From the NCBI GenBank assembly GCA_021324355.1, contig JAJPJD010000032.1, forward strand, positions 1 through 59,047: a stretch of DNA of 59,047 nucleotides, written 5' to 3'. The notes below the pieces were generated by a model, which saw nothing but the letters and a program-made list of their open reading frames with translations, did not search any database and was not told the DNA's origin. Shown here piece by piece: positions 1 through 59,047 of the stretch (position 1 is the first letter of the stretch; each line of letters starts with the position of its first letter). The position numbers were made by a program, and so were the translations under genes. The stretch is from Actinomycetota bacterium (GTDB taxonomy: Bacteria > Actinomycetota > Acidimicrobiia > Acidimicrobiales > RAAP-2).

Positions 1-2
1 AC

Positions 3-83
3 CGCTGCTGGGTCGACCGCACCCCCTACGACCCCGCGCACCACGGGGCGATCCTCCGCCTTGGAAAGTCTTTGGCCGCTTGA
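3..83 (+). CDS. C-terminal end of a gene running in from the left edge (unknown)
   Basis: Reading from base 3, 26 codons run without interruption to a TGA at 81-83, ending in ...HHGAILRLGKSLAA. Third positions are almost all G or C, the bias of the real genes here, and the frame closes just before the convergent apbE stop, as expected for a true gene end. The fragment is too short to assign to a family. The start lies outside the window. Confidence 0.4.
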   Translation, partial: RCWVDRTPYDPAHHGAILRLGKSLAA

Positions 84-86
84 GGT

Positions 87-103
87 TGACACAGAGGGTG
101 TCA
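87..103. terminator. short hairpin between convergent gene ends
   Basis: A perfect inverted repeat, TGACAC-AGAGG-GTGTCA, sits between the stop of the left-edge gene and the stop of apbE, overlapping the apbE stop codon. The stem is only six pairs with no T tract, so a role as bidirectional terminator is inferred from position more than from strength. Confidence 0.3.
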
Positions 104-1045
104 TCGGTCCGGACCGGTCGGTGCCGGCCAGCCGCTGGTGTGCGTCACCACGCCGCGGTGGTCGACCAGCCGGGCCGGCAGGCCGAGCGAGCGCAGCCAG
201 CCGGGCGCCCGATCGCCGTTCACGATCGCCGCGGTCGCGGCCGCGTTGGCGCCCACGCAGCTCGAGGCGACCACCGACACGGTGCGCCACCGGCCAGCTG
301 CGGGGAGGCCGGTCCTCGGGTCGACGATGTGGTGGACCAGCTGCCCCCCGACCCGCCACCGCCGAGCGGCCGTCCCCGAGGTGGCCAGCCCACCGCCGCC
401 CAGCTGCAGGACCTCGGTCGTCCCGTCGGCCGGGGGTTCGCAGCGGTCCTGCACCGCCACCGCGAACCCAGGGTCCTCGGGTCGGCACCGCACCGCCACG
501 TCCCCGCCGAGCGACACCACGACCGAGCATCCGAGCCGCTCGGCCGCCAGCCCGGCGATCCGGTCGGCGGCCCACGCCTTGCCGATCGCCCCGAGGTCGA
601 GGGTGACGCCCGCCGCCACCTGGGCCGTCCGACGTTCGGGGTCCAAGACCACCTGGCGCCAGCCAGGCACCGGGCCGACGGGGGGAAGGGAGCCAGGCGA
701 GCGAGCCGGCACCGAGCCAAAGTCCCGGTCGTAGCCGAGCCGGCACAGCGCAGCGCCGACGGTCGGGTCCAGCGCGCCCCCAGTGGCCTCGGCCATGGCC
801 AGGGTGACCGAGAGCAGCTCGAACAGCTCCGGGCTGACCGGCACCGGGCGACCTCCGGCTCGGCCCACCGCTGCCACCTCCGAGTCTTCCCGAAAACGGC
901 TGGCCAGTCGGTCGACCCGGGCCAGCTCGTCGTCGAGCAACCGGGCGGCCTCGATCAGGCACGCGGGGTCGCCGACGGCGATCTCGGCCAGGGTCCCGAG
1001 CGCCCGGGTCCGGTAGCGCAGGACGGGTCGGGGGCGTCGCCCCAT
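101..1045 (-). CDS. apbE: FAD:protein FMN transferase (ApbE family)
   Basis: ApbE enzymes transfer FMN from FAD to a Ser/Thr of an exported flavoprotein. The 314-residue product has the family signatures in order: an ALDPTVG block, DLGAIGKAWAADR (the FAD/metal-binding core), SLGGDVAV, and HHIVDPRTGLPA with the metal-binding Asp and Thr. No lipobox or convincing signal peptide is visible, so it may act in the cytoplasm or be exported by a route I cannot see. The start lies two bases after the stop of the upstream small gene, implying translational coupling. No FMN-binding-domain substrate is recognisable in the window. Confidence 0.9.
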   Translation of the reverse strand: MGRRPRPVLRYRTRALGTLAEIAVGDPACLIEAARLLDDELARVDRLASRFREDSEVAAVGRAGGRPVPVSPELFELLSVTLAMAEATGGALDPTVGAALCRLGYDRDFGSVPARSPGSLPPVGPVPGWRQVVLDPERRTAQVAAGVTLDLGAIGKAWAADRIAGLAAERLGCSVVVSLGGDVAVRCRPEDPGFAVAVQDRCEPPADGTTEVLQLGGGGLATSGTAARRWRVGGQLVHHIVDPRTGLPAAGRWRTVSVVASSCVGANAAATAAIVNGDRAPGWLRSLGLPARLVDHRGVVTHTSGWPAPTGPDR

Positions 1046-1047
1046 GC

Positions 1048-1392
1048 TCAGCTGGCTCCGCTGGAGACGACCGGCGAAGAGGCGCTGCGCGTCGGCAGGG
1101 TGACCGGCGGGGCGATGGCGCCAGACTGGCCCACGCTGCTCCCAGACGAACTGCTCGACGGCGCGGTGGCCGACGGCTGAGCGGACTGGGTCGAGACGGA
1201 GCCCACCGACGGGCTCCGGGCGGCGTGGCCGGGGATGGCTCGAGCCACGTAGACCCCCAGCGCCGCCAGCCCGACCGCGGCGGCGGCGAGGGCGCCGCGA
1301 GTCAGCCGCCCGACCCGGGCCAGCGCGTCATCCCGCCGCTCGGGGGCGACGGCGTGGGAGCCGAGATGGGCGCGCACCGCCTCACTGGGCAC
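1048..1392 (-). CDS. small membrane-anchored protein with Ser-rich tail, unknown function
   Basis: I do not recognise a family. From a GTG start the product is 114 residues: a charged cytoplasmic stretch, one hydrophobic segment (around GALAAAAVGLAALGVYVA), then a Ser/Thr/Pro-rich tail that would lie outside the cell. The GTG was chosen because a GAGAGG-like ribosome site abuts it; the open frame continues upstream to 1458 through sequence carrying apparent regulatory repeats. It is coupled to apbE and lies downstream of the two-component pair, so the Ser/Thr-rich tail is a conceivable but unproven FMN-acceptor or sensor partner. Confidence 0.6.
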   Translation of the reverse strand: MPSEAVRAHLGSHAVAPERRDDALARVGRLTRGALAAAAVGLAALGVYVARAIPGHAARSPSVGSVSTQSAQPSATAPSSSSSGSSVGQSGAIAPPVTLPTRSASSPVVSSGAS

Positions 1393-1414
1393 CCTCTCAC
1401 CGTACGGAGCCCGG

Positions 1415-1465
1415 CTAAAGAACGGATGAAGGGCACCGCGCTGTGGTCTAAGAAGCAACTAAGAA
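1415..1465. promoter_or_regulatory. phased direct repeats, candidate response-regulator binding site
   Basis: On the + strand CTAAGAA occurs at 1448-1454 and again at 1459-1465, exactly 11 bases apart, with an imperfect copy CTAAAGAA at 1415-1422, 33 bases (three turns) from the first. Direct heptamers at 10-11 base spacing are typical OmpR-family operators. The site lies upstream of the small gene/apbE pair and downstream of the OmpR-type regulator and kinase genes, so that regulator is the obvious candidate to bind. Confidence 0.45.
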
Positions 1466-1568
1466 CTTCGACCGCCCTGGTCGCTCGCCCTGTCGCCGCC
1501 GGCCCGCCTGTTGCTCCGGCACCGACGGGGACCGCCGGCTGCAAGCCGACGCGGCGGGGGTGCCGCCG

Positions 1569-2897
1569 TCAACCGGTCGCCCGACCGGTGCCGACGGCCG
1601 GGCTGTGCGGGCTGCCGGAGCCGAGCCCGACCGGCGCGCTCGCGGCCCGGCGGTTCGCGCCCCGTCGCCAGGTCACTGCCAGGCGTGCCCCACCGAGCCG
1701 GGACCGCCCCACGCTCCAGGTGCCCCGGCTGGCCCGAACCACCGCATCGGCGATCGCGAGGCCGAGGCCGGCCCCTCCGGGCGAGCTGCTGGCCCGGTGG
1801 AACCGATCGAAGATGTACGGAACCTCCTCGTCGGGGATCCCCGGACCCGAGTCCTCGACGATGAGGCTGGTCCGGCCAGGGGCCGACCGGACCTCGACCA
1901 CGACCTGGCCCCCGTGACCAGCGTGGCGGCAGGCGTTGTCCACCAGCACACCGGTCAACCGGTCGACGTCCTCGGCCGGGGCTGCGACCCACGATGGCGA
2001 GCGGCCGGTGCTCCGGACCTCGAGGGTGACTCCCCGGGCCTCGCTCACCGAACGGAATCGTTCGGCACAGGCGAGGGCGACCGCGTCCAGCTGGCAGGTC
2101 GCCCCTTCGGTCCGGGTGGGTGGGGTGGCATCGCTGCGGGCCAGCCAGAGGAGGTCCTCGACCACCCGGCGGAGGCGACGTCCCTCGGCTGCGATGCGCT
2201 CGAGCAACGCCGTGTCGGCAACCGGGTCGCGTCGGGTCCGCAGGGCCAGGTCGACCTCGGCCTCGATGACGGTGAGCGGGGTCCGAAGCTCATGGGAGGC
2301 GTCGGCGGTGAACTCGGCCTGGCGCCGCCGGACCAGCTCGAGCGGCGCCGAGGCCCGCCGTCCGACCAGGTAGGAGCCGGCCAGGACCGCCACCAGCAGG
2401 ATCAGGCCGAAAACGACCGCTGGGACGGCGAACGCCGCCCGAACCCTCGGGACCTCGGCGATGCTCTGGCCGGCCACCAGCCACCGGCCGTCCAACCGCC
2501 GGGCGGCGAAGCGGAACGGCGTCGTCCCAACCTCCAGGGTGACCGGCGCGCTGCTCCACTGGTGGGCCGGGAGGCGGGGCGCCCCTGCCGACAGCGCGCT
2601 GACCCGTCCAGTGCCGCTCACCGACCACACGAAGCTGGGGGCGTCGTCGACGTCGGTGCTCCCGGCGGAGGCGAGCACCGGACGCACCGGGTTGTGGGCG
2701 TGGAGATTGGCCAGGTCGAGATGGGAGAGCCGAGAAGCCAGACGGACGTCCACCTCGTTGGTGAGCCGGTCGGCGACCAGCAGACTGAGCAGCGCCGCGC
2801 CGAGGACGTAGACCGCCATCACGAGCACGGTGGTGACCAGGGCCACCCGGGCCGCATGGGAGCGACCGGTCCGCGGCCGCCCGGGGCGGCGCCTCAT
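1569..2897 (-). CDS. sensor histidine kinase
   Basis: A 442-residue membrane kinase: transmembrane helix at about 18-42, an extracytoplasmic sensor of about 110 residues, a second helix at 156-179, a short HAMP-like linker, then the catalytic core. The phosphoacceptor is H202 in ASHELRTPL; the ATPase domain shows the N box (N321), G1 (DSGPGIP, 349-355) and G2 (GAGLGLA, 375-381). The last 35 or so residues are low complexity. Its start overlaps the response-regulator stop in an ATGA arrangement, so the two are a cognate pair. The signal is unknown. Confidence 0.92.
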   Translation of the reverse strand: MRRRPGRPRTGRSHAARVALVTTVLVMAVYVLGAALLSLLVADRLTNEVDVRLASRLSHLDLANLHAHNPVRPVLASAGSTDVDDAPSFVWSVSGTGRVSALSAGAPRLPAHQWSSAPVTLEVGTTPFRFAARRLDGRWLVAGQSIAEVPRVRAAFAVPAVVFGLILLVAVLAGSYLVGRRASAPLELVRRRQAEFTADASHELRTPLTVIEAEVDLALRTRRDPVADTALLERIAAEGRRLRRVVEDLLWLARSDATPPTRTEGATCQLDAVALACAERFRSVSEARGVTLEVRSTGRSPSWVAAPAEDVDRLTGVLVDNACRHAGHGGQVVVEVRSAPGRTSLIVEDSGPGIPDEEVPYIFDRFHRASSSPGGAGLGLAIADAVVRASRGTWSVGRSRLGGARLAVTWRRGANRRAASAPVGLGSGSPHSPAVGTGRATG

Positions 2898-3565
2898 CGC
2901 CCCTCGACGAGCTTGTAGCCGCTGCCGCGCACCGTGACGATCCTCGCGCTCGAACCCCGAAGCTTGGCCCGGAGGCGCCCGACGTGGACATCGATCGTGT
3001 TCGAGCCCACGGCGTCGGCCTCGTCGTCCCAGACCTGCAGCGCGATCGTCCGCCGGCTCACCACCGCCGGCGACCGCCGCAGCAGCAGCTCGACGATGGC
3101 CGTCTCGGTGGCAGTGAGCGGGACCGGCTCTGCGCCCAAGGTCAGCACCCGGGTGGCCGGGTCGAAGCAGAGGTCGCCACAGGTGATCTCGGGCGCCAGG
3201 CGCAGGGCCGGGCGGCGCTGCAACGCGTGGAGGCGGGCCAGAAGCTCGCCGAAGTCGAACGGCTTCACCAGGTAGTCGTCGGAGCCGGCGTTGAGCCCCT
3301 CGACTCGGTCGGCTGGGGCGTCCCTGGCCGTCAGCATGAGGATCGGGGTCCGGACCCCAGCGGCGCGAGCCTCAGCGACCGTCTCGAGCCCGCTCTTGCC
3401 CGGCATCCGCCAGTCGAGCACCGCCACCTCGTACTCGTAGGTCCGCAGGTGGGCCAGCGCAGCCGCGCCCTCTTCCACCGCGTCCACCGTGTAGCCATGG
3501 TCCCGCAAGCCCCGCACCAGCACGCCTCGCAGGGCCGGGTCGTCCTCGGCGATGAGCACTCTCAT
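2894..3565 (-). CDS. OmpR/PhoB-family response regulator
   Basis: 223 residues with a receiver domain (acidic pocket E7-D8-D9, phospho-acceptor D51 in VLDWRMPG, T79, K101 in VKPF) and a C-terminal winged helix of the OmpR type, ending in the conserved VRGSGYKL. It should be phosphorylated by the overlapping kinase and bind direct repeats as a dimer; suitable repeats lie at 1415-1465. Its ATG overlaps the xerD stop, so it is also fed by transcription of the housekeeping run upstream. Confidence 0.93.
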   Translation of the reverse strand: MRVLIAEDDPALRGVLVRGLRDHGYTVDAVEEGAAALAHLRTYEYEVAVLDWRMPGKSGLETVAEARAAGVRTPILMLTARDAPADRVEGLNAGSDDYLVKPFDFGELLARLHALQRRPALRLAPEITCGDLCFDPATRVLTLGAEPVPLTATETAIVELLLRRSPAVVSRRTIALQVWDDEADAVGSNTIDVHVGRLRAKLRGSSARIVTVRGSGYKLVEGR

Positions 3566-4554
3566 TCGATGCCGGCATGGTATTGGCCCCCGGCACCGGG
3601 GTCAGCGCCCTCGGGCGCCGCTCGGGCACGCGGGTGGGCAGCCAGGTAGGCCGCCCGCAGATGCTCGGTCGAGACCTTGGTGTAGAGCTGGGTGGTGCCG
3701 ATGGAGGCGTGGCCCAGCAGCTCCTGGACGACCCGGATGTCGGCCCCGTGGGCGAGCATGTGGGTGGCGCAGGAGTGTCGCAGCACGTGCGGGCTGACCG
3801 GGCGGGTGATGCCGGCCGCCCGGGCCCGGGCCACGACGACGGCGAAGGCCCCCTGGCGGCTGAGGCGCGACCCGCGGAGGTTCAAAAAGACGGCCTCGGC
3901 GTCCTGGCGGCGGGCGAAACGCGCCGGGGCCAGCGCGCCGCGGCCAGCGTCGCACAACCAGTCGTCGAGGGCCTCCTGGCAGCGCGCCCCGATCGGGACG
4001 ATCCGCTCCTTTGCGCCCTTGCCCAACAGCCGCAGCAGGCCGTCGTCCCGGGCCAGGTCGGCGAGGTCCAAGCCGACCACCTCGGAGATCCGGGCGCCGG
4101 TGCCGTAGAGAAGCTCGAGCAGCGCCCTGTCCCGGCGTGCCCGCGGGTCGGGGCCGCTCGCCGCCTCGAGCAGCCGACCGACCTCCGCCTCGGTGAGGGC
4201 CTTGGGGAGCCGAGTGCCGACCCGGGTCCCCTCCAGCCCGTCGGTCGGGTCGACCGTGGCCCGCCCCTCGTCGAGGAGGAAGCGGTGGAGCCCTCTCAGG
4301 ACCGACTGGGCCCGGGCAACCGAGGCCGGGGCATGGCCCCCCTGACGCAACCGGGCCAGGTGGGCTTCCACGTCGATCGCACTCGCCTGGGCCGGGGTCC
4401 GTCCCCGCTCGGCCAGGGTCCGCACGTAGGCCACCAGGTCCTGCCGGTAGGCGCGGACCGTGAGCGGTGCCCGGCCGCGCTCGACCACGAGCCAGGACAG
4501 GTACTCCTCCAGGTCGCCGGGGAGGCCGTCACTCGGCGCCTCAGGGGCGCGCAC
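3562..4554 (-). CDS. xerD: tyrosine site-specific recombinase XerD-like
   Basis: XerC/D recombinases resolve chromosome dimers at dif. The 330-residue protein has the SAM-like N-terminal domain (about 15-95) and a catalytic domain with all expected residues: R155 (GARISE), K179 (GKGAKER), H256 and R259 (HVLRHSC), H282 (LGHAS) and Y291 (TQLYTKV). It overlaps the Nudix gene by 14 bases in the usual actinobacterial pyrG-nudix-xerD order, supporting a housekeeping role and not a mobile-element integrase. Confidence 0.92.
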   Translation of the reverse strand: MRAPEAPSDGLPGDLEEYLSWLVVERGRAPLTVRAYRQDLVAYVRTLAERGRTPAQASAIDVEAHLARLRQGGHAPASVARAQSVLRGLHRFLLDEGRATVDPTDGLEGTRVGTRLPKALTEAEVGRLLEAASGPDPRARRDRALLELLYGTGARISEVVGLDLADLARDDGLLRLLGKGAKERIVPIGARCQEALDDWLCDAGRGALAPARFARRQDAEAVFLNLRGSRLSRQGAFAVVVARARAAGITRPVSPHVLRHSCATHMLAHGADIRVVQELLGHASIGTTQLYTKVSTEHLRAAYLAAHPRARAAPEGADPGAGGQYHAGIE

Positions 4555-5101
4555 CGGACACGATCAGCTGGGCCAGGGCCACGCCGGCCAGGGTGGGGGC
4601 ATCGATCAGCTCGCCGGCCGCGGCGAGCTCGACCACCCGGTCGAGCGGGACCTGCTCGAGGGTCATCGCCCGCTCTTCGGGTCCCTCCCGGGCGGTCGGG
4701 CAGGGTCTGAGCCCGGTCGCCAGGAACACCGTGGTCTCCTGGTTGGTCACGCCGGGCGACACCGGGAGCCGGGCCAGCCGTCGCCACGCCGAGGCCTCCA
4801 GCCCCGCTTCCTCGGACAGCTCTCGCTGGGCGGTGGTCAGGGCATCCTCGCCGTCGTGGTCGCAGGTCCCGGCCGGCATCTCGAGCACCGTGGTGCCGAG
4901 CGGGGCCCGAAACTGGCGCACCAGGGTCACCAGGCCCTGGTCGTCCACGGCGATCACCCCCACCGCACCGGGGTGCTGGGTGAACTCGCGCTCGAACTCC
5001 TCCCCGTCGGGGGCTCGGACCACGACCCGGGCCATCGACAGGCGGCGCCCCTGCCAGAGCACCTCGGTCCGGAGGCGTTCGAACGCCGGGGTGGGTCCCA
5101 C
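4541..5101 (-). CDS. Nudix hydrolase, ADP-ribose pyrophosphatase-like
   Basis: 186 residues with a Nudix box ending in QRELSEEAGL; the spacing from the acidic residue to REL is the standard seven. The first glycine is one residue further upstream than in the strict consensus, as in ADP-ribose pyrophosphatase-type members. Expected to hydrolyse ADP-ribose or related nucleoside diphosphate derivatives in the cytoplasm. It starts with GTG, lies seven bases after pyrG and overlaps xerD. Confidence 0.88.
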   Translation of the reverse strand: MGPTPAFERLRTEVLWQGRRLSMARVVVRAPDGEEFEREFTQHPGAVGVIAVDDQGLVTLVRQFRAPLGTTVLEMPAGTCDHDGEDALTTAQRELSEEAGLEASAWRRLARLPVSPGVTNQETTVFLATGLRPCPTAREGPEERAMTLEQVPLDRVVELAAAGELIDAPTLAGVALAQLIVSGARP

Positions 5102-5108
5102 CGCGGGC

Positions 5109-6863
<1,755 letters not shown>

Positions 6864-8471
6864 TCAGCCCGGCGCTGGCTGCCGGTCCTGGGCGGCCAGG
6901 TCGAGCAGCTCCTCGGCGTGGGCCCGGGCCCGGCGAGAGCCGGGGTGGCCCGAGAGCATCCGGGAGATCTCAGTCACCCGGTCCTCGCCAGTGACCACCT
7001 CGGCGGTGGTCGACACCCGGCCGTTGGTCTCGACCTTGCGGACCGAGACATGGCTGGTCGCGAACGCCGCCACCTGGGCCAGGTGCGTCACCACCAAGAC
7101 CTGGCGCTGGCGGGAGACCTCCGTGAGGGCGCGGGCCAGGGCGAGGGCGGCGCCGCCCCCCACGCCGGCGTCCACCTCGTCGAACACCATGGTCGGCGGG
7201 CCACCCGGGGCGACGAGGCGCAGGGCGAGCATGGTCCGGGCGAGCTCGCCCCCCGACGCCGCCCGGGCCAGTGGCCGCAGCGCCTCGCCGGCGTTCGCGG
7301 CGAACAGGAAGCTGACCGCGTCCCCGGCGCCGGAAGCCGGGACCTCGACCTCGAGCCGAGCGCCGGGCAGCGCCAGTTCGGCCAGCTGGCGCTCGGTGGC
7401 CGCCGCCAGGGCCGGGGCCGCCCGTCGGCGAGCGGTCAGGACCGCACGCTCCGCCTCGGCCAGGTCCCGACGGGCCTGGTCGAGCTCGGCCTCCAGGCTG
7501 GTTGCCTCCTGCTCGGCCTGCTCCAGCCGCTCCAGCCGCTCCCGGGCGGCCCGGGCGAACGCCAGCGCGCGCTCACGGTCGCCCCCGTACTTGCGGTAGA
7601 GCTCGGCCAGCTGGCGCCGACGGGCCAAGACGGCTTCCAGCGCCGCCGGGTCGTCCTCCCAGGTCTCCACCGCCACCCGCAGCTCCCGAGCCAGGTCGAC
7701 CACCTCGGCCTGGGCCGCCCGCAGCCGTTCGACCGCACCGGCGAAGGCGTCCCGGCCCTCCAGGGTCGAGGCCGCCCGTCCGAGCAAGTCGACCGCCCCC
7801 AGGCTGTCGTCGGCCCCGTCCAAGGCGGCCAGGGCGCCGGCGGCACGCTCTCGATGGGCGGCCAAGTCCGACAGCCGGGCCTGCTCCGCGAGGAGCCAGC
7901 GGTCCTCCTCCGGATCGTCGAGGCCGGCCCGGTCCAGCTCACCGAGCTGGTGGGACAGCACGTCCAGCTCCCGGGCCCGGCCGGCCGCATCGCCGCCCAG
8001 CTCGGCCAGTCTCCGGCTGAGTGCCGCCACTCGAGCCCGGCTGGCCTCCAACGACCGGGTGTCGACCTGGCCGAACGCATCCAGCGCCCGGCGCTGGGCC
8101 GCTGGCCGGAGCAGATCCTGGTGGTCGCCCTGGCCGTGGATGTCGACCAAGGCGCTGGCCCGCTCGAGCACGGTGGCCACGGTGGCCAGACGGCCATCGA
8201 CCCAGCACCGGGACCGCCCGGTCACCGGCACCGAGCGGGCGAGGATGGTCTCGACCCCGCCCTCAACGAAGCAGGCCTCGACGGTGGCCTCGGTCGCGCC
8301 GGTGCGGACCAGCCCGGGGTCGGCCCGGTGGCCGAGCACCAGCTGGAGCGCCTCGACGAGGAGGGTCTTGCCGGCACCGGTCTCACCGGTCAACACGGTC
8401 ATCCCTGGACCGAGGTTGACCGACAGGTCCTCGATCACCCCGAGCTGGCGAACCCGTAGCTCGACCAGCAC
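6864..8471 (-). CDS. recN: DNA repair protein RecN
   Basis: SMC-like ATPase acting early in double-strand-break repair. 535 residues: Walker A GETGAGKT at 29-36, a Q-loop-like HGQGDHQ, two long Glu/Arg/Ala-rich coiled-coil arms in the middle, then the ABC signature (ASGGELAR), Walker B (TMVFDEVDAGVGG) and a final VTHLAQVA switch. GTG start. Five bases separate it from nadK, its usual partner. Confidence 0.95.
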   Translation of the reverse strand: MLVELRVRQLGVIEDLSVNLGPGMTVLTGETGAGKTLLVEALQLVLGHRADPGLVRTGATEATVEACFVEGGVETILARSVPVTGRSRCWVDGRLATVATVLERASALVDIHGQGDHQDLLRPAAQRRALDAFGQVDTRSLEASRARVAALSRRLAELGGDAAGRARELDVLSHQLGELDRAGLDDPEEDRWLLAEQARLSDLAAHRERAAGALAALDGADDSLGAVDLLGRAASTLEGRDAFAGAVERLRAAQAEVVDLARELRVAVETWEDDPAALEAVLARRRQLAELYRKYGGDRERALAFARAARERLERLEQAEQEATSLEAELDQARRDLAEAERAVLTARRRAAPALAAATERQLAELALPGARLEVEVPASGAGDAVSFLFAANAGEALRPLARAASGGELARTMLALRLVAPGGPPTMVFDEVDAGVGGGAALALARALTEVSRQRQVLVVTHLAQVAAFATSHVSVRKVETNGRVSTTAEVVTGEDRVTEISRMLSGHPGSRRARAHAEELLDLAAQDRQPAPG

Positions 8472-8476
8472 CGCGA

Positions 8477-9391
8477 CTACCGGTCGCGCTCGGTGGCCAG
8501 GGTGTCGCGCAGCAGGGTGCCGAACCCCGGCCGTGCCGTCGAGACGAACCGCACCGGCGACGCGGCCGTCCGACAGGTGATGGCCGAGCCGGGCGGGATC
8601 CGGGCCAGCGCCCGGCCGTCGACAACCACCAGGGCCGGCCGCACCCCCTCGATCGTCACCGTCACCGCCTGGTCGACGTCGAGCACCACGCTGCGGTCGA
8701 AGCCCAGGTGCGGGGCGATCGGGGTCACGACCAGCGAGCGCAGGGCCGGCGACAGCACGGGCCCACCGGCCGAGAGGTTGTAGGCAGTGGAGCCGGTGGC
8801 CGTCGCGACCAGGATGCCGTCCGCCACGTAGTGCAAGAACGGCTGGGCGTCGATCTGGGTGCCGAGCCGGACCGTATGGCCGGGGTAGGTCCGCTCCACC
8901 ACCACCTCGTTCAGGGCCAGCCAGCTGCGGACCACGCCTTCGGGCCCGTCAGCCAAGGCCGTGCCCGGGTTGCGCTCGTCCACCGGGACCTGTCCTCCGT
9001 CGGTAGTCACGGCCAGGACCGCCCGCTCCTCCAAGACCGCCTCCCCGGCCAGCGCCCCGGCCAGCGCGTGGTGGACCTCGGACGGCTGGACCTGGAGGAG
9101 GTAGCCCAGGTGGCCGAAGTTCACCCCGAGCACCGGGACCCCGGCCGCGTGGGCGAGCGGGATCATTCGCAAAAAAGTGCCGTCCCCGCCGAGGCTGGCC
9201 GCGAGGTCCACCCCCTCGAGGCTGACCTGGTCCAGGCGGCAGCGGTGCTCGCCCTCTCGGACCCGGTCTGGCGGGTCGAGCAGGAGGCTCCGGACCCGGT
9301 GCCCCCCGGCGCTGAGCCACCGGGCCGTCTCCGCTGCCAGCTCGCTGGCGGCGCGGTTGCTCGGATTGACCAGGATCGCGACGGTCGCCAC
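8477..9391 (-). CDS. nadK: NAD kinase
   Basis: Phosphorylates NAD to NADP. 304 residues with the invariant GGDG at 68-71 (SLGGDGTFLR), a LNEVVV motif and the glycine-rich ATGSTAYNLSAGGP loop. GTG start, three bases after the tlyA stop and five before recN, the classical actinobacterial tlyA-nadK-recN order. Confidence 0.95.
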   Translation of the reverse strand: MATVAILVNPSNRAASELAAETARWLSAGGHRVRSLLLDPPDRVREGEHRCRLDQVSLEGVDLAASLGGDGTFLRMIPLAHAAGVPVLGVNFGHLGYLLQVQPSEVHHALAGALAGEAVLEERAVLAVTTDGGQVPVDERNPGTALADGPEGVVRSWLALNEVVVERTYPGHTVRLGTQIDAQPFLHYVADGILVATATGSTAYNLSAGGPVLSPALRSLVVTPIAPHLGFDRSVVLDVDQAVTVTIEGVRPALVVVDGRALARIPPGSAITCRTAASPVRFVSTARPGFGTLLRDTLATERDR

Positions 9392-9394
9392 CGG

Positions 9395-10210
9395 TCAGCC
9401 CTCGGCCGCCGCCACCGCGTCGGCCAGCCACCGATCGACGGTCAGCGGCGGGGTCGGCGGCGCACCGGCCACCGCGTGGAGAAAGAACTCGGCGTTGCCG
9501 GCCGCGCCGCGCAGGGGCGAGGTCATTGCCCCCATGATGCCGGCTCCGGCGGACTGGAGGGCCGAAGCCACCTCGTCGAGTGCGGCTCGCCACAACGACG
9601 GGTCGGTGATCACCCCCCGGCCCCGAGTCGCCGCCGCCCGGCCCACCTCGAACTGGGGCTTGACCAGCACGACCAGGTCCCCGCCGTCCTCGAGCAGCTC
9701 CACCAGCGTCCGGGCCACGGTGCGCAGGGAGATGAAGGCCAGGTCGGCGGTGAGCACGCCGACCTGTCCCCCGGCACCGAGCTCCTCGACGGTGAGCGTC
9801 CGGAGGTTGCGGCCCTCGAGCACGACCACCCGTTGATCGGCTCGGAGCTTGGGGTGGAGCTGCCCTCGCCCGACGTCGACCGCCAGGACCCGACCTGCCC
9901 CCCGCTGGAGCAGACAGTCGACGAAGCCTCCGGTGGAGGCCCCGGCGTCGAGGGCTCGGGCGCCGTCGACCGAGACTCCGAAGCGATCGAGGGCCGCGTC
10001 CAGCTTCTCCCCCCCGCGCGACACGAAGCGAGGGGGTGGACCGAGAACCGACAGCGGTTCGGACGGCGCGACGAGCCGGGAAGGCCGTTCGACCGGGGCC
10101 CCACCGACCAGCACCCGTCCATCGGCCACCGCCTCGAGGGCCTGGGCGCGAGAGCGAGCCAGCCCTCGGCGGACCAGCTCCGCGTCGAGCCGTCGGCGGG
10201 CCGGGGTCAG
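9395..10210 (-). CDS. tlyA: TlyA-like rRNA 2'-O-methyltransferase with S4 domain
   Basis: TlyA methylates cytidines in 16S and 23S rRNA. The earliest ATG/GTG/TTG (GTG at 10129) would remove most of the S4 RNA-binding domain. Upstream in frame lies RRRLDAELVRRGLARSR, the normal TlyA N-terminus, reached from a CTG at 10208-10210. That CTG overlaps the previous stop as CTGA and has GGAG five bases upstream, giving 271 residues, close to the length of mycobacterial TlyA. I therefore choose CTG. The methyltransferase part shows ALDAGASTGGFVDCLL (SAM motif I) and the family's KPQFE. Confidence 0.85.
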   Translation of the reverse strand: MTPARRRLDAELVRRGLARSRAQALEAVADGRVLVGGAPVERPSRLVAPSEPLSVLGPPPRFVSRGGEKLDAALDRFGVSVDGARALDAGASTGGFVDCLLQRGAGRVLAVDVGRGQLHPKLRADQRVVVLEGRNLRTLTVEELGAGGQVGVLTADLAFISLRTVARTLVELLEDGGDLVVLVKPQFEVGRAAATRGRGVITDPSLWRAALDEVASALQSAGAGIMGAMTSPLRGAAGNAEFFLHAVAGAPPTPPLTVDRWLADAVAAAEG

Positions 10211-10737
10211 GGGCGCTCCGGCGCCGGGCCGGCGTGGCCGTGCCGGTGGCGCTTCTTGGACTTGCCGCCTTTGGCCGAACCCTTGGCCGACCCCGAGCGC
10301 CCGGCCTTCGCCTTGGCCTTCGCCTTGGCATGGCGCTTTTCGGACGTTGGTCCCCGTCGCCCCTCGGCCTCCGCTGGCTCGGCGGCCCGGGTCCCGGTTG
10401 CTGCGACCTCGGCGCGAGGCTGCGCACCCTGTGGGCGGTGCCCAGCCTCATCGCGGCGGGCCAGCACCACCCCATCAAGCAGGTCGAGGAGCGCCTCAAC
10501 GGAGCCCGACTCGCGGGCCACCCGCTCGAGCAGTCCGTCGCGGACCGCCTCGGCCAGCTGCTGGCCCAGTCGGCGACCGGCCCGACCGAGCTCGTCGAGG
10601 TCTTGGAGGGCACGCTGGCGGGCCTCAGGCTCGTCGTCCATGAGCCCCCTGGCGATCTCGTTGGCCCGGGTGAGCGTCGCCTGCCCGACCGCCGCGCCGA
10701 CGTCAAGGAGGCGGCGCCAACTCTCGTTGGAGGTCAC
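10207..10737 (-). CDS. helical protein with Lys/Ala-rich basic tail, unknown function
   Basis: No family recognised. 176 residues from GTG: the first 95 or so are predicted helical, with heptad-like Leu/Ala spacing suggesting a coiled coil. The last 45 are a basic, low-complexity tail with an AKAKAKAKA run and KSKKRHRHGH, resembling histone-H1-like or phasin-type tails. It overlaps the HAD gene (GTGA) upstream and tlyA (CTGA) downstream. DNA or RNA binding through the tail is plausible but unproven. Confidence 0.7.
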   Translation of the reverse strand: MTSNESWRRLLDVGAAVGQATLTRANEIARGLMDDEPEARQRALQDLDELGRAGRRLGQQLAEAVRDGLLERVARESGSVEALLDLLDGVVLARRDEAGHRPQGAQPRAEVAATGTRAAEPAEAEGRRGPTSEKRHAKAKAKAKAGRSGSAKGSAKGGKSKKRHRHGHAGPAPERP

Positions 10738-11564
10738 GGCCCAACCGTAGTGCCCGCCGACTCCCCCGGGGTTGAGGAGGTGCCGTGGGTTGCCTGCTCG
10801 ACCAGCTCGAACAGGTCGGTGGCGACCACGTCGGCCGGGGGATCGGGCTCCTCCCCAGGCCCAGTGACCCCCGACAGCACCAAGGCGAAGGGCGCGCCCA
10901 GGGCCCGGGCGAGCAGGCCGTCGGTCGACGGGCGGTCACCCACCACCGCGGTCACCTCCGGGTGGCGAGCGGCGATCAGCTCGATGACCGGCCGATGAGG
11001 CTTGCCGGCGACCTCGGCCCGTCGGCCCGAGGCGGTCTCCACCGCCGCCAACAACGCGCCGGCGCCGGGCAGCAGGCCCTCGGGGGTCGGGTGGGTGGGG
11101 TCCTCGTTGGTCCCGATGAGCCGCCCACCCTGGCGGACCGCGGTGGCCGCCTGGGCCAAGCGGTCGAAGGTGAACTGGCGCGTCCATCCCACCACCACCG
11201 CGTCAGCCGGACCGTCCTCCACCACCACCGCACCGCGGGCCTCCAGTGCTTCCCGGGCGCCGCCGTCGGCCAGGGCGAGCACTCGCTCGCCTGGCTGGAT
11301 CAACGATGCCGCCGCCTGGGCCGAGGTCACCAGGTCCTCGGGCGGTGCCTCGATGCCGGCAGCTCGCATCCGAGCCAGCAGCTGCTCGAGGGTCGGCGCC
11401 GAGTTGTTGGTTGCGAAGACCACCCGGACCCCGTGGGCGCGCAGCGCGGCGATCGCCATGCCCACTCGCTCGATTGGCTGGCCGGCCAGCCAGACCACCC
11501 CGTCCAGGTCGACCAGCCAGGTCCCCCGCAGCGGTGGGGTCCGGGGACCGGGCACCGTGCTCAC
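10734..11564 (-). CDS. HAD-superfamily phosphatase, NagD/class IIA type
   Basis: 276 residues with HAD motif I (WLVDLDGVVW), motif II (FATNNSA), a large class IIA cap domain, and motif III/IV (GKPHRPVIEL ... VVGDRPSTDGLLAR). Members dephosphorylate small phosphosugars or nucleotides; the substrate cannot be told. The frame is open much further upstream, but GTG at 11564 is preferred because AAGGTGG precedes it and homology begins there. It opens the tlyA-nadK-recN run and is divergent from the methyltransferase. Confidence 0.88.
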   Translation of the reverse strand: MSTVPGPRTPPLRGTWLVDLDGVVWLAGQPIERVGMAIAALRAHGVRVVFATNNSAPTLEQLLARMRAAGIEAPPEDLVTSAQAAASLIQPGERVLALADGGAREALEARGAVVVEDGPADAVVVGWTRQFTFDRLAQAATAVRQGGRLIGTNEDPTHPTPEGLLPGAGALLAAVETASGRRAEVAGKPHRPVIELIAARHPEVTAVVGDRPSTDGLLARALGAPFALVLSGVTGPGEEPDPPADVVATDLFELVEQATHGTSSTPGESAGTTVGP

Positions 11565-11698
11565 TCGCCCCACCTTGGTCGCTCCCTGCCGGTGCGTCCA
11601 GCCGGCGACTAGGTTCAGGCGGCGGTGACGGGCAACCACAGTGCCGGCCGCTCGGTGGCGGGGAGGGGCGCCCCGCCAGCCAGCACCGGGAGCCTTCG

Positions 11699-12511
11699 CT
11701 GAGCTCGCCGCCTGCACCCAACGCCGACCAGCGGCGACGGTGGAACGACCCAGGCTGGGTCGAGGCGTGGCTGGAGCGTGACGCGATCCCCGGGGCCACC
11801 ACCGACGCCCTCGTGGACCGCATGGCGCTTGTCCCGGGCGAGCGAGTGCTCGACGTGGGCTGTGGTGCCGGCGGGCTGCTCCTCGCCGCCGCTCGTGCGG
11901 TCGGACCCGGTGGCCGGGCGGTCGGGCTCGACCTGTCCCGACCACTGATCGAGGTGGCCCGGGGCCGGCTCGAGGCGGCTGGGCTGCGCCAGGTCGACCT
12001 CGTGGTCGGCGACGCCCAGGTCGACCGGGCCCCGGGCGGGCCGTTCGACGTGGTCGCCAGCCAGTTCGGCGTGATGTTCTTCGACGACCCGGTGGCAGCC
12101 TTCGCCAACCTGGCCCAGCAGGTCGTGCCGGGTGGGCGCCTGGTCTTCTCGTGCTGGCAGGCGGCGGAGGCCAACCCGTGGTGGGTGGGCGGGGTGCTGG
12201 CCCGGTACCGGGTCGAGGCCCCGCCGGCGTCGATCGCGGCCGGCCTGTTCTCCTTGGCCGACCCGGACCGCACCGCGGGGATGCTTCGCGCGGCCGGCTG
12301 GGCCGAGGTGGCGCACTTCCCGGAGCGCCGCTGGGCGGTCCTGCCGAAGGCGGCGCTGCTCCCGCTCGATGACCAGAGCCTGGCTGGGGTGCCAGCGGCG
12401 GACCGCCCAGCGGCGGTGGCCGAGACGGCCACCCACCTCGAGCCGTTCTGGCTCGGCGCCGCCTACCGCGTCCCGCTGGCCTTCCAGGTGTTCACCGCCC
12501 GGCGGCCCTGA
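11699..12511 (+). CDS. class I SAM-dependent methyltransferase
   Basis: Motif I is VLDVGCGAGGLLL, followed by GLDLSRPLIEVAR and the post-motif FDVVASQFGVMFFDDP of UbiE/methyltransferase-11 enzymes; the C-terminal half (WVGGVLARYRVEAPP...) resembles the cap of small-molecule methyltransferases. The conserved N-terminus (NADQRRRWNDPGWVEAW) has no ATG, GTG or TTG just ahead of it. A CTG at 11699 preceded by GGGAG at six bases is the best candidate start (270 residues), but this is uncertain. Substrate unknown. Confidence 0.8.
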   Translation: MSSPPAPNADQRRRWNDPGWVEAWLERDAIPGATTDALVDRMALVPGERVLDVGCGAGGLLLAAARAVGPGGRAVGLDLSRPLIEVARGRLEAAGLRQVDLVVGDAQVDRAPGGPFDVVASQFGVMFFDDPVAAFANLAQQVVPGGRLVFSCWQAAEANPWWVGGVLARYRVEAPPASIAAGLFSLADPDRTAGMLRAAGWAEVAHFPERRWAVLPKAALLPLDDQSLAGVPAADRPAAVAETATHLEPFWLGAAYRVPLAFQVFTARRP

Positions 12512-12541
12512 GGACCGGTCGCTCGGCCGGCGATCCCCCGC

Positions 12542-12655
12542 TCAGCCGATGACCGCCAGGTAGGCTCCCTTCACCAGGGCAAACAGGCGGCCGTCGTTGG
12601 GCGTTCCGGCGACGGGCTCGCCCTCGGGCGCCGGCCCGCTCTGGACCGTAACCAT
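12542..12655 (-). CDS. possible 37-residue small protein
   Basis: An ATG-to-TGA frame of 37 codons fills the gap between the methyltransferase and the large regulator. Third positions are G or C in 33 of 37 codons, first positions in 28 and second in 19, the skew of a real gene. The product begins MVTVQSGPAPEGEP and ends in a short hydrophobic stretch (FALVKGAYLAVIG). Its ATG shares the palindrome CCATGG with the ATG of the regulator on the other strand, so the two start codons interlock. The ribosome site is weak (AGG at five bases). No family recognised. Confidence 0.4.
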   Translation of the reverse strand: MVTVQSGPAPEGEPVAGTPNDGRLFALVKGAYLAVIG

Positions 12656-15600
12656 GGGACCTGGTGGAGGAACACCGAACCTCCCCGAGGAGGCGGAGCC
12701 TCGGCTGCAGCGAGTGGGCGAGGGCGAGCGAACGGACTTGGCGCGTCCGAACCCCGGGTCGCTGCGGCGCAGCCGGGAACGGTCCGACCTGGTGGCCGGG
12801 TTCGCTGGCGGCCTGGTTGCCCGCAACCGCGAGCTTGCGCACCTCGACCACATCTTGTGGAAGGCGCGCGCTGGGGCGTCGAGCGCGGTCGTGCTCCGAG
12901 GGGAGCCAGGGGTGGGCAAGAGCGCGCTCATCGAGGCCGGCGTGGCCCGGGCGAGCGACTTCTATGTGGTCCGGCTGCGCGGCAACGCGCTGCGGGACCG
13001 GAACGCATTGCCGCCGGAGTGGCCCCAGCCGGTCGTCGAGCTGCTCAACCAGACGCCGGCGGCGCTGACGGGGCAGCCGGGCACGCCGCTCTCCGACCTC
13101 ACTCCGGCCCAGCTCGCGACCGGGGTGCAGGCCGCTGCCCGGGCAGTCCGAGCCCTGTTCAACGACGCACAGCTCCCCTTGCTGGTCGCGGTGGACGACT
13201 GCCACCTGCTGCCCGCGTGGTTCCCGAGCGTGATGAGCGAGGCCGTGGTCACCGAGCTGAGCGAGCTGCCGGTCGCTCTGGTGCTGGCGTGGCGGGACAC
13301 CCCCCACGTCGCGTCACCCGAGTTGGCGGTCCCGGTCCCTGAGCACCGCCTGGAAGGGCTGACCCTCCCCCAGGCAACCACCCTGCTCACCCAGCAGTTC
13401 GGCGAGCTCCCGGTCGAGGGGGTCATGGCGGCACTCCTGTCGGCGACCGGCGGCAACCCCAGCGCGTTGATCGACATCTGCCACCGGCTCGGCGAGGAGC
13501 ATCTCCAGGGCTGGCGGCCGCTCCCCGAACCCCTGCCGCTGGGCCAGGCCCTGGCCAGCGCATTCGGCCAGCGTCTGCTGGCGCTGGCCGAGGACATCCA
13601 GTTCGCCTTGGCCACCGCGTCGGCCGGCCGCTTGCCGGTGAGCGTGCTCGAGGCGGCCCTCGAGGACCTCGGCCTCAGCATCGAGCTCCTGCGACCGGCC
13701 CAGAAGGCCGGCATCGTGGCGCTGCGAGGGGAACGGCTGGACTTCGCCCACCCCTTGGTCAGGGCGAGCGCGTTCTGGTTGGCCCCCAAGGACCTTCGGC
13801 TCCGGGCGCACGCGGCGATCTCCCGGGCGTACTCGGCCCGGGGCCAGGTCGAAAAGAGTGCCTTCCACGCCTCCCAGCACACGGTCCGCCGGGACGAGAC
13901 GGTGGCCCGGCTGTTCACCCAGAGCGCCCGGATCGCCCTCGACCGAGGGGACTCGATCGCGGCCGCCCACCACGAGGAGATGGCCGCCGACTATGGGCCG
14001 ACCGACGACGCCAGCGCCCGGCACCTGTGTCGGGCCGCGTCGCTGTGGATGAGCGTCGGCGAGGTCGCTCGCGCCGGCGTGTGCCTGGAGCGAGCAGCGG
14101 ACTTCTCGGTCTCCGACAAGGTGGCCTGCGAGATCGCCTACCAACGGGCCCGCCGCCAGTTGGCGGCCGAGGTCTCGGTCGAGGTCTCCTCGGAACTGCG
14201 GGCCGCCGCCGCCCGCAGCGAGACCGACGCGCCCCACCGGGCTGTCCTCATGCTCGTCGACGCGGTCGCCTGCCAGATCCTGCGAGGCACGAGCGACGAC
14301 TCGGCCGCGGTGGCCGAGCGAGCGGTCAGGGTGGCCCGCTCGGTGAGCAGCCACGCCGAGGCCCTGGCAGTCGCGGCCCTGGGGGCGGCCCAGATCTTCG
14401 AGGGCGGGGCCCCTGGCCGGGAGGTCGACCTGGTGGCGTTGAGCTCGCTGCTCATCGGCCAGACCCAGGAGTTCGCGGCCTCCCCCCAGCTGGCCCTGGT
14501 GGTCGGGAGCAGCCTGATCCACCAAGGCCAGCTGGACCAGGCACTGCGCTGGGCGCAGTGGATCGAGGACTGCGCCGACACCGTCGGCGACCGAGCCCTG
14601 GTGGCGGTGCCCGCGATCCTCCGAGCCACGGTCTCGCTGGAACGAGGCGAGCTAGCCGAGGCGGCCCGGGATGCCGGCGGCGCGGCGGAGCTCGCGGCGC
14701 GCTGCGAGCAGCACACCCTGGCGGCGCAGGCCTATGGCGTGCAGGCCGAGGCCGACGCCGGCTACGGCTCCTACGACGCGGCCTTCGAGACCGCGGCCCG
14801 GCTGTTCGGCCTGAGCGGCGAAGTCGGTCGGGGCCCGCGGGTGCGCACGCTCACCATGCTCGCCAACCTGGAGCTCCAGCGGGGTCGCCCGTCCTCGGCG
14901 TTCGCCTGGCTCGGAGCGGCTGAGGACGACGCCGTCCCGACGGTGGGCGCCAGCGCGGCGGCGCCGGGCCACGACTCGGTGCGGGCCGTCCTCGCCCCGG
15001 CGGCCGCCGAGATCCTCCTGCTGGGCCGGCGCCGCCGTGAGGCGGCGCCGTTGGTCGCGGTGGTCGCGGCGGCTCGCAAGGCGGCGGCGGTGCCACCGGG
15101 CTGGCTGGAGTGGGTGAGCGGGATCGCGGCCGACGATCTGGCCGACGCGGTCGACCTGCTGGCCGGGGCGCGCGAGCTCCTGGCCGGTCGGCCGCTGTTG
15201 GCCGCCCGGGTCGAGCTGGCCTGGGGCGTCCGGTTGGCCGAAGCCGGGCAGCCTCAGGCGGCGGAGCAGCACCTGCACGCAGCCCTCTCGACCCTCGAAC
15301 CGCTCGGCGCCCAGGGTTGGGCGGCCCTGGCCCGCCGGGAGCTCGCCCTGGTCCCGGCAGCCGACCAGCGCCGCGAGCCGGCACCGTCCTTGACCCCCTC
15401 CCCGATCGGTTCGCCGATGGTGGTGACCAGCCCGGCCACCAAGGTGGAGCACCCGGCCTGGGAGATCACCCTGCTGGGATCGTTCTCGGTCCGACGGCTG
15501 GGCGAGCCGGTGTCGCTGCCGCTGTCGCTCGCCGCCCAGGGGCTCAAGATCGTCGCGCTGCACGAAAAGATCCCCGTCGAAGAGCTGGTCGAGCTCCTCT

Positions 15601-16169
15601 GGCCAGATGCCGCCCCGGGGGTCGGCACTCGACGGTTGCGCAACGTGCTGTGGCGGGTGCGAGCGGCCAGCGGCGAGCTGCTCGAGCGGGACGACAACTT
15701 CATCCGCCTCGCGCCCGACGCGGTGACCGACGTCGCACAGTTCCGCCAGCTGGCCGAGCGCGCCATCCGCCGTGACACCCCGCCCGAGGAGGCGGCGCAG
15801 CTGGCTCGCGAGGCGCTCACCTTGTACCGAGGCGAGCTGCTGCCCGGCGACCGCTACGCCGACTGGGCGGCCGGCTACCGAGAGTCCTTCGCCCGCCTCC
15901 ACATCCAACTGCTCGACCTGCTCTTGGAGGAGGCCCTGGCTGCGCAGCACCACCAGGAAGCCCTGGCCCTGCTGGATCGGCTCATCGATGCCGACCCCTA
16001 CGAGGAGCACCACTACTTGCGGGCGGCCGAGCTGCTCGCCCGGTCGGGCAACCGCCGGCGGGCCCTCGCCATGCTCGAGCGAGCCGAGCGGATGCTGGCC
16101 GACCTCGGGGTGGCCCCGTCTCGAGCGGTGCGCGCGGCTCGGGACGCGCTCAGCCCCGACGGCCCCTGA
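12654..16169 (+). CDS. large ATPase-TPR transcriptional regulator with C-terminal BTAD/winged-helix domain
   Basis: 1171 residues from ATG at 12654. Order of parts: short linker; AAA/STAND-type ATPase with Walker A GEPGVGKS near 83-90 and Walker B LLVAVDDCHLL; a long alpha-helical TPR-like middle; then, from about 935, an OmpR-like winged helix (ITLLGSFSVRRLG...) followed by a bacterial transcriptional activation domain ending in VAPSRAVRAARDAL. This is the SARP/large-ATP-binding regulator toolkit, but with the DNA-binding and BTAD modules at the C-terminus, whereas SARPs carry them at the N-terminus. It may regulate the neighbouring polysaccharide locus; that is inference from position. Confidence 0.88.
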   Translation: MGPGGGTPNLPEEAEPRLQRVGEGERTDLARPNPGSLRRSRERSDLVAGFAGGLVARNRELAHLDHILWKARAGASSAVVLRGEPGVGKSALIEAGVARASDFYVVRLRGNALRDRNALPPEWPQPVVELLNQTPAALTGQPGTPLSDLTPAQLATGVQAAARAVRALFNDAQLPLLVAVDDCHLLPAWFPSVMSEAVVTELSELPVALVLAWRDTPHVASPELAVPVPEHRLEGLTLPQATTLLTQQFGELPVEGVMAALLSATGGNPSALIDICHRLGEEHLQGWRPLPEPLPLGQALASAFGQRLLALAEDIQFALATASAGRLPVSVLEAALEDLGLSIELLRPAQKAGIVALRGERLDFAHPLVRASAFWLAPKDLRLRAHAAISRAYSARGQVEKSAFHASQHTVRRDETVARLFTQSARIALDRGDSIAAAHHEEMAADYGPTDDASARHLCRAASLWMSVGEVARAGVCLERAADFSVSDKVACEIAYQRARRQLAAEVSVEVSSELRAAAARSETDAPHRAVLMLVDAVACQILRGTSDDSAAVAERAVRVARSVSSHAEALAVAALGAAQIFEGGAPGREVDLVALSSLLIGQTQEFAASPQLALVVGSSLIHQGQLDQALRWAQWIEDCADTVGDRALVAVPAILRATVSLERGELAEAARDAGGAAELAARCEQHTLAAQAYGVQAEADAGYGSYDAAFETAARLFGLSGEVGRGPRVRTLTMLANLELQRGRPSSAFAWLGAAEDDAVPTVGASAAAPGHDSVRAVLAPAAAEILLLGRRRREAAPLVAVVAAARKAAAVPPGWLEWVSGIAADDLADAVDLLAGARELLAGRPLLAARVELAWGVRLAEAGQPQAAEQHLHAALSTLEPLGAQGWAALARRELALVPAADQRREPAPSLTPSPIGSPMVVTSPATKVEHPAWEITLLGSFSVRRLGEPVSLPLSLAAQGLKIVALHEKIPVEELVELLWPDAAPGVGTRRLRNVLWRVRAASGELLERDDNFIRLAPDAVTDVAQFRQLAERAIRRDTPPEEAAQLAREALTLYRGELLPGDRYADWAAGYRESFARLHIQLLDLLLEEALAAQHHQEALALLDRLIDADPYEEHHYLRAAELLARSGNRRRALAMLERAERMLADLGVAPSRAVRAARDALSPDGP

Positions 16170-16178
16170 TCCAGCCCC

Positions 16179-16197
16179 GCCACCTCTGGGCGGTGGC
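16179..16197. terminator. hairpin between convergent genes
   Basis: GCCACC (16179-16184) pairs with GGTGGC (16192-16197) around a seven-base loop, directly between the regulator stop and the convergent SGNH-hydrolase stop. No T run follows, so its strength as an intrinsic terminator is uncertain. Confidence 0.35.
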
Positions 16198-16965
16198 TCA
16201 GTGGGCCAGCTGCGAGAGCGCCGCCACCACCACCCGAGCGAAGAGCGCCGCACCGGCCGCGCTGAGGTGGACCCCGTCGGCCAGACGGACCTGCACCGGC
16301 CGGCCGTGGCGGCCCGGCAGGAACTCGCGGTAGTGGCCGGTGCCACCACTCAAGGCCGGGGTCACGTCGATGAGCGGCGGCGGCGACGAGGAGCCGGGCC
16401 GGTGCAGGTGCTGGTAGATGCGGTCGAGGTGGACAATGCCGGCCTCCGCGGCCCGGGGAGCGACCGGGGGCCCGATCACCCAGTAGACCGTCGCGCCCCG
16501 TGAGGCCAGGATGTCCTCGAGCCGCTGGGCGGCCGCGGCCCAACGGGAATAGAACGCCGCCGAGTAGACGCGGACCCCAGGGATCGATCCATAGACGCCG
16601 TAGTTGCCCACGTACTCGACGACCGCCGCCGCTGGCCGCTCGGTCCGCACCAGGCGGGCGGCGATCCCCAGCCAGTCGATCCGGGTGTCGAGCAGTCCGG
16701 CACCCGGGTACGCAGCCGAGGCGTCGACCCGGTCACCGAGCCGGGCGAGGCGGTGGGCGATGTCGGTTGACGCTTGGGCCAGCAGCGAGTCCCCCATCAG
16801 CACCACCCGCCGCGTCGACCCCGATGCCCGAGGCAGGGCGGCACCGGCACCGCCCCCGGACAGCGCCACCACGACCGTCACGGCCGCGGCCAGCAGCCGC
16901 CGCCGTGACCTGCCGGCACGGCCGGACGGCGGTCCGGAGGCCACCTCAGCCGAGGCCGGTCCCAC
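16198..16965 (-). CDS. exported SGNH/GDSL-family hydrolase
   Basis: 255 residues. The N-terminus has SRRRLL followed by a hydrophobic stretch ending in ALSGGGAGA, a signal peptide with a Tat-like flavour. The catalytic Ser is in block I (VVLMGDSLL) and the Asp-His pair in the C-terminal block (LADGVHLSAAG). Such enzymes add or remove acyl groups on sugars. It starts six bases after the sugar-transferase gene and is probably cotranscribed with it, so trimming or acylating the polysaccharide outside the membrane is a reasonable guess. Confidence 0.85.
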   Translation of the reverse strand: MGPASAEVASGPPSGRAGRSRRRLLAAAVTVVVALSGGGAGAALPRASGSTRRVVLMGDSLLAQASTDIAHRLARLGDRVDASAAYPGAGLLDTRIDWLGIAARLVRTERPAAAVVEYVGNYGVYGSIPGVRVYSAAFYSRWAAAAQRLEDILASRGATVYWVIGPPVAPRAAEAGIVHLDRIYQHLHRPGSSSPPPLIDVTPALSGGTGHYREFLPGRHGRPVQVRLADGVHLSAAGAALFARVVVAALSQLAH

Positions 16966-16971
16966 CGTTAC

Positions 16972-18444
16972 TCACCGGGCTGCGTCCCCCCCGCCGCCGC
17001 GCAACAGCCGACCCGGGGTGCGGGCCAGGATCCGGATGTCCGTGGCGAAGGACCAGCTGGTGACGTACTGGCAGTCCAGTCGGCACAGCTCGTCCAGGCG
17101 CAGGTCGTGCTGGCCGCAGACCTGCCAGAGCCCGGTCATCCCGGGGCGGATGTCAAAGCGCCGCTCCACCCACGGAGGCAGCGCCGTGCACTCCTCGGGC
17201 ACGAAGGGGCGGGGCCCGACCAGGGACATCTCCCCCCGCAGGACATTGACCAGCTGCGGCAGCTCGTCGATCCCGAAGCGCCGCAGCACCCGACCGACCG
17301 TGGTCACCCGGCGGTCGACCTCCGGCCGCTCGGTCAGGGGACGGGGGCCGTGGCAGGGCGGCCCCGGCACCTCCGAAGGGTCTGGCTCGCGCATGGTCCG
17401 CAGCTTGAGGATCTCGAAGGGTCGGCGGCCCCGACCGATCCGCCCCTGGCGGAAGAGCACCGGCCCCGGCGAGGTCGCCTTGATCGCGACCAGCGCGACC
17501 AGCAGCACCGGCGCCAGCACGAGCAGGCCGGCGGCCGCCCCGAACAGGTCGAAGGCCCGTTTGGCCAGCCGGCCGGCCCGTCCCGGCCCTCCGCCGTCGA
17601 GGCTGATGACAGCCAGGCCGTCGAGATCCTCCAGGGTCGCCTGCCACCCGGTGAGCTCGAAGTAGCGGGGCACGACGTCGACCGCGACCGAGCCGAGCAG
17701 CGAGCGGAGGATGTCGGTGGCACGCGCCGGGTGCGAGCGGCTGAACGCCACCACCACCCGGTCGACCTGGTGGCTCCGGCAGAGCCGGGGCAGGTCGTCC
17801 AGGCTCCCGAGGACCGGGTGCCCAGGGACCGGATCGTCGTCGACGAAGCCCACCAGCTCGACGTGGCGTGAGCGCGAGAGCCGGGCCCCGACGTCGGCCG
17901 CGATCGTCCCGGTCCCGACCACCACCACCCGCGCTGGGCGCAACGTGCTGTGCCCCCGGATCCCGGTGACCGCGGCCCGAGCCAACGGGAGCGCGACCGC
18001 GCAGCCCCCGAACGCCACCGCGACCGGGCCTGGCGCCAGTGGGCCGTGCAGCAGCCGGGGGACCAGCGCGCCCAGCGCGAAGGTGACCAGCGCGCCGGTC
18101 GCGACCGACGCCTCCAGCAACGTGAGGTCGTCGGCCGGCTTCGGCCCGATGTGGCGGCGCGATCGGGGGTAAAGCCGTTTGCTCAGCGCACCGACGGCCA
18201 GTGCGGCGAAGCAGATCACCACGAACACCACGTTGTCGGCGATCGAGCCGCCGAGCGAGCTGACCCTGGGCACCAGGTTGCTCGTGAGCGACAGGACCAC
18301 GAGCGCGCTCACCCCGTCGCTCAGCGCCAGCCAAGCCCAGCCACCCGGGGGAGCCGGGCGGTCGAACGCGGCCGCGGGCGCGCCGGCAGTGACCGCCAGG
18401 GAGCCCGAACCGGGTATCTCCCGGGGGATGGTCCGGGTGCTCAC
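16972..18444 (-). CDS. polyprenyl-phosphate sugar-1-phosphate transferase (priming glycosyltransferase, WbaP-like)
   Basis: Starts polysaccharide repeat units by moving a sugar-1-phosphate to undecaprenyl phosphate at the inner face of the membrane. 490 residues from GTG: four N-terminal transmembrane helices, a Rossmann-like CoA-binding-3 domain (ARVVVVGTGTIAADVG), a fifth membrane segment and the bacterial sugar-transferase domain with KRAFDLFGAAAGL, LFRQGRIGRGRRPFEILKLRTM and DELPQLVNVLRGEMSLVGPRP. The start overlaps the stop of a 60-residue gene (GTGA). Sugar specificity is unknown. Confidence 0.93.
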   Translation of the reverse strand: MSTRTIPREIPGSGSLAVTAGAPAAAFDRPAPPGGWAWLALSDGVSALVVLSLTSNLVPRVSSLGGSIADNVVFVVICFAALAVGALSKRLYPRSRRHIGPKPADDLTLLEASVATGALVTFALGALVPRLLHGPLAPGPVAVAFGGCAVALPLARAAVTGIRGHSTLRPARVVVVGTGTIAADVGARLSRSRHVELVGFVDDDPVPGHPVLGSLDDLPRLCRSHQVDRVVVAFSRSHPARATDILRSLLGSVAVDVVPRYFELTGWQATLEDLDGLAVISLDGGGPGRAGRLAKRAFDLFGAAAGLLVLAPVLLVALVAIKATSPGPVLFRQGRIGRGRRPFEILKLRTMREPDPSEVPGPPCHGPRPLTERPEVDRRVTTVGRVLRRFGIDELPQLVNVLRGEMSLVGPRPFVPEECTALPPWVERRFDIRPGMTGLWQVCGQHDLRLDELCRLDCQYVTSWSFATDIRILARTPGRLLRGGGGDAAR

Positions 18445-18623
18445 GAGGACCGCCTCGGCTCGCCCAAGACCGTGCAGTCCACGGTCTTGAGGACAAACGC
18501 CAGGAGCTCGTCCAAGGAGCGCACGGCGAAGCGCTGGCCGGTGGCCACCGCCTCCACCTCGCCCCGGAACCGACCGTCGCGCAGCCCCTCGGGCCGCACC
18601 CTCAGCACATAGGAGACGAACAC
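18441..18623 (-). CDS. 60-residue unknown protein coupled to the sugar transferase
   Basis: GTG start at 18623, giving a compact alpha/beta-looking protein that begins with FVSYVLRVRPEGL and contains VEAVATGQRFAVRSLDEL. No family name recognised. It overlaps the priming transferase by four bases and is divergent from the diguanylate cyclase gene, so it is the first gene of the - strand polysaccharide operon. A small accessory or regulatory subunit is possible. Confidence 0.6.
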   Translation of the reverse strand: MFVSYVLRVRPEGLRDGRFRGEVEAVATGQRFAVRSLDELLAFVLKTVDCTVLGEPRRSS

Positions 18624-18679
18624 GCCCCGAACCGTACGGAGCGCCTGTCCACTGACCGTCCCCTGAGCTGGGCGGCAAG

Positions 18680-18720
18680 GCGTCCCACCAGCGGGACACT
18701 CGAAAGACGCTCGTGGGACC
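18680..18720 (+). promoter_or_regulatory. overlapping inverted repeats in the diguanylate-cyclase leader
   Basis: In the 118-base divergent gap, GTCCC (18682-18686) can pair either with GGGAC (18693-18697) or, as GTCCCAC (18682-18688), with GTGGGAC (18713-18719). GCGTC (18680-18684) also pairs with GACGC (18706-18710) around a GAAA. These mutually exclusive pairings just ahead of the ATG could be an operator or an RNA switch. No known riboswitch class matches. Confidence 0.35.
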
Positions 18721-18741
18721 GGCCCCTCGTAGTCTGCCCCC

Positions 18742-20535
18742 ATGGCTACTGCCGAGGACCGGACGATCGAGCCCGTCCGCCTTGCCCGCGACTTGTGCAT
18801 GGGCATGGGGGCCTTCGTGGTCTCGACCGCAGGGGAGGTGCGCTTCGAGCTGGCCGAGCCCGGCCCGCACGGCATCGGCGAGCGGGTGGTCGCCCTGGCG
18901 CGCTCGTGCCTCGAGCGACCCGGCGCTCAGGGGAACGAGCCGTTCTGGAACGCCGAAGTCCTCGGCGAGGACGAATCGGCCGACGACTCCCTTGCCTGCG
19001 TGGCGGTTCCGATCCGGACTGGGGCGCAACTTCTGGGCCTGCTCGGCGTGGTCGACACCTGGCTGCCCGAGCTCGACGAGGAGCAGCGCCTGGGGCTGGT
19101 CCGCCTCAGCCAGGTCCTGGGCCAACAGGTTGCTGGCGGCGAAGCCGTCCTGTCGGGCCCCGGCTACTACCGCCCCGGCGACACGGTCGAGGTCGAGGAG
19201 CACCCCACCGACGGGGCCGGGATCGCGGTGGTCGACGAGTCGACCGACACCGAGTCGACCGAGCAACCGCCGACCGAGCGCCCGGTCGAACCGACAGGCC
19301 CGCCCGAGCTCTTGGACGAGGTCATCGAGAGCCTCCCGGACGGCCTGGTCGTCACCCGGGAAGATGGGACGATCGTCTTCGCCAACGCCGCGGTCGGAGA
19401 CCTGAGCGGTCTGCTGCCTGAGGAGATCCTGGGCAAGGACATCGCCGAGATCCTGCACTCCCCCGACCCCGGCTCCGACACCGCGGCATCGCTGCTCGAC
19501 GCCCCGTTCCCCGGCCGCCGGCTCGAACTCGACCACGTCGATGGCGAGTCGCTGGCGGTTCAGGTGAGCGGGACCCGGTTCCACAGCCAGATCGTCGGCG
19601 AGTGCCACGTGGCCATGCTCCGCGAGGCGTTGGCTGTCCGCGGGGTGTCCTCCAGCACGACGCTGCAGGTCCTGCTGGACGCGCTCGACGAGGGGATCGT
19701 GGTGTGCGACGCTGACGGCATCGTCCTGGTGGCGAACCGGGAGGCCCGCACCCTGCAGGGTCTGCCGGCTGACGAGGATCTGGTCGGCCGCTCCTTCCCC
19801 TACTCCCCGGCCCTGTGCAGCTCGGACGGCTCGCCGCTGACCGAGGCCCACCACCCCATGAGCCGGGCCCTCAACGGCACGGTGGTCCGCTCCGAGCAGC
19901 TCCAGCTGGCCGGGGAGGAGCGCCGCCACCTGGTCGCCTCGGCCAAGCCGTTCGAGCTCGAGGACGGTTCGACTGGAGCACTGCTGGTCCTGCGGGACGT
20001 CACCTCGCAACTGGAGGAGGAGGCCTGGCTCATGCACCTCGCCCTCCACGACCCGCTCACCGGCCTGGCCAACCGCTATCTGCTCCTCGACTACCTGCGC
20101 CGCACCCTGCTGCAGTTCCGGACCCGCGGCGGGTCGATCGCGCTGGTGTTCTTGGACCTGGACGATTTCAAGGCGATCAACGACCGCTTCGGCCACGACG
20201 TCGGCGACGAGGTCCTCGTCGCAGTGGGGCGCCGGATCCAAGGGGCGGTGCGCTCCAGCGACATCGTGGCCCGCCTGGGCGGCGACGAGTTCGTGGTGGC
20301 CCATGCCGCGTCCGACGATCCCGGCGAGATCGAGCTCGTGATCTCGAGGATCCGCAAGACCCTCACCGCCCCCTACCAGGTGCGTGGCCAGACCCTGGCG
20401 GTCAGCGCGTCGATCGGGTGGGTGGCAGCCGACCCGCGGCACGAGGACCCGGCGACCCTGCTGGTGCGAGCCGACCGAGAGATGTACCGGCGCAAGAGCG
20501 AGCGCCGCCGACAGGCCGAGGCTGGTCCGTCATGA
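18742..20535 (+). CDS. diguanylate cyclase with GAF and PAS sensor domains
   Basis: 597 residues: GAF-like N-terminus (about 1-140), acidic linker, PAS domains (about 190-300 and 305-420), then a complete GGDEF domain. The cyclase has HDPLTGLANR, the metal-site FLDLDDFKAIND, GHDVGDEVL and the active-site GGDEF at 513-517. R504-S-S-D507, exactly five residues upstream, is the RxxD inhibitory site, so feedback by c-di-GMP is expected. It makes c-di-GMP from two GTP. It overlaps the Wzz-like gene (ATGA), tying the signal to polysaccharide assembly. Confidence 0.94.
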   Translation: MATAEDRTIEPVRLARDLCMGMGAFVVSTAGEVRFELAEPGPHGIGERVVALARSCLERPGAQGNEPFWNAEVLGEDESADDSLACVAVPIRTGAQLLGLLGVVDTWLPELDEEQRLGLVRLSQVLGQQVAGGEAVLSGPGYYRPGDTVEVEEHPTDGAGIAVVDESTDTESTEQPPTERPVEPTGPPELLDEVIESLPDGLVVTREDGTIVFANAAVGDLSGLLPEEILGKDIAEILHSPDPGSDTAASLLDAPFPGRRLELDHVDGESLAVQVSGTRFHSQIVGECHVAMLREALAVRGVSSSTTLQVLLDALDEGIVVCDADGIVLVANREARTLQGLPADEDLVGRSFPYSPALCSSDGSPLTEAHHPMSRALNGTVVRSEQLQLAGEERRHLVASAKPFELEDGSTGALLVLRDVTSQLEEEAWLMHLALHDPLTGLANRYLLLDYLRRTLLQFRTRGGSIALVFLDLDDFKAINDRFGHDVGDEVLVAVGRRIQGAVRSSDIVARLGGDEFVVAHAASDDPGEIELVISRIRKTLTAPYQVRGQTLAVSASIGWVAADPRHEDPATLLVRADREMYRRKSERRRQAEAGPS

Positions 20536-22286
20536 TCTTCCCGAGCGTTCCCGCCGAGGGCGAACTCCCGGTCGACCAGGCCCGCCAGATCGGCCGACAG
20601 CTCGCCGCGCACCCACTGGTGGCCGCCCGGCCCGGTGACGCCCGCCCCCCGCTGGCCGAGGTCCTGGCCGACACCCGCCCCCTGCTCAGCACCTACGGCA
20701 TCGTCTTGGAGGTCGTCCGCAGCCGACCGGGCTGCGTGGTGGTGCGATCGACCGCCGCGGGATCGCTCGGTCGGCGCGCCGCCTGTGAGCTGGTGAAGGC
20801 GATGCTGTGCGACGTGGCCGAGGAGGTCTGCGCGGTGCGGGCCGCCCTGGTCGAGAACACCTGCGCCCAACGAGGCGCGCCGGCCTGCGTCTATTCGGTG
20901 GTGTGGGAGGACGGGAGCGTCGCCAACGGGTCGCCGCCGCGGCGGCCGCCAGGACCCGAGACCCTGCTCGACGCCGAGCTCGAGCTTGGCGCGTTCGAGC
21001 CCCCGATCCCGCCGCTCCCCGAGTGGGACGGGACGGTCCCCGACCCGAGGCCACCCTCGCCGTCGGCGAACGAGCCGTCCGGCCGGCCGGCGTCGCCCGA
21101 TGCCGTCCGGTCGGTCGAGGCGCCCCCGCTGCGGACCGCGACCACCTCGACCACGCACCACTTCCAGCCGGCAACCGCCAGCGCTTCGGTGAGCCCGCAC
21201 CCGGCTCCGCCAGGCGAGCCCGAGCCCCCGGCCCGGCCCGAGCCCCCGGCCCGGCCCGAGCCCCCGGCCGAGGACTCCCCGGCCACGGCGGTCGGCCCCG
21301 GCCCTCGGCGTCGGGTTCTGCGACCCCTGCTGCGTCGGAGCTGGCTGATGGCCCTGGCCGTGGTGGCCGGGGTCGGCGGCGGCTGGTTCGCCGGTCGCCA
21401 CGCCACCACGTCGTACGTCGCGCAGGCGACCGTGGTGGTGCGCTCGGGCTCCGGGGTCAACGGCCCCGGGAGCGCCAACGACGCGATGGCCCTGGCCACC
21501 ACCTACGCCGCGTTGATCCCCAAGGACCAGTCGATCCTGTCGGTGGCGGCCAGGACCCTGCGCACCTCGCCGGCCGCGATCGGCCATGGCCTCAGCGTCT
21601 CGGTGGAGAACGGCACCTCGATCGTCGTCATCGACTACTCGGCTCCCACCGCCCGTCAGGCGCTGGCCGGCGTCCGGGCAGTGGCCGGCGCCGTGGCCTC
21701 GACCCGCCCGGTGAGCTCGGCGATCGGCCCCGGTTCGGTGGCCGTGGTGAACGAGCCGTCCAGCGCCCACCGCCAGGGGACCATCCACCGCTACGGGGCC
21801 GTCCTCGGTGGGCTGGTGGGCCTCCTGGTCGGGGTGGTCCTGGCGGTCGCCGCCGAGCGCGCCGACCCGAGGATCGATGATCCGGCCACCCTGGCCGGCG
21901 CGACCGGGTGCCGCGCCGCCGCCGTCCCCGATGGGATCTCCCACGCCGAGCTGGCTCGGGTCCTCGCCGATGCCGGAAGGGACGTCGGCCACCTGACCGT
22001 GGTGCCGCTCGCGATCTCCGACACCAACCCGACCATGGACCTCGCCCGTCAGCTGCGCCCCTGGTGGCCGGCGGATGGCCCGGCCGTCCAGATCAGCCCG
22101 GCCTTCTCCTCGGGGGTGGTCGAGCTGGCTCGGGGCTCTGGCCCGACCGTGGTCGTCTCACACCCGGGGAGCCGCCTGCGGGAGGCACGGGTGGCGGCAC
22201 AGCGGCTTCGGACCATCGGCCGGGCCCCGGCATGGGCGATCCTGGTCAGTCGGCGTCGAGCCGGAGCCGCCCACCGTGTCGTCTGA
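20532..22286 (+). CDS. Wzz-like chain-length/copolymerase protein with N-terminal V4R-like domain
   Basis: 584 residues. Residues about 35-140 resemble a V4R-type sensor domain, ending in the Cys-containing CAQRGAPACVYSVVWE. A long Pro/Glu linker follows (about 145-260), then a Wzz/YveK-type module: a transmembrane helix, an extracytoplasmic helical region (YVAQATVVVRSGS...), a second transmembrane helix and a cytosolic tail shaped like a bacterial tyrosine kinase but without a P-loop. Wzz-type proteins set chain length and help Wzy/Wzx export. The sensor-Wzz fusion is unusual. It overlaps the ligase/polymerase gene by 11 bases. Confidence 0.82.
   Translation: MIFPSVPAEGELPVDQARQIGRQLAAHPLVAARPGDARPPLAEVLADTRPLLSTYGIVLEVVRSRPGCVVVRSTAAGSLGRRAACELVKAMLCDVAEEVCAVRAALVENTCAQRGAPACVYSVVWEDGSVANGSPPRRPPGPETLLDAELELGAFEPPIPPLPEWDGTVPDPRPPSPSANEPSGRPASPDAVRSVEAPPLRTATTSTTHHFQPATASASVSPHPAPPGEPEPPARPEPPARPEPPAEDSPATAVGPGPRRRVLRPLLRRSWLMALAVVAGVGGGWFAGRHATTSYVAQATVVVRSGSGVNGPGSANDAMALATTYAALIPKDQSILSVAARTLRTSPAAIGHGLSVSVENGTSIVVIDYSAPTARQALAGVRAVAGAVASTRPVSSAIGPGSVAVVNEPSSAHRQGTIHRYGAVLGGLVGLLVGVVLAVAAERADPRIDDPATLAGATGCRAAAVPDGISHAELARVLADAGRDVGHLTVVPLAISDTNPTMDLARQLRPWWPADGPAVQISPAFSSGVVELARGSGPTVVVSHPGSRLREARVAAQRLRTIGRAPAWAILVSRRRAGAAHRVV
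21221..21269 (+). repeat. 18-base tandem repeat coding for PEPPAR
   Basis: CGAGCCCCCGGCCCGGCC occurs at 21221-21238 and 21239-21256, with a partial third copy to 21269, inside the linker of the Wzz-like protein. Being a multiple of three it changes linker length without breaking the frame, so copy number may vary between strains. Confidence 0.85.
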
Positions 22287-23775
22287 TTCGGCTGCCGCGA
22301 CCGTCCCTTCGGCACCCTTCCTGGCCGCACCGAACAGCACGGCCTGGTTCGACACCCGGCCGCGTCCGGTGCTGCTCGGACTGGGCGCGCTGGGGCTGGC
22401 CTTCGCCTTGGGGGTCGTGGGCGTGCACAAGCTCACCTGGGCGGTGGCCGGGGTGGTCGGTGTCGTCCTGGTGGTCGCGGTCCTGCTCCGCCCGGTGATC
22501 GGAGGGCTGGTGCTGGTGGGCGCGGTCCCAGTGCTCTCCGGGCTCGCCCCGGGCGTCCCGGTGCCCCACCTCAGGGCCTCCGAACTCCTGGTCGGGCTGG
22601 TGGGGGTCACGGTCATCGCCTCGGCTCGCCGGGCCGACGCCGTCGCGTGGTCAAAAGTGGACTGGCTGCTGCTTGCCTACGGCGTCGGCTGGGCCCTCTT
22701 CGGGGTGATCGGCGTCGTCAGCCTCCACCAGCACTTGAGCATCGACCAGTGGGGGACCACGATCGGTCAGCTCCAGTTCTTCCTCCTCTATCGGGCGGTG
22801 CGGATCGCGCTGCGCAGCGCGGCGGAGCGCCGGCTCGCGACCAAGGTGCTGCTGGCGGCAGCGGTCCCGGTCTCCCTGCTGGCGTTCTTCCAGGAGCTCC
22901 ACGTGGGGGTGGTGACCCGCTTCCTCAACACGATCACCGGCGGACTGGCCGCCGAGATGGCCGCGTCGATCGAGACCGGCAACAGCCTGCGGGCCACCGG
23001 CCCGTTCAACAACTGGGCCGCGCTGGCCGGGTACCTGGTGCCCATCCTGTTCGTCCTGGGTGCGCTGGCCTTCGGGGGCCAGCTCGGGCGGCACCGGCGG
23101 ACTGCCGTCGCGCTGGGGCTGTGCGTGCTGGTTGGCCTGCTCGTGACCATCGAGATCTCGGCCATGGCCATGGTCCTGCTCGGCGCGGTCGTCCTGGCCC
23201 GCCAGTACGGGGTGGGCCGCCGGGTGGTCCGGGCGGCGGCGGCCATCGTGGTGGTCGGTGCCCTGGGCGCGGCCCCGTTCATCGCGCCGCGCTTCGCCGC
23301 CGAGTTCTCGCCGTCGGCCGGCTCGTCCCGGCCCGCCGGGGTCCCCCAGACCCTGGCCTTCCGGTGGGACGTCTGGGGCGGTCAGTACCTGCCGGCGATC
23401 GAGCAGCGACCCCTCACCGGCTACGGCTCCCTGCTGCCACCCTCCATTACCTGGGTCTACCCCGAGTCCCAGTACGTCTCCTACTTGATCGAGGGCGGCC
23501 TGCCCATGCTCGCCCTGTTCGGCGCGCTGGCCTGGGCGATCCTGGAGGAGTCCCGGGCCGCCGCCGCCAGCGCCGACCCCTTCGAGCGCGCCCTGGGACG
23601 AGCCGCGGTGATGGCGGTCGTGGCCATGTTGGTCATGAACTTCATCTGGCCGTTCCTGAGCAACGGAGGGATGCCCCAGGTGCTGTGGTGCCTGCTCGCG
23701 CTGGCCGTGCCCCGGCGGAGCCCGGCGGCCGGCGTCACACCCGGGATCCGCCAGCTCGAAGGAGCGCTGCGGTGA
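22276..23775 (+). CDS. O-antigen ligase/polymerase-family membrane protein (Wzy-like)
   Basis: 499 residues from GTG with about eleven hydrophobic segments and one long extracytoplasmic loop (near 350-415) carrying the Wzy_C pattern: WDVWGGQYLPAIEQRPLTGYG and ESQYVSYLIEGGLP. These proteins join lipid-linked repeat units or transfer finished chains. Sitting between a Wzz-like protein and a GH26-like protein, and with a Wzx-like flippase further on, a polymerase role is more likely than ligase. Confidence 0.85.
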   Translation: MSSDSAAATVPSAPFLAAPNSTAWFDTRPRPVLLGLGALGLAFALGVVGVHKLTWAVAGVVGVVLVVAVLLRPVIGGLVLVGAVPVLSGLAPGVPVPHLRASELLVGLVGVTVIASARRADAVAWSKVDWLLLAYGVGWALFGVIGVVSLHQHLSIDQWGTTIGQLQFFLLYRAVRIALRSAAERRLATKVLLAAAVPVSLLAFFQELHVGVVTRFLNTITGGLAAEMAASIETGNSLRATGPFNNWAALAGYLVPILFVLGALAFGGQLGRHRRTAVALGLCVLVGLLVTIEISAMAMVLLGAVVLARQYGVGRRVVRAAAAIVVVGALGAAPFIAPRFAAEFSPSAGSSRPAGVPQTLAFRWDVWGGQYLPAIEQRPLTGYGSLLPPSITWVYPESQYVSYLIEGGLPMLALFGALAWAILEESRAAAASADPFERALGRAAVMAVVAMLVMNFIWPFLSNGGMPQVLWCLLALAVPRRSPAAGVTPGIRQLEGALR

Positions 23776-24890
23776 TCCGACACCTCCCGAGCTGGACCGC
23801 CGGCAGCCGGCTGGCTCGAGCCCTGCGCCCCCGCCGCCTGGCCACCACGGCCGCCCTGCTGGCCGCCGCTGCCCTCGCGCTGTGGCTGCTGGTCCGGGTG
23901 GTGGCGGACGCGACCGTCCACTCGACGACGCCGACTCACGCCGCCTCCCCCACCGCCCACGCCCCAACGGTTGGCCGACGCGCTGGCGTCGCGCACCGCC
24001 GGCTGGTCGCACCCCGGCCCCCCGTCCCCTTGGGCGTCTACGCCGGCCCGGGTTCGGTGGCGACCGCCGACGCCTTCGGCGCCGCCGCCGGGGCACCGGT
24101 CCCCTACGCCTTCGACTACCTGGACGGGACGTCGTGGCAGACCATCGACGACCCCCGCTGGTTCCTCGAGCGCTGGGACGGGAGCGGCTTCAAGATGATC
24201 TGGGGTGTCCCGATGCTCCCGTCCACCGGAGGGGCCACCATGGCCGCCGGGGCGGCCGGACTCTACGACGGCTACTTCAGCACGCTGGCCCAGGTGTTGG
24301 TGGCCAACGGCCAGGCCAACTCGCTGATCGCGCTGGGCTGGGACCCCAACGACGCGTCGGTGCCGTGGGCCGCGACCAGCGCGCAGGCGGCCCGCCTGTA
24401 CGTCGCGTACTGGCGCCAGGTCGTCACCACCATGCGGTCGGTGGCCGGCCAGCAGTTCCTCTTCGTGTGGGACGACGCCGCCGGCTCCGGGGTCGCTCCG
24501 GACACGCTCTACCCCGGCGACACCTACGTCGATCTGGTGGCGACCGACGCCTTCGACGTGGGCCTCGGGCTGGCCAATCCCAGCTGGAGCGAGCTGGCCT
24601 CGGCCGCCTACGGCCCAGACTGGTTCGCGGCATTCGCCGCCCAGCACCACAAGCCGTTCATGATCGCCAAGTGGGGCGTGGTCCCGACCGCGGCCTCGGG
24701 CGGCGGCGACGATCCGACCTTCGTGCGCCAGTTCCTGGCATGGGCTGCGCAGGAGGGCGTGGTCATGGCGGTGGCCTGGGACGACGGGAGCTGGGCACTC
24801 GCCGGCGGCTCGTTCCCCCGGTCAGCGCAGATGCTCCGCACCGCCGAGGCGGACGCCCCAGCGCCCTTGGCGCGTGCCGTGGGCGCCTGA
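23772..24890 (+). CDS. membrane-anchored GH26-like protein, probably without glycosidase activity
   Basis: 372 residues: a cationic N-terminus, one transmembrane helix (about 26-46), a Thr/Pro/Ala linker, then a (beta/alpha)8 domain resembling GH26 mannanase-type enzymes (FKMIWGVPML, YWRQVVTTMRSV, YPGDTYVDLVATDAFD). In GH26 the acid/base Glu sits in a GWEFN-like stretch and the nucleophile in a PEWG-like stretch. Here these read GWDPND and AKWGV, so both glutamates appear replaced by Asp and Lys. A carbohydrate-binding or scaffolding role outside the cell is therefore more likely than cleavage. Overlaps the previous gene (GTGA). Confidence 0.78.
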   Translation: MIRHLPSWTAGSRLARALRPRRLATTAALLAAAALALWLLVRVVADATVHSTTPTHAASPTAHAPTVGRRAGVAHRRLVAPRPPVPLGVYAGPGSVATADAFGAAAGAPVPYAFDYLDGTSWQTIDDPRWFLERWDGSGFKMIWGVPMLPSTGGATMAAGAAGLYDGYFSTLAQVLVANGQANSLIALGWDPNDASVPWAATSAQAARLYVAYWRQVVTTMRSVAGQQFLFVWDDAAGSGVAPDTLYPGDTYVDLVATDAFDVGLGLANPSWSELASAAYGPDWFAAFAAQHHKPFMIAKWGVVPTAASGGGDDPTFVRQFLAWAAQEGVVMAVAWDDGSWALAGGSFPRSAQMLRTAEADAPAPLARAVGA

Positions 24891-24928
24891 ACCCAGCCCG
24901 GGCCAGCCACGGCCAACCGAGCCTGCCG

Positions 24929-27433
24929 TCAGCCGGCCAGCTCCAGACGGCCGTCCCGGCGCCATCGGGCCCGCACGCCGGTCACCACCGCCGGCGGGCT
25001 CCCGCCGGGCTCGCCCGGTCGGTGGGGACGGGCGAGCCCGGCACCGCGCAGCACCAGCGTGCCCACCACACCCACTGCGACCGGCTCGCCAGCCTCGTCG
25101 ACCACCTCGGCGCGGGCCCCAGCCCTCGGTCGCCCAAGGGTGAGCGGCCCGTCGGCCTCCACCGGGCCCCACAGCGCGTACCCAGTGGCCTGTGGCCCTC
25201 CGAGGGCGACCCACAGTGCCTGGGTCCGGGCCGCCAGCAGGTCGCGCAACTGGTCATCCAGCCCCGGCAGCCCGACCAAAGCCCGCAGGCCACGGATCGG
25301 GCGCAGCCCGGTCTCGACCAGCCGACGCCACCGAGCGGCCGAGGCGTGGAGGAACGAGGCTCGTTCGGCCGAAAGCAACCGGCTGAGGGCAGCGCCGTCC
25401 TCGGCCAGCGGGGCGGGGGCGAGCACCACCCGAGCGCCGGCCGACAGCGGCGCCCACAGCTCGAGCGCCGAGCACGAGGAGAGGGTCTCCGGCAAGACGA
25501 CGACCGTGTCGGCCGGCCCGAGGCCGAGGTCCCCCGCCAGGGCACTGCACCGCGTGGCCACCGCCCTGTGGGCGAGCGCGTAGGCCTCGACACCCTCGCC
25601 GCCGGGGTCGGCGAACTGGACGCAACACGTGCCGGCGTCGACGACCGGCGGCCGGCTGCCGTCACCACGAGCCCCGATCGGCTCGGCCGCTCCGGTGAGG
25701 CGACCACCCAACTCGGCGTCGGCGTACACCAGGGTCGCCTCGGCCGCGTCGAGGAGTGCCTCGAGGCGCTCGGCCGGCAGGGCCGGGTCGACCAGGAGGT
25801 AGGCGGCACCGGCCAGCATGACCCCGAGGGCGTTCGCCACCAGCGCCGGGTCGGGCGACGTGCACAGCGCGACCAGGTCGCCCGCCCCCACCCCGGCCGC
25901 CGCCAGCCGCTGGGCGCAGGCGGTGGCCCGCTCGAGCAGCTGGCGGTAGGTGAGGCCGGTGCCGGCACCGCACAGCGCGCTCGACTCGGCGTGCCGGTCG
26001 GCCACCGGACTCAGCAGTTCGGGCACCGAGGCGGCGGTCGGCTCGACGTCGGTCGCGTTCCACCGGGCGACCGCCAGCCGGTCGCCTTGGGAGGGGGCCA
26101 GCAGCTGCCGCACCGGCACCGTCGGCTCCTCGGCCGCCCGGCCCACCACCGCCACCCAGTGCTCGAGCATGGCCATGGCGCTGTCCGGCTCGAACAGGGA
26201 GCGGTCGTAGACGAGCCGGCCCTCGATCGAGCCGTCGGGGCGCTCGTCCAGGCCGAGTTCGAGGTCGAGCTTGGCCGCGCCGACCACGTCTCCGATGGCT
26301 GGCTCCATCTGGTGGATCGACCACGACGGGTCCGGCACCACCATCGTTGGCTCGAGGACCACCATGGTCTGGTAGACCGGGTTGGCCCCGGCCACGGTGG
26401 CGAGCCGCAGGTCGCGCACGATGCGCTCGAAGGGCACCAGGTGCTCCAACCCGTCGAGCACCTCGTTTCGGGTCCGGAGCACCACGTCACTGAACGCGTC
26501 GTCCGGCCTCACCCCGACCCGCAGCACGAGCGGGGTGAGCGAGCAGCCGACCACCCCTTCGAACTCCGGGCGCTGCCGGAGGTCGGCGGCCGTCGAGAAG
26601 ACCACGTCGTCCTGGCCCGCTCGCCCGGCGAGGACGACCGCCCAGCCGGCTGCCAGCACCTGGAACAAGGTGGCCCCGACTCCCTGACCGAGCGTCCGCA
26701 GCCGGCGCACCACCATGGCGTCGAGGTCCACCGAGACCACCCGGCCCTCGGGGCGGGCCGCGCCCCGCCGGTGATCGAGCGACAAGGTCGAGGCCGGCGC
26801 CCCGGCCAGGTGGCCACGCCAGTACTCGAGCCGCCGACGGGCGCGCGGTCCCTCGATCCAGTCCTGCTCCCAGCGGGCGTAGTCGAGGTAGCTCGTTGCC
26901 GGTTCGTCGAGCGGGCTGGGCCGACCCTCGAGCGCGGCGTCGTAGAGGGCGACCAGCTCGGGGAGGACGATCCGATAGACGCTCACCCCGTCGAAGATGA
27001 GGTGGTGCATCGCCAGGTAGAGGCGGTGGTGGTCCGGGGCGAAGCGGATCAAGCGGGGTCGAAGCAGCGGCCCTCGCCGCAGGTCGTAGGGGACCCGGGA
27101 CGCCTCGGCAACTACCCGGACCGCCTGGGCCTCGGCATCCTCGCCCAGCGAGCTGAGATCGAGGAGCGGCAGGTCGAAGGCAACCCCATCGTGGACCACC
27201 TGGACCGGCTGGCCACCACGCACCTCGAAGGTGGTCCGCCAGGCCCGGTGGCGTCGGACGACCTCGTTGAACGCCTGCCGAAAGGCCGCCAGGTCCATCG
27301 GCCCGTCCTTGCGGATGGAGATGGTCTCGTTGTAGGTGCGGGCATCGGGCGCCAGCACCGACTGGTAGTAGATGGCCTCCTGGGCCACCGAGATCGGAGC
27401 CGATTCGCCGGCTGCGCCCGGGACCCCGCTCAC
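24929..27433 (-). CDS. NRPS condensation domain fused to a degenerate adenylation domain
   Basis: 834 residues from GTG. Residues about 10-440 are a condensation domain with the catalytic HHLIFDG (143-149). The rest follows an adenylation fold (LTYRQLLERA, GDLVALCTSPDPALV, AYLLVDPALPAERL) but lacks the P-loop: the expected TSGSTG region reads VQFADPGGEG. It also stops at the hinge, so the C-terminal subdomain with its catalytic Lys is absent, and there is no carrier domain. It probably works as a free-standing condensation enzyme on substrates carried elsewhere. It overlaps the P450 gene (GTGA). Confidence 0.88.
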   Translation of the reverse strand: MSGVPGAAGESAPISVAQEAIYYQSVLAPDARTYNETISIRKDGPMDLAAFRQAFNEVVRRHRAWRTTFEVRGGQPVQVVHDGVAFDLPLLDLSSLGEDAEAQAVRVVAEASRVPYDLRRGPLLRPRLIRFAPDHHRLYLAMHHLIFDGVSVYRIVLPELVALYDAALEGRPSPLDEPATSYLDYARWEQDWIEGPRARRRLEYWRGHLAGAPASTLSLDHRRGAARPEGRVVSVDLDAMVVRRLRTLGQGVGATLFQVLAAGWAVVLAGRAGQDDVVFSTAADLRQRPEFEGVVGCSLTPLVLRVGVRPDDAFSDVVLRTRNEVLDGLEHLVPFERIVRDLRLATVAGANPVYQTMVVLEPTMVVPDPSWSIHQMEPAIGDVVGAAKLDLELGLDERPDGSIEGRLVYDRSLFEPDSAMAMLEHWVAVVGRAAEEPTVPVRQLLAPSQGDRLAVARWNATDVEPTAASVPELLSPVADRHAESSALCGAGTGLTYRQLLERATACAQRLAAAGVGAGDLVALCTSPDPALVANALGVMLAGAAYLLVDPALPAERLEALLDAAEATLVYADAELGGRLTGAAEPIGARGDGSRPPVVDAGTCCVQFADPGGEGVEAYALAHRAVATRCSALAGDLGLGPADTVVVLPETLSSCSALELWAPLSAGARVVLAPAPLAEDGAALSRLLSAERASFLHASAARWRRLVETGLRPIRGLRALVGLPGLDDQLRDLLAARTQALWVALGGPQATGYALWGPVEADGPLTLGRPRAGARAEVVDEAGEPVAVGVVGTLVLRGAGLARPHRPGEPGGSPPAVVTGVRARWRRDGRLELAG

Positions 27434-28662
27434 CTGGCGCAGACGCGCAGCTCGGTGAGGCCCCGGAGCCCGAGGTTGGGCCGCCAGGTCACCTCCTCGT
27501 CGGCGAGCTCGAGGGAGCCGAAACGCGCCAGCATGGTCGAGAACGCGATCTGGCCCTCCATGCGGGCCAGCGGCGCCCCGAAACAGAAGTGCGCTGCCCA
27601 CCCGAACGCCAGGTGGCGGTTGTCCTGGCGACCGAGGTCGAGACGGTCGGGGTCCTCGAAACGCCATGGGTCGCGGTTGGCAGCGCCCATCACCGCGATC
27701 ACCGCGTCCCCCTCGGGGATGGGCACGCCGGAAAGGACCGCGCCACCGGGCGCGAGGCGCGCCGTGTGCTGGCTCGGGCTCTCGTAGCGGAGGAGCTCTT
27801 CGACCGCGCTGTGCATGATCCCCGGATCGGCACGGAGCCGCTCCAGCTGGTCGGGCTGGCGGAGCAGGGTGAGCAGACCGTTGCCGATGAGGTTGGTCGT
27901 GGTCTCCTGACCGCCGACCATGGTGACGATCACATTGGCCACCACCTCGGACTCGCTCAACCGGTCGCCGTCAACCTCGGCGGTGCTCAGGGCATGGATG
28001 AGCCCGTCGGTGGGGCGACGGGCTTCGCGGCGGACCGCAGCCGAGAAGTACTCGGTCATCTCCTCGACCGCCCGCAGCGACCGGCTCGCCCGACCCGGGT
28101 TGTGCTGGAAGTTGCCCAGCATCTCGGCGAAGTCCTGCGACCATCCCTTTAAGAGCTGGTGGTCGGAGGTCGGGACTCCCAGCATCTCGGCGGTGACGAT
28201 GGCCGGCAGGGGGTTGGCGAGCGCGCGCATGACGTCGAAGGTCCCGGCGCCAGCGACCTCGTCCAGCAGACGCTCGGCGATGGATTTGATGTGCGCACGG
28301 AGCACCGCGACCCGGCGAGGGGTGAACGCCCCCGACGCCAGGCGCCGGACCCGACCGTGCTTCGGCGGGTCGAGAAAGAGCATCTGCTCCACCATGACCC
28401 TGGCGATCGGGGTGAGCTCGGTCAGTCCCAGCTCCTCCAGCCGCTGCGGGGTCGGCGTGCGATCGGCCGAGAAGCGGTGGAGCACCTCGACCACGTCCGG
28501 ATACCTGGTGACCACCCAGGCATGCAGGTAGGGGTCCCAGGAGACCGGCGCCTCCTCCCGCAGCCGGCGGTAGAGGGGGTAGGGGTTGGCCAGCACGTCG
28601 GGGTCGAGCAGCTGGACCAGGCTCGGCGCCGGGGCCTGCGGACGGGCGGCTGGTGCGCTCAT
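27430..28662 (-). CDS. cytochrome P450
   Basis: 410 residues with all core features: I-helix GGQETT (250-255), ExxR in EELLR (288-292) and the heme loop FGWAAHFCFG with the Cys ligand at 360. Soluble bacterial type; it needs external ferredoxin and reductase, none of which is nearby. It lies between the A-T and condensation genes with overlaps on both sides. P450s so placed often hydroxylate an amino acid while it is bound to the carrier domain, so beta-hydroxylation of the loaded residue is the leading guess. Confidence 0.93.
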   Translation of the reverse strand: MSAPAARPQAPAPSLVQLLDPDVLANPYPLYRRLREEAPVSWDPYLHAWVVTRYPDVVEVLHRFSADRTPTPQRLEELGLTELTPIARVMVEQMLFLDPPKHGRVRRLASGAFTPRRVAVLRAHIKSIAERLLDEVAGAGTFDVMRALANPLPAIVTAEMLGVPTSDHQLLKGWSQDFAEMLGNFQHNPGRASRSLRAVEEMTEYFSAAVRREARRPTDGLIHALSTAEVDGDRLSESEVVANVIVTMVGGQETTTNLIGNGLLTLLRQPDQLERLRADPGIMHSAVEELLRYESPSQHTARLAPGGAVLSGVPIPEGDAVIAVMGAANRDPWRFEDPDRLDLGRQDNRHLAFGWAAHFCFGAPLARMEGQIAFSTMLARFGSLELADEEVTWRPNLGLRGLTELRVCAR

Positions 28663-30437
28663 TGGCGCGCCTCCTCGGCCGTCCGCTCGGCCAGCTGACG
28701 GTCCACCGCCGCCGCGATCTCGCCCAAGGTTGGATGGTCGAACAAGTACCGCAGGCTGAGCTCCACGTCGAACAGGGCCTCCAGCCGCACGATCAACTGC
28801 GCACCGAGCATGGAGTGGCCGCCCAGGAGGAAGAAGTTCTGCTCCGGCCGGACCGCCGGGACGTCGAGCAGCTCGGTGAGCACGGCCTCGATTCTCGCCT
28901 CGGTCGGTGTGAGCGGTGGCGGATCCCCGGCGTCACACCGGGCGACGCGCTCCGGTGCGCCCAAGGCTCCGAGCGCGGCTCGGTCGACCTTGCCGTGCGC
29001 GGTCAGGGGCAGCGCGTCGACCCAGACGAAGCGGTCCGGCACCAGGTACTCGGGGAGCGAGGTCCGCAGGTGCTCGACCAGCTCGACGCGCCCTGGGCGG
29101 GCGGAGCCGCTCGGGACGAGAAACGCCACAAGTTGCCGCTCGGCGCTGGTGGCTCCGACGCCGGTGACCACGCTGGCCGCCACCGCCGGGTGGGCGTTGA
29201 GCGCCGCGGTCACCTCCCCCGGCTCGATGCGGTAGCCCCGGATGCTCAACTGGTCGTCGAGGCGGCCGAGGAAGTCGAACGAGCCGTCGGCACGCTGACG
29301 GACCAGGTCGCCCGTGCGGTAGCGACGGTCGGAGCCCTCGCCCACGAAGCGCTCGGCGGTGAGCTCGGGCCGGTTCAGATAGCCGCGGGCGACGGCGATG
29401 CCACCCAGGACGAGCTCACCGGGTTCTCCCGGCGGCACCGGGTCGCCGTCGGCCCCGACCACCGAGGCCACCACGCCGGTGATCGGGCGGCCGATGGTCG
29501 GCGGGCCGTCGCCGTCGGGCTCGACCACCCCGGAGGTCGCGACGACGGTGGTCTCGCTCAGTCCGTAGTTGTTGACCAGCCGAAACGGCAGGCCCCGAGG
29601 GGGGCGCCGACTCAGGGCGTCACCGCCGGTCAGCAGGTAGCGCAGGGCGGTCCGCTCGGGCCAGCCGAGACCGATCACGCCCTCGGCGAGGGCGGTCGGG
29701 ATGAACGACACCGTCACCGAGGCGGCGACCAGCCAGTCGCGCAGGCCCACCGGGTCGGTCCGCAGCTCCGCCGGGACCACGTGCAGGGAGGCCCCGACCG
29801 CGAGCGCCGGCCATACCTCCCAGATCACCGCGTCGAAGCCGGGGCTCGAGATCTGGGTGCAGCGGTCGGCGAAGGAGAGCTCGAAGGCCTCGGTGTGCCA
29901 GGCCACCAGGTTGGCCAGGCTCGCATGGTCCACCACGACCCCCTTGGGCTGGCCGGTGGAGCCGGAGGTGTACACCACGTACGCCGGGTCGTCGGGCCGG
30001 GCCCGCGCCGGCGCCCCGGAGCCGCCGGCACCCGGCAGCCGACCGCCCCGCCCGAGCACCACCAGCCGGTCGGCCTCGCCCAGCCGGGCCCCGGCCGCCT
30101 CGTCGGCTACCACCGCCCGGGCGCCCGAGTCTTGCAGCATCCAGGCGATCCGCTCGTCGGGGTACTGCGGGTCGATGGCCACGTAGGCAGCCCCGGCCCG
30201 CAGGATGCCCAGCGCCCCCACCACCAGCGCAGCGGAACGCTCCACGCACAAACCGACCAGGTCGCCAGGGCCGATCCCCCGCCGGGCCAGCGCATGGGCC
30301 AGCCCGTCGGCCCGCTCGAGGAGGTCGCCGTAGGTGACGGTGGCCTCCGAGCTGTGCACCGCCAGGCGCCGGGGTCGGGACGACGCGACCTGCTCGACCA
30401 GGTCGACGACCGTGGAACCCAGTACGACGGCTGTCAT
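28659..30437 (-). CDS. NRPS adenylation-thiolation module, leucine-like code
   Basis: 592 residues, ATG with GGGAGGA nine bases upstream. Adenylation domain with YTSGSTGQPKG (156-166), YGLSETT, YRTGD, GRLDDQLSIRGYRIE and the C-terminal K483; then a carrier domain with the phosphopantetheine Ser in LGGHSMLG (S542). Aligning to PheA gives specificity residues D202, A203, W206, F245, L269, G271, N290, V298, V299, K483, i.e. DAWFLGNVVK, a known leucine signature. There is no condensation or thioesterase domain, so it loads one amino acid for downstream partners. The stop overlaps the P450 start. Confidence 0.93.
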   Translation of the reverse strand: MTAVVLGSTVVDLVEQVASSRPRRLAVHSSEATVTYGDLLERADGLAHALARRGIGPGDLVGLCVERSAALVVGALGILRAGAAYVAIDPQYPDERIAWMLQDSGARAVVADEAAGARLGEADRLVVLGRGGRLPGAGGSGAPARARPDDPAYVVYTSGSTGQPKGVVVDHASLANLVAWHTEAFELSFADRCTQISSPGFDAVIWEVWPALAVGASLHVVPAELRTDPVGLRDWLVAASVTVSFIPTALAEGVIGLGWPERTALRYLLTGGDALSRRPPRGLPFRLVNNYGLSETTVVATSGVVEPDGDGPPTIGRPITGVVASVVGADGDPVPPGEPGELVLGGIAVARGYLNRPELTAERFVGEGSDRRYRTGDLVRQRADGSFDFLGRLDDQLSIRGYRIEPGEVTAALNAHPAVAASVVTGVGATSAERQLVAFLVPSGSARPGRVELVEHLRTSLPEYLVPDRFVWVDALPLTAHGKVDRAALGALGAPERVARCDAGDPPPLTPTEARIEAVLTELLDVPAVRPEQNFFLLGGHSMLGAQLIVRLEALFDVELSLRYLFDHPTLGEIAAAVDRQLAERTAEEARQ

Positions 30438-30611
30438 TCGATCGCTTCCTCCCTGTGCGCGGCCCGCCGCGAACACGAAGCGTGGCGACAGGACCCTGCC
30501 CAGCGCCCGCTCCGGCGGCACGCCGATTGCGTGGTGCTGGCAGGGTACGGGTGCGCCGTCCCAGCGCCGTCTGTGCGATGTCCCAGGTTCTGGAGCCGAA
30601 AACGGGAGCAA

Positions 30612-31295
30612 TCAGAGCGGGCGCGGCGGGCCGAGCCGCCATGGCCCGCTCGAGCGTCCGGCCACCGCCGCTGCGAACTCGTCGCCGAGGTCGATCGGAT
30701 GGACCCTCCACTCACCGACGGTGGTCGAGGCCGCTCCGGGGACCCAGGTGACCACGGAGCCGGCGGGCCCCGGCAGCCCGGTGCCGGTGCCCTTCAGGTA
30801 GGCCTCCTTGCAGCTCCAGCACTGGTAGGCGGCACGGTGGCGGGCCTCGGGACCCATCGACGCCAGCGCCGCCTGCTCAGCTGGGGCGAAGAACCGAGCG
30901 GCGACTGCCTCCATGGCGACGTCGGGCCGAATGGCCTCGAGATCGACCCCGACCTCGAGGGTCCAGCTGGTGGCGATCAGCATCCGGCTCGCGCTCTTGG
31001 AGGTGCTGAAGCGCAGCGGCGAACCGGACAGCGCCGGCTTGCCGCCGACGGCCAGCTGGAGTCGCAGGGCCGCCGGTGCCACCCCGGTCAGCCGGCCGAG
31101 CAGGCCTCGGAGGACGGCTCGCCCGACCACGAAGCGGGCCTGGTCGACCGGCGCCACGAACGAGGCCGCTCGGGACACCTCGGCCGACGACAGCAGCTGG
31201 ACGCCCGCCTCCACCGCGCCAGCCGACAGGTCGAGATCGGTCCACCACAGGTCGACCTGGTGCGGCGACGCTGACCCCCTGGGTTGCGGGCCCAC
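30612..31295 (-). CDS. Sfp-type 4'-phosphopantetheinyl transferase
   Basis: Attaches phosphopantetheine from CoA to carrier proteins. From GTG at 31295 the product is 227 residues with VGVDLEAIRP (metal-binding D118 and E120) and WSCKEAYLKGTG (W160, K163, E164, K168). Where Sfp-type enzymes usually have a NxSHS-like stretch this one reads FSTSKSAS, so the CoA-contacting His is a Lys. It heads the - strand cassette and is the obvious activator of the A-T carrier domain 175 bases downstream. The frame is open upstream; this start is where family similarity begins. Confidence 0.88.
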   Translation of the reverse strand: MGPQPRGSASPHQVDLWWTDLDLSAGAVEAGVQLLSSAEVSRAASFVAPVDQARFVVGRAVLRGLLGRLTGVAPAALRLQLAVGGKPALSGSPLRFSTSKSASRMLIATSWTLEVGVDLEAIRPDVAMEAVAARFFAPAEQAALASMGPEARHRAAYQCWSCKEAYLKGTGTGLPGPAGSVVTWVPGAASTTVGEWRVHPIDLGDEFAAAVAGRSSGPWRLGPPRPL

Positions 31296-31336
31296 CCGGG
31301 CACTGTAGAGGGCCGGGCACGGCCGGTCCCGCGCTG

Positions 31337-31383
31337 CGAGCCTGGGCCAGCCGAGCCTGGGACAGCGCCGAGCCTGGGACAGC
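31337..31383. repeat. three tandem 15-base iterons in a divergent promoter region
   Basis: CGAGCCTGGGCCAGC at 31337-31351 is followed directly by CGAGCCTGGGACAGC at 31352-31366 and, after two bases, by the same word at 31369-31383. They lie in the 206-base gap between the phosphopantetheinyl-transferase gene (-) and the PelD-like gene (+). Same-orientation tandem copies in a divergent regulatory region suggest a multimeric regulator binding site serving one or both operons. Confidence 0.6.
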
Positions 31384-31501
31384 AAGGAAACGGCGTCGGG
31401 ACGCGGACTCCGTACGCTGGGGGCAGCGAGGTGGCCGGCGGCCACGCGGGCCCGGTGGCCCGCACCGACCCCAAGTTCGGACCCGATCAGGAGGGCAAGG
31501 C

Positions 31502-32902
31502 GTGTCGACGACGATGACCGACGACCACGGACGTGCCAACGGAGCGCACGGCGGGGTGGGCCACCTGCTCCGGATGGCCAAGACCCAGTGCGGCGGGTCG
31601 CTTGCGTTCGCGGCCTTGCGCAAGCCCGACGGTGGGTTCGCGATCGCGACCTTCCCCACCCTGACCGCCGATCCGACCTGGACGGTCGAGTCGGTGGACG
31701 AACTCGTCCGCCAGACCTGGGAGGACCCACACCTGACCAGTGGCACGGTGCTGGTGCGGAGCGGTCGGGTGCTGCGCAGCATGTGGACCGGACAGGGCCA
31801 CCACATCAAGCTGGCGGTGGCCGCCCTGAGCGATCCTGACGCGCCCCAGCACCCCTGGGGGCTGCTGTGCGTGGCCGAGCCGGTGGCCGGCCACTTCGAG
31901 CAAGACCAGCTCAAGACCCTGGCTGCGTTGGCCGGTCGGCTCACGTCCTACTTGCGGGCCCGCCAGCGAGTCCTCGAGGGTGGCCTGGCCGCCCCCACCG
32001 AGACCCCTGCCCCACCCCCGCCAGTAGCAGCCGAGCCCGCAGCGCCGTCGACCGAGCCGCTGGTCGCCGCTGGCCCGACGTCGCCGGCGGCGAGCCAGTC
32101 GTGGGCCGAGGGCCTCGAAGCCCTGGGTGAACCGCCGGCCGTGGAGCCGACCATGGACGACGTCGAGCACGAGGAGCACCCGCTGGAAGCCGCCGCCGAC
32201 CGTCTCGAGGCGTTGGCCAGCTGGGGCCAGCCGGCCCATGAGAGCCGGGTCGACGACTGGGAGTTCCTCGGTCTCGACCAGATCGAGTGGGTCGAGGCGC
32301 TGACCCCTCCCCCGCCGCCCGACGACCTCGGGGCGGCGCCGGCGCCCGACGAGCCGGCCCGGCCTGCGTCGAGCGAACCCATGGCGGGCACGGGCGGTGG
32401 CGACGCCCCGGTGTTGTCGGCTCCTGCCGATCGACCTGCCGGGACCCAAGACCTCGATGCCTTGCTCGCACCGGACCCCGAGACTGGGCTGGCCGGCCTC
32501 ACCACCTTGGTCGGCCGGCTCGGCACCGCCCTGGCCGGGGTCGCCAACCACGAGGGCACCGTGGGGCTGATCCTGATCGAGGTCGCCCCGGGTGAGCCGG
32601 GCCAGGACCTGGGCCCCACGGCACGCCTGGCCGTGGCCGGCCGGCTGACCAACCGGCTGCGCGAGCGCGACCTGGTCGCTCGGATCGGGCCCAACCTGTT
32701 CGCCGTCTTGGTCGACCTGCGGCCCGAGGCGAGAGAGCTCGAGGCGATCCGGGCCCGCATCACCGACGCGCTCGCCTCCGGGGTCGACCCCGCCAGCGGG
32801 CCGCTCCAGGTCCGCACGGCCATGACCCTGGCCGAGGCAGGCAGCACCGAGACGGCCGAGTCCCTGCTCCGCCGAGCCGCGGACGAACTCGCAGGACGAT
32901 GA
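31502..32902 (+). CDS. GAF plus degenerate GGDEF protein, candidate c-di-GMP receptor (PelD-like layout)
   Basis: 466 residues, GTG start with AGGAGG seven bases ahead. An N-terminal GAF domain (about 15-150) leads into a Pro/Ala/Glu-rich linker, then a GGDEF-like domain (about 320-460) beginning DPETGL. The active-site motif has become GPNLF (396-400) so cyclase activity is not expected. R387-E-R-D390, exactly five residues upstream, keeps the RxxD inhibitory site that binds c-di-GMP. GAF plus inactive GGDEF with intact RxxD is the layout of PelD, the c-di-GMP receptor of Pel polysaccharide export, although here no membrane helices are seen. It overlaps the flippase gene (ATGA). Confidence 0.82.
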   Translation: MSTTMTDDHGRANGAHGGVGHLLRMAKTQCGGSLAFAALRKPDGGFAIATFPTLTADPTWTVESVDELVRQTWEDPHLTSGTVLVRSGRVLRSMWTGQGHHIKLAVAALSDPDAPQHPWGLLCVAEPVAGHFEQDQLKTLAALAGRLTSYLRARQRVLEGGLAAPTETPAPPPPVAAEPAAPSTEPLVAAGPTSPAASQSWAEGLEALGEPPAVEPTMDDVEHEEHPLEAAADRLEALASWGQPAHESRVDDWEFLGLDQIEWVEALTPPPPPDDLGAAPAPDEPARPASSEPMAGTGGGDAPVLSAPADRPAGTQDLDALLAPDPETGLAGLTTLVGRLGTALAGVANHEGTVGLILIEVAPGEPGQDLGPTARLAVAGRLTNRLRERDLVARIGPNLFAVLVDLRPEARELEAIRARITDALASGVDPASGPLQVRTAMTLAEAGSTETAESLLRRAADELAGR

Positions 32903-34986
32903 GCCTCGGCTCGCCCGCTGGCGCGAGCGTCGAGGTCGGCCCTCCGGGACCTCCGGCGGTCGAGCGCGCCGGCGACCGCACCACCGCTGGCCTCACCCTC
33001 GGGCAGCTGGCAGTGCGCGGCGGCAGCTACCTGTTCGGTCGGGAGGCCATCGGCACCCTGGTCCGCCTGGGCGGCGTGGTGGTGGTGGTCCGCCTGATCG
33101 GCCCCAGCGCGTTCGGGATCTACACCGCGGCGGCAGCGTTCTCGCTGTTCACGGCCAGCTTCGCCCAGATGGGGCTGGAGGTGTACCTGATCCGGCTGGG
33201 CGCCGACCTCGAGGCCCGCCACTACGACCAGGCGTTCAGCGTCCTGGTGGTGCTGTCGCTGGCCGTCACCTCGATCGGCGAGGGGCTGACCTTCGCCCTT
33301 GGCGGGATCCTGCGACCGGTCGGAGTGCTCCTGCCGCTCCGAGTGCTGCTGGCCAGCATCCCGCTCAACGTGCTGTGGGCACCGGCCCAGGCCGCGATCG
33401 AGCGACGGTTCGACTACCGGATCATGGGCCTGATCGAGCTGGGCGGAGACGTCATCTTGTACACGACCGCGATCCCCCTCGCCCTCACCCACCACCGGCA
33501 GTGGTCCCTGGTCGCCGGGTTCGTCGCGTGGCAGGGGTGGCTGTTCGTCGCCACCTGGCTCGCGTCGGGCCTTCGCTACCACTGGAACTGGTCGCTGCCG
33601 GCAGTTCGCGAGTTCGTCCGCCACGGATTGGGCTTCTCCAGCTCGGACTGGCTCCGGCGGGCCGGGGACCTGATCAACCCGCTGGTGGTGGGGACCTTCT
33701 TCGGGGCAACCGGCGTCGGCTACGTCGCGTTCGCGCAGCGCCTGGTCGACACGGTCGGCTTCGCCAAGCGCAGCGCCTTCCGCCTCGGGATGGTCGCACT
33801 GTCGCGGGTCTCCGACCGCGACCACGCCCGGCTCCGCTACTCGATCGAGCAGGGGTCGCTCCTCCAGCTGCTCTCCCTGGCGATCCCCTACGGCTGCTTC
33901 AGCGTGGTCGCTCGCTGGGTGGTGCCGGCGGTGTTCGGGCACCAGTGGACCCGGAGCCTGCCGGTGTTCGCCCTGCTGGCGCTGGCCACCACGGCGAGCG
34001 CCAGCGGTCTCATCCAGACCACTTTCTTGTACAGCCGGGGCCGCAACCTGGCGGTGACCGGGGTGGTGCTGCTCCGGGACCTGATCCTGGGGGCCAGCGC
34101 GCTGGTGCTGGTGCGGCGGCTGGGCATCGACGGCTTCGGCCTGGCGGCCCTGGCCGCATTGGGCGCGCTCGTCTCCCTCCACTACCAGGTCCGGCGCACC
34201 ATCGCCTTCAGCTACCGCCGGATCTGGCCGTGGCTGGTCGCCCTCGGCCCCGCCCTGGCATTCCCAATGGTGCCGATGCCCGAGTCGCTGGCGCTGCTGG
34301 CCCCGCTCGGCCTGCTCGCCCTCCCCTCGATGCGCGCCGAGCTGGTCCGGCTGGCCGGCTTGCTCCGCCGGACCACCGCCGCGCCGCGAGATCCCGCCGC
34401 CACCGCAGCTGCCGGTGCGCCCCCCGCACGCGGCCGCCTCGGCCCGGCCGGCCAGAAGCTCGCCCAGCTCTTCGGTCCCGACCCGGTGACCGGGTTGCCC
34501 GGCCTGCCGGCCTTCGTGGCCCAGCTGGGCGGATCGCTCAACCCGACCCGGCCCAGGCGCTCGACGGTCGGGGTGGTCCTGGCCGAGCTGTGCGGGCCCG
34601 AGCCGCTGGCCGAGGCAGACCTGCGAGCGGTGGCGGCCCGGCTGACTGCCTCGGTGCGGGCCCGAGACCTGGTGGCCCAGCTCGCCCCAGGGGTCTTCGG
34701 GGTGCAGGTCGCGCTCCCCTACGACGTCGACCTCGGCCCGTTGGCCGACCGGATCGGCCGGCTCGTGGGCCAGGGTCGGCCCACCGGGGCCCGCAGCGCC
34801 TACGCCGCCGCCCGCGGTGGCGCCGAGGTCAGCGCCGAGGCGCTGCTCCGGTTGGCGGTGGCCCGCCTGCACGGCTCCCACTGCCAACCCGAGCCGCTGT
34901 GGCTGCACAGCCTGCGGGCATTGGGATCGGGCACCGAGCCCGGAGGGAACGGGGCAGTGCGCCCTGTGGTGGAGGCGCTGCGATGA
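32899..34986 (+). CDS. Wzx-type polysaccharide flippase fused to a degenerate GGDEF domain
   Basis: 695 residues. Residues about 30-490 are a polytopic membrane protein of the oligosaccharide flippase (Wzx/MATE-like) superfamily with GREAIGTLVRLGG, LIGPSAFGIYTAA and about twelve to fourteen helices; it should move lipid-linked repeat units across the membrane. After a Pro/Ala linker, residues about 525-640 align with a GGDEF domain: DPVTGLPGLPAF (D528 on), then R587-A-R-D590, five residues, and APGVF (596-600) in place of GGDEF. The cyclase site is gone but RxxD remains, so I infer direct c-di-GMP control of the flippase. It overlaps genes on both sides (ATGA). Confidence 0.85.
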   Translation: MSLGSPAGASVEVGPPGPPAVERAGDRTTAGLTLGQLAVRGGSYLFGREAIGTLVRLGGVVVVVRLIGPSAFGIYTAAAAFSLFTASFAQMGLEVYLIRLGADLEARHYDQAFSVLVVLSLAVTSIGEGLTFALGGILRPVGVLLPLRVLLASIPLNVLWAPAQAAIERRFDYRIMGLIELGGDVILYTTAIPLALTHHRQWSLVAGFVAWQGWLFVATWLASGLRYHWNWSLPAVREFVRHGLGFSSSDWLRRAGDLINPLVVGTFFGATGVGYVAFAQRLVDTVGFAKRSAFRLGMVALSRVSDRDHARLRYSIEQGSLLQLLSLAIPYGCFSVVARWVVPAVFGHQWTRSLPVFALLALATTASASGLIQTTFLYSRGRNLAVTGVVLLRDLILGASALVLVRRLGIDGFGLAALAALGALVSLHYQVRRTIAFSYRRIWPWLVALGPALAFPMVPMPESLALLAPLGLLALPSMRAELVRLAGLLRRTTAAPRDPAATAAAGAPPARGRLGPAGQKLAQLFGPDPVTGLPGLPAFVAQLGGSLNPTRPRRSTVGVVLAELCGPEPLAEADLRAVAARLTASVRARDLVAQLAPGVFGVQVALPYDVDLGPLADRIGRLVGQGRPTGARSAYAAARGGAEVSAEALLRLAVARLHGSHCQPEPLWLHSLRALGSGTEPGGNGAVRPVVEALR

Positions 34987-35423
34987 ACCACAAGCGGCCC
35001 GACCTGCAGACCGCCGTGGAGCTGGTGGAGGTGGACGCGGTGGCCCGCGCCGTTCGTCGGTTCGGGGATCGGTACCTGCGCGAGGTCTTCACCGAGCACG
35101 AGATCTCCTGCTGCGGGCGCCGAGGCGGGCCGTTGTCCGCGCTCCAGCTGGCCGCCAGGTTCGCGGCCAAGGAGGCGACCTTGAAGCTGCTCGGCCCGGC
35201 GGCCGGACGGCCCGGCTGGCGATCGGTCGAGGTGGTTCGCCTGCCCACCGGGGCCTGCCAGCTCCGGCTGCGCGGCGCCGCGGCGCGGCTGGCGCTGCAA
35301 CGGGGACTCGGTCCGTTCACCGTGAGCCTGACCAGCGAAGCCGGGCTCGCGGCGGCGGTGGTGACCTGCGGGTCCGCGCCCGGGACCGAGCAACCAAGGA
35401 CAATGAGGTCCTCCGACCAGTGA
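34983..35423 (+). CDS. AcpS-like holo-acyl-carrier-protein synthase
   Basis: 146 residues, ATG overlapping the flippase stop. It shows the AcpS signatures: VELVEVDAVARAVRRFG with the metal-binding Asp, FTEHEI, and RFAAKEATLKLLG with the Lys-Glu pair. It should transfer phosphopantetheine from CoA to a carrier protein; the carrier gene starts 12 bases downstream, so that is the likely substrate. A second phosphopantetheinyl transferase beside the separate Sfp-type enzyme suggests the two carrier systems are kept apart. The last 20 residues look non-conserved. Confidence 0.87.
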   Translation: MNHKRPDLQTAVELVEVDAVARAVRRFGDRYLREVFTEHEISCCGRRGGPLSALQLAARFAAKEATLKLLGPAAGRPGWRSVEVVRLPTGACQLRLRGAAARLALQRGLGPFTVSLTSEAGLAAAVVTCGSAPGTEQPRTMRSSDQ

Positions 35424-35435
35424 CGAGGAGTTGAG

Positions 35436-35681
35436 GTGCGGGAGCAGATCCGAGCTGTCATCGAGCAACATGCACGGCTGTCGGTTCCGATCGAGGCAGT
35501 CGACGACCACACCGACCTGTTCCAGGCCGGCATGACCTCCCATGCCAGCGTCAGCCTGATGCTGGCTCTCGAGGAGGCATTCGGCGTCGAGTTCCCCGAG
35601 GCGATGATCCGCAAGGCCACCTTCCAGTCGGTGGCCGCGATCGAACAGGCACTGCTCGAGTTGGGTGGGGTCCCGGCGTGA
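35436..35681 (+). CDS. discrete acyl/aminoacyl carrier protein
   Basis: 81 residues from GTG, acidic and helical, with the phosphopantetheine attachment Ser at S35 in DLFQAGMTSHASV, followed by the typical helix II LALEEAFGVEFPE. It lies between a transferase that can prime it and a class II ligase that can load it, so it most likely carries an amino acid, not a fatty acid. The stretch from this gene to the ligase (58 bases) holds only the ligase's ribosome site (AGAGGAG). Confidence 0.9.
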   Translation: MREQIRAVIEQHARLSVPIEAVDDHTDLFQAGMTSHASVSLMLALEEAFGVEFPEAMIRKATFQSVAAIEQALLELGGVPA

Positions 35682-35739
35682 GCGCGATGCCCACCGCCGG
35701 GTCCGCACGACCGGCCAGCCCGTCCAGAGGAGCCCAAAG

Positions 35740-36651
35740 GTGAGCGTCCTCGACGCCCACCTGGACATGCGGGACCGCCTGCTCGCCGCCGGCCTGCTCT
35801 ACCCGACCGGGGTCGACGGCGTCTACGCCCGCTCGGAGGCCTACGAGCGCATCGCCGCCGCGCTGGACGCCACGGTGCGCCGGTGGGGAGCGGGGCTCGG
35901 CGCGACCCTGCTGCACCTCCCACCGCTGCTGCCCCGCACCACCTTCGACGGGACCGACTACGTGCGTGCGTTCCCCGATCTGATGGGCTCCGTGCACGTC
36001 TTCGAAGGATCCGACCGCGAGCACGCCGAACTGGTCCGTCGGGTCGAGCGAGACGAGGACTGGTCGGGTCTGCTCGGGCCGGCCGAGCTGGTGCTCGCCC
36101 CCGCCCTGTGCCATTTCATCTACCCGATGTGCTCGGGCCAGGTCCCAGACGGCGGCGTCCTCTACGAGGCGATCGGCTCATGCTTCCGCCATGAGCCCAG
36201 CGCCGACCCCACTCGCCTGCAGACCTTCCGCCTCCACGAGGTCGTCTACGTGGGCGAGCCGGCACGGGCGCTCGAGCACCGCGACCGCTCGCTCACCGCG
36301 GGGGTGGCGCTGCTGGAGCAGCTCGGCCTCTCGATCAGCGTGGTCCCGGCCAACGACCCGTTCTTCGGCCGCCTGGGTGCGGCGCTGGCAGCCGAGCAGC
36401 ACGAGGAGGGGCTCAAGTACGAGGGGGTGGCGCCGGTGGTCCCGGGAGCTCGGCCCACCGCGCTGCTCTCGAGCAACTACCACCGCGACCACTTCGGGGT
36501 GCCGTTTGGCATCCGGACCGCCGACGGCCAGACCGCCCACAGCGCCTGCATCGGCTTCGGCACCGATCGGATCGTGCTCGCGCTGCTGGCCGAGCACGGC
36601 CTCGACCCCGAGCGCTGGCCGTCGGAGGTCGGCATGGAGCTCTTCGGGTGA
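35740..36651 (+). CDS. amino acid:carrier-protein ligase (class II tRNA-synthetase-like)
   Basis: 303 residues, GTG start. It resembles the catalytic core of atypical seryl-tRNA synthetases without a tRNA-binding arm, like the Bradyrhizobium enzymes that load amino acids on carrier proteins. Motif 2 is CFRHEPS...RLQTFRLHE, motif 3 GFGTDRIVLALL. The three zinc ligands of that family are present: C124 (PALCHFIYP), E167 (RLHEVV) and C270 (HSACIGFG); the 103-residue spacing of the last two equals that described for the family. It should activate a small amino acid with ATP and pass it to the carrier protein just upstream. GTGA overlap with the hydrolase gene. Confidence 0.9.
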   Translation: MSVLDAHLDMRDRLLAAGLLYPTGVDGVYARSEAYERIAAALDATVRRWGAGLGATLLHLPPLLPRTTFDGTDYVRAFPDLMGSVHVFEGSDREHAELVRRVERDEDWSGLLGPAELVLAPALCHFIYPMCSGQVPDGGVLYEAIGSCFRHEPSADPTRLQTFRLHEVVYVGEPARALEHRDRSLTAGVALLEQLGLSISVVPANDPFFGRLGAALAAEQHEEGLKYEGVAPVVPGARPTALLSSNYHRDHFGVPFGIRTADGQTAHSACIGFGTDRIVLALLAEHGLDPERWPSEVGMELFG

Positions 36652-38372
36652 GCATCGCCCCGACCACCACCCCGGCGGCCGCCGACGAGGACCTCGCCCC
36701 ACTGGCCAGCGCCCGGTGGTTCGGCCCGACCGGGCGTCCGCTGTTCGGCTGGGTGCACCATCCGGCCGACGGACTGGCCTCGGGCGGCGTCGTGCTGTGC
36801 CCACCGCTTGCTCGCGAGTGGGTCAACGCCCACTACTGCTACCGGGTGCTGGCCGAGCAGCTGGCCGCGGCCGGACTGCTGGCCGTGCGCTTCGACTACG
36901 ACGGCACCGGGGACTCGGCCGGGTCCGATCACGACCCCGACCGAACCGAGGCGTGGCTGGCCAGCATCGAGGCCGCAGTGGCGCTGGTCCGGCAGGCCGG
37001 GTGCCGGTCGGTCTCCCTGGTCGGGATGCGGATCGGCGCGCTGCTGGCAGCGGTGGCAGCGGCCCGGATGGGCGGCGTGTCGGCCGTCGTGCTGTGGGAC
37101 CCGTGCCCGTCCACCCGGTCCTTCCTCCGGGAGCAAGCCGCCCTGGCCCGGCTGGCCGGCGTGACCGACCACCCCGAGCAGGCCGCCGGCGAACTGCCCG
37201 GGATGGTGCTCGGCCCGAAGAGTGCGGCCGACCTCGAGGCGCTCGCGGTGCCGCCGCCGGTCACGCCGCCTGACCGGGTCCTCCTGCTCACCCGGCCCGG
37301 ACGCCGGCCGCAGCTCGATCTGGCCCAGGCCCTCGGGGCAGAGGTCACCCATGGGGCGGCCGACGGCCAGGAACGGCTGTTGGAGGTCGACCTGGCGGAG
37401 CGCCAGGTCCCCGACCGGACGGTCGCAGAGGTGGTCAGCTGGCTGCGCGCGGACGCGGCCGGGCGCTCACCGGTCACCGTCCCGGGCACGGACCAGGCGC
37501 GGATCGCGCTCGGAGCGACCGAGCTCAGCGAGCGAACGGTCCGGATCGGCCCCGCCGGCCTGTTCGGGATCGTGACCGAGCCGCCCGCCCCCGCCGTCTC
37601 GACCACCGTGCTCATGCTGAACAGCGGCAACAACTCCCACGTCGGCCCGAGCCGGCTCTGGGTCGAGCTGTCGCGGCGGTGGGCGGCGATGGGCGTCCGC
37701 TGCGTCCGCCTCGACCAGAGCGGCCTCGGCGACAGCCCGACTCGACCCGGCCAAGCGCCCCAGGTGATTCGGGCCCCGGAGAACTTCGACGACGTGGCCG
37801 ACGCCCGCCGGGCGCTTGCCACCGACCCCCACGACGTGGTGCTGGTCGGCTTGTGCTCCGGCGCCTACCAGGCCCTGGAGGCCGCCTTGGACCAGCCGGC
37901 CCGAGCGGTGTACGCGATCAACCCGGTCCTGCACTTCACCCCGCCCGAGCTGGCGACCGGCCCCATGGACCCCAGGCGGCGGATCTGCTGGCCAGTCGGG
38001 TCGGTGGTCAGCGCGTACCGGCTCCTGGCGGCCCAGCCGCTCCGGCGACGGCTGAGCAAGCTGACCTGGAAGCTGGCCCATCGGCTTCACCGTCGGCGCA
38101 GCCCGATCGGCTGGCTCGGGGAGCTGCAGCGAGCGGGGACGAAGGTGCTCATCATGTGCGGCTCCGACGAAGCCCGCTCCTTCGGGCTGGAGACCTACGG
38201 GTCCCTGGTCGGCCAGGCCGGACGGTCGGTCCAGGTCGAGGTGGTCGAGGGTCTGGACCACGCGCTGGTCCCGGCCCGCCAGCGCGTGGCAGTCGCCCAG
38301 CGCCTCACCGACCACCTGGTCCAGCTGCTCGGGACCCTGCCGGCGCCGTCGGCGGCGACCCCGGGGCCATGA
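36648..38372 (+). CDS. tandem alpha/beta-hydrolase protein
   Basis: 574 residues holding two alpha/beta-hydrolase folds. The first (about 25-270) has RFDYDGTGDSAG and, at the nucleophile elbow, GMRIG (126-130): the Ser is an Arg, as in the GLRLG-type hydrolases of exosortase-associated loci, so it is probably not a classic esterase. The second (about 290-560) has RLDQSGLGDSPTR and GLCSGA near residue 400, with a Cys in the nucleophile position, and GLDHAL supplying a His. It could release or transfer the acyl group from the carrier protein. It overlaps genes at both ends. Confidence 0.8.
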   Translation: MSIAPTTTPAAADEDLAPLASARWFGPTGRPLFGWVHHPADGLASGGVVLCPPLAREWVNAHYCYRVLAEQLAAAGLLAVRFDYDGTGDSAGSDHDPDRTEAWLASIEAAVALVRQAGCRSVSLVGMRIGALLAAVAAARMGGVSAVVLWDPCPSTRSFLREQAALARLAGVTDHPEQAAGELPGMVLGPKSAADLEALAVPPPVTPPDRVLLLTRPGRRPQLDLAQALGAEVTHGAADGQERLLEVDLAERQVPDRTVAEVVSWLRADAAGRSPVTVPGTDQARIALGATELSERTVRIGPAGLFGIVTEPPAPAVSTTVLMLNSGNNSHVGPSRLWVELSRRWAAMGVRCVRLDQSGLGDSPTRPGQAPQVIRAPENFDDVADARRALATDPHDVVLVGLCSGAYQALEAALDQPARAVYAINPVLHFTPPELATGPMDPRRRICWPVGSVVSAYRLLAAQPLRRRLSKLTWKLAHRLHRRRSPIGWLGELQRAGTKVLIMCGSDEARSFGLETYGSLVGQAGRSVQVEVVEGLDHALVPARQRVAVAQRLTDHLVQLLGTLPAPSAATPGP

Positions 38373-39142
38373 CCGCTTCCACCGGGCACGCCGTCGGGCG
38401 GGCGGCCACCGACCCGGCCACCAGGCGTCGACCGGGTCCCAGCGCGTGGCGCCTCTACGGGTCGATTCCGGCCGGGCTGCGTGCTCGGATGGAGCGCCTG
38501 GCGGTGGTCCAACGGCTGAAGCGCCGCGCCGTCGGCGTCGACACCGCACGGGTGCTGCGGGTGGTGGGGGCGTTCGAGGCCGCCGGCCTCCCGGTGTGGC
38601 TGGCCGGCGGCTGGGGGGTCGACGCGCTGGCCGGCCGCCAGACCCGCTGGCACCACGACCTCGACCTGGTGGTCCGAGCCGAGGACGACCAGGCGGTGGC
38701 CCGCTGCTTGGCCACGCTCGGGTTCGAGCCCTACACCGCCGCGGTGGTCCCATGGGCCGGGTTGCCGACGAGCCGGGTCTTTCGCGACCGGTTGGGCCAC
38801 CACGTCGACGTGCACCCAGTGTCGGTGGCGGAGCGGAGCAGCGGCCACCACGAGGTCCCATTCCTGACCGAGGACGCGTTCGCCACTGGGACCATTGCCG
38901 GCCGTCCGGTCGGATGCCTGAGCGCCGAGGTCCAGCGAGCGTTCCACCGGGGGTACCCGCCTCGGGACCGCGACCTCCAGGACCTAGCCACCCTGCGGGC
39001 GGTCCTCGACCGGCGGGCCGAGCGGGAAGCGGCCACGCACCTCCCAGCGCCCTCCCGGGTCCTCGGCCATGAGCAAGACGGCCCGAGCCCGGGCGGCGAT
39101 GGGGACGGCGGTCTCGATTCGGGAGCGCCACGAACGCCGTAG
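38369..39142 (+). CDS. nucleotidyltransferase of the lincosamide/aminoglycoside adenylyltransferase type
   Basis: 257 residues, ATG overlapping the hydrolase stop. The centre has WLAGGWGVDALAGRQTRWHHDLDLVV, the GG...DxD core of this nucleotidyltransferase family, followed by HHVDVHPV. Such enzymes add AMP to a hydroxyl; resistance to antibiotics is the known role of some relatives, but as the last gene of a biosynthetic operon a role in tailoring the product is equally possible. The last 50 or so codons run antisense to the conserved end of the facing 2H-phosphoesterase gene, so this tail is probably not conserved. Confidence 0.8.
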   Translation: MTASTGHAVGRAATDPATRRRPGPSAWRLYGSIPAGLRARMERLAVVQRLKRRAVGVDTARVLRVVGAFEAAGLPVWLAGGWGVDALAGRQTRWHHDLDLVVRAEDDQAVARCLATLGFEPYTAAVVPWAGLPTSRVFRDRLGHHVDVHPVSVAERSSGHHEVPFLTEDAFATGTIAGRPVGCLSAEVQRAFHRGYPPRDRDLQDLATLRAVLDRRAEREAATHLPAPSRVLGHEQDGPSPGGDGDGGLDSGAPRTP

Positions 39143-39562
39143 CCGGCCCCGGCCCACCGTCAGGTGGGGAACCACCTCGGCATAGCGGCCCTCGTAGCGG
39201 GAGAGCGTCGGCCAGCGGGCGAGCACCGAGTCCCCCAGCGCGACGAACGGCTGGTCCGGCTCGGGCCGCAGCCAGACCACGCCCGGGAAGGTGCCGAGGC
39301 CGGTGAGCGAGAACTCGAAGGCCCGGTGGCCGGCCACGATCCGAGAGAGCTCGGTCGTCACCGCCTCGTCGAGCGCGACCGCCGGCAGGAACGGGTACAC
39401 GATGGTGACGTGCGGTGGCAGGCCGGGGCCACCGGCGCTCGCACCTCGGAGCGAGCCGAGCAGCGGCTCGGCCTCGGGCACTGGGACCAGCAGGGCACTG
39501 TGGGCCAGCGCCGGCGAACGGGGCACCTGCCCGAGCAGCCGGCCGAGGCGCTCGAGGCGCAC
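38984..39562 (-). CDS. 2H phosphoesterase (2'-5' RNA ligase-like)
   Basis: 192 residues with both HxT catalytic motifs, PHVTIVYPF near residue 50 and PHLTVGRG near 130, each about where the fold needs them. Members hydrolyse cyclic phosphodiesters or ligate RNA ends; the substrate is unknown. The 3' 159 bases overlap the convergent nucleotidyltransferase gene. The GTG start at 39562 has no clear ribosome site, and a later GTG near 39523 is an alternative. Confidence 0.82.
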   Translation of the reverse strand: MRLERLGRLLGQVPRSPALAHSALLVPVPEAEPLLGSLRGASAGGPGLPPHVTIVYPFLPAVALDEAVTTELSRIVAGHRAFEFSLTGLGTFPGVVWLRPEPDQPFVALGDSVLARWPTLSRYEGRYAEVVPHLTVGRGRLRRSWRSRIETAVPIAARARAVLLMAEDPGGRWEVRGRFPLGPPVEDRPQGG

Positions 39563-39629
39563 CGGAGGAGACTAGGCCGACCGGGGCGGGGACCCGGCTC
39601 TTGGGGAGATTGGCCCGTAGGCTGGCACC

Positions 39630-39890
39630 ATGTGCCGAGCGATCCAGCGCCTGTTCAACGTCGAGCCTCCAGCCGAGCCCGAGGAGATCCAGGCGGCCGC
39701 CCGCCAGTACGTGCGCAAGATCGCCGGGTCCACGACGCCATCGCGCCGCAACGCCGAGGCGTTCGAGCTGGCGGTGGCCGAGGTCGCGGCAGCCTCGGCC
39801 CGGCTGCTCGCCCAGCTGGTCCCGGCGGCCCCGCCGCAGGACCGGGTGGCGGCGGCGGCTCGGCGCCGGGCTCGGGCAGCCGCCCGGTAG
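39630..39890 (+). CDS. DUF2277 family small protein
   Basis: 86 residues beginning MCRAIQRLFNVEPPA and containing QYVRKIAGSTTPSRRNAEAF, closely matching the DUF2277 pattern (MCRNIRxLFNxEPPA...) seen across bacteria. The first Cys is strictly kept. Function unknown; the region is helical and basic at its C-terminus. A lone gene whose stop abuts the convergent protease gene. Confidence 0.88.
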   Translation: MCRAIQRLFNVEPPAEPEEIQAAARQYVRKIAGSTTPSRRNAEAFELAVAEVAAASARLLAQLVPAAPPQDRVAAAARRRARAAAR

Positions 39891-39891
39891 C

Positions 39892-42315
39892 TCACCGCGG
39901 ACCGCCAGGGTCGGGCGTGGTGCCGACCGGTTCGGGCTGCTGCTCGGCGATGGAGAGCCCGGGGATCACCGGAAGCGGCACCGGCTCGTGGCTGCGGCCG
40001 GCGTGCAGGTCGAGGATCCGCTGGTGGTACTCCTCGGCCGCCTGGCGGAACTCCTCGGTGTGGTAGCGGCGGCCGTCGATGAACGGCCCGGGTCGCCCTT
40101 CGATGATCGCCAAGACGTCCTCGCCGGTGATGGTCTTGAACCGCTCGAGGGCATGGGCGACCGCCAGCACCTCGAGGCGGTTCGCCTCGAGGAGCTTGCG
40201 GGTCTCCTCGACCAGCCGAGCCAGATTGGCCTCGATGCGCGAGCCGAGGCTGCCTTTCAAGATCTCGGTCTCCTTGCCCCGCCGATTCCGGTCCGGGTCC
40301 CCGCCGGAGACACCGGCCTCCCGGGTCACTCCGTGGCTGGCGACCGTCGACCCCATCCCCCAGTACCCCTCCATGAAGGTCGCGATCCGGGTCGCGTGCT
40401 CGAGATCGCCGCTCACTCCCGACGAGGTGTCCCCGTCGAAGAACATCCGCTCTCCGGCCAGGCTGGCGAGAAAGACCATCACCTCGGACTCGAAGTCGCT
40501 CTTCCAGCGGGTGAAGGTGTCCTCGACCTTGACCGGCTTCACCATCCCGAGGTAGGTGCCGCCCTTCTCGATCGTGGCCACGTCGATCGCCCAGTCCCGA
40601 TGGATCCGAGCCGCAGTGACTGCGTGACAGGCTTCGTGGACGGCGACCGCGTGCCGCTCGCGTTCGATGTACTCCACGTCCTCGGGCGGCCCCAGTTCCT
40701 TCAACTGCTTGGCCTTCACGACGTCACCCCAGGTGATGACGTCGCGGCCATCGCGGATGGCGTTGATCAGCGACTCGTTGACCAGATCCTTGATCGTCGC
40801 CCCGGTGGCGTAGGGGGTGATGGTGGCCAGGCGGTCGATCTGCTCGGCGTCCAAGGTGTGCTTCACCTTGGCGAAATAGCCCTCGTAGGTGCGGATTCGC
40901 CCGGCCTTGGTCGGGTAGCCGACCTTGTAGACCCGGTCGATCCGACCCGGCCGCAGCAGCGCCTCGTCCAGCGCCTCGGGCATGTTGGTGGCCATCATCA
41001 CCAGGATCCGGTACTTGGGCGGCGGGACCGGCTTGAGGCCGAGGGCCCTGCGGATCACCCGGTTGACCAACCCACGGGGCTTGTTCAGCCCGGAGAGCTC
41101 CGACAACAGTGACTGGAGCGTGCCCATGCCGGCGCCGCCGGCGGCCGCGACGCCCATCATCTTGAACGGGCCGACCCGTGAGGGCTCCGCTGCCGGCTCC
41201 GGACGGGATGCCGCCAGCACGTGAGCCAGTGCGGCCGGGTCGGCATAGGCCGGGCCGTGGCACCCGGCTGCGCTCCACGGCGCCCGATCGGCGTTGGGCC
41301 CGAACACCCGACCCGGAGTGAGGGCACCTCGGCTCCCGAGCGAGTCAGCCTCGTCGAAGAAGACCACCACCCCGCCGTAGCGGAGGGCCAACCGACGGAG
41401 CTTGCGGAACAAGCCCTTCACCTTCAGGATCCCGACCCCGAAGAACATGTTGTTGAACGCGCCGGGGTCCACGAAGACGAACGGGTTGTGGGTCTCGCCG
41501 GCCACCGCTTCGGCGATCAAGGTCTTGCCGGTGCCCGGCGGCCCCCACAGCAGGATCCCGCCGGGGACGTAGCCGCCTCGGGCCTCGATCGCGTCCGGAT
41601 CCTTCAGGAAGATGATGTTCTCTTTCACCCGGTCCAGCACCGCGTCCTGGCCCCAGACGTCGGAGAAGCGAGTCTTTACGTCGCCCGGGTAGTACGTGTC
41701 GATGCCGCCTTTGGACAGGAACCAGAACAGCCCGACGAACTGGATGATGACGAAGAAGAAGCCGAAGACGATCTGGACCAGGAGCGGCAGGGCCGAGTAG
41801 ATGGCCGCCGGGACCTGGAACAGCGACACGAACGGCGAGGTGTGATAGAAGCCGGCCAGGATGATCGCCAGGATCACCAGCGCCACGAAGACCTTGATCG
41901 CCCGGGCGATGCGGTAGCGGTTCCAGTCGTTGATCCGGTGGGTCAGCCGATGCAGTCCACCGAAGACTCCTTCGGACCACAGGTGGTGCCAGGACGCCCA
42001 CCGCTCGCTCACGAAGTAGTGGAGCTGGCGAACGATCTCCAGGCCAAAGAGCGCCTCGAGCCACCACAGCGAGGTGAGCTGGTTCCGGGCAGCGTCGCTG
42101 AACGGCTCGATCGGGTTGTTGGTCATCGCCGACCACAGCAGGAGCCACCACAGCCCGAACAGCAGGATCAAGATCTTGCTGCGGTCCCACAGACTCGAGC
42201 GTGGCCGGACCGCGGCGGCGCCCAGCGTGGGTGCCGTGCTCGGCGGCAGGACCGGCAGGTCGGCCCCCGAGGGGCCAGTGGTCGTGCTGCCGTTGGGATT
42301 GTGCCCGTCGCTCAT
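39892..42315 (-). CDS. divergent membrane-bound FtsH-like AAA metalloprotease
   Basis: 807 residues, ATG with AAGGAG eight bases upstream. Three hydrophobic segments (48-62, 141-157, 175-200) precede an AAA domain with Walker A GPPGTGKT (258-265), an FFGVG pore loop (291-295), Walker B FFDEAD (319-324) and the arginine-finger block LLRPGRIDR. The peptidase domain has HEACH (560-564) and a third zinc ligand D637 in SSGVSGDLEHAT. Compared with housekeeping FtsH it has a larger N-terminal membrane part and an insertion of about 65 residues after Walker B. It overlaps a lipoprotein gene upstream (ATGA), which may be its partner. Confidence 0.9.
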   Translation of the reverse strand: MSDGHNPNGSTTTGPSGADLPVLPPSTAPTLGAAAVRPRSSLWDRSKILILLFGLWWLLLWSAMTNNPIEPFSDAARNQLTSLWWLEALFGLEIVRQLHYFVSERWASWHHLWSEGVFGGLHRLTHRINDWNRYRIARAIKVFVALVILAIILAGFYHTSPFVSLFQVPAAIYSALPLLVQIVFGFFFVIIQFVGLFWFLSKGGIDTYYPGDVKTRFSDVWGQDAVLDRVKENIIFLKDPDAIEARGGYVPGGILLWGPPGTGKTLIAEAVAGETHNPFVFVDPGAFNNMFFGVGILKVKGLFRKLRRLALRYGGVVVFFDEADSLGSRGALTPGRVFGPNADRAPWSAAGCHGPAYADPAALAHVLAASRPEPAAEPSRVGPFKMMGVAAAGGAGMGTLQSLLSELSGLNKPRGLVNRVIRRALGLKPVPPPKYRILVMMATNMPEALDEALLRPGRIDRVYKVGYPTKAGRIRTYEGYFAKVKHTLDAEQIDRLATITPYATGATIKDLVNESLINAIRDGRDVITWGDVVKAKQLKELGPPEDVEYIERERHAVAVHEACHAVTAARIHRDWAIDVATIEKGGTYLGMVKPVKVEDTFTRWKSDFESEVMVFLASLAGERMFFDGDTSSGVSGDLEHATRIATFMEGYWGMGSTVASHGVTREAGVSGGDPDRNRRGKETEILKGSLGSRIEANLARLVEETRKLLEANRLEVLAVAHALERFKTITGEDVLAIIEGRPGPFIDGRRYHTEEFRQAAEEYHQRILDLHAGRSHEPVPLPVIPGLSIAEQQPEPVGTTPDPGGPR

Positions 42316-43004
42316 GGGGCTTGCTCCTTCAGAGTCCACGACTTGAGCAAGGTGTTGATGGCACTGGCATTCAGGCTCCAGCAGCTCGCCTCACAGCCAA
42401 CGCCGATGGTGAAGAGGTAGTTGGTGGCGGCGTCGACCGCGGTGATCTGCCCGAAGGTCAGGACCGGGGTGGTGCTGGTGATATTCACCACCATCTTGAT
42501 CCCTCGGATCCCCCCGCTGCCGGTGAAGTCGCTGTAGTTGAGGACCTGAAACCCTGACGCCGCGGTCAGCGGGTCGGTCCCGAGCAGCTCTGAGCGCATC
42601 GCGGCGAAGTTGAGCGAATCCCGCTCCGACGCGCCGAGCTGACGCTCCACGACCACTGCGGTCGGGTACCGCTTGCCGATGCCGATCGAGTCCTTGGCCG
42701 TGATGCCTGGCCGGTTCGACATCGTCTCGATCCACTCCCCCGTCGAGAGCTGCTTGAGCTGGGTGGGCCCGAGCTTGCCGTTCTGGGCCTCGAGGACCTG
42801 GTCGGTGTCGAAGATGGTCCAGTTGTTCGGGACCTTGAAGTACAGGTCCACGCCGTCGGGGGCGCGATGGCTCACGTACCGGAAGCTCGAACCGAGCTGG
42901 CACCCGGCGACCAGCAGCCCGGCGCCGAGGGCCAGCACGAGAACCAGCGAGCGTCGAGCGCCTCTTGAGGCTCGCCTGCTGTGCCCGCCCACACCGACCG
43001 ACAT
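42312..43004 (-). CDS. exported lipoprotein, unknown function
   Basis: 230 residues from ATG. The signal peptide ends in a lipobox, LLVAGC, so the mature protein is lipid-anchored outside the membrane. The rest, with DGVDLYFKVPNNWTIFD and a C-terminal LLKSWTLKE, looks like the PsbP/LpqN-type fold of actinobacterial lipoproteins, though I am not certain. It overlaps the membrane protease gene and is likely its partner or substrate. The frame is open 29 codons further upstream. Confidence 0.78.
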   Translation of the reverse strand: MSVGVGGHSRRASRGARRSLVLVLALGAGLLVAGCQLGSSFRYVSHRAPDGVDLYFKVPNNWTIFDTDQVLEAQNGKLGPTQLKQLSTGEWIETMSNRPGITAKDSIGIGKRYPTAVVVERQLGASERDSLNFAAMRSELLGTDPLTAASGFQVLNYSDFTGSGGIRGIKMVVNITSTTPVLTFGQITAVDAATNYLFTIGVGCEASCWSLNASAINTLLKSWTLKEQAP

Positions 43005-43153
43005 GCGTGCCCACCACCCGCTCTCAGGACCGTCAGCGTAGGCCACGCTGCCACCGCTGGCGTCATTTCTCCGGCCCAGCCGGCCGAACACGCGGGACTG
43101 AGGGCGAACTGTCGCAGCTTTGTAACACGAGTCGCCTCCCCGACCCCGCCGAC

Positions 43154-44164
43154 TCAGCCAGCCGGCGCCGGGCCGGGCCCGCCTCCGCCTGGCCCGGTGT
43201 GCAGCCGCAGGCGCATGGGGTCGGAAGCCAGCTCGTGGCCGAACAGTCCCGGAAGGCCTCCGGTGTGCACGAAGACGGTCAGCTCGTCCCGGCCGATCTC
43301 ACCCTCGGCGATCGCGGCCCGAAGTCCACTCAGTGCCTTGGCGGTATAGACCGGGTCGAGCACGATCCCCTCCAGGCCGGCCGCATCCCGGATCGCCCCG
43401 ATCGCCTGCTCGGTCAGCACCCCATAGCCTGGGCCAACCTGGTCGGAGCGGATCCGCAAGGCCTCCGGCTGGCACGGTCGGGAGAGGCCCTCGAGCAGCG
43501 AGGTGACCCGAGCGACCGGATCCTCGGTCGCGCCGACGTCGACCCCCAGCACCCGCTCGGCACCGAGCACTGCCACCAGGCCGGCCAGGGTGCCGCCAGT
43601 GCCCAGGGCGACCACGACATGGCGCAGGCCCGGGACCTGGTCTTGGAGCTCTCGAGCACAGGCAATGGCGCCGCGCGCCCCGAGTGGGCTCGAACCACCT
43701 AACGGGATCACCGCCACCCGCGCGCCGCCGGCCTCGAGCGCCGCCGCCTCCTCCGCGACCCGCTGGTCGAGCTGGCGATCGCCGACCGGGCCGGCCCAAC
43801 GGATCTCGGCCCCGAACAACTGGTCCAGCACGAGGTTGCCAGCGAGCGTCCTCGGGGGCGCCCCGCCCAGCACCAGCACGCAGCGAAGGCCGAGTCGGCA
43901 CGCAGCGGCCGCGGTGAGCCGGGCGTGGTTGCTCTGGGCTCGTCCGCTCGTGACCACGACGTCGGCTCGCTGCCGCAGCGCGTCCGCCATCAGGTACTCG
44001 AGCTTTCGGACCTTGTTGCCCCCGGCGCCAAGGCCAACGAGGTCATCCCGCTTGATCCACAGGGCCCCGGCATCGAGTCCGAGTGCCTGGGCCAGCCGTG
44101 GCGCGGGCTCGACCGGGGTCGGCCAGCTCCCAAGGGCGACCTTGGCTGCACCGTCCTGCGCCAT
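43154..44164 (-). CDS. PLP-dependent D-cysteine desulfhydrase/ACC deaminase-family enzyme
   Basis: 336 residues of the beta-family of PLP enzymes. The Schiff-base Lys is K51 in GAGGNKVRKLEYL; other family blocks are TSGRAQSNHARLTAAA, ALGTGGTLAGL and LDPVYTAKALSGL. Such enzymes deaminate D-cysteine, ACC or related amino acids to keto acids plus ammonia. I cannot separate the two activities by eye. ATG start; divergent from the phosphatase gene with 81 bases between. Confidence 0.88.
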   Translation of the reverse strand: MAQDGAAKVALGSWPTPVEPAPRLAQALGLDAGALWIKRDDLVGLGAGGNKVRKLEYLMADALRQRADVVVTSGRAQSNHARLTAAAACRLGLRCVLVLGGAPPRTLAGNLVLDQLFGAEIRWAGPVGDRQLDQRVAEEAAALEAGGARVAVIPLGGSSPLGARGAIACARELQDQVPGLRHVVVALGTGGTLAGLVAVLGAERVLGVDVGATEDPVARVTSLLEGLSRPCQPEALRIRSDQVGPGYGVLTEQAIGAIRDAAGLEGIVLDPVYTAKALSGLRAAIAEGEIGRDELTVFVHTGGLPGLFGHELASDPMRLRLHTGPGGGGPGPAPAG

Positions 44165-44245
44165 GGTCACCTGCCAATCATGACCGCCGAGCCCCGCCGG
44201 CGTCGTGGCCCCGGTGGCCCCTGCTGCTCCCGGTAGCGTGCGGGC

Positions 44246-44863
44246 GTGCAGCTCCTGCTCATCCGCCACGGCCAGACCCAACGCGCCGAGTCCGACCATG
44301 GGCCGGCTGACCCACCACTGACCGATGCCGGTACCGTCCAGGCCCAGCTGCTCGCCGACTGGCTTGCCCGCAACGAGCGGATCGGCGCCCTCTACGTGAG
44401 CCCGCTGCAGCGAGCCCGCCAGACAGCGCTCCCGCTCGCCGAGCGCCTGGGCCAAGAGCCGATCGTCGTGCCGGAGCTTGCCGAGTTCGATGCCACCTCC
44501 TCCAGCTACATCCCCATGGAGGAGCTCCGAGCCACCGGCCATCCGCGGCTTCGGGCGATGGTCGAGGGCCGCTGGGAGGAGTTCGGGTCGGCGGTGTCGC
44601 CGGAGCGCTTCCGCCAATCCGTCGTCTCGACCCTCGACACGGTGGCTGCCGCCCACCCCGGCCAGACAGTGGCGGTCGTCTGTCACGGGGCCGTGATCAA
44701 CGCCTATCTGGGGGCCGTCATCGGCAGCCCCCGCCTGCTGTGGTTCGAGCCCCGCTACACCTCCCTGCACCGGGTGCTCGTGTCGAGCAGCGGGGTGCGT
44801 GCGGTGGAGTCGGTCAACGAGCTCCCGCATCTCGACCCCCACCAGGTGGGTCGCCCCCGCTGA
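44246..44863 (+). CDS. histidine phosphatase family protein
   Basis: 205 residues. The phosphohistidine is H8 in LLIRHGQT, and the second His is in AVVCHGAVINAYLG. Arginines of the pocket are present (SPLQRARQT). It is a broad-specificity phosphomutase-like phosphatase with unknown substrate. GTG start. A possible terminator hairpin follows. Confidence 0.88.
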   Translation: MQLLLIRHGQTQRAESDHGPADPPLTDAGTVQAQLLADWLARNERIGALYVSPLQRARQTALPLAERLGQEPIVVPELAEFDATSSSYIPMEELRATGHPRLRAMVEGRWEEFGSAVSPERFRQSVVSTLDTVAAAHPGQTVAVVCHGAVINAYLGAVIGSPRLLWFEPRYTSLHRVLVSSSGVRAVESVNELPHLDPHQVGRPR

Positions 44864-44889
44864 GCTGGGATCGGGCGGAGGCCAGCCGC

Positions 44890-44915
44890 ACCCCCCATCG
44901 GCGCCGCAGGGGGGT
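44890..44915 (+). terminator. G/C hairpin after the histidine phosphatase gene
   Basis: ACCCCCC (44890-44896) is complementary to GGGGGGT (44909-44915) with a 12-base loop, 27 bases after the phosphatase stop. No T tract follows, so this is a candidate only. Confidence 0.35.
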
Positions 44916-45005
44916 CGAGCCACGGCTCGCCGTCCCGCCGGCGTCTCTTCACGCCCTGGCTCGGCGCGGGACGGGCCGTGGACGGCGCCGTGAGACAACG
45001 ACCAG

Positions 45006-46817
45006 GTGCTCCGGGCTCCCAGCGTCGAACGGCCCTCGGCCGAGGAGTCGGCGGCCCACGCGCACCGCCCGGTCGCGTTCGTCGCCTGGGGCTCGGTGGC
45101 CGGCCGGACCACCGAGCTTGCCGATGCGCTCGGAGGCGATGCCCGCTGCTTCTTCCCGATGGGCCGCCGGGTTCGGATCCCGGCTCCCGTGCGCTACCTG
45201 TTGGCCACCGTCGCGACTGCACGCTACTTGGTCCGCCACCGACCCAAGCTGGTCGTGGTCACCAATCCCCCGATCCCAGGAGCGCTCGCTACCTACCTCC
45301 TGACCCGGGTGTGCGGCGCGGCCTTCGCCCTCGACAGTCACCCGGGCGGCTTCGGCGTGCAGGGGGACACCGTCTCGGCTCGACTCCAGCGAGTGCACCG
45401 CTTCTTGGTGGCGCGGGCCGCCTTCGTCATCGTGGCCGAGCGGTCGTGGTCGGAGCGGGTCCGGTCGTGGGGCGGCGTGCCGGTTGTCGTCCACGAAGCC
45501 CCAGGAGACTGGCCGACCGCGCCTCCTGCCCGGCACCGCCCGCTCCGGGTGCTCGTGGCCGCGACCTTCAGCCCCGATGAACCGGTCGGCGAGGTGGTCT
45601 CGGCGGCCCGAAGGCTCCCCGCGCTGGACTTTGTGGTGACCGGCGACCCCAGTCGGGGCTCGCAGCGGGACCTGCGCAACGCGCCGTCGAACCTCCGCCT
45701 TTGTGGGTTCCTCGATCCGGCTGCCTACCGGGCCGAGGTGGAGGCATCCGACGTGGTGCTGGCGCTGACCACCGAGCCGACGTCGGTGATGCGGGCGGCC
45801 TGCGAAGCGACCTACGCCAGGCGGCCGGTGGTGGTGAGCGACTGGCCGGCAGCCAGGGAGCAGTTCCCGCTAGCCGTGCACACCGACAACGACGCTGCCT
45901 CCATCGCCGCCGCGCTGTGCACCGTGGCCGCGAACTACCAGTGGTTCGCGGACCGAGTCGACCGGGCCCGCCAGCTCCGCCTCGACCAGTGGCACCGCCA
46001 GCTGGGCGAGCTCACCGAGCTGGTCGAACGGGCGCTGCCCCCGGTGCGCACCGACCCGGTCGAGCTCATGGGCGTCGCGCTCGACAACCGCACGCACCAC
46101 GAGGCGGTCGACCAGGTGATCGCGTCGGTCAAGCGAGGAGAAGGCGGGCGGGTCGTCAACCTGAACGTCGACATCCTCCGCCGGGCGGTGCGGGACCGGT
46201 CCTTCGGCCGCCTCCTCGCGCAGGCGGACCTCGCCCTGGCCGACGGCACGCCGGTGGTCTGGGCCTCGCGCCTTCAAGGCACGCCGCTCGTCGAGCGGAT
46301 CCCGGCGTCCGAGATGATCTGGACCCTGAGCGAGGCCGCGGCCCGCAACGGCGCCCGGCTCCTGCTGCTCGGGGGATCCCCTGGGACCGCCCGGCGAGCC
46401 GCCCAGGTCCTCGGCCAGCGCTGGCCGCTGCTGCAGGTCGAGAGCTTCTGCCCCCCCTACGGGTTCGAGCGCTCCAGTGCCGAGATGTCCCGGATCCACG
46501 CCGCCATCGAGCGGACCCGACCCGACATCGTGTTCTGCGGCTTCGGCGCCCCCAAACAGGAGCGCCTGATGGCCGAGCTCTCCGGTCGGTACCCGGCGGT
46601 CTGGTTCGTCGCCTGCGGGGGCACCTTCGCCATGGTGGCCGGCGACCTGCCCAAGGCGCCGGCGTGGATGAGCCGGTGCTCTCTCGAGTGGCTCCACCGC
46701 CTCCGCCTGGAGCCGCGCCGGTTGTTCCACCGCTACGTCGTCTGCGACCTGCCGTTCGCGCTACGCCTGCTCGGCCACAGTGCCTCGCTGCGGCTGCGCA
46801 GGCTCGGGCGGCCATGA
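45006..46817 (+). CDS. fusion of two glycosyltransferases (GT-B type + WecG/TagA/CpsF type)
   Basis: 603 residues from GTG. The first 340 or so look like a GT-B glycosyltransferase: VAWGSVAGRTTELADAL, a membrane-associating SHPGGFGVQGD region, and a C-terminal half with CEATYARRPVVVSDW. Residues about 350-603 are a complete GT26 domain: VVNLNVDILRRAVRDR, LADGTPVVWASRLQGTPL, ERIPASEM and FGAPKQERLM. Two successive sugar additions to a lipid-linked glycan by one polypeptide is the likely role, perhaps a wall glycopolymer. It overlaps a methyltransferase gene (ATGA). Confidence 0.88.
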   Translation: MLRAPSVERPSAEESAAHAHRPVAFVAWGSVAGRTTELADALGGDARCFFPMGRRVRIPAPVRYLLATVATARYLVRHRPKLVVVTNPPIPGALATYLLTRVCGAAFALDSHPGGFGVQGDTVSARLQRVHRFLVARAAFVIVAERSWSERVRSWGGVPVVVHEAPGDWPTAPPARHRPLRVLVAATFSPDEPVGEVVSAARRLPALDFVVTGDPSRGSQRDLRNAPSNLRLCGFLDPAAYRAEVEASDVVLALTTEPTSVMRAACEATYARRPVVVSDWPAAREQFPLAVHTDNDAASIAAALCTVAANYQWFADRVDRARQLRLDQWHRQLGELTELVERALPPVRTDPVELMGVALDNRTHHEAVDQVIASVKRGEGGRVVNLNVDILRRAVRDRSFGRLLAQADLALADGTPVVWASRLQGTPLVERIPASEMIWTLSEAAARNGARLLLLGGSPGTARRAAQVLGQRWPLLQVESFCPPYGFERSSAEMSRIHAAIERTRPDIVFCGFGAPKQERLMAELSGRYPAVWFVACGGTFAMVAGDLPKAPAWMSRCSLEWLHRLRLEPRRLFHRYVVCDLPFALRLLGHSASLRLRRLGRP

Positions 46818-47542
46818 CGGCCTGCGGCCAGCGGCAGGTGGACCGCTCTGCGCAGGGCGCGCACCCGATTGCGGGGCAGGCTGGCGGCCTGCGGTCGGTG
46901 TTGACCGGGGCGACCGATCCACGCTCGGTCTCGGCTCGCATGCGCCGCCGCCGCTTTGCCGCCTTCCTTCGCACCTTTCCCGACCTGGCCGAGATGGCCG
47001 TCGTCGACTTGGGCGGGCGGCCGTCGACCTGGCTCCAGGCACCAGTCCGCCCCCGGCGGGTGGTCTGCGTCAACGTCGAGCCCCACGAGTCCACAGAGGA
47101 GTGGCTGGTGACCGTGACCGGCGATGCCTGCGACCAGGGCCTGGTGGGTCAGCTCGGCTCCTTCGACCTCGCGTACTCGAACTCGACCATCGAGCACGTG
47201 GGCGGGCACCTCCAGCGCCTCGCCTTCGCGGCGGCCGTGCGAGCCTTGGCACCGTGCTACTGGGTGCAAACGCCCAACCGCTACTTCCCGATCGAACCGC
47301 ACGCGGTCTTCCCGATGTTCCAGTTCCTGCCCACCCGGACGAAGGTCGCGCTGGCCCGACGGTGGCCGCTCAGCCCGCTCGGCACCCACGGCGACCTGAC
47401 CGATGAGGTCATGAGCATCGAGCTGCTGTCGGAGACCGAGCTGACCTTCTACTTTCCCGAGGCTCGCATCTGGAAGGAACGGGTCGCCGGCCTGACCAAG
47501 TCCCTCTCGGCGTACCGGCCGCCGTCCAGCCAGACCGGGTAG
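46814..47542 (+). CDS. class I methyltransferase
   Basis: 242 residues. Motif I is MAVVDLGGRPSTWL, and the catalytic-region FDLAYSNSTIEHVGGH and WVQTPNRYFPIEPH are typical of methyltransferase-11-like enzymes acting on sugars or lipids. The ATG overlaps the glycosyltransferase-fusion stop, so it probably methylates the glycan that protein builds. Confidence 0.82.
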   Translation: MTACGQRQVDRSAQGAHPIAGQAGGLRSVLTGATDPRSVSARMRRRRFAAFLRTFPDLAEMAVVDLGGRPSTWLQAPVRPRRVVCVNVEPHESTEEWLVTVTGDACDQGLVGQLGSFDLAYSNSTIEHVGGHLQRLAFAAAVRALAPCYWVQTPNRYFPIEPHAVFPMFQFLPTRTKVALARRWPLSPLGTHGDLTDEVMSIELLSETELTFYFPEARIWKERVAGLTKSLSAYRPPSSQTG

Positions 47543-47580
47543 CCCGCCGCCCGGCCGGAGCCCGGACCTAAGGTGCCGGG

Positions 47581-48690
47581 ATGCACGGCGAGCGCATCCT
47601 CATGGGACCCGGCCCGTCCAACCCCTACCCCGAGGTGGTCGCGGCCCTCACCCGGCCGGTGCTCGGCCACCTGGACCCTGAGTTCCTGGCGGTCCTGGAG
47701 CACACCTCCAGCCAGCTTCGAACGGCATTTCGGACCGACAACCAGCTCACGTTCCCCTTGAGCGGCACCGGGTCAGCAGGCATGGAGGCGGCGATGACCA
47801 ACCTGGTCGGCCCGGGGGACGTCGTGGTGGTCGGGGTCAACGGCCTGTTCGGCGAGCGGCTCTGTGAGATGGCGGGCCGACTCGGAGCCGAGGTGGTCCG
47901 GGTCGAGGCGCCCTGGGGCGAGCCGCTCGACCCCCAGGCCGTCGTGTCGGCGCACCCGAGCCCCACGGTGATCGCCCTCGTTCATGCCGAGACGTCGACC
48001 GGGGTTCGCAACGACGTGGCCGAAGTCGGAGCGGCCAAGGGCGACGCGCTGTTCGTGGTGGACACGGTCACCTCCCTCGGGGGTATCGAGGTTGCGGTTG
48101 ACGACTGGCATGTCGACCTCTCCTACAGCGGGACGCAGAAGTGCCTCGGCGTGCCTCCGGGGCTGTCGCCCATCACCGTCTCGCCGCTCGCCCGGGAGCG
48201 CCTGGTACGGCGCCCGACCTCGTGGTACCTGGACCTGGGCCTCATCTCCGCCTACGTCTCCGGCGGCTCGGGGCGCACCTACCATCACACCGCGCCGATC
48301 TCGATGATCTACGCCCTGGAAGCGGGCCTCGGGGTGCTCCTCGAGGAGGGCCTCGAGGCATCCTGGGCCCGCCACCGCGCCTGCGGGGAACTGCTCCAGG
48401 ACGGCCTCGAGGCGTTGGGTCTGCGCCTGGTGCCCCCGGCCGGGCACCGGCTGCCCCAGCTCACCACGGTCTGGGTGCCCGAGCTGCCGAGGGGGATGAC
48501 CGAGGCCGACGTGCGGGCGCAGCTCCTCTCCGACTACGGCATCGAGATCGGCGCCGGGGTCGGTCCCATGGCTGGAAGGGTCTGGCGGATCGGCTGCATG
48601 GGCCACACCGCCCGGCGCCGCAATGTCGAGCTCTTGCTGAGCGCACTGGCCTCGATCCTCGGCCACCGGCGGCTCGGCGGCTCGAGCTGA
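47581..48690 (+). CDS. class V aminotransferase (alanine-glyoxylate/serine-pyruvate type)
   Basis: 369 residues. It begins with MGPGPSNPYPEV, the start typical of alanine-glyoxylate aminotransferases, and the PLP Lys is K187 in YSGTQKCLGVPPG. FVVDTVTSLGG holds the PLP-binding Asp. It is expected to transfer amino groups to glyoxylate or pyruvate. ATG start 38 bases after the methyltransferase. Confidence 0.9.
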   Translation: MHGERILMGPGPSNPYPEVVAALTRPVLGHLDPEFLAVLEHTSSQLRTAFRTDNQLTFPLSGTGSAGMEAAMTNLVGPGDVVVVGVNGLFGERLCEMAGRLGAEVVRVEAPWGEPLDPQAVVSAHPSPTVIALVHAETSTGVRNDVAEVGAAKGDALFVVDTVTSLGGIEVAVDDWHVDLSYSGTQKCLGVPPGLSPITVSPLARERLVRRPTSWYLDLGLISAYVSGGSGRTYHHTAPISMIYALEAGLGVLLEEGLEASWARHRACGELLQDGLEALGLRLVPPAGHRLPQLTTVWVPELPRGMTEADVRAQLLSDYGIEIGAGVGPMAGRVWRIGCMGHTARRRNVELLLSALASILGHRRLGGSS

Positions 48691-48716
48691 AGCCCTCGAC
48701 CGGCCTCAGTCCGACG

Positions 48717-50843
48717 TCACGCGCTCGACTCGGCGCAGGTGTCGCAGACCATCCGGATCCCAGGGGGCAAACCGCGAACCCTCAGGTCGTTGCCGCCGGT
48801 GACCTCGATGGTGAGGCGCGAACCGGCGAAGGGGATGTTCTCGATTCGCAGCTCGCCAAGCTGCTCGGGCACCTGGGGGTCGATCGCGAGGACGTGCTGG
48901 GAGAGCGACGGCTCGAAGCCGAGCAGGGTCCGCAGCACGAGGAAGATCGACCCGGCTGCCCACGCCTGAGGGCAGCAGGAAGTCGGGTAGGCAACCGGGG
49001 CACGGTAGGTGGCTCGGTCGAACCCGCAGAACAGTTCCGGAAGCCTCCCACCCATGCGGGACGCGGCCTCGATCAGGCCCATGGCGACGCGCTGGGCCTC
49101 CTCCACGTAGCCGTAGCGCATCATCCCGGCGGCGATCAGCGCGCTGTCGTGCGGCCACACCGAGCCGTTGTGGTAACTGACCGGGTTGTAGGCATCCATG
49201 GTGCTCGCCAGGGTGCGAATGCCCCAACCGGTGAACATCTCAGGGGACATGAGCGAGCGCACCACCGCTTCGGCTTTGTCGTCGTCCACGATCCCCGCCC
49301 ACAGGCAGTGGCCCATGTTGGAGGCGAGCGCGTCTATCGGGCGCTTGTCGGCGTCCAAGCCGAGCGCGAACCGTTGGTGCTCGGGCAACCAATAGGCCTC
49401 GTTGAACGCTGCCTTGAGCGAGGCAGCTCGCTCGTGCCAGTACCTGGCACCACCGCGGTCTCCCAGTTCGGCCGCCATGAGGGCGCGCCCCTCGTATGCC
49501 GCGTAGACATATCCCTGGACCTCGCACAGGGCGACCGGCGGCTCAGCCGCTCGACCGCAGGCGAAACTCACCGCGTCGAACGAATCCTTCCAGCCCTGGT
49601 GGACGAGCCCGTGGTCGGTCGCTCGCTTGTACTCCACGAAGCCGTCGCCGTCTCGGTCCCCGTAGTCCCGGATCCACTCCAATGCCCGGTCGACCGGGCC
49701 GAGGAGCCCGGGAAACCAGTCGTCGCCGAGGCCCCACCGGCGGAGCTCGGCTGCCAGCATCACGAACAGCGGTGTCGCGTCGACGCTGCCGTAGTAGGTA
49801 TCTCCCTGGCCACCTGCCAGCGGGCTCCCCCATCGGACCTCGTGGAGGATCCGGCCCGGCTCCTCTTCGGTCCGGGGATCCTCCTTCACGCCCTGCAGGT
49901 CGGCCAGGGCTCGCAACGTGCCGACGGCCATGGAAGGGTCGACCATCAGTGCCATCCATGAGGTGAGGATCGAGTCCCGCCCGAAGAGCGTCATGAACCA
50001 CGGCGAGCCGGCAGCGACCGTCACCCGGTCCGGGATCTCCGGGTCGAAGATCCGGAGCGAGCCCAGATCGTCGACCGCGGTCGATACCACGGTCGCCAGG
50101 TCCTCACGCCCGCTGGCCACCGAGGGCGACCGCTTCCTCCAGGACGCCAGGCGGACCACCGGCTCGGACCGCTGCACCGGGGTGGCAGCGCCGAAGTGCG
50201 GCTCCGCCGTCGCGCCGTCGGCGCCGAGGAGCAGCAGAACCGAGCCGGTCCACTCGCCCTTTGCCGGCACCACCACCTGGAAGACCAGCCGATCCGGTCG
50301 AGCGACCGCTCCGGGTGCAGGCTGGAGCACCAGCTCGCGCTGTCCGTCGGGCCATCGGGCAACGTAGCGGAGACCGTCGGGGATCACCTCCGGCGACGGT
50401 CGGGAGCGCAGCGACGGTCGCCCCTCCTTCACGTCGAAGATGTGAGCGAAGTCCACGTCGAGCTCCAGCTCGACCTGCACTGCACTCGGTTCGCCGGCCA
50501 TGTTCTGCACGGTGAGGTCCTCGCGCATACCGTTGCCGACGAAGCGGCGGCGGAGCACCAGCAACCGGCTGTCGTGGCCTCGGACGACCGGACGAGCCCG
50601 GGTCACGAACGTCGCCGAGAACGGATCATCCTGCTCGATGGCCAGCGGCTCGAGCGACGAACCGCCGACCCGCAGCTGCCAGCCTGACAGGTAGCGGGTG
50701 TCGCGGAAGAACAGCCCGTGGGGGCTCGACGGGGCGAGGTCACCATTCGCGGCGCCGATGCAGAAGCAGCTTCCCTCGACAAGGGTCACCTCGACGCCGG
50801 TCGGGCCGGCTGTCGGTCCTGCCTCCAACGCCCAAGCGGACAT
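48717..50843 (-). CDS. glycogen-debranching-like amylo-alpha-1,6-glucosidase family protein
   Basis: 708 residues from ATG, preceded by GGGAG. The N-terminal beta-domain contains LFFRDTRYLSGWQL, typical of this family, and the (alpha/alpha)6 domain has WFMTLFGRDSILTSW, the Asp-containing block VEYKRATDHGLVHQGWKDS, VQGYVYAAY, and VSYHNGSVWPHDSALIA. This group acts on alpha-linked oligosaccharides and in several actinobacteria lies near trehalose or maltose genes, which are absent here. Convergent with the aminotransferase gene. Confidence 0.9.
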   Translation of the reverse strand: MSAWALEAGPTAGPTGVEVTLVEGSCFCIGAANGDLAPSSPHGLFFRDTRYLSGWQLRVGGSSLEPLAIEQDDPFSATFVTRARPVVRGHDSRLLVLRRRFVGNGMREDLTVQNMAGEPSAVQVELELDVDFAHIFDVKEGRPSLRSRPSPEVIPDGLRYVARWPDGQRELVLQPAPGAVARPDRLVFQVVVPAKGEWTGSVLLLLGADGATAEPHFGAATPVQRSEPVVRLASWRKRSPSVASGREDLATVVSTAVDDLGSLRIFDPEIPDRVTVAAGSPWFMTLFGRDSILTSWMALMVDPSMAVGTLRALADLQGVKEDPRTEEEPGRILHEVRWGSPLAGGQGDTYYGSVDATPLFVMLAAELRRWGLGDDWFPGLLGPVDRALEWIRDYGDRDGDGFVEYKRATDHGLVHQGWKDSFDAVSFACGRAAEPPVALCEVQGYVYAAYEGRALMAAELGDRGGARYWHERAASLKAAFNEAYWLPEHQRFALGLDADKRPIDALASNMGHCLWAGIVDDDKAEAVVRSLMSPEMFTGWGIRTLASTMDAYNPVSYHNGSVWPHDSALIAAGMMRYGYVEEAQRVAMGLIEAASRMGGRLPELFCGFDRATYRAPVAYPTSCCPQAWAAGSIFLVLRTLLGFEPSLSQHVLAIDPQVPEQLGELRIENIPFAGSRLTIEVTGGNDLRVRGLPPGIRMVCDTCAESSA

Positions 50844-50975
50844 CGACTCCCACCTCGTCGTGGATGGATGACCGAGCGCGGCTCGACACCCTTGCGTGCC
50901 GATGGTACCCAGCCGCAACCGGTGCAACGGTGATCGTCTGGTCGTCAGATCTTCGCGCCGGCCGCTAGGGCCGGT

Positions 50976-52118
50976 TCAAGTCGACGCTGCGACCTGGCCG
51001 GCGAAGGCCGCCACCACCTCCGCGTACTCCTGGACCATCTCGAGCACGACCTGGCGGGCCGGCTTCACCTGGTTGAGCGAGCCCACGACCTGGCCGACGA
51101 AGTAGTTGACCAGCTCGGCGCCACCGGTCCCGGGCTTGTTGGCGGCCCGGCGGATCCGCGCCTGGGCCTCGGCGACCAGTGCCGACTGAAGCGGCATGGG
51201 CAACGGCGATGGAGCCCCAGGACCTTCCCACTCGTCCGTCCAGGCGCTGCGCAGCATCCGTGCCGGCTTCCCGGTGAGCGAGCGAGACCGGATCGTGTCC
51301 TGGGAGCTCGCCGTCAGGAACTTCTCCTTGACCGTCGGATGGGTCTCGGCTTCCTCGGTGGTCAACCACACCGAGCCGCACCACACTCCCTCGGCGCCCA
51401 ACGCCATGGCCGCCGCGATCTGCCTTCCCCGGGCGATCCCGCCGGCCGCCAGGACCGGCGTCGGGGCGACGGCGTCGACGACCTCGGGGACGAGGACCAT
51501 CGTCGAGACCTCGCCGGTGTGTCCGCCAGCCTCGGTCCCTTGCGCAACGATCAGGTCCACGCCAGCCGCCTTGTGCCGCTCGGCGTGGGTTCGGGCCCCG
51601 GCGAGCGCTGCCACGACCACGCCTGCCTCGTGGGCGCGCTCGATCAGCGACGGGGGTGGGGGTCCGAGGGCGCTGGCGATCAGCCGCACCCGGTGGGCGA
51701 AGGCCACGTCCAGAAGCGGCTCGTATCCAGCAGGGGAGACTCGCATCCCGCCACCGCGAGCCGCCATGCCCTCTCGCTCGTGCTCGGGCAGCTCGGGGAT
51801 CTGGTATCGGCGGAGGATGTCATCGACGAAGGCCTGCTGTTCTGCGGGCAGCAACTGTCGCACTGCCTCCCGGTCGAGCCCGCCACGCTCCGACCCGGCG
51901 TACTTCTGCGGCAAGAGGAGGTCGACGCCGAACGGACGGCCGCGGGTCTGCTCAGCGATCCAACGGAGGTCGACCTCCAGCCGTTCCGGCGTGTGGGCAA
52001 CCGCCCCCAACACGCCGAATCCGCCGGCGTTGGTGACGGCGGCCACCACGTCGCGGCAGTGGCTGAACGCGAGGATCGGGAACTCGACCCCGAGCAGGTC
52101 GCTGACTCTCGTACGCAT
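50976..52118 (-). CDS. nitronate monooxygenase family protein
   Basis: 380 residues, ATG with GGAGGAG just ahead. An FMN-binding TIM barrel: FPILAFSHCRDVVAAVTNAGGFG at the start, VAQGTEAGGHTG for phosphate binding and LAAGGIARGRQIAAA. Members oxidise alkyl nitronates or act as enoyl reductases. It is divergent from a luciferase-like oxidoreductase gene, and the two may share control. Confidence 0.88.
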   Translation of the reverse strand: MRTRVSDLLGVEFPILAFSHCRDVVAAVTNAGGFGVLGAVAHTPERLEVDLRWIAEQTRGRPFGVDLLLPQKYAGSERGGLDREAVRQLLPAEQQAFVDDILRRYQIPELPEHEREGMAARGGGMRVSPAGYEPLLDVAFAHRVRLIASALGPPPPSLIERAHEAGVVVAALAGARTHAERHKAAGVDLIVAQGTEAGGHTGEVSTMVLVPEVVDAVAPTPVLAAGGIARGRQIAAAMALGAEGVWCGSVWLTTEEAETHPTVKEKFLTASSQDTIRSRSLTGKPARMLRSAWTDEWEGPGAPSPLPMPLQSALVAEAQARIRRAANKPGTGGAELVNYFVGQVVGSLNQVKPARQVVLEMVQEYAEVVAAFAGQVAAST

Positions 52119-52145
52119 GGGCTCCTCCAACTGATCGCGGCTCCA

Positions 52146-52274
52146 GTCTGTCCGAACCGCCGACCGCACGCCCGGCCGGCCCCGGGAGGCACAACGGTCC
52201 AGCGGGGTGGCAGCGATGCCGCCCGCTCGACCCCGGCCTGGCAGGGATGCGGATGGCCGAGCGGCCTGACAGAC
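52146..52274. promoter_or_regulatory. matching motifs in the divergent nitronate-monooxygenase/LLM promoter region
   Basis: GACAGACTCCAGC lies on the + strand about 40 bases before the LLM gene, and GACAGACTGGAGC lies on the - strand about 25 bases before the nitronate-monooxygenase start, so both genes see the same motif (11 of 13 identical) in the same orientation. The 7-base arms are 52146-52152 and 52268-52274. This could be a shared promoter element or operator. Confidence 0.35.
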
Positions 52275-52320
52275 TCCAGCTCGCGGGCGGAAACGCCCGC
52301 CGACACGGAGAGCGGATCGC

Positions 52321-53352
52321 ATGAAGCTCGACGCCATGACCCCCGCCGCCCCCCTCCGGCGGGTCTCGCGCCTGGCTCAGGACGCACGGTTGGCCGGGTT
52401 CGACGGCCTGGTCGTGACCGAGTCCGGCCGGTCCGCCTTCCTGTCCTGCGCGGCCATCGCGTTGGCAGCCGAGATCGACCTGGCGACCGGGATCGCGGTC
52501 GCCTTCGCCCGCAGCCCCATGCTCACCGCCTCCATCGCCTGGGAGCTCGCCGAAGCCACTGGTGGGCGGTTTCGCCTCGGGCTGGGCACCCAGGTCCGGG
52601 CTCACGTGACCCGGCGCTACGGGTCCGAGTTCGACCCCCCGGGGCCTCGGATGCGCGAGTACGTGCTCGCGCTCAAGCACATCTTCCGGGCCTTCCGGCG
52701 AGAAGCACCGCTCGACTTCGACGGTCGGTGGTGGAAGCTGTCACTGCTCCCCGACCAGTGGTCGCCCGGCCCGATCGACGTGCCCGATCCCCCGGTAGAC
52801 GTGGCCGCGGTGAACCCATGGATGCTGCACATGGCCGGGTCGGTCGCCGACGGCGTGCACGTTCACCCGCTCAACACGCCGACCTACCTGCGCCAGAGCG
52901 TGCTGCCTGAGGTGTCTGCCGGGGCGGCCCGTTCCGGACGAACCAGGGAGTCGCTGTGCCTCATCGTGCCGTGCTTCACCGCGTTCGGAGAGAAGGACGA
53001 AGAGATCGCCCGCTGGCGCGAGCGGGCACGGGCCCAGATCGCCTTCTACGGCTCCACCCCCAACTATGCGTTCATCTTCGACCAGATCGGTTTCGAGGGA
53101 GTGACGGCCCGCATCCGCGAGAAGCAGCGCGCCGGCGACCTGGCGGGGATGGCGGCCACCATCACCGACGAGATCCTCGACCACTTTCTCGTCACCGCGA
53201 CCTGGGAGACTGCCGCGTCGGCGCTCCACGACCGCTACTTTGGCATCGCCGACCGGCTGGTGCTGTACTTCGGCGCCGCCTCGTTGGCCGAGAGCCCCGA
53301 GAACCTCGACCGATGGTCCGAGGTGGCCAGGCAGCTTTCCGCCAAGGCCTGA
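52321..53352 (+). CDS. luciferase-like (LLM) F420-dependent oxidoreductase
   Basis: 343 residues, ATG with GGAGAG eight bases upstream. A luciferase-family TIM barrel: FDGLVVTESG, GIAVAFARSPMLTASIAWELAEATGGRFRLGLGTQV and MAGSVADGVHVHPL are typical of actinobacterial F420-linked LLM enzymes. The substrate is unknown. It converges on the DUF1003-like gene with only 13 bases between stops. Confidence 0.9.
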   Translation: MKLDAMTPAAPLRRVSRLAQDARLAGFDGLVVTESGRSAFLSCAAIALAAEIDLATGIAVAFARSPMLTASIAWELAEATGGRFRLGLGTQVRAHVTRRYGSEFDPPGPRMREYVLALKHIFRAFRREAPLDFDGRWWKLSLLPDQWSPGPIDVPDPPVDVAAVNPWMLHMAGSVADGVHVHPLNTPTYLRQSVLPEVSAGAARSGRTRESLCLIVPCFTAFGEKDEEIARWRERARAQIAFYGSTPNYAFIFDQIGFEGVTARIREKQRAGDLAGMAATITDEILDHFLVTATWETAASALHDRYFGIADRLVLYFGAASLAESPENLDRWSEVARQLSAKA

Positions 53353-53365
53353 GTGCCCGGGTCGG

Positions 53366-53860
53366 TCAAGACGCCGGTTTCAGCTGCTCGATCGCGTCGA
53401 GCACGGTCTTGAGACCTCCCTCGGTGTGCAGGTCCAAAAGGTCGAGCGCCTTCGCCAGGGCTCGGCGGGCTTCCTCGACGTCCTCGAAGGTCTTCGCCGC
53501 CCTGACGTCGGCGGCCTCGTTCTGCAGGTTCTGGCCGACCATGAGGGCGGGCAGCAGGACCAGCTGGATGAAGTTCTGAGAGGCCCAGGAGACCATCAGG
53601 ATGAACCCGTTGGCAGTGAGGAACCCCACGGTCCCAATGATGTGGGCGGCGTACATCACGGCCAACAGCGAGGACAGCGAGATCATGCAGAAGATCCAAA
53701 AGCAGGTCATCGTGCCGACGTTCTGCGTGATGACCAGGGCGAGGCGCTTGTTGAAGCGCTGGTAGGCCGTGGCCTCGGGAAGGTGATCGACGGTCCGCCG
53801 ATGCACGGGCTGGCCGCCCTTGGTGTAGCCGTGCCCCGGTGCTTGACTGCGCTCTGCCAT
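53366..53860 (-). CDS. DUF1003-like membrane protein
   Basis: 164 residues, ATG with GGAG five bases ahead. Two hydrophobic segments (about 50-70 and 78-105) are preceded by RFNKRLALVITQNVGTM and followed by QLVLLPALMVGQNLQNEAADVRA, the pattern of DUF1003 proteins. The helical C-terminus (about 110-164) is Ala/Leu/Glu-rich. Function unknown. Confidence 0.75.
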   Translation of the reverse strand: MAERSQAPGHGYTKGGQPVHRRTVDHLPEATAYQRFNKRLALVITQNVGTMTCFWIFCMISLSSLLAVMYAAHIIGTVGFLTANGFILMVSWASQNFIQLVLLPALMVGQNLQNEAADVRAAKTFEDVEEARRALAKALDLLDLHTEGGLKTVLDAIEQLKPAS

Positions 53861-53959
53861 GCCAACTCCAGTTCTCGGGCCGCCGGACGCGGCGGCCGGC
53901 GGTCGGTGCCGCCACGTGTTGAAGCCGGGGACTCTATCGAGGAGCCGAGGCCGGGGCGA

Positions 53960-55591
53960 TCAGGTCGGGTTGGGGACCGGCGCGGTGGGCTTGGCTCCTG
54001 GCGGGCAGGCTCTGGGGTCCCACGGCTTGAGGCCCGAGGTCGCAGGTGTCGGGGTGGCAATGGCACTCGAGGTCGGCGGCGTGGGCGTGCTGGCTGCCCC
54101 GGTCGGTGAATCGACGGTGAACTGAGTCCCCGTGACCACCGTGACCTCGGCACCGTCGATGACCCGTGAGGGGTCGAATGCCATCACCACCGAACCATTC
54201 AGTGCGCGCACGACCTTTTCGGCCGCCGCTTCCACGGCCGGGGCGCGCGAGCCGTAGTAGACGACGGTCTCGGAGACGTCGCCGGTCGGCGTGGCATCGG
54301 CCACGCCGACCGTCTTGAAGCCGAGCGCCGCCAGGGCGCTCGCGGTGTCCGCGGCCTGGTTGGCCTGGCCAGTGCCGTTCGCCACCGACACCGTCACCGT
54401 CGAGGCGGAGGGCAGCGGCTTGCCGGTCATGGTGTCGACGTCGGGCTTCACCCCCAGGACCTGGTCGATCACGCTCTGGTCGGGTACCGACGCCGGGAAC
54501 TCGACCTGGCCGTAGTCGCCTCCCTCGTAGATGAGATCGCCCGAGGACGTCGCCGGGTCGGTCACCAGAGCCACCGGCAGGGTGAGCTGCGGGACCGAAT
54601 TGATATTGACCGAGTGGAACTCAAGCAACAGGTGGGCCATGTCGTTGACCGACCACGATTGGTCGAAGGTGATGTCGGCCTTCACCGAGTTGATGAGGTC
54701 GAGGTCGGTGATCGGATTCCCCAACCCCCGCTGGGCCACCGCCGAAGCCAGGACGCGGAGGAACTCATGGTCCCGCCGGATCCGGGCCAAGTCGCTCTGG
54801 GTCTCCTGAGGCCAGTCCTGAGCGTAGGGACTGGACTCTCCGGGCGGGTCATACTGCAGGTGGCGAGCTCTGACCACCTGCAGCGCCTGGGTGCCATCGA
54901 GGTGCACGCAGGTAGCCGCGTGCACGTTGAGACCCGACTCGGCGTCGAACACGGACATCGGGAAGGACATGTTGATCCCTCCCAAGGCGTCGACGATGTT
55001 GGCGAACTGATCGAAGTTCAAGGAGACGGCGTGCTGGATCGGAATCCCGAAGTCCTCTTCAATCGCCGTCACCAGTTGGGACAGCCCCTGGTACAGAGCA
55101 GCGTCGATCTTGTTGGCCCCGGTGGTCCTGGCGTTGGGCACGAAGAGATCTCGGGGGATGGACAAGAGCGCGAGCCGATGGTGAGTCGAGTCCACGTGCA
55201 AGATCATGATGACGTCGCTGTTCACGCCGTTGACGCCCTGCGAGCACAGCCCGTAGGCGGGGTTCTGGACCTTGAGTGCGCACCGTGACGTCGACCCAGC
55301 CATGAGGATGTTCTCGGTCCCGAGCTCGGCCCCATCGGTGAACGCGCCGGACAGACCGTGCACCTCGGTCCGCTTCAGGTCGTGGGTCACGTAGTACGCG
55401 TACCCGGCACCACCGATCAGCGCGACCAGGATGACCGCCACCGATACCAGCACCGTGCGCCGGAGCCGGCGAGCGCGCCGGGAGCGAGGCCTGCTTCGAC
55501 CCGAGCGCCGCGGCCCTCCCGATCGCTGCATCTGCTCACCCAGGGCGCGGAGGCGGTCCTCGCTGGTCTCTCCCGGCATGTAGCGGTCCAT
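53960..55591 (-). CDS. LytR-CpsA-Psr (LCP) family cell-wall glycopolymer ligase
   Basis: 543 residues from ATG at 55591. A basic cytoplasmic region and one transmembrane helix (VLVSVAVILVALIGGAGYAYYV) lead to the LCP domain, with SDVIMILHVDSTHHRLALLSIPRDLFV and the Arg-rich VVRARHLQYDP that binds polyprenyl phosphate, then a LytR_C domain (VTVSVANGTGQANQAADTA...) and a Pro/Thr tail. These enzymes attach lipid-linked glycopolymers to peptidoglycan, so it could anchor wall glycans made elsewhere in the window. The ribosome site is weak; an earlier ATG at 55651 is possible. Confidence 0.9.
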   Translation of the reverse strand: MDRYMPGETSEDRLRALGEQMQRSGGPRRSGRSRPRSRRARRLRRTVLVSVAVILVALIGGAGYAYYVTHDLKRTEVHGLSGAFTDGAELGTENILMAGSTSRCALKVQNPAYGLCSQGVNGVNSDVIMILHVDSTHHRLALLSIPRDLFVPNARTTGANKIDAALYQGLSQLVTAIEEDFGIPIQHAVSLNFDQFANIVDALGGINMSFPMSVFDAESGLNVHAATCVHLDGTQALQVVRARHLQYDPPGESSPYAQDWPQETQSDLARIRRDHEFLRVLASAVAQRGLGNPITDLDLINSVKADITFDQSWSVNDMAHLLLEFHSVNINSVPQLTLPVALVTDPATSSGDLIYEGGDYGQVEFPASVPDQSVIDQVLGVKPDVDTMTGKPLPSASTVTVSVANGTGQANQAADTASALAALGFKTVGVADATPTGDVSETVVYYGSRAPAVEAAAEKVVRALNGSVVMAFDPSRVIDGAEVTVVTGTQFTVDSPTGAASTPTPPTSSAIATPTPATSGLKPWDPRACPPGAKPTAPVPNPT

Positions 55592-55963
55592 CCTGAAAAC
55601 GTGGGTGAGGCGTGGCAGCCCGATGCCGCCAGGGTCGGTGTGGCTCCCCATTCAAGACGAGACGGGGCGCCACCGGGTGTCATCCCGCACGAGCTGGGAC
55701 GAGACCGGTGATGCCAGGTGGCGAGCACGATCCGGCCCGCCGATTCGGCGTCGCCCGTGCCGCCGCATGGCGGCGCCTCCAGGTCGACCGGTGCCACCTC
55801 GTTTCTCCCTGCTGACCAGCTCGGGTCGTTCCTTCGGTCCCCCATTGCGAACACGGGCCAACGAGCCCGATCCCATGGCTGTCCAGGTTCGTCTCGCCGA
55901 TTTCGGTGTTCGACGGTTCCACAGCGGTCATGATGTGGGCCGCGCCGGATCGAGGAGGGGGCG
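55592..55963. other. 372-base divergent intergenic region
   Basis: Lies between the LCP gene (-) and the Met-rich membrane-protein gene (+). The sequence is less G/C-rich than the genes, no frame on either strand has coding bias, and no tRNA-like fold is visible. It must hold both promoters. GGCGGCGCC and the pair CCAGGTGGC/GGTGCCACC are inverted-repeat elements, but none is clearly a site. Confidence 0.5.
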
Positions 55964-57952
55964 ATGGGGGAACTCGTGAGGACTCGGACGTTTGCCGGCC
56001 GCTGGGGCATCACCCAGCGAGCGCTCCGGATCGCGCTCGGGTTGGTGTGGATCTTCGACGCCGCGCTGCAGTACCAGCCGCGCATGTGGGGACACGAGTT
56101 CGTCTCGGAGATGATCGCTCCGATGGCTGCGGGTCAGCCGGCGCCGATCGCCTGGCTGGTCAAGACCGCCGCAGCGCTGATCGCCCCTGACCCTGGAGCA
56201 TGGAACTTCCTCTTTGCCACCCTGGAGCTCGCCATCGGCGTCGGCTTGCTGTTCCGTCGGACCGCCAGGCCGGCACTGGTCGCGATGTTCACCTGGGTGC
56301 TGGCGGTCTTCGCGATCGGCGAGGGCTTCGGTCTGCTGTTCACCGGCCACGCCTCGCCTCTGACCGGCGCACCGGGGGCCGTCCTCCTCTACGGCGTCGT
56401 CGGCCTGCTGGTCTGGCCCACTTCGACCACGACCCCCGACCGGGCCGAGGCCGGGTTCGAGAGTTCGGTCGGCGCCCAGGGTCCATTCGGTGCACGCGGA
56501 GTGCTGGTGGCCTGGGGCGCCTTCTGGTCGGTGTCAGCGGTCCTATGGCTCCTGCCGGCGAACCGGTCCTCGCATGCGATCAGGGAAGCCATGACCAGTG
56601 CGGCAGCTGGACAACCGAGCTGGTACGCGCATTTCCTGCACGTCTTGAGCTCGGCCGCTCCCCAGGGAGGGGCCCAATGGGCGTGGGCGTTCGCGCTCGC
56701 ATCGCTGGTGATCGGACTTGGGCCGCTCGTTGCCCGGAGGGTCGTCTGGTTCTTCGTCGCCGGTTCGGTGCTCGAGCTGGCCTACTGGGTCAGCGGCCAG
56801 GCACTCGGCGGGATCTTGACCGGCATGGGCACCGATCCCAACGCCGGGCCGCTTGTCCTCCTGCTGGCGTTGGCGTGTGTGCCCCGGGTCGTCGAGATCC
56901 CGATCAGCTCCCTGGAACCTTCCGAGGCCCGCCGTCGGACCCGACCGGCACTCGCCCGACTGGTGGGAGCGCACCCGGTAGCCACCGTCACCACGGCCGC
57001 CGGGGTGGGCGCCCTCATCCTCCTGTCGGCCACCTACCCCCAGACATCCACCGGGACCCCGAGCGCAGCGTCCATGGCCACCATGCCTGGCATGACATCT
57101 GCCGTGCCGGCTTCGCGAGCAGTGACCGAGTCCAGCGTGATGCCCGGCATGTCGATGGCTTCCAACGCTCTCCTGGCCCCCGAGGCCATGGGCGGCACGG
57201 ATCCGTCATGGCACTACGACGGTCCGGCGCTGTCCAACGGGGAGACCACTCTGCTCACGACGGTCTCGCAGGAGACCGATGCCGGACACCACATGCAGAC
57301 GCCCACCTGCACCAAGACGCCGACGGCAATGCAGCTCGAGTATGCCGTCCGACTGGTCCAGGAGACCTCGGCCGACGTGTCCCAGTTCGCCAACCTTGCC
57401 GTGGCCAGGGCCGCTGGATATGTGCCGGTGACCAGCCTGGCGTACCCGGTGGTGCACTATGTCAAGCCGGCCTACATGACCAACCAGTACGTCCTTGACC
57501 CGAGCCACGTGGACTCACTGGTCTACGCCACCACGCCGTATGGAACGGTCCTCGTCGCGGCGATGTACCTGATGCCTGCGGTCGGCGAACCAGGGCCGAT
57601 GCCGGCCGGGTGCATGCTGCAGTGGCACGCCCACACCAATCTCTGCACCTCGCTGACCAGCCACGTCATCGTTGGATTCACGCCGTGCGCTGCCGGCACG
57701 GTCCACACGATGACCCCGTACATGGCTCACGTCTGGCAGGTGCCGGTGCCCGGAGGGCCGCTCGCGCTCGACCCCTCGGACCTCCAGACCGTCCAAGCGG
57801 CGATCATGGCTCAGCAGTGCGGCGAGGCGCCCTACAACCCCGCCACGCCTCCGCCCCCGCCGTCGGCCGGCGAGTGCGCGGCCTACTTCGGCCACGCCTC
57901 CGGATCGACGACTGCCTCGACCGGCTCAGGAGACTTCGCCTTGGCGCCGTAG
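55964..57952 (+). CDS. membrane protein with duplicated helical module and Met-rich outer domain
   Basis: 662 residues, ATG with GAGGAGG eight bases upstream. The first 320 residues hold eight or so hydrophobic segments in what looks like a repeated module: MWGHEFVSEMIAPMAAGQPAP in the first matches SSHAIREAMTSAAAGQPSWY in the second, each followed by similar helices. A linker with MPGM twice (near 374 and 396) leads to an outer domain with HYVKPAYMTNQYVLDP, GCMLQWHAHTNLC and TPYMAHVWQVPVPGG. Clustered Met, His and Cys outside the membrane suggest metal, perhaps copper, binding. No family name recognised. Confidence 0.75.
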   Translation: MGELVRTRTFAGRWGITQRALRIALGLVWIFDAALQYQPRMWGHEFVSEMIAPMAAGQPAPIAWLVKTAAALIAPDPGAWNFLFATLELAIGVGLLFRRTARPALVAMFTWVLAVFAIGEGFGLLFTGHASPLTGAPGAVLLYGVVGLLVWPTSTTTPDRAEAGFESSVGAQGPFGARGVLVAWGAFWSVSAVLWLLPANRSSHAIREAMTSAAAGQPSWYAHFLHVLSSAAPQGGAQWAWAFALASLVIGLGPLVARRVVWFFVAGSVLELAYWVSGQALGGILTGMGTDPNAGPLVLLLALACVPRVVEIPISSLEPSEARRRTRPALARLVGAHPVATVTTAAGVGALILLSATYPQTSTGTPSAASMATMPGMTSAVPASRAVTESSVMPGMSMASNALLAPEAMGGTDPSWHYDGPALSNGETTLLTTVSQETDAGHHMQTPTCTKTPTAMQLEYAVRLVQETSADVSQFANLAVARAAGYVPVTSLAYPVVHYVKPAYMTNQYVLDPSHVDSLVYATTPYGTVLVAAMYLMPAVGEPGPMPAGCMLQWHAHTNLCTSLTSHVIVGFTPCAAGTVHTMTPYMAHVWQVPVPGGPLALDPSDLQTVQAAIMAQQCGEAPYNPATPPPPPSAGECAAYFGHASGSTTASTGSGDFALAP

Positions 57953-57998
57953 CCCAGGTCGGCTCTCAACAGGCCAGCCCCGAGCGAGCAACCTCCGC

Positions 57999-58580
57999 TC
58001 AACCCACTCTCGAGAGGAAGCGCAGCGAGCGCTCCAGCATCAAGGCAGCAGCCACCGGATCATACGAATCGAGCGAACTGTCAGCGAACAGGTGCCGGTC
58101 ACCCTCGTAGACGAAGAGCTCACCCAGGTCCGGCCCCACGGCTTCCACGAGCTCACGAGCCGCTTCAAGGTCCCCTGAGAGGGCGAAATACGGATCTCGA
58201 TCCATCCCGTGCACCTGCAGCGGGACTCCTGCGGGCCAGGAGCCCACCGCCCAGGTCGGGAGGCACGCCTCGTAGAGCAGTGCACCTCGCGCCCCCGGGC
58301 GACCCTGAGCGCATCGCTGGGCCACACCAGAGCCGAACGAGAACCCCGCGTACACCACTGCTTGCGGGAGCTGGTCGAGGACTCGCTCGGTGCGCCGCAG
58401 AAGCTCCGCTTCCCCGATCCGCTGGACGAGAGCGATCCCGTCCGGGATGGTGGCCGGTCGCTCACCCTCGAACAGGTCCGGGACGTGCACGACGTGCCCA
58501 CCGCCGCGCAGCTCAGCCCCGAACTTCTCCACGCCTGGCGTGAGGCCTTGCACATGATGGAAGAGCACCACCTCTGCCAC
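57999..58580 (-). CDS. dienelactone-hydrolase-family alpha/beta hydrolase
   Basis: 193 residues from GTG. It starts AEVVLFHHVQGLTPGV, has the nucleophile elbow GFSFGSG (Ser where the classic enzymes have Cys), and an Asp in VHGMDRDPYF and His in YEGDRHLF complete the triad. The substrate is unknown. The start was chosen where family similarity begins; the frame is open 16 codons further. Convergent with the Met-rich membrane-protein gene. Confidence 0.85.
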   Translation of the reverse strand: MAEVVLFHHVQGLTPGVEKFGAELRGGGHVVHVPDLFEGERPATIPDGIALVQRIGEAELLRRTERVLDQLPQAVVYAGFSFGSGVAQRCAQGRPGARGALLYEACLPTWAVGSWPAGVPLQVHGMDRDPYFALSGDLEAARELVEAVGPDLGELFVYEGDRHLFADSSLDSYDPVAAALMLERSLRFLSRVG

Positions 58581-58938
58581 GCTGCCACCGTTCACCGGGA
58601 GTTTCGGCTCGATGCCCTGTCCCCCCACCTGCCCCAGCCGGATCAGGACGTTGAAGGAGGGACCGCGCCGCGAATCCTAGGTGCGCCACGCCTTCCGCTC
58701 GCGATCTCCCTCTTTCGGAGCGAGGACCGCCGGACCCGCCCGTGACAACGTGCTGCTCGGCACGTCGCAGCACCGAACCCACGGTCGGCACAGACGAGGG
58801 AGGTTCTCGTCCACAGCAAGCCTCCGGTCAACGGGCTGCGCTCCCAGGTCGGTCGTCCTGTTCGTCGCGGAGACGGATCAGTTCGGCCGCCGTGGCCGAA
58901 AGCCTCTCCCTCCCACCGCCGACTGATCAAGCGGCTAG
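58581..58938. other. intergenic region with no visible gene
   Basis: About 360 bases between the hydrolase start and the gene tail at the right edge. Base composition is lower in G/C, no open frame on either strand has the third-position bias of real genes, and no tRNA or clear repeat is present. It probably holds the hydrolase promoter. Confidence 0.5.
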
Positions 58939-59046
58939 TCACTTCGACCTGAAAAAGTCGTTCTGAAACTCGTCCCCGACCAGCGCGTTTAGCGGGCGCG
59001 GGTGCTCGCGTTTTCGGCCCCCGTCAGGAAAGATGGCCCCGACCCG
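58939..59046 (-). CDS. C-terminal end of a gene running in from the right edge (unknown)
   Basis: The reverse strand is open from the window edge through 35 codons to a TGA at 58939-58941. Bias is coding-like (third positions 28 of 35 G/C, second 15 of 35), and the peptide contains AIFPDGGRKREHP and ends NALVGDEFQNDFFRSK. It uses more A/T-ending codons (TTT, AAA, CTA) than its neighbours, which may hint at a transferred gene, though the sample is small. Family not recognised. Confidence 0.5.
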   Translation of the reverse strand, partial: RVGAIFPDGGRKREHPRPLNALVGDEFQNDFFRSK

Positions 59047-59047
59047 T

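Follow-up and report, generated by a model that had tools for sequence, protein, structure and literature searches.

Can a polysaccharide flippase carry its own receptor for c-di-GMP? The question is raised by a gene located at positions 32899..34986 (+ strand, ATG start) of the window, by which we mean the whole stretch of 59,047 nucleotides analysed here. It encodes a MOP/Wzx-type polysaccharide flippase of 695 amino acids (P0001) with a C-terminal dead GGDEF domain. A sequence-only reading of this DNA had described a Wzx-type flippase running into a GGDEF-like domain, with which both the profile match and the predicted fold given below agree. The flippase part comprises residues 1 to 480 (32899..34338, + strand), as judged from the alignment of orthologues and from the match of the polysaccharide-export MOP profile PF13440 to residues 62 to 354 (114.8 bits, E 5.7e-33, cut-off 23). 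Pfam, which probably includes a PelG model, yields only PF13440 and PF01943 for this part. Third-position GC is 83–98% in every 150-base block of the reading frame, the tail region too, which marks the whole of it as coding. This composition, together with the same layout in other loci (10 flippase–tail loci from 9 genomes, that of the window counted), rules out that the tail is an artefact of a frameshift or a missed stop, and the recurrence of the fusion in other genomes that the sequence-only reading had proposed to look for is thereby found. A MOP/Wzx flippase is expected to have 12–14 membrane helices and an internal C-terminus; in the hydropathy plot of P0001 the membrane segments are merged, and five arginines follow the last segment in the sequence. 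The C-terminus of the flippase may lie on the cytoplasmic side.

Pfam GGDEF gives no match up to E 10 on the window's tail alone, and homologues and fold prediction were therefore needed to recognise it. Alignment to the neighbouring protein P0002, fold prediction and relatives place the dead GGDEF domain at residues ~516 to 660 of P0001 (34444..34878, + strand); it had been put at 525 to 640, which is the right location but too narrow an extent. The tail is 40% identical over 154 amino acids to the C-terminal domain of P0002 (E 1e-16), and two of the eight orthologous tails scanned exceed the cut-off of PF00990, with 27.1 and 29.5 bits, while the other six remain under it at 12.2–20.5 bits. 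The AlphaFold2 model of the tail, built from 12 alignment rows, has a GGDEF fold with a mean pLDDT of 81.8 and a core above 90. The best solved structures for the predicted tail, among the matches listed, are GGDEF domains (Foldseek E 1.2e-7), with structural Z values, again among the matches listed, of 15.9 to 4yme and 15.8 to PleD (9g86). The fold of the tail had been named as one of the points on which the reading could fail, and AlphaFold2 and Foldseek both predict GGDEF. As had also been pointed out, sequence and alignment place APGVF (residues 596 to 600, 34684..34698, + strand) where GGDEF should stand, and the inhibitory-site motif RxxD (R587-A-R-D590, 34657..34668, + strand) upstream of it with five residues in between. 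R618 (34750..34752, + strand) occupies the position of the third c-di-GMP-contacting arginine in the alignment of the dead domains; by spacing and alignment only, it would be equivalent to R402 of PelD. Given the replacement of GG[DE]EF and the loss of most metal-site residues in the alignment, we reject the idea that the tail is an active diguanylate cyclase.

P0002 is encoded directly upstream (31502..32902, + strand), its stop overlapping the flippase start (ATGA). It consists of a GAF-like domain, a linker of ~150 amino acids and a dead GGDEF domain (residues 312 to 465, 32435..32896, + strand) located with PF00990 and by alignment to the tail; the motifs of this domain read R387-x-x-D390 and GPNLF. 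PF00990 scores 22.9 bits on P0002 (E 7.8e-5, cut-off 23.8) and 24.9 bits in the genome scan. By eye, P0002 is without obvious membrane helices, and its model is poor outside the GGDEF part (mean pLDDT 50.1). The GAF assignment in the partners thus comes from Pfam, with one protein (G013) over the cut-off and the others weak; the G004 and G005 tails also contain a GAF-like region, which the window's tail lacks. Surroundings were fetched for 19 flippase homologues, and in 14 of them the partner lies directly upstream. The other five are L041 (no partner in the slice), L132 (none), L122 (a fragment at a contig end) and the two homologues L070 and L071, in which the partner is found on the other side. 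A total of 14 genomes matched; the weak matches G045, G046, G055 and G059 (E 3e-10 to 9e-4) and a fragment on contig 80 of G004 lie outside the analysis. Ten of the 14 partner–flippase pairs have the tail and four are tail-less. The reading of a receptor on the flippase is borne out as far as predicted fold, RxxD and recurrence go, but it had overlooked the paralogous partner upstream and the cyclase of the same locus.

The surroundings are those of an exopolysaccharide locus. An initiating polyprenyl glycosylphosphotransferase (16972..18495, start approximate, − strand; TIGR03025 over cut-off) and a Wzy-like polymerase/ligase (22075..23775, + strand), the hallmarks of a Wzx/Wzy locus, are both present alongside the flippase; the latter has no Pfam match itself, and its L045 orthologue matches Wzy_C with 45.7 bits. 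Between them lies the gene of a true diguanylate cyclase with PAS domains (18742..20535, + strand), whose GGDEF domain scores 150 bits and reads RSSD-IVARL-GGDEF. A true cyclase is found within the locus in seven of the 14 pairs, the slices of the other seven ending before that place. A GH26-like gene (24024..24890, start provisional, + strand; PF02156, 24.9 bits, cut-off 20.2) is located in relatives between the Wzy and partner genes. Downstream of the flippase, all on the + strand, follow an AcpS-like phosphopantetheinyl transferase (34983..35423), an acyl carrier protein (35436..35681, NF005480 over cut-off), an amino acid--[acyl-carrier-protein] ligase (35665..36651, NF005479, 365 bits, cut-off 357) and a two-domain alpha/beta hydrolase (36648..38372) which resembles, below cut-off, the exosortase-A-associated hydrolases 1 and 2. 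Scans of the region for promoters and repeats were uninformative. Above cut-off, the profile scan of the genome finds 6 true matches for GGDEF and 5 for EAL; at E 0.001 it finds none for PilZ.

PelG and MurJ/MviN belong, as does Wzx, to the MOP superfamily. PelD of Pseudomonas aeruginosa and Bacillus cereus has been reported to combine a GAF domain with a dead GGDEF domain, to bind c-di-GMP via RxxD and a further arginine, and to form a complex with PelG, a membrane protein (PMC7112168, PMC8461298). The spacing from the aspartate to this arginine is 29 residues in B. cereus and 32 in P. aeruginosa PelD (PMC7112168, PMC8461298), and 28 in the tail. However, within the Pel system PelD is a membrane protein in its own right, while in the present Wzx/Wzy-type locus the flippase itself bears one of the dead GGDEF domains, without the GAF domain that PelD has beside its GGDEF domain, and the second is carried by the neighbouring protein, in which no obvious membrane helices are seen by eye. 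Neither P0001 nor P0002 matches the PelD GGDEF model PF16963 up to E 10, and on this ground we reject classing the tail or P0002 as PelD; the GGDEF domain of B. cereus PelD is itself reported to be missed by sequence programs (PMC7112168). PelD is not among the matches listed (50 per fold comparison, and 35 and 33 sequence matches), an absence that is uninformative. The likeness to PelD would be one of working and not of sequence. The statement of the sequence-only reading that known c-di-GMP control acts through separate receptors proves too strong, since cellulose synthase BcsA bears its own PilZ receptor for c-di-GMP (PMC8461298). BcsA is an export machine with a built-in receptor, as is proposed here, but there the machine is a synthase and the receptor PilZ, whereas here a flippase would use a relic of GGDEF. 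BcsE, which belongs to a polysaccharide secretion system, likewise has a dead GGDEF-like domain whose I-site is intact (PMC8461298), but it is a separate cytosolic subunit of a cellulose synthase complex, unlike the fused tail. In mycobacterial MurJ/MviN, a proposed lipid II flippase, the last membrane helix is followed by a regulatory pseudokinase domain (PMC6180346); this protein resembles the present one in having a dead-enzyme domain C-terminal to a flippase, but its control is by phosphorylation and FhaA, with lipid II as substrate and no nucleotide signal. In agreement with the sequence-only reading, our searches of the open-licence PubMed Central literature turned up no published Wzx flippase that carries a c-di-GMP receptor of its own, and the words 'flippase' and 'Wzx' are both absent from a 2025 effector review (PMC12564702).

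Conservation of the motifs was assessed in 42 dead domains, with L045 (same locus as L038) left out. The 117-residue part of the G004 partner, cut by the contig end, is counted among the partners, and the half-gene L121 of the same genome, without the GGDEF part, is not. RxxD, five residues ahead of the GGDEF motif position, is kept in 10/10 tails and 32/32 partners, as the sequence-only reading expected of homologues, whereas GG[DE]EF is kept in none of them and in 22 of the 24 true cyclases. As a control for chance, all 142 columns were compared, and none other than R587 and D590 is invariant. The third arginine position holds R or H in all 42 (R 5 and H 5 in the tails, R 28 and H 4 in the partners), and all five tails with H belong to G013 and genus g4. 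Cyclase metal- and GTP-site (base-contact) residues are mostly absent, and most dead domains retain an acidic residue (E 29, D 6) at the position of the first metal-site aspartate. This acidic residue, and the reported activity of certain non-canonical sites, AGDEF among them (PMC3974145), would favour a tail that still makes c-di-GMP or senses GTP; with GG[DE]EF in no dead domain and most other metal- and base-contact residues gone, we regard this as highly improbable. Intact GGDEF domains commonly have RxxD as well (24/24 cyclases of the aligned loci, 11/11 GGDEF proteins among the order-wide matches), and it is the survival of RxxD in dead domains, not its mere presence, that argues for a receptor. 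Its near-ubiquity in intact domains might also mean that it has a role beyond reception. GGDEF domains dimerise, the paralogous pair is adjacent and the fusion is repeated; the tail could then be a ligand-free docking domain, with the dead GGDEF domains of flippase and P0002 hetero-oligomerising with the cyclase so as to place cyclase or partner at the export site, and RxxD serving in packing or as a contact. However, two of the six intact GGDEF domains of the same genome manage without RxxD (four have it), so that its retention is not automatic. That R and D are the most conserved columns, and that ligand binding by PelD requires both residues (PMC7112168), also speaks against docking, which we consider unlikely.

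The hypothesis that all tails arose in one event is rejected (p-AU 4.9e-46), and the domain of the neighbour was therefore probably fused onto the flippase at least twice. The partner profile gives 15 matches in 298 genomes of the order, of which four have both domains (the window's own counted) and 11 cover the GGDEF part only, being ordinary GGDEF proteins by motif. The flippase profile gives three matches in 395 genomes of the class, the window's own counted. Neither the former set (partner profile) nor the latter (flippase profile) contains a further flippase with a GGDEF tail, and the tails in these samples come from three genera of one family only. The dN/dS of the tail exceeds that of the flippase two- to threefold (0.43 vs 0.16 for G003/G006, 0.31 vs 0.14 for G004/G005, and 0.68 vs 0.27 for G000/G006, where dS is 0.94), and among the ten tails the end branch is longest for that of the window. 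These values, the lack of a Pfam GGDEF match and the tail-less pairs would suit P0002 as the sole receptor and the window protein's tail as a decaying relic of fusion. However, the RxxD of every tail, the intact frame with its coding composition, a tail dN/dS that is still below 1 and the probable repetition of the fusion all disfavour decay, which we judge to be quite improbable. Because four of 14 pairs are tail-less, receptor function may nevertheless sit mainly in the partner.

Our best explanation as a whole, which we hold to be rather probable, is that the tail and the C-terminal domain of P0002 are paralogous dead GGDEF domains in which the inhibitory site for c-di-GMP survives as a putative receptor site, and that these domains serve a dedicated Wzx/Wzy-type exopolysaccharide locus with its own diguanylate cyclase, in a chain from cyclase through c-di-GMP to flippase. 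The PAS-bearing cyclase would raise c-di-GMP, an intercalated dimer of which would bind the flippase tail at RxxD and R618 and P0002 at the same site, and probably bridge the two; the altered cytoplasmic assembly might then switch the flippase or recruit the remaining machinery. Activation as the sign of this control is a guess from PelD. A role in c-di-GMP reception is likely, and it is plausible that the flippase would be gated directly. More tentatively, and with some doubt, the c-di-GMP dimer could glue the tail to the partner domain, and perhaps to that of the cyclase, thereby opening or closing the export of lipid-linked sugars, with at least two fusions probable.

It has been reported that c-di-GMP acts post-translationally on synthase-type polysaccharide pathways, while for Wzx/Wzy pathways the understanding of such control is said to be incomplete (PMC12802240). 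The presence of a dead GGDEF tail beside a like-domained partner suggests that c-di-GMP may switch polysaccharide export at the flippase. If this is true, a flippase with a c-di-GMP site would place the switch on the transport step, and would offer a tractable, largely one-protein system in which to ask whether lipid-linked sugar flipping is open to gating.

Translation of the flippase gene at 32899-34986 yields P0001, a protein of 695 residues; its match to the Pfam polysaccharide-export family PF13440 spans residues 62-354. The membrane part is followed by a linker rich in proline and alanine and then by a domain of residues ~516-660, where APGVF replaces the GGDEF motif. Pfam does not recognize this domain, and codon base composition stays of the coding type across the tail. 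The gene directly upstream, at 31502-32902, overlaps the flippase gene by ATGA and encodes P0002 (orthologues of which are termed partners). Its C-terminal domain scores at the edge of the Pfam GGDEF cut-off and is 40% identical to the P0001 tail (E 1e-16). The otherwise variable linker of P0002 carries at residues ~222-262 a stretch, EHPL...DDWEFLGL..EWVE, that is conserved in the window's genus and is possibly a docking motif.

The AlphaFold2 model of the degenerate domain, built from 12 aligned domains of the window and six related loci, has a mean pLDDT of 81.8, exceeding 90 in the core. Foldseek places GGDEF domains, WspR and PleD among them, as the nearest solved structures, and VIA-align superposes the predicted domain on 4yme (Z 15.9, rmsd 2.2, 133 aligned) and on PleD 9g86 (Z 15.8, rmsd 2.3, 140 aligned). 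The model of P0002 is trustworthy in its GGDEF part only, and that part returns the same structural matches. A sequence profile of the degenerate domains compared with the PDB also matched diguanylate cyclases (best E 1.5e-9).

Alignment of 66 domains (32 partners, 10 tails and 24 true cyclases) reveals that RxxD is present in all 42 degenerate domains, whereas GG[DE]EF occurs in none of them as against 22 of the 24 cyclases. R587 and D590 (P0001 numbering) are the only invariant columns among 142 in these 42 domains. RxxD is also frequent in intact domains, being found in 24/24 cyclases of the aligned loci and 11/11 GGDEF proteins from the order-wide matches, while two of the six intact GGDEF domains that the window's genome encodes are without it. 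Its mere presence is therefore not telling, but its survival alone after loss of the catalytic site is. By spacing and alignment, column 618 matches the position of the third c-di-GMP-binding arginine of PelD; 28 partners have R there and 4 have H, and the tails are evenly split, with R in five and H in five. The first metal-site position is still mostly acidic (E in 29/42, D in 6/42). Such a pattern would be expected of a receptor site kept by selection in an enzyme that has lost its activity, though it falls short of proving binding.

The source genome is a draft of 2.45 Mb (96% complete), and named records with near relatives of the flippase are metagenome assemblies of Acidimicrobiaceae and Actinomycetes. 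Searches with the flippase gave 14 matches in 61 genomes (4 of them weak), and searches with the partner gave 22 matches in 172 genomes of the family (6 of 21 genera) and 15 in 298 genomes of the order, with both domains in 4. Fetched loci were scanned with GAF-like, GGDEF-like and flippase profiles made from the first relatives found. The partner lies directly upstream of the flippase in 14 loci; the flippase bears the degenerate tail in 10 of these pairs and is tail-less in four (G001, G002, G017 and G018). Five more flippase homologues have no partner directly upstream (L041, L070, L071, L122, L132). Tails are known from three genera of one family. When eight orthologous tails were scanned against the Pfam GGDEF model, two scored above its cut-off, at 27.1 and 29.5 bits. 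In genomes G004 and G005 the tail comprises both partner domains, GAF-like and GGDEF-like, joined by a short linker.

In the tree of 66 domains, several rows of which are long branches, true cyclases separate with support of 100/100 and the distribution of tails requires three changes. A second tree of 46 rows rejects all ten tails as one group (p-AU 4.9e-46), so the fusion probably arose at least twice; a group limited to the five tails from the genus of the window is not rejected (p 0.137). Gene conversion between the neighbouring genes could mimic repeated fusion. In three comparisons dN/dS was higher for the tail than for the flippase (0.43 vs 0.16, 0.31 vs 0.14 and 0.68 vs 0.27), and this faster change is what speaks most strongly against tight constraint on the tail's role.

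The usual gene order is initiating transferase, PAS-domain diguanylate cyclase, Wzy-like, GH26-like, partner, flippase, AcpS-like, acyl carrier protein, amino acid:ACP ligase and two-domain hydrolase. The cyclase is seen in 7 of the 14 pairs, and the other seven fetched slices stop short of its position. AcpS, carrier protein and ligase (34983-38372 in the window) were matched near the flippase in 13/14 pairs, L103 being the exception, and perhaps serve aminoacyl modification of the polysaccharide. Between the GH26-like and partner genes, a block of NRPS modules, P450 and phosphopantetheinyl transferase (24929-31730, minus strand) intervenes in the window's genome, G003 and G006; G001 and G002 have only its C-A module there, and G005 none of it. 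Two minus-strand single open frames, L070:12361-16236 (1292 aa) and L071:11894-15931 (1346 aa), join Wzy_C, a nucleotidyltransferase-like domain and a P0001-family flippase, and thus apparently unite polymerase and flippase in one protein. The window's nucleotidyltransferase (38369-39142, plus strand) resembles lincosamide/aminoglycoside enzymes far below NCBIfam cut-offs; that relatives share a single frame with Wzy and Wzx points to a function in glycan synthesis or export rather than resistance. At L132:7078-11094 (plus strand), one 1339-aa frame joins a P0001-family flippase to a GT4-type glycosyltransferase, with similarity to 45006-46814 in the window.

In genus g4 (loci L102, L105 and L107-L119), partner-type proteins with GAF-like and degenerate GGDEF domains adjoin a true cyclase, and no flippase of the P0001 family lies within the fetched slices; a general cyclase-receptor pair is possible there. 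The window's genome has six GGDEF matches besides the partner and five EAL matches above cut-off; it is thus very probable that this organism both synthesizes and degrades c-di-GMP. PilZ, the usual c-di-GMP receptor, has no match in the assembly.

PelG is a MOP protein. Degenerate GGDEF receptors in polysaccharide export are already known from PelD, which binds c-di-GMP through RxxD and one more arginine and is found in complex with PelG (PMC7112168, PMC8461298). Also known are BcsA, an export machine that carries its own receptor, there PilZ (PMC8461298), and mycobacterial MurJ, a flippase bearing a pseudo-enzyme domain (PMC6180346). Searches of open-licence PubMed Central, most of whose matching papers were left unopened, returned no such receptor on a Wzx flippase, and the words "flippase" and "Wzx" are absent from a 2025 review of c-di-GMP effectors (PMC12564702). 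Post-translational control of Wzx/Wzy is termed incompletely understood in a 2025 paper (PMC12802240). We infer c-di-GMP binding, bridging, topology and an effect on export, and propose by analogy with PelD that the partner and the flippase tail act as c-di-GMP receptors of the Wzx/Wzy pathway, in which a bridging c-di-GMP dimer would be the likeliest link between the two.
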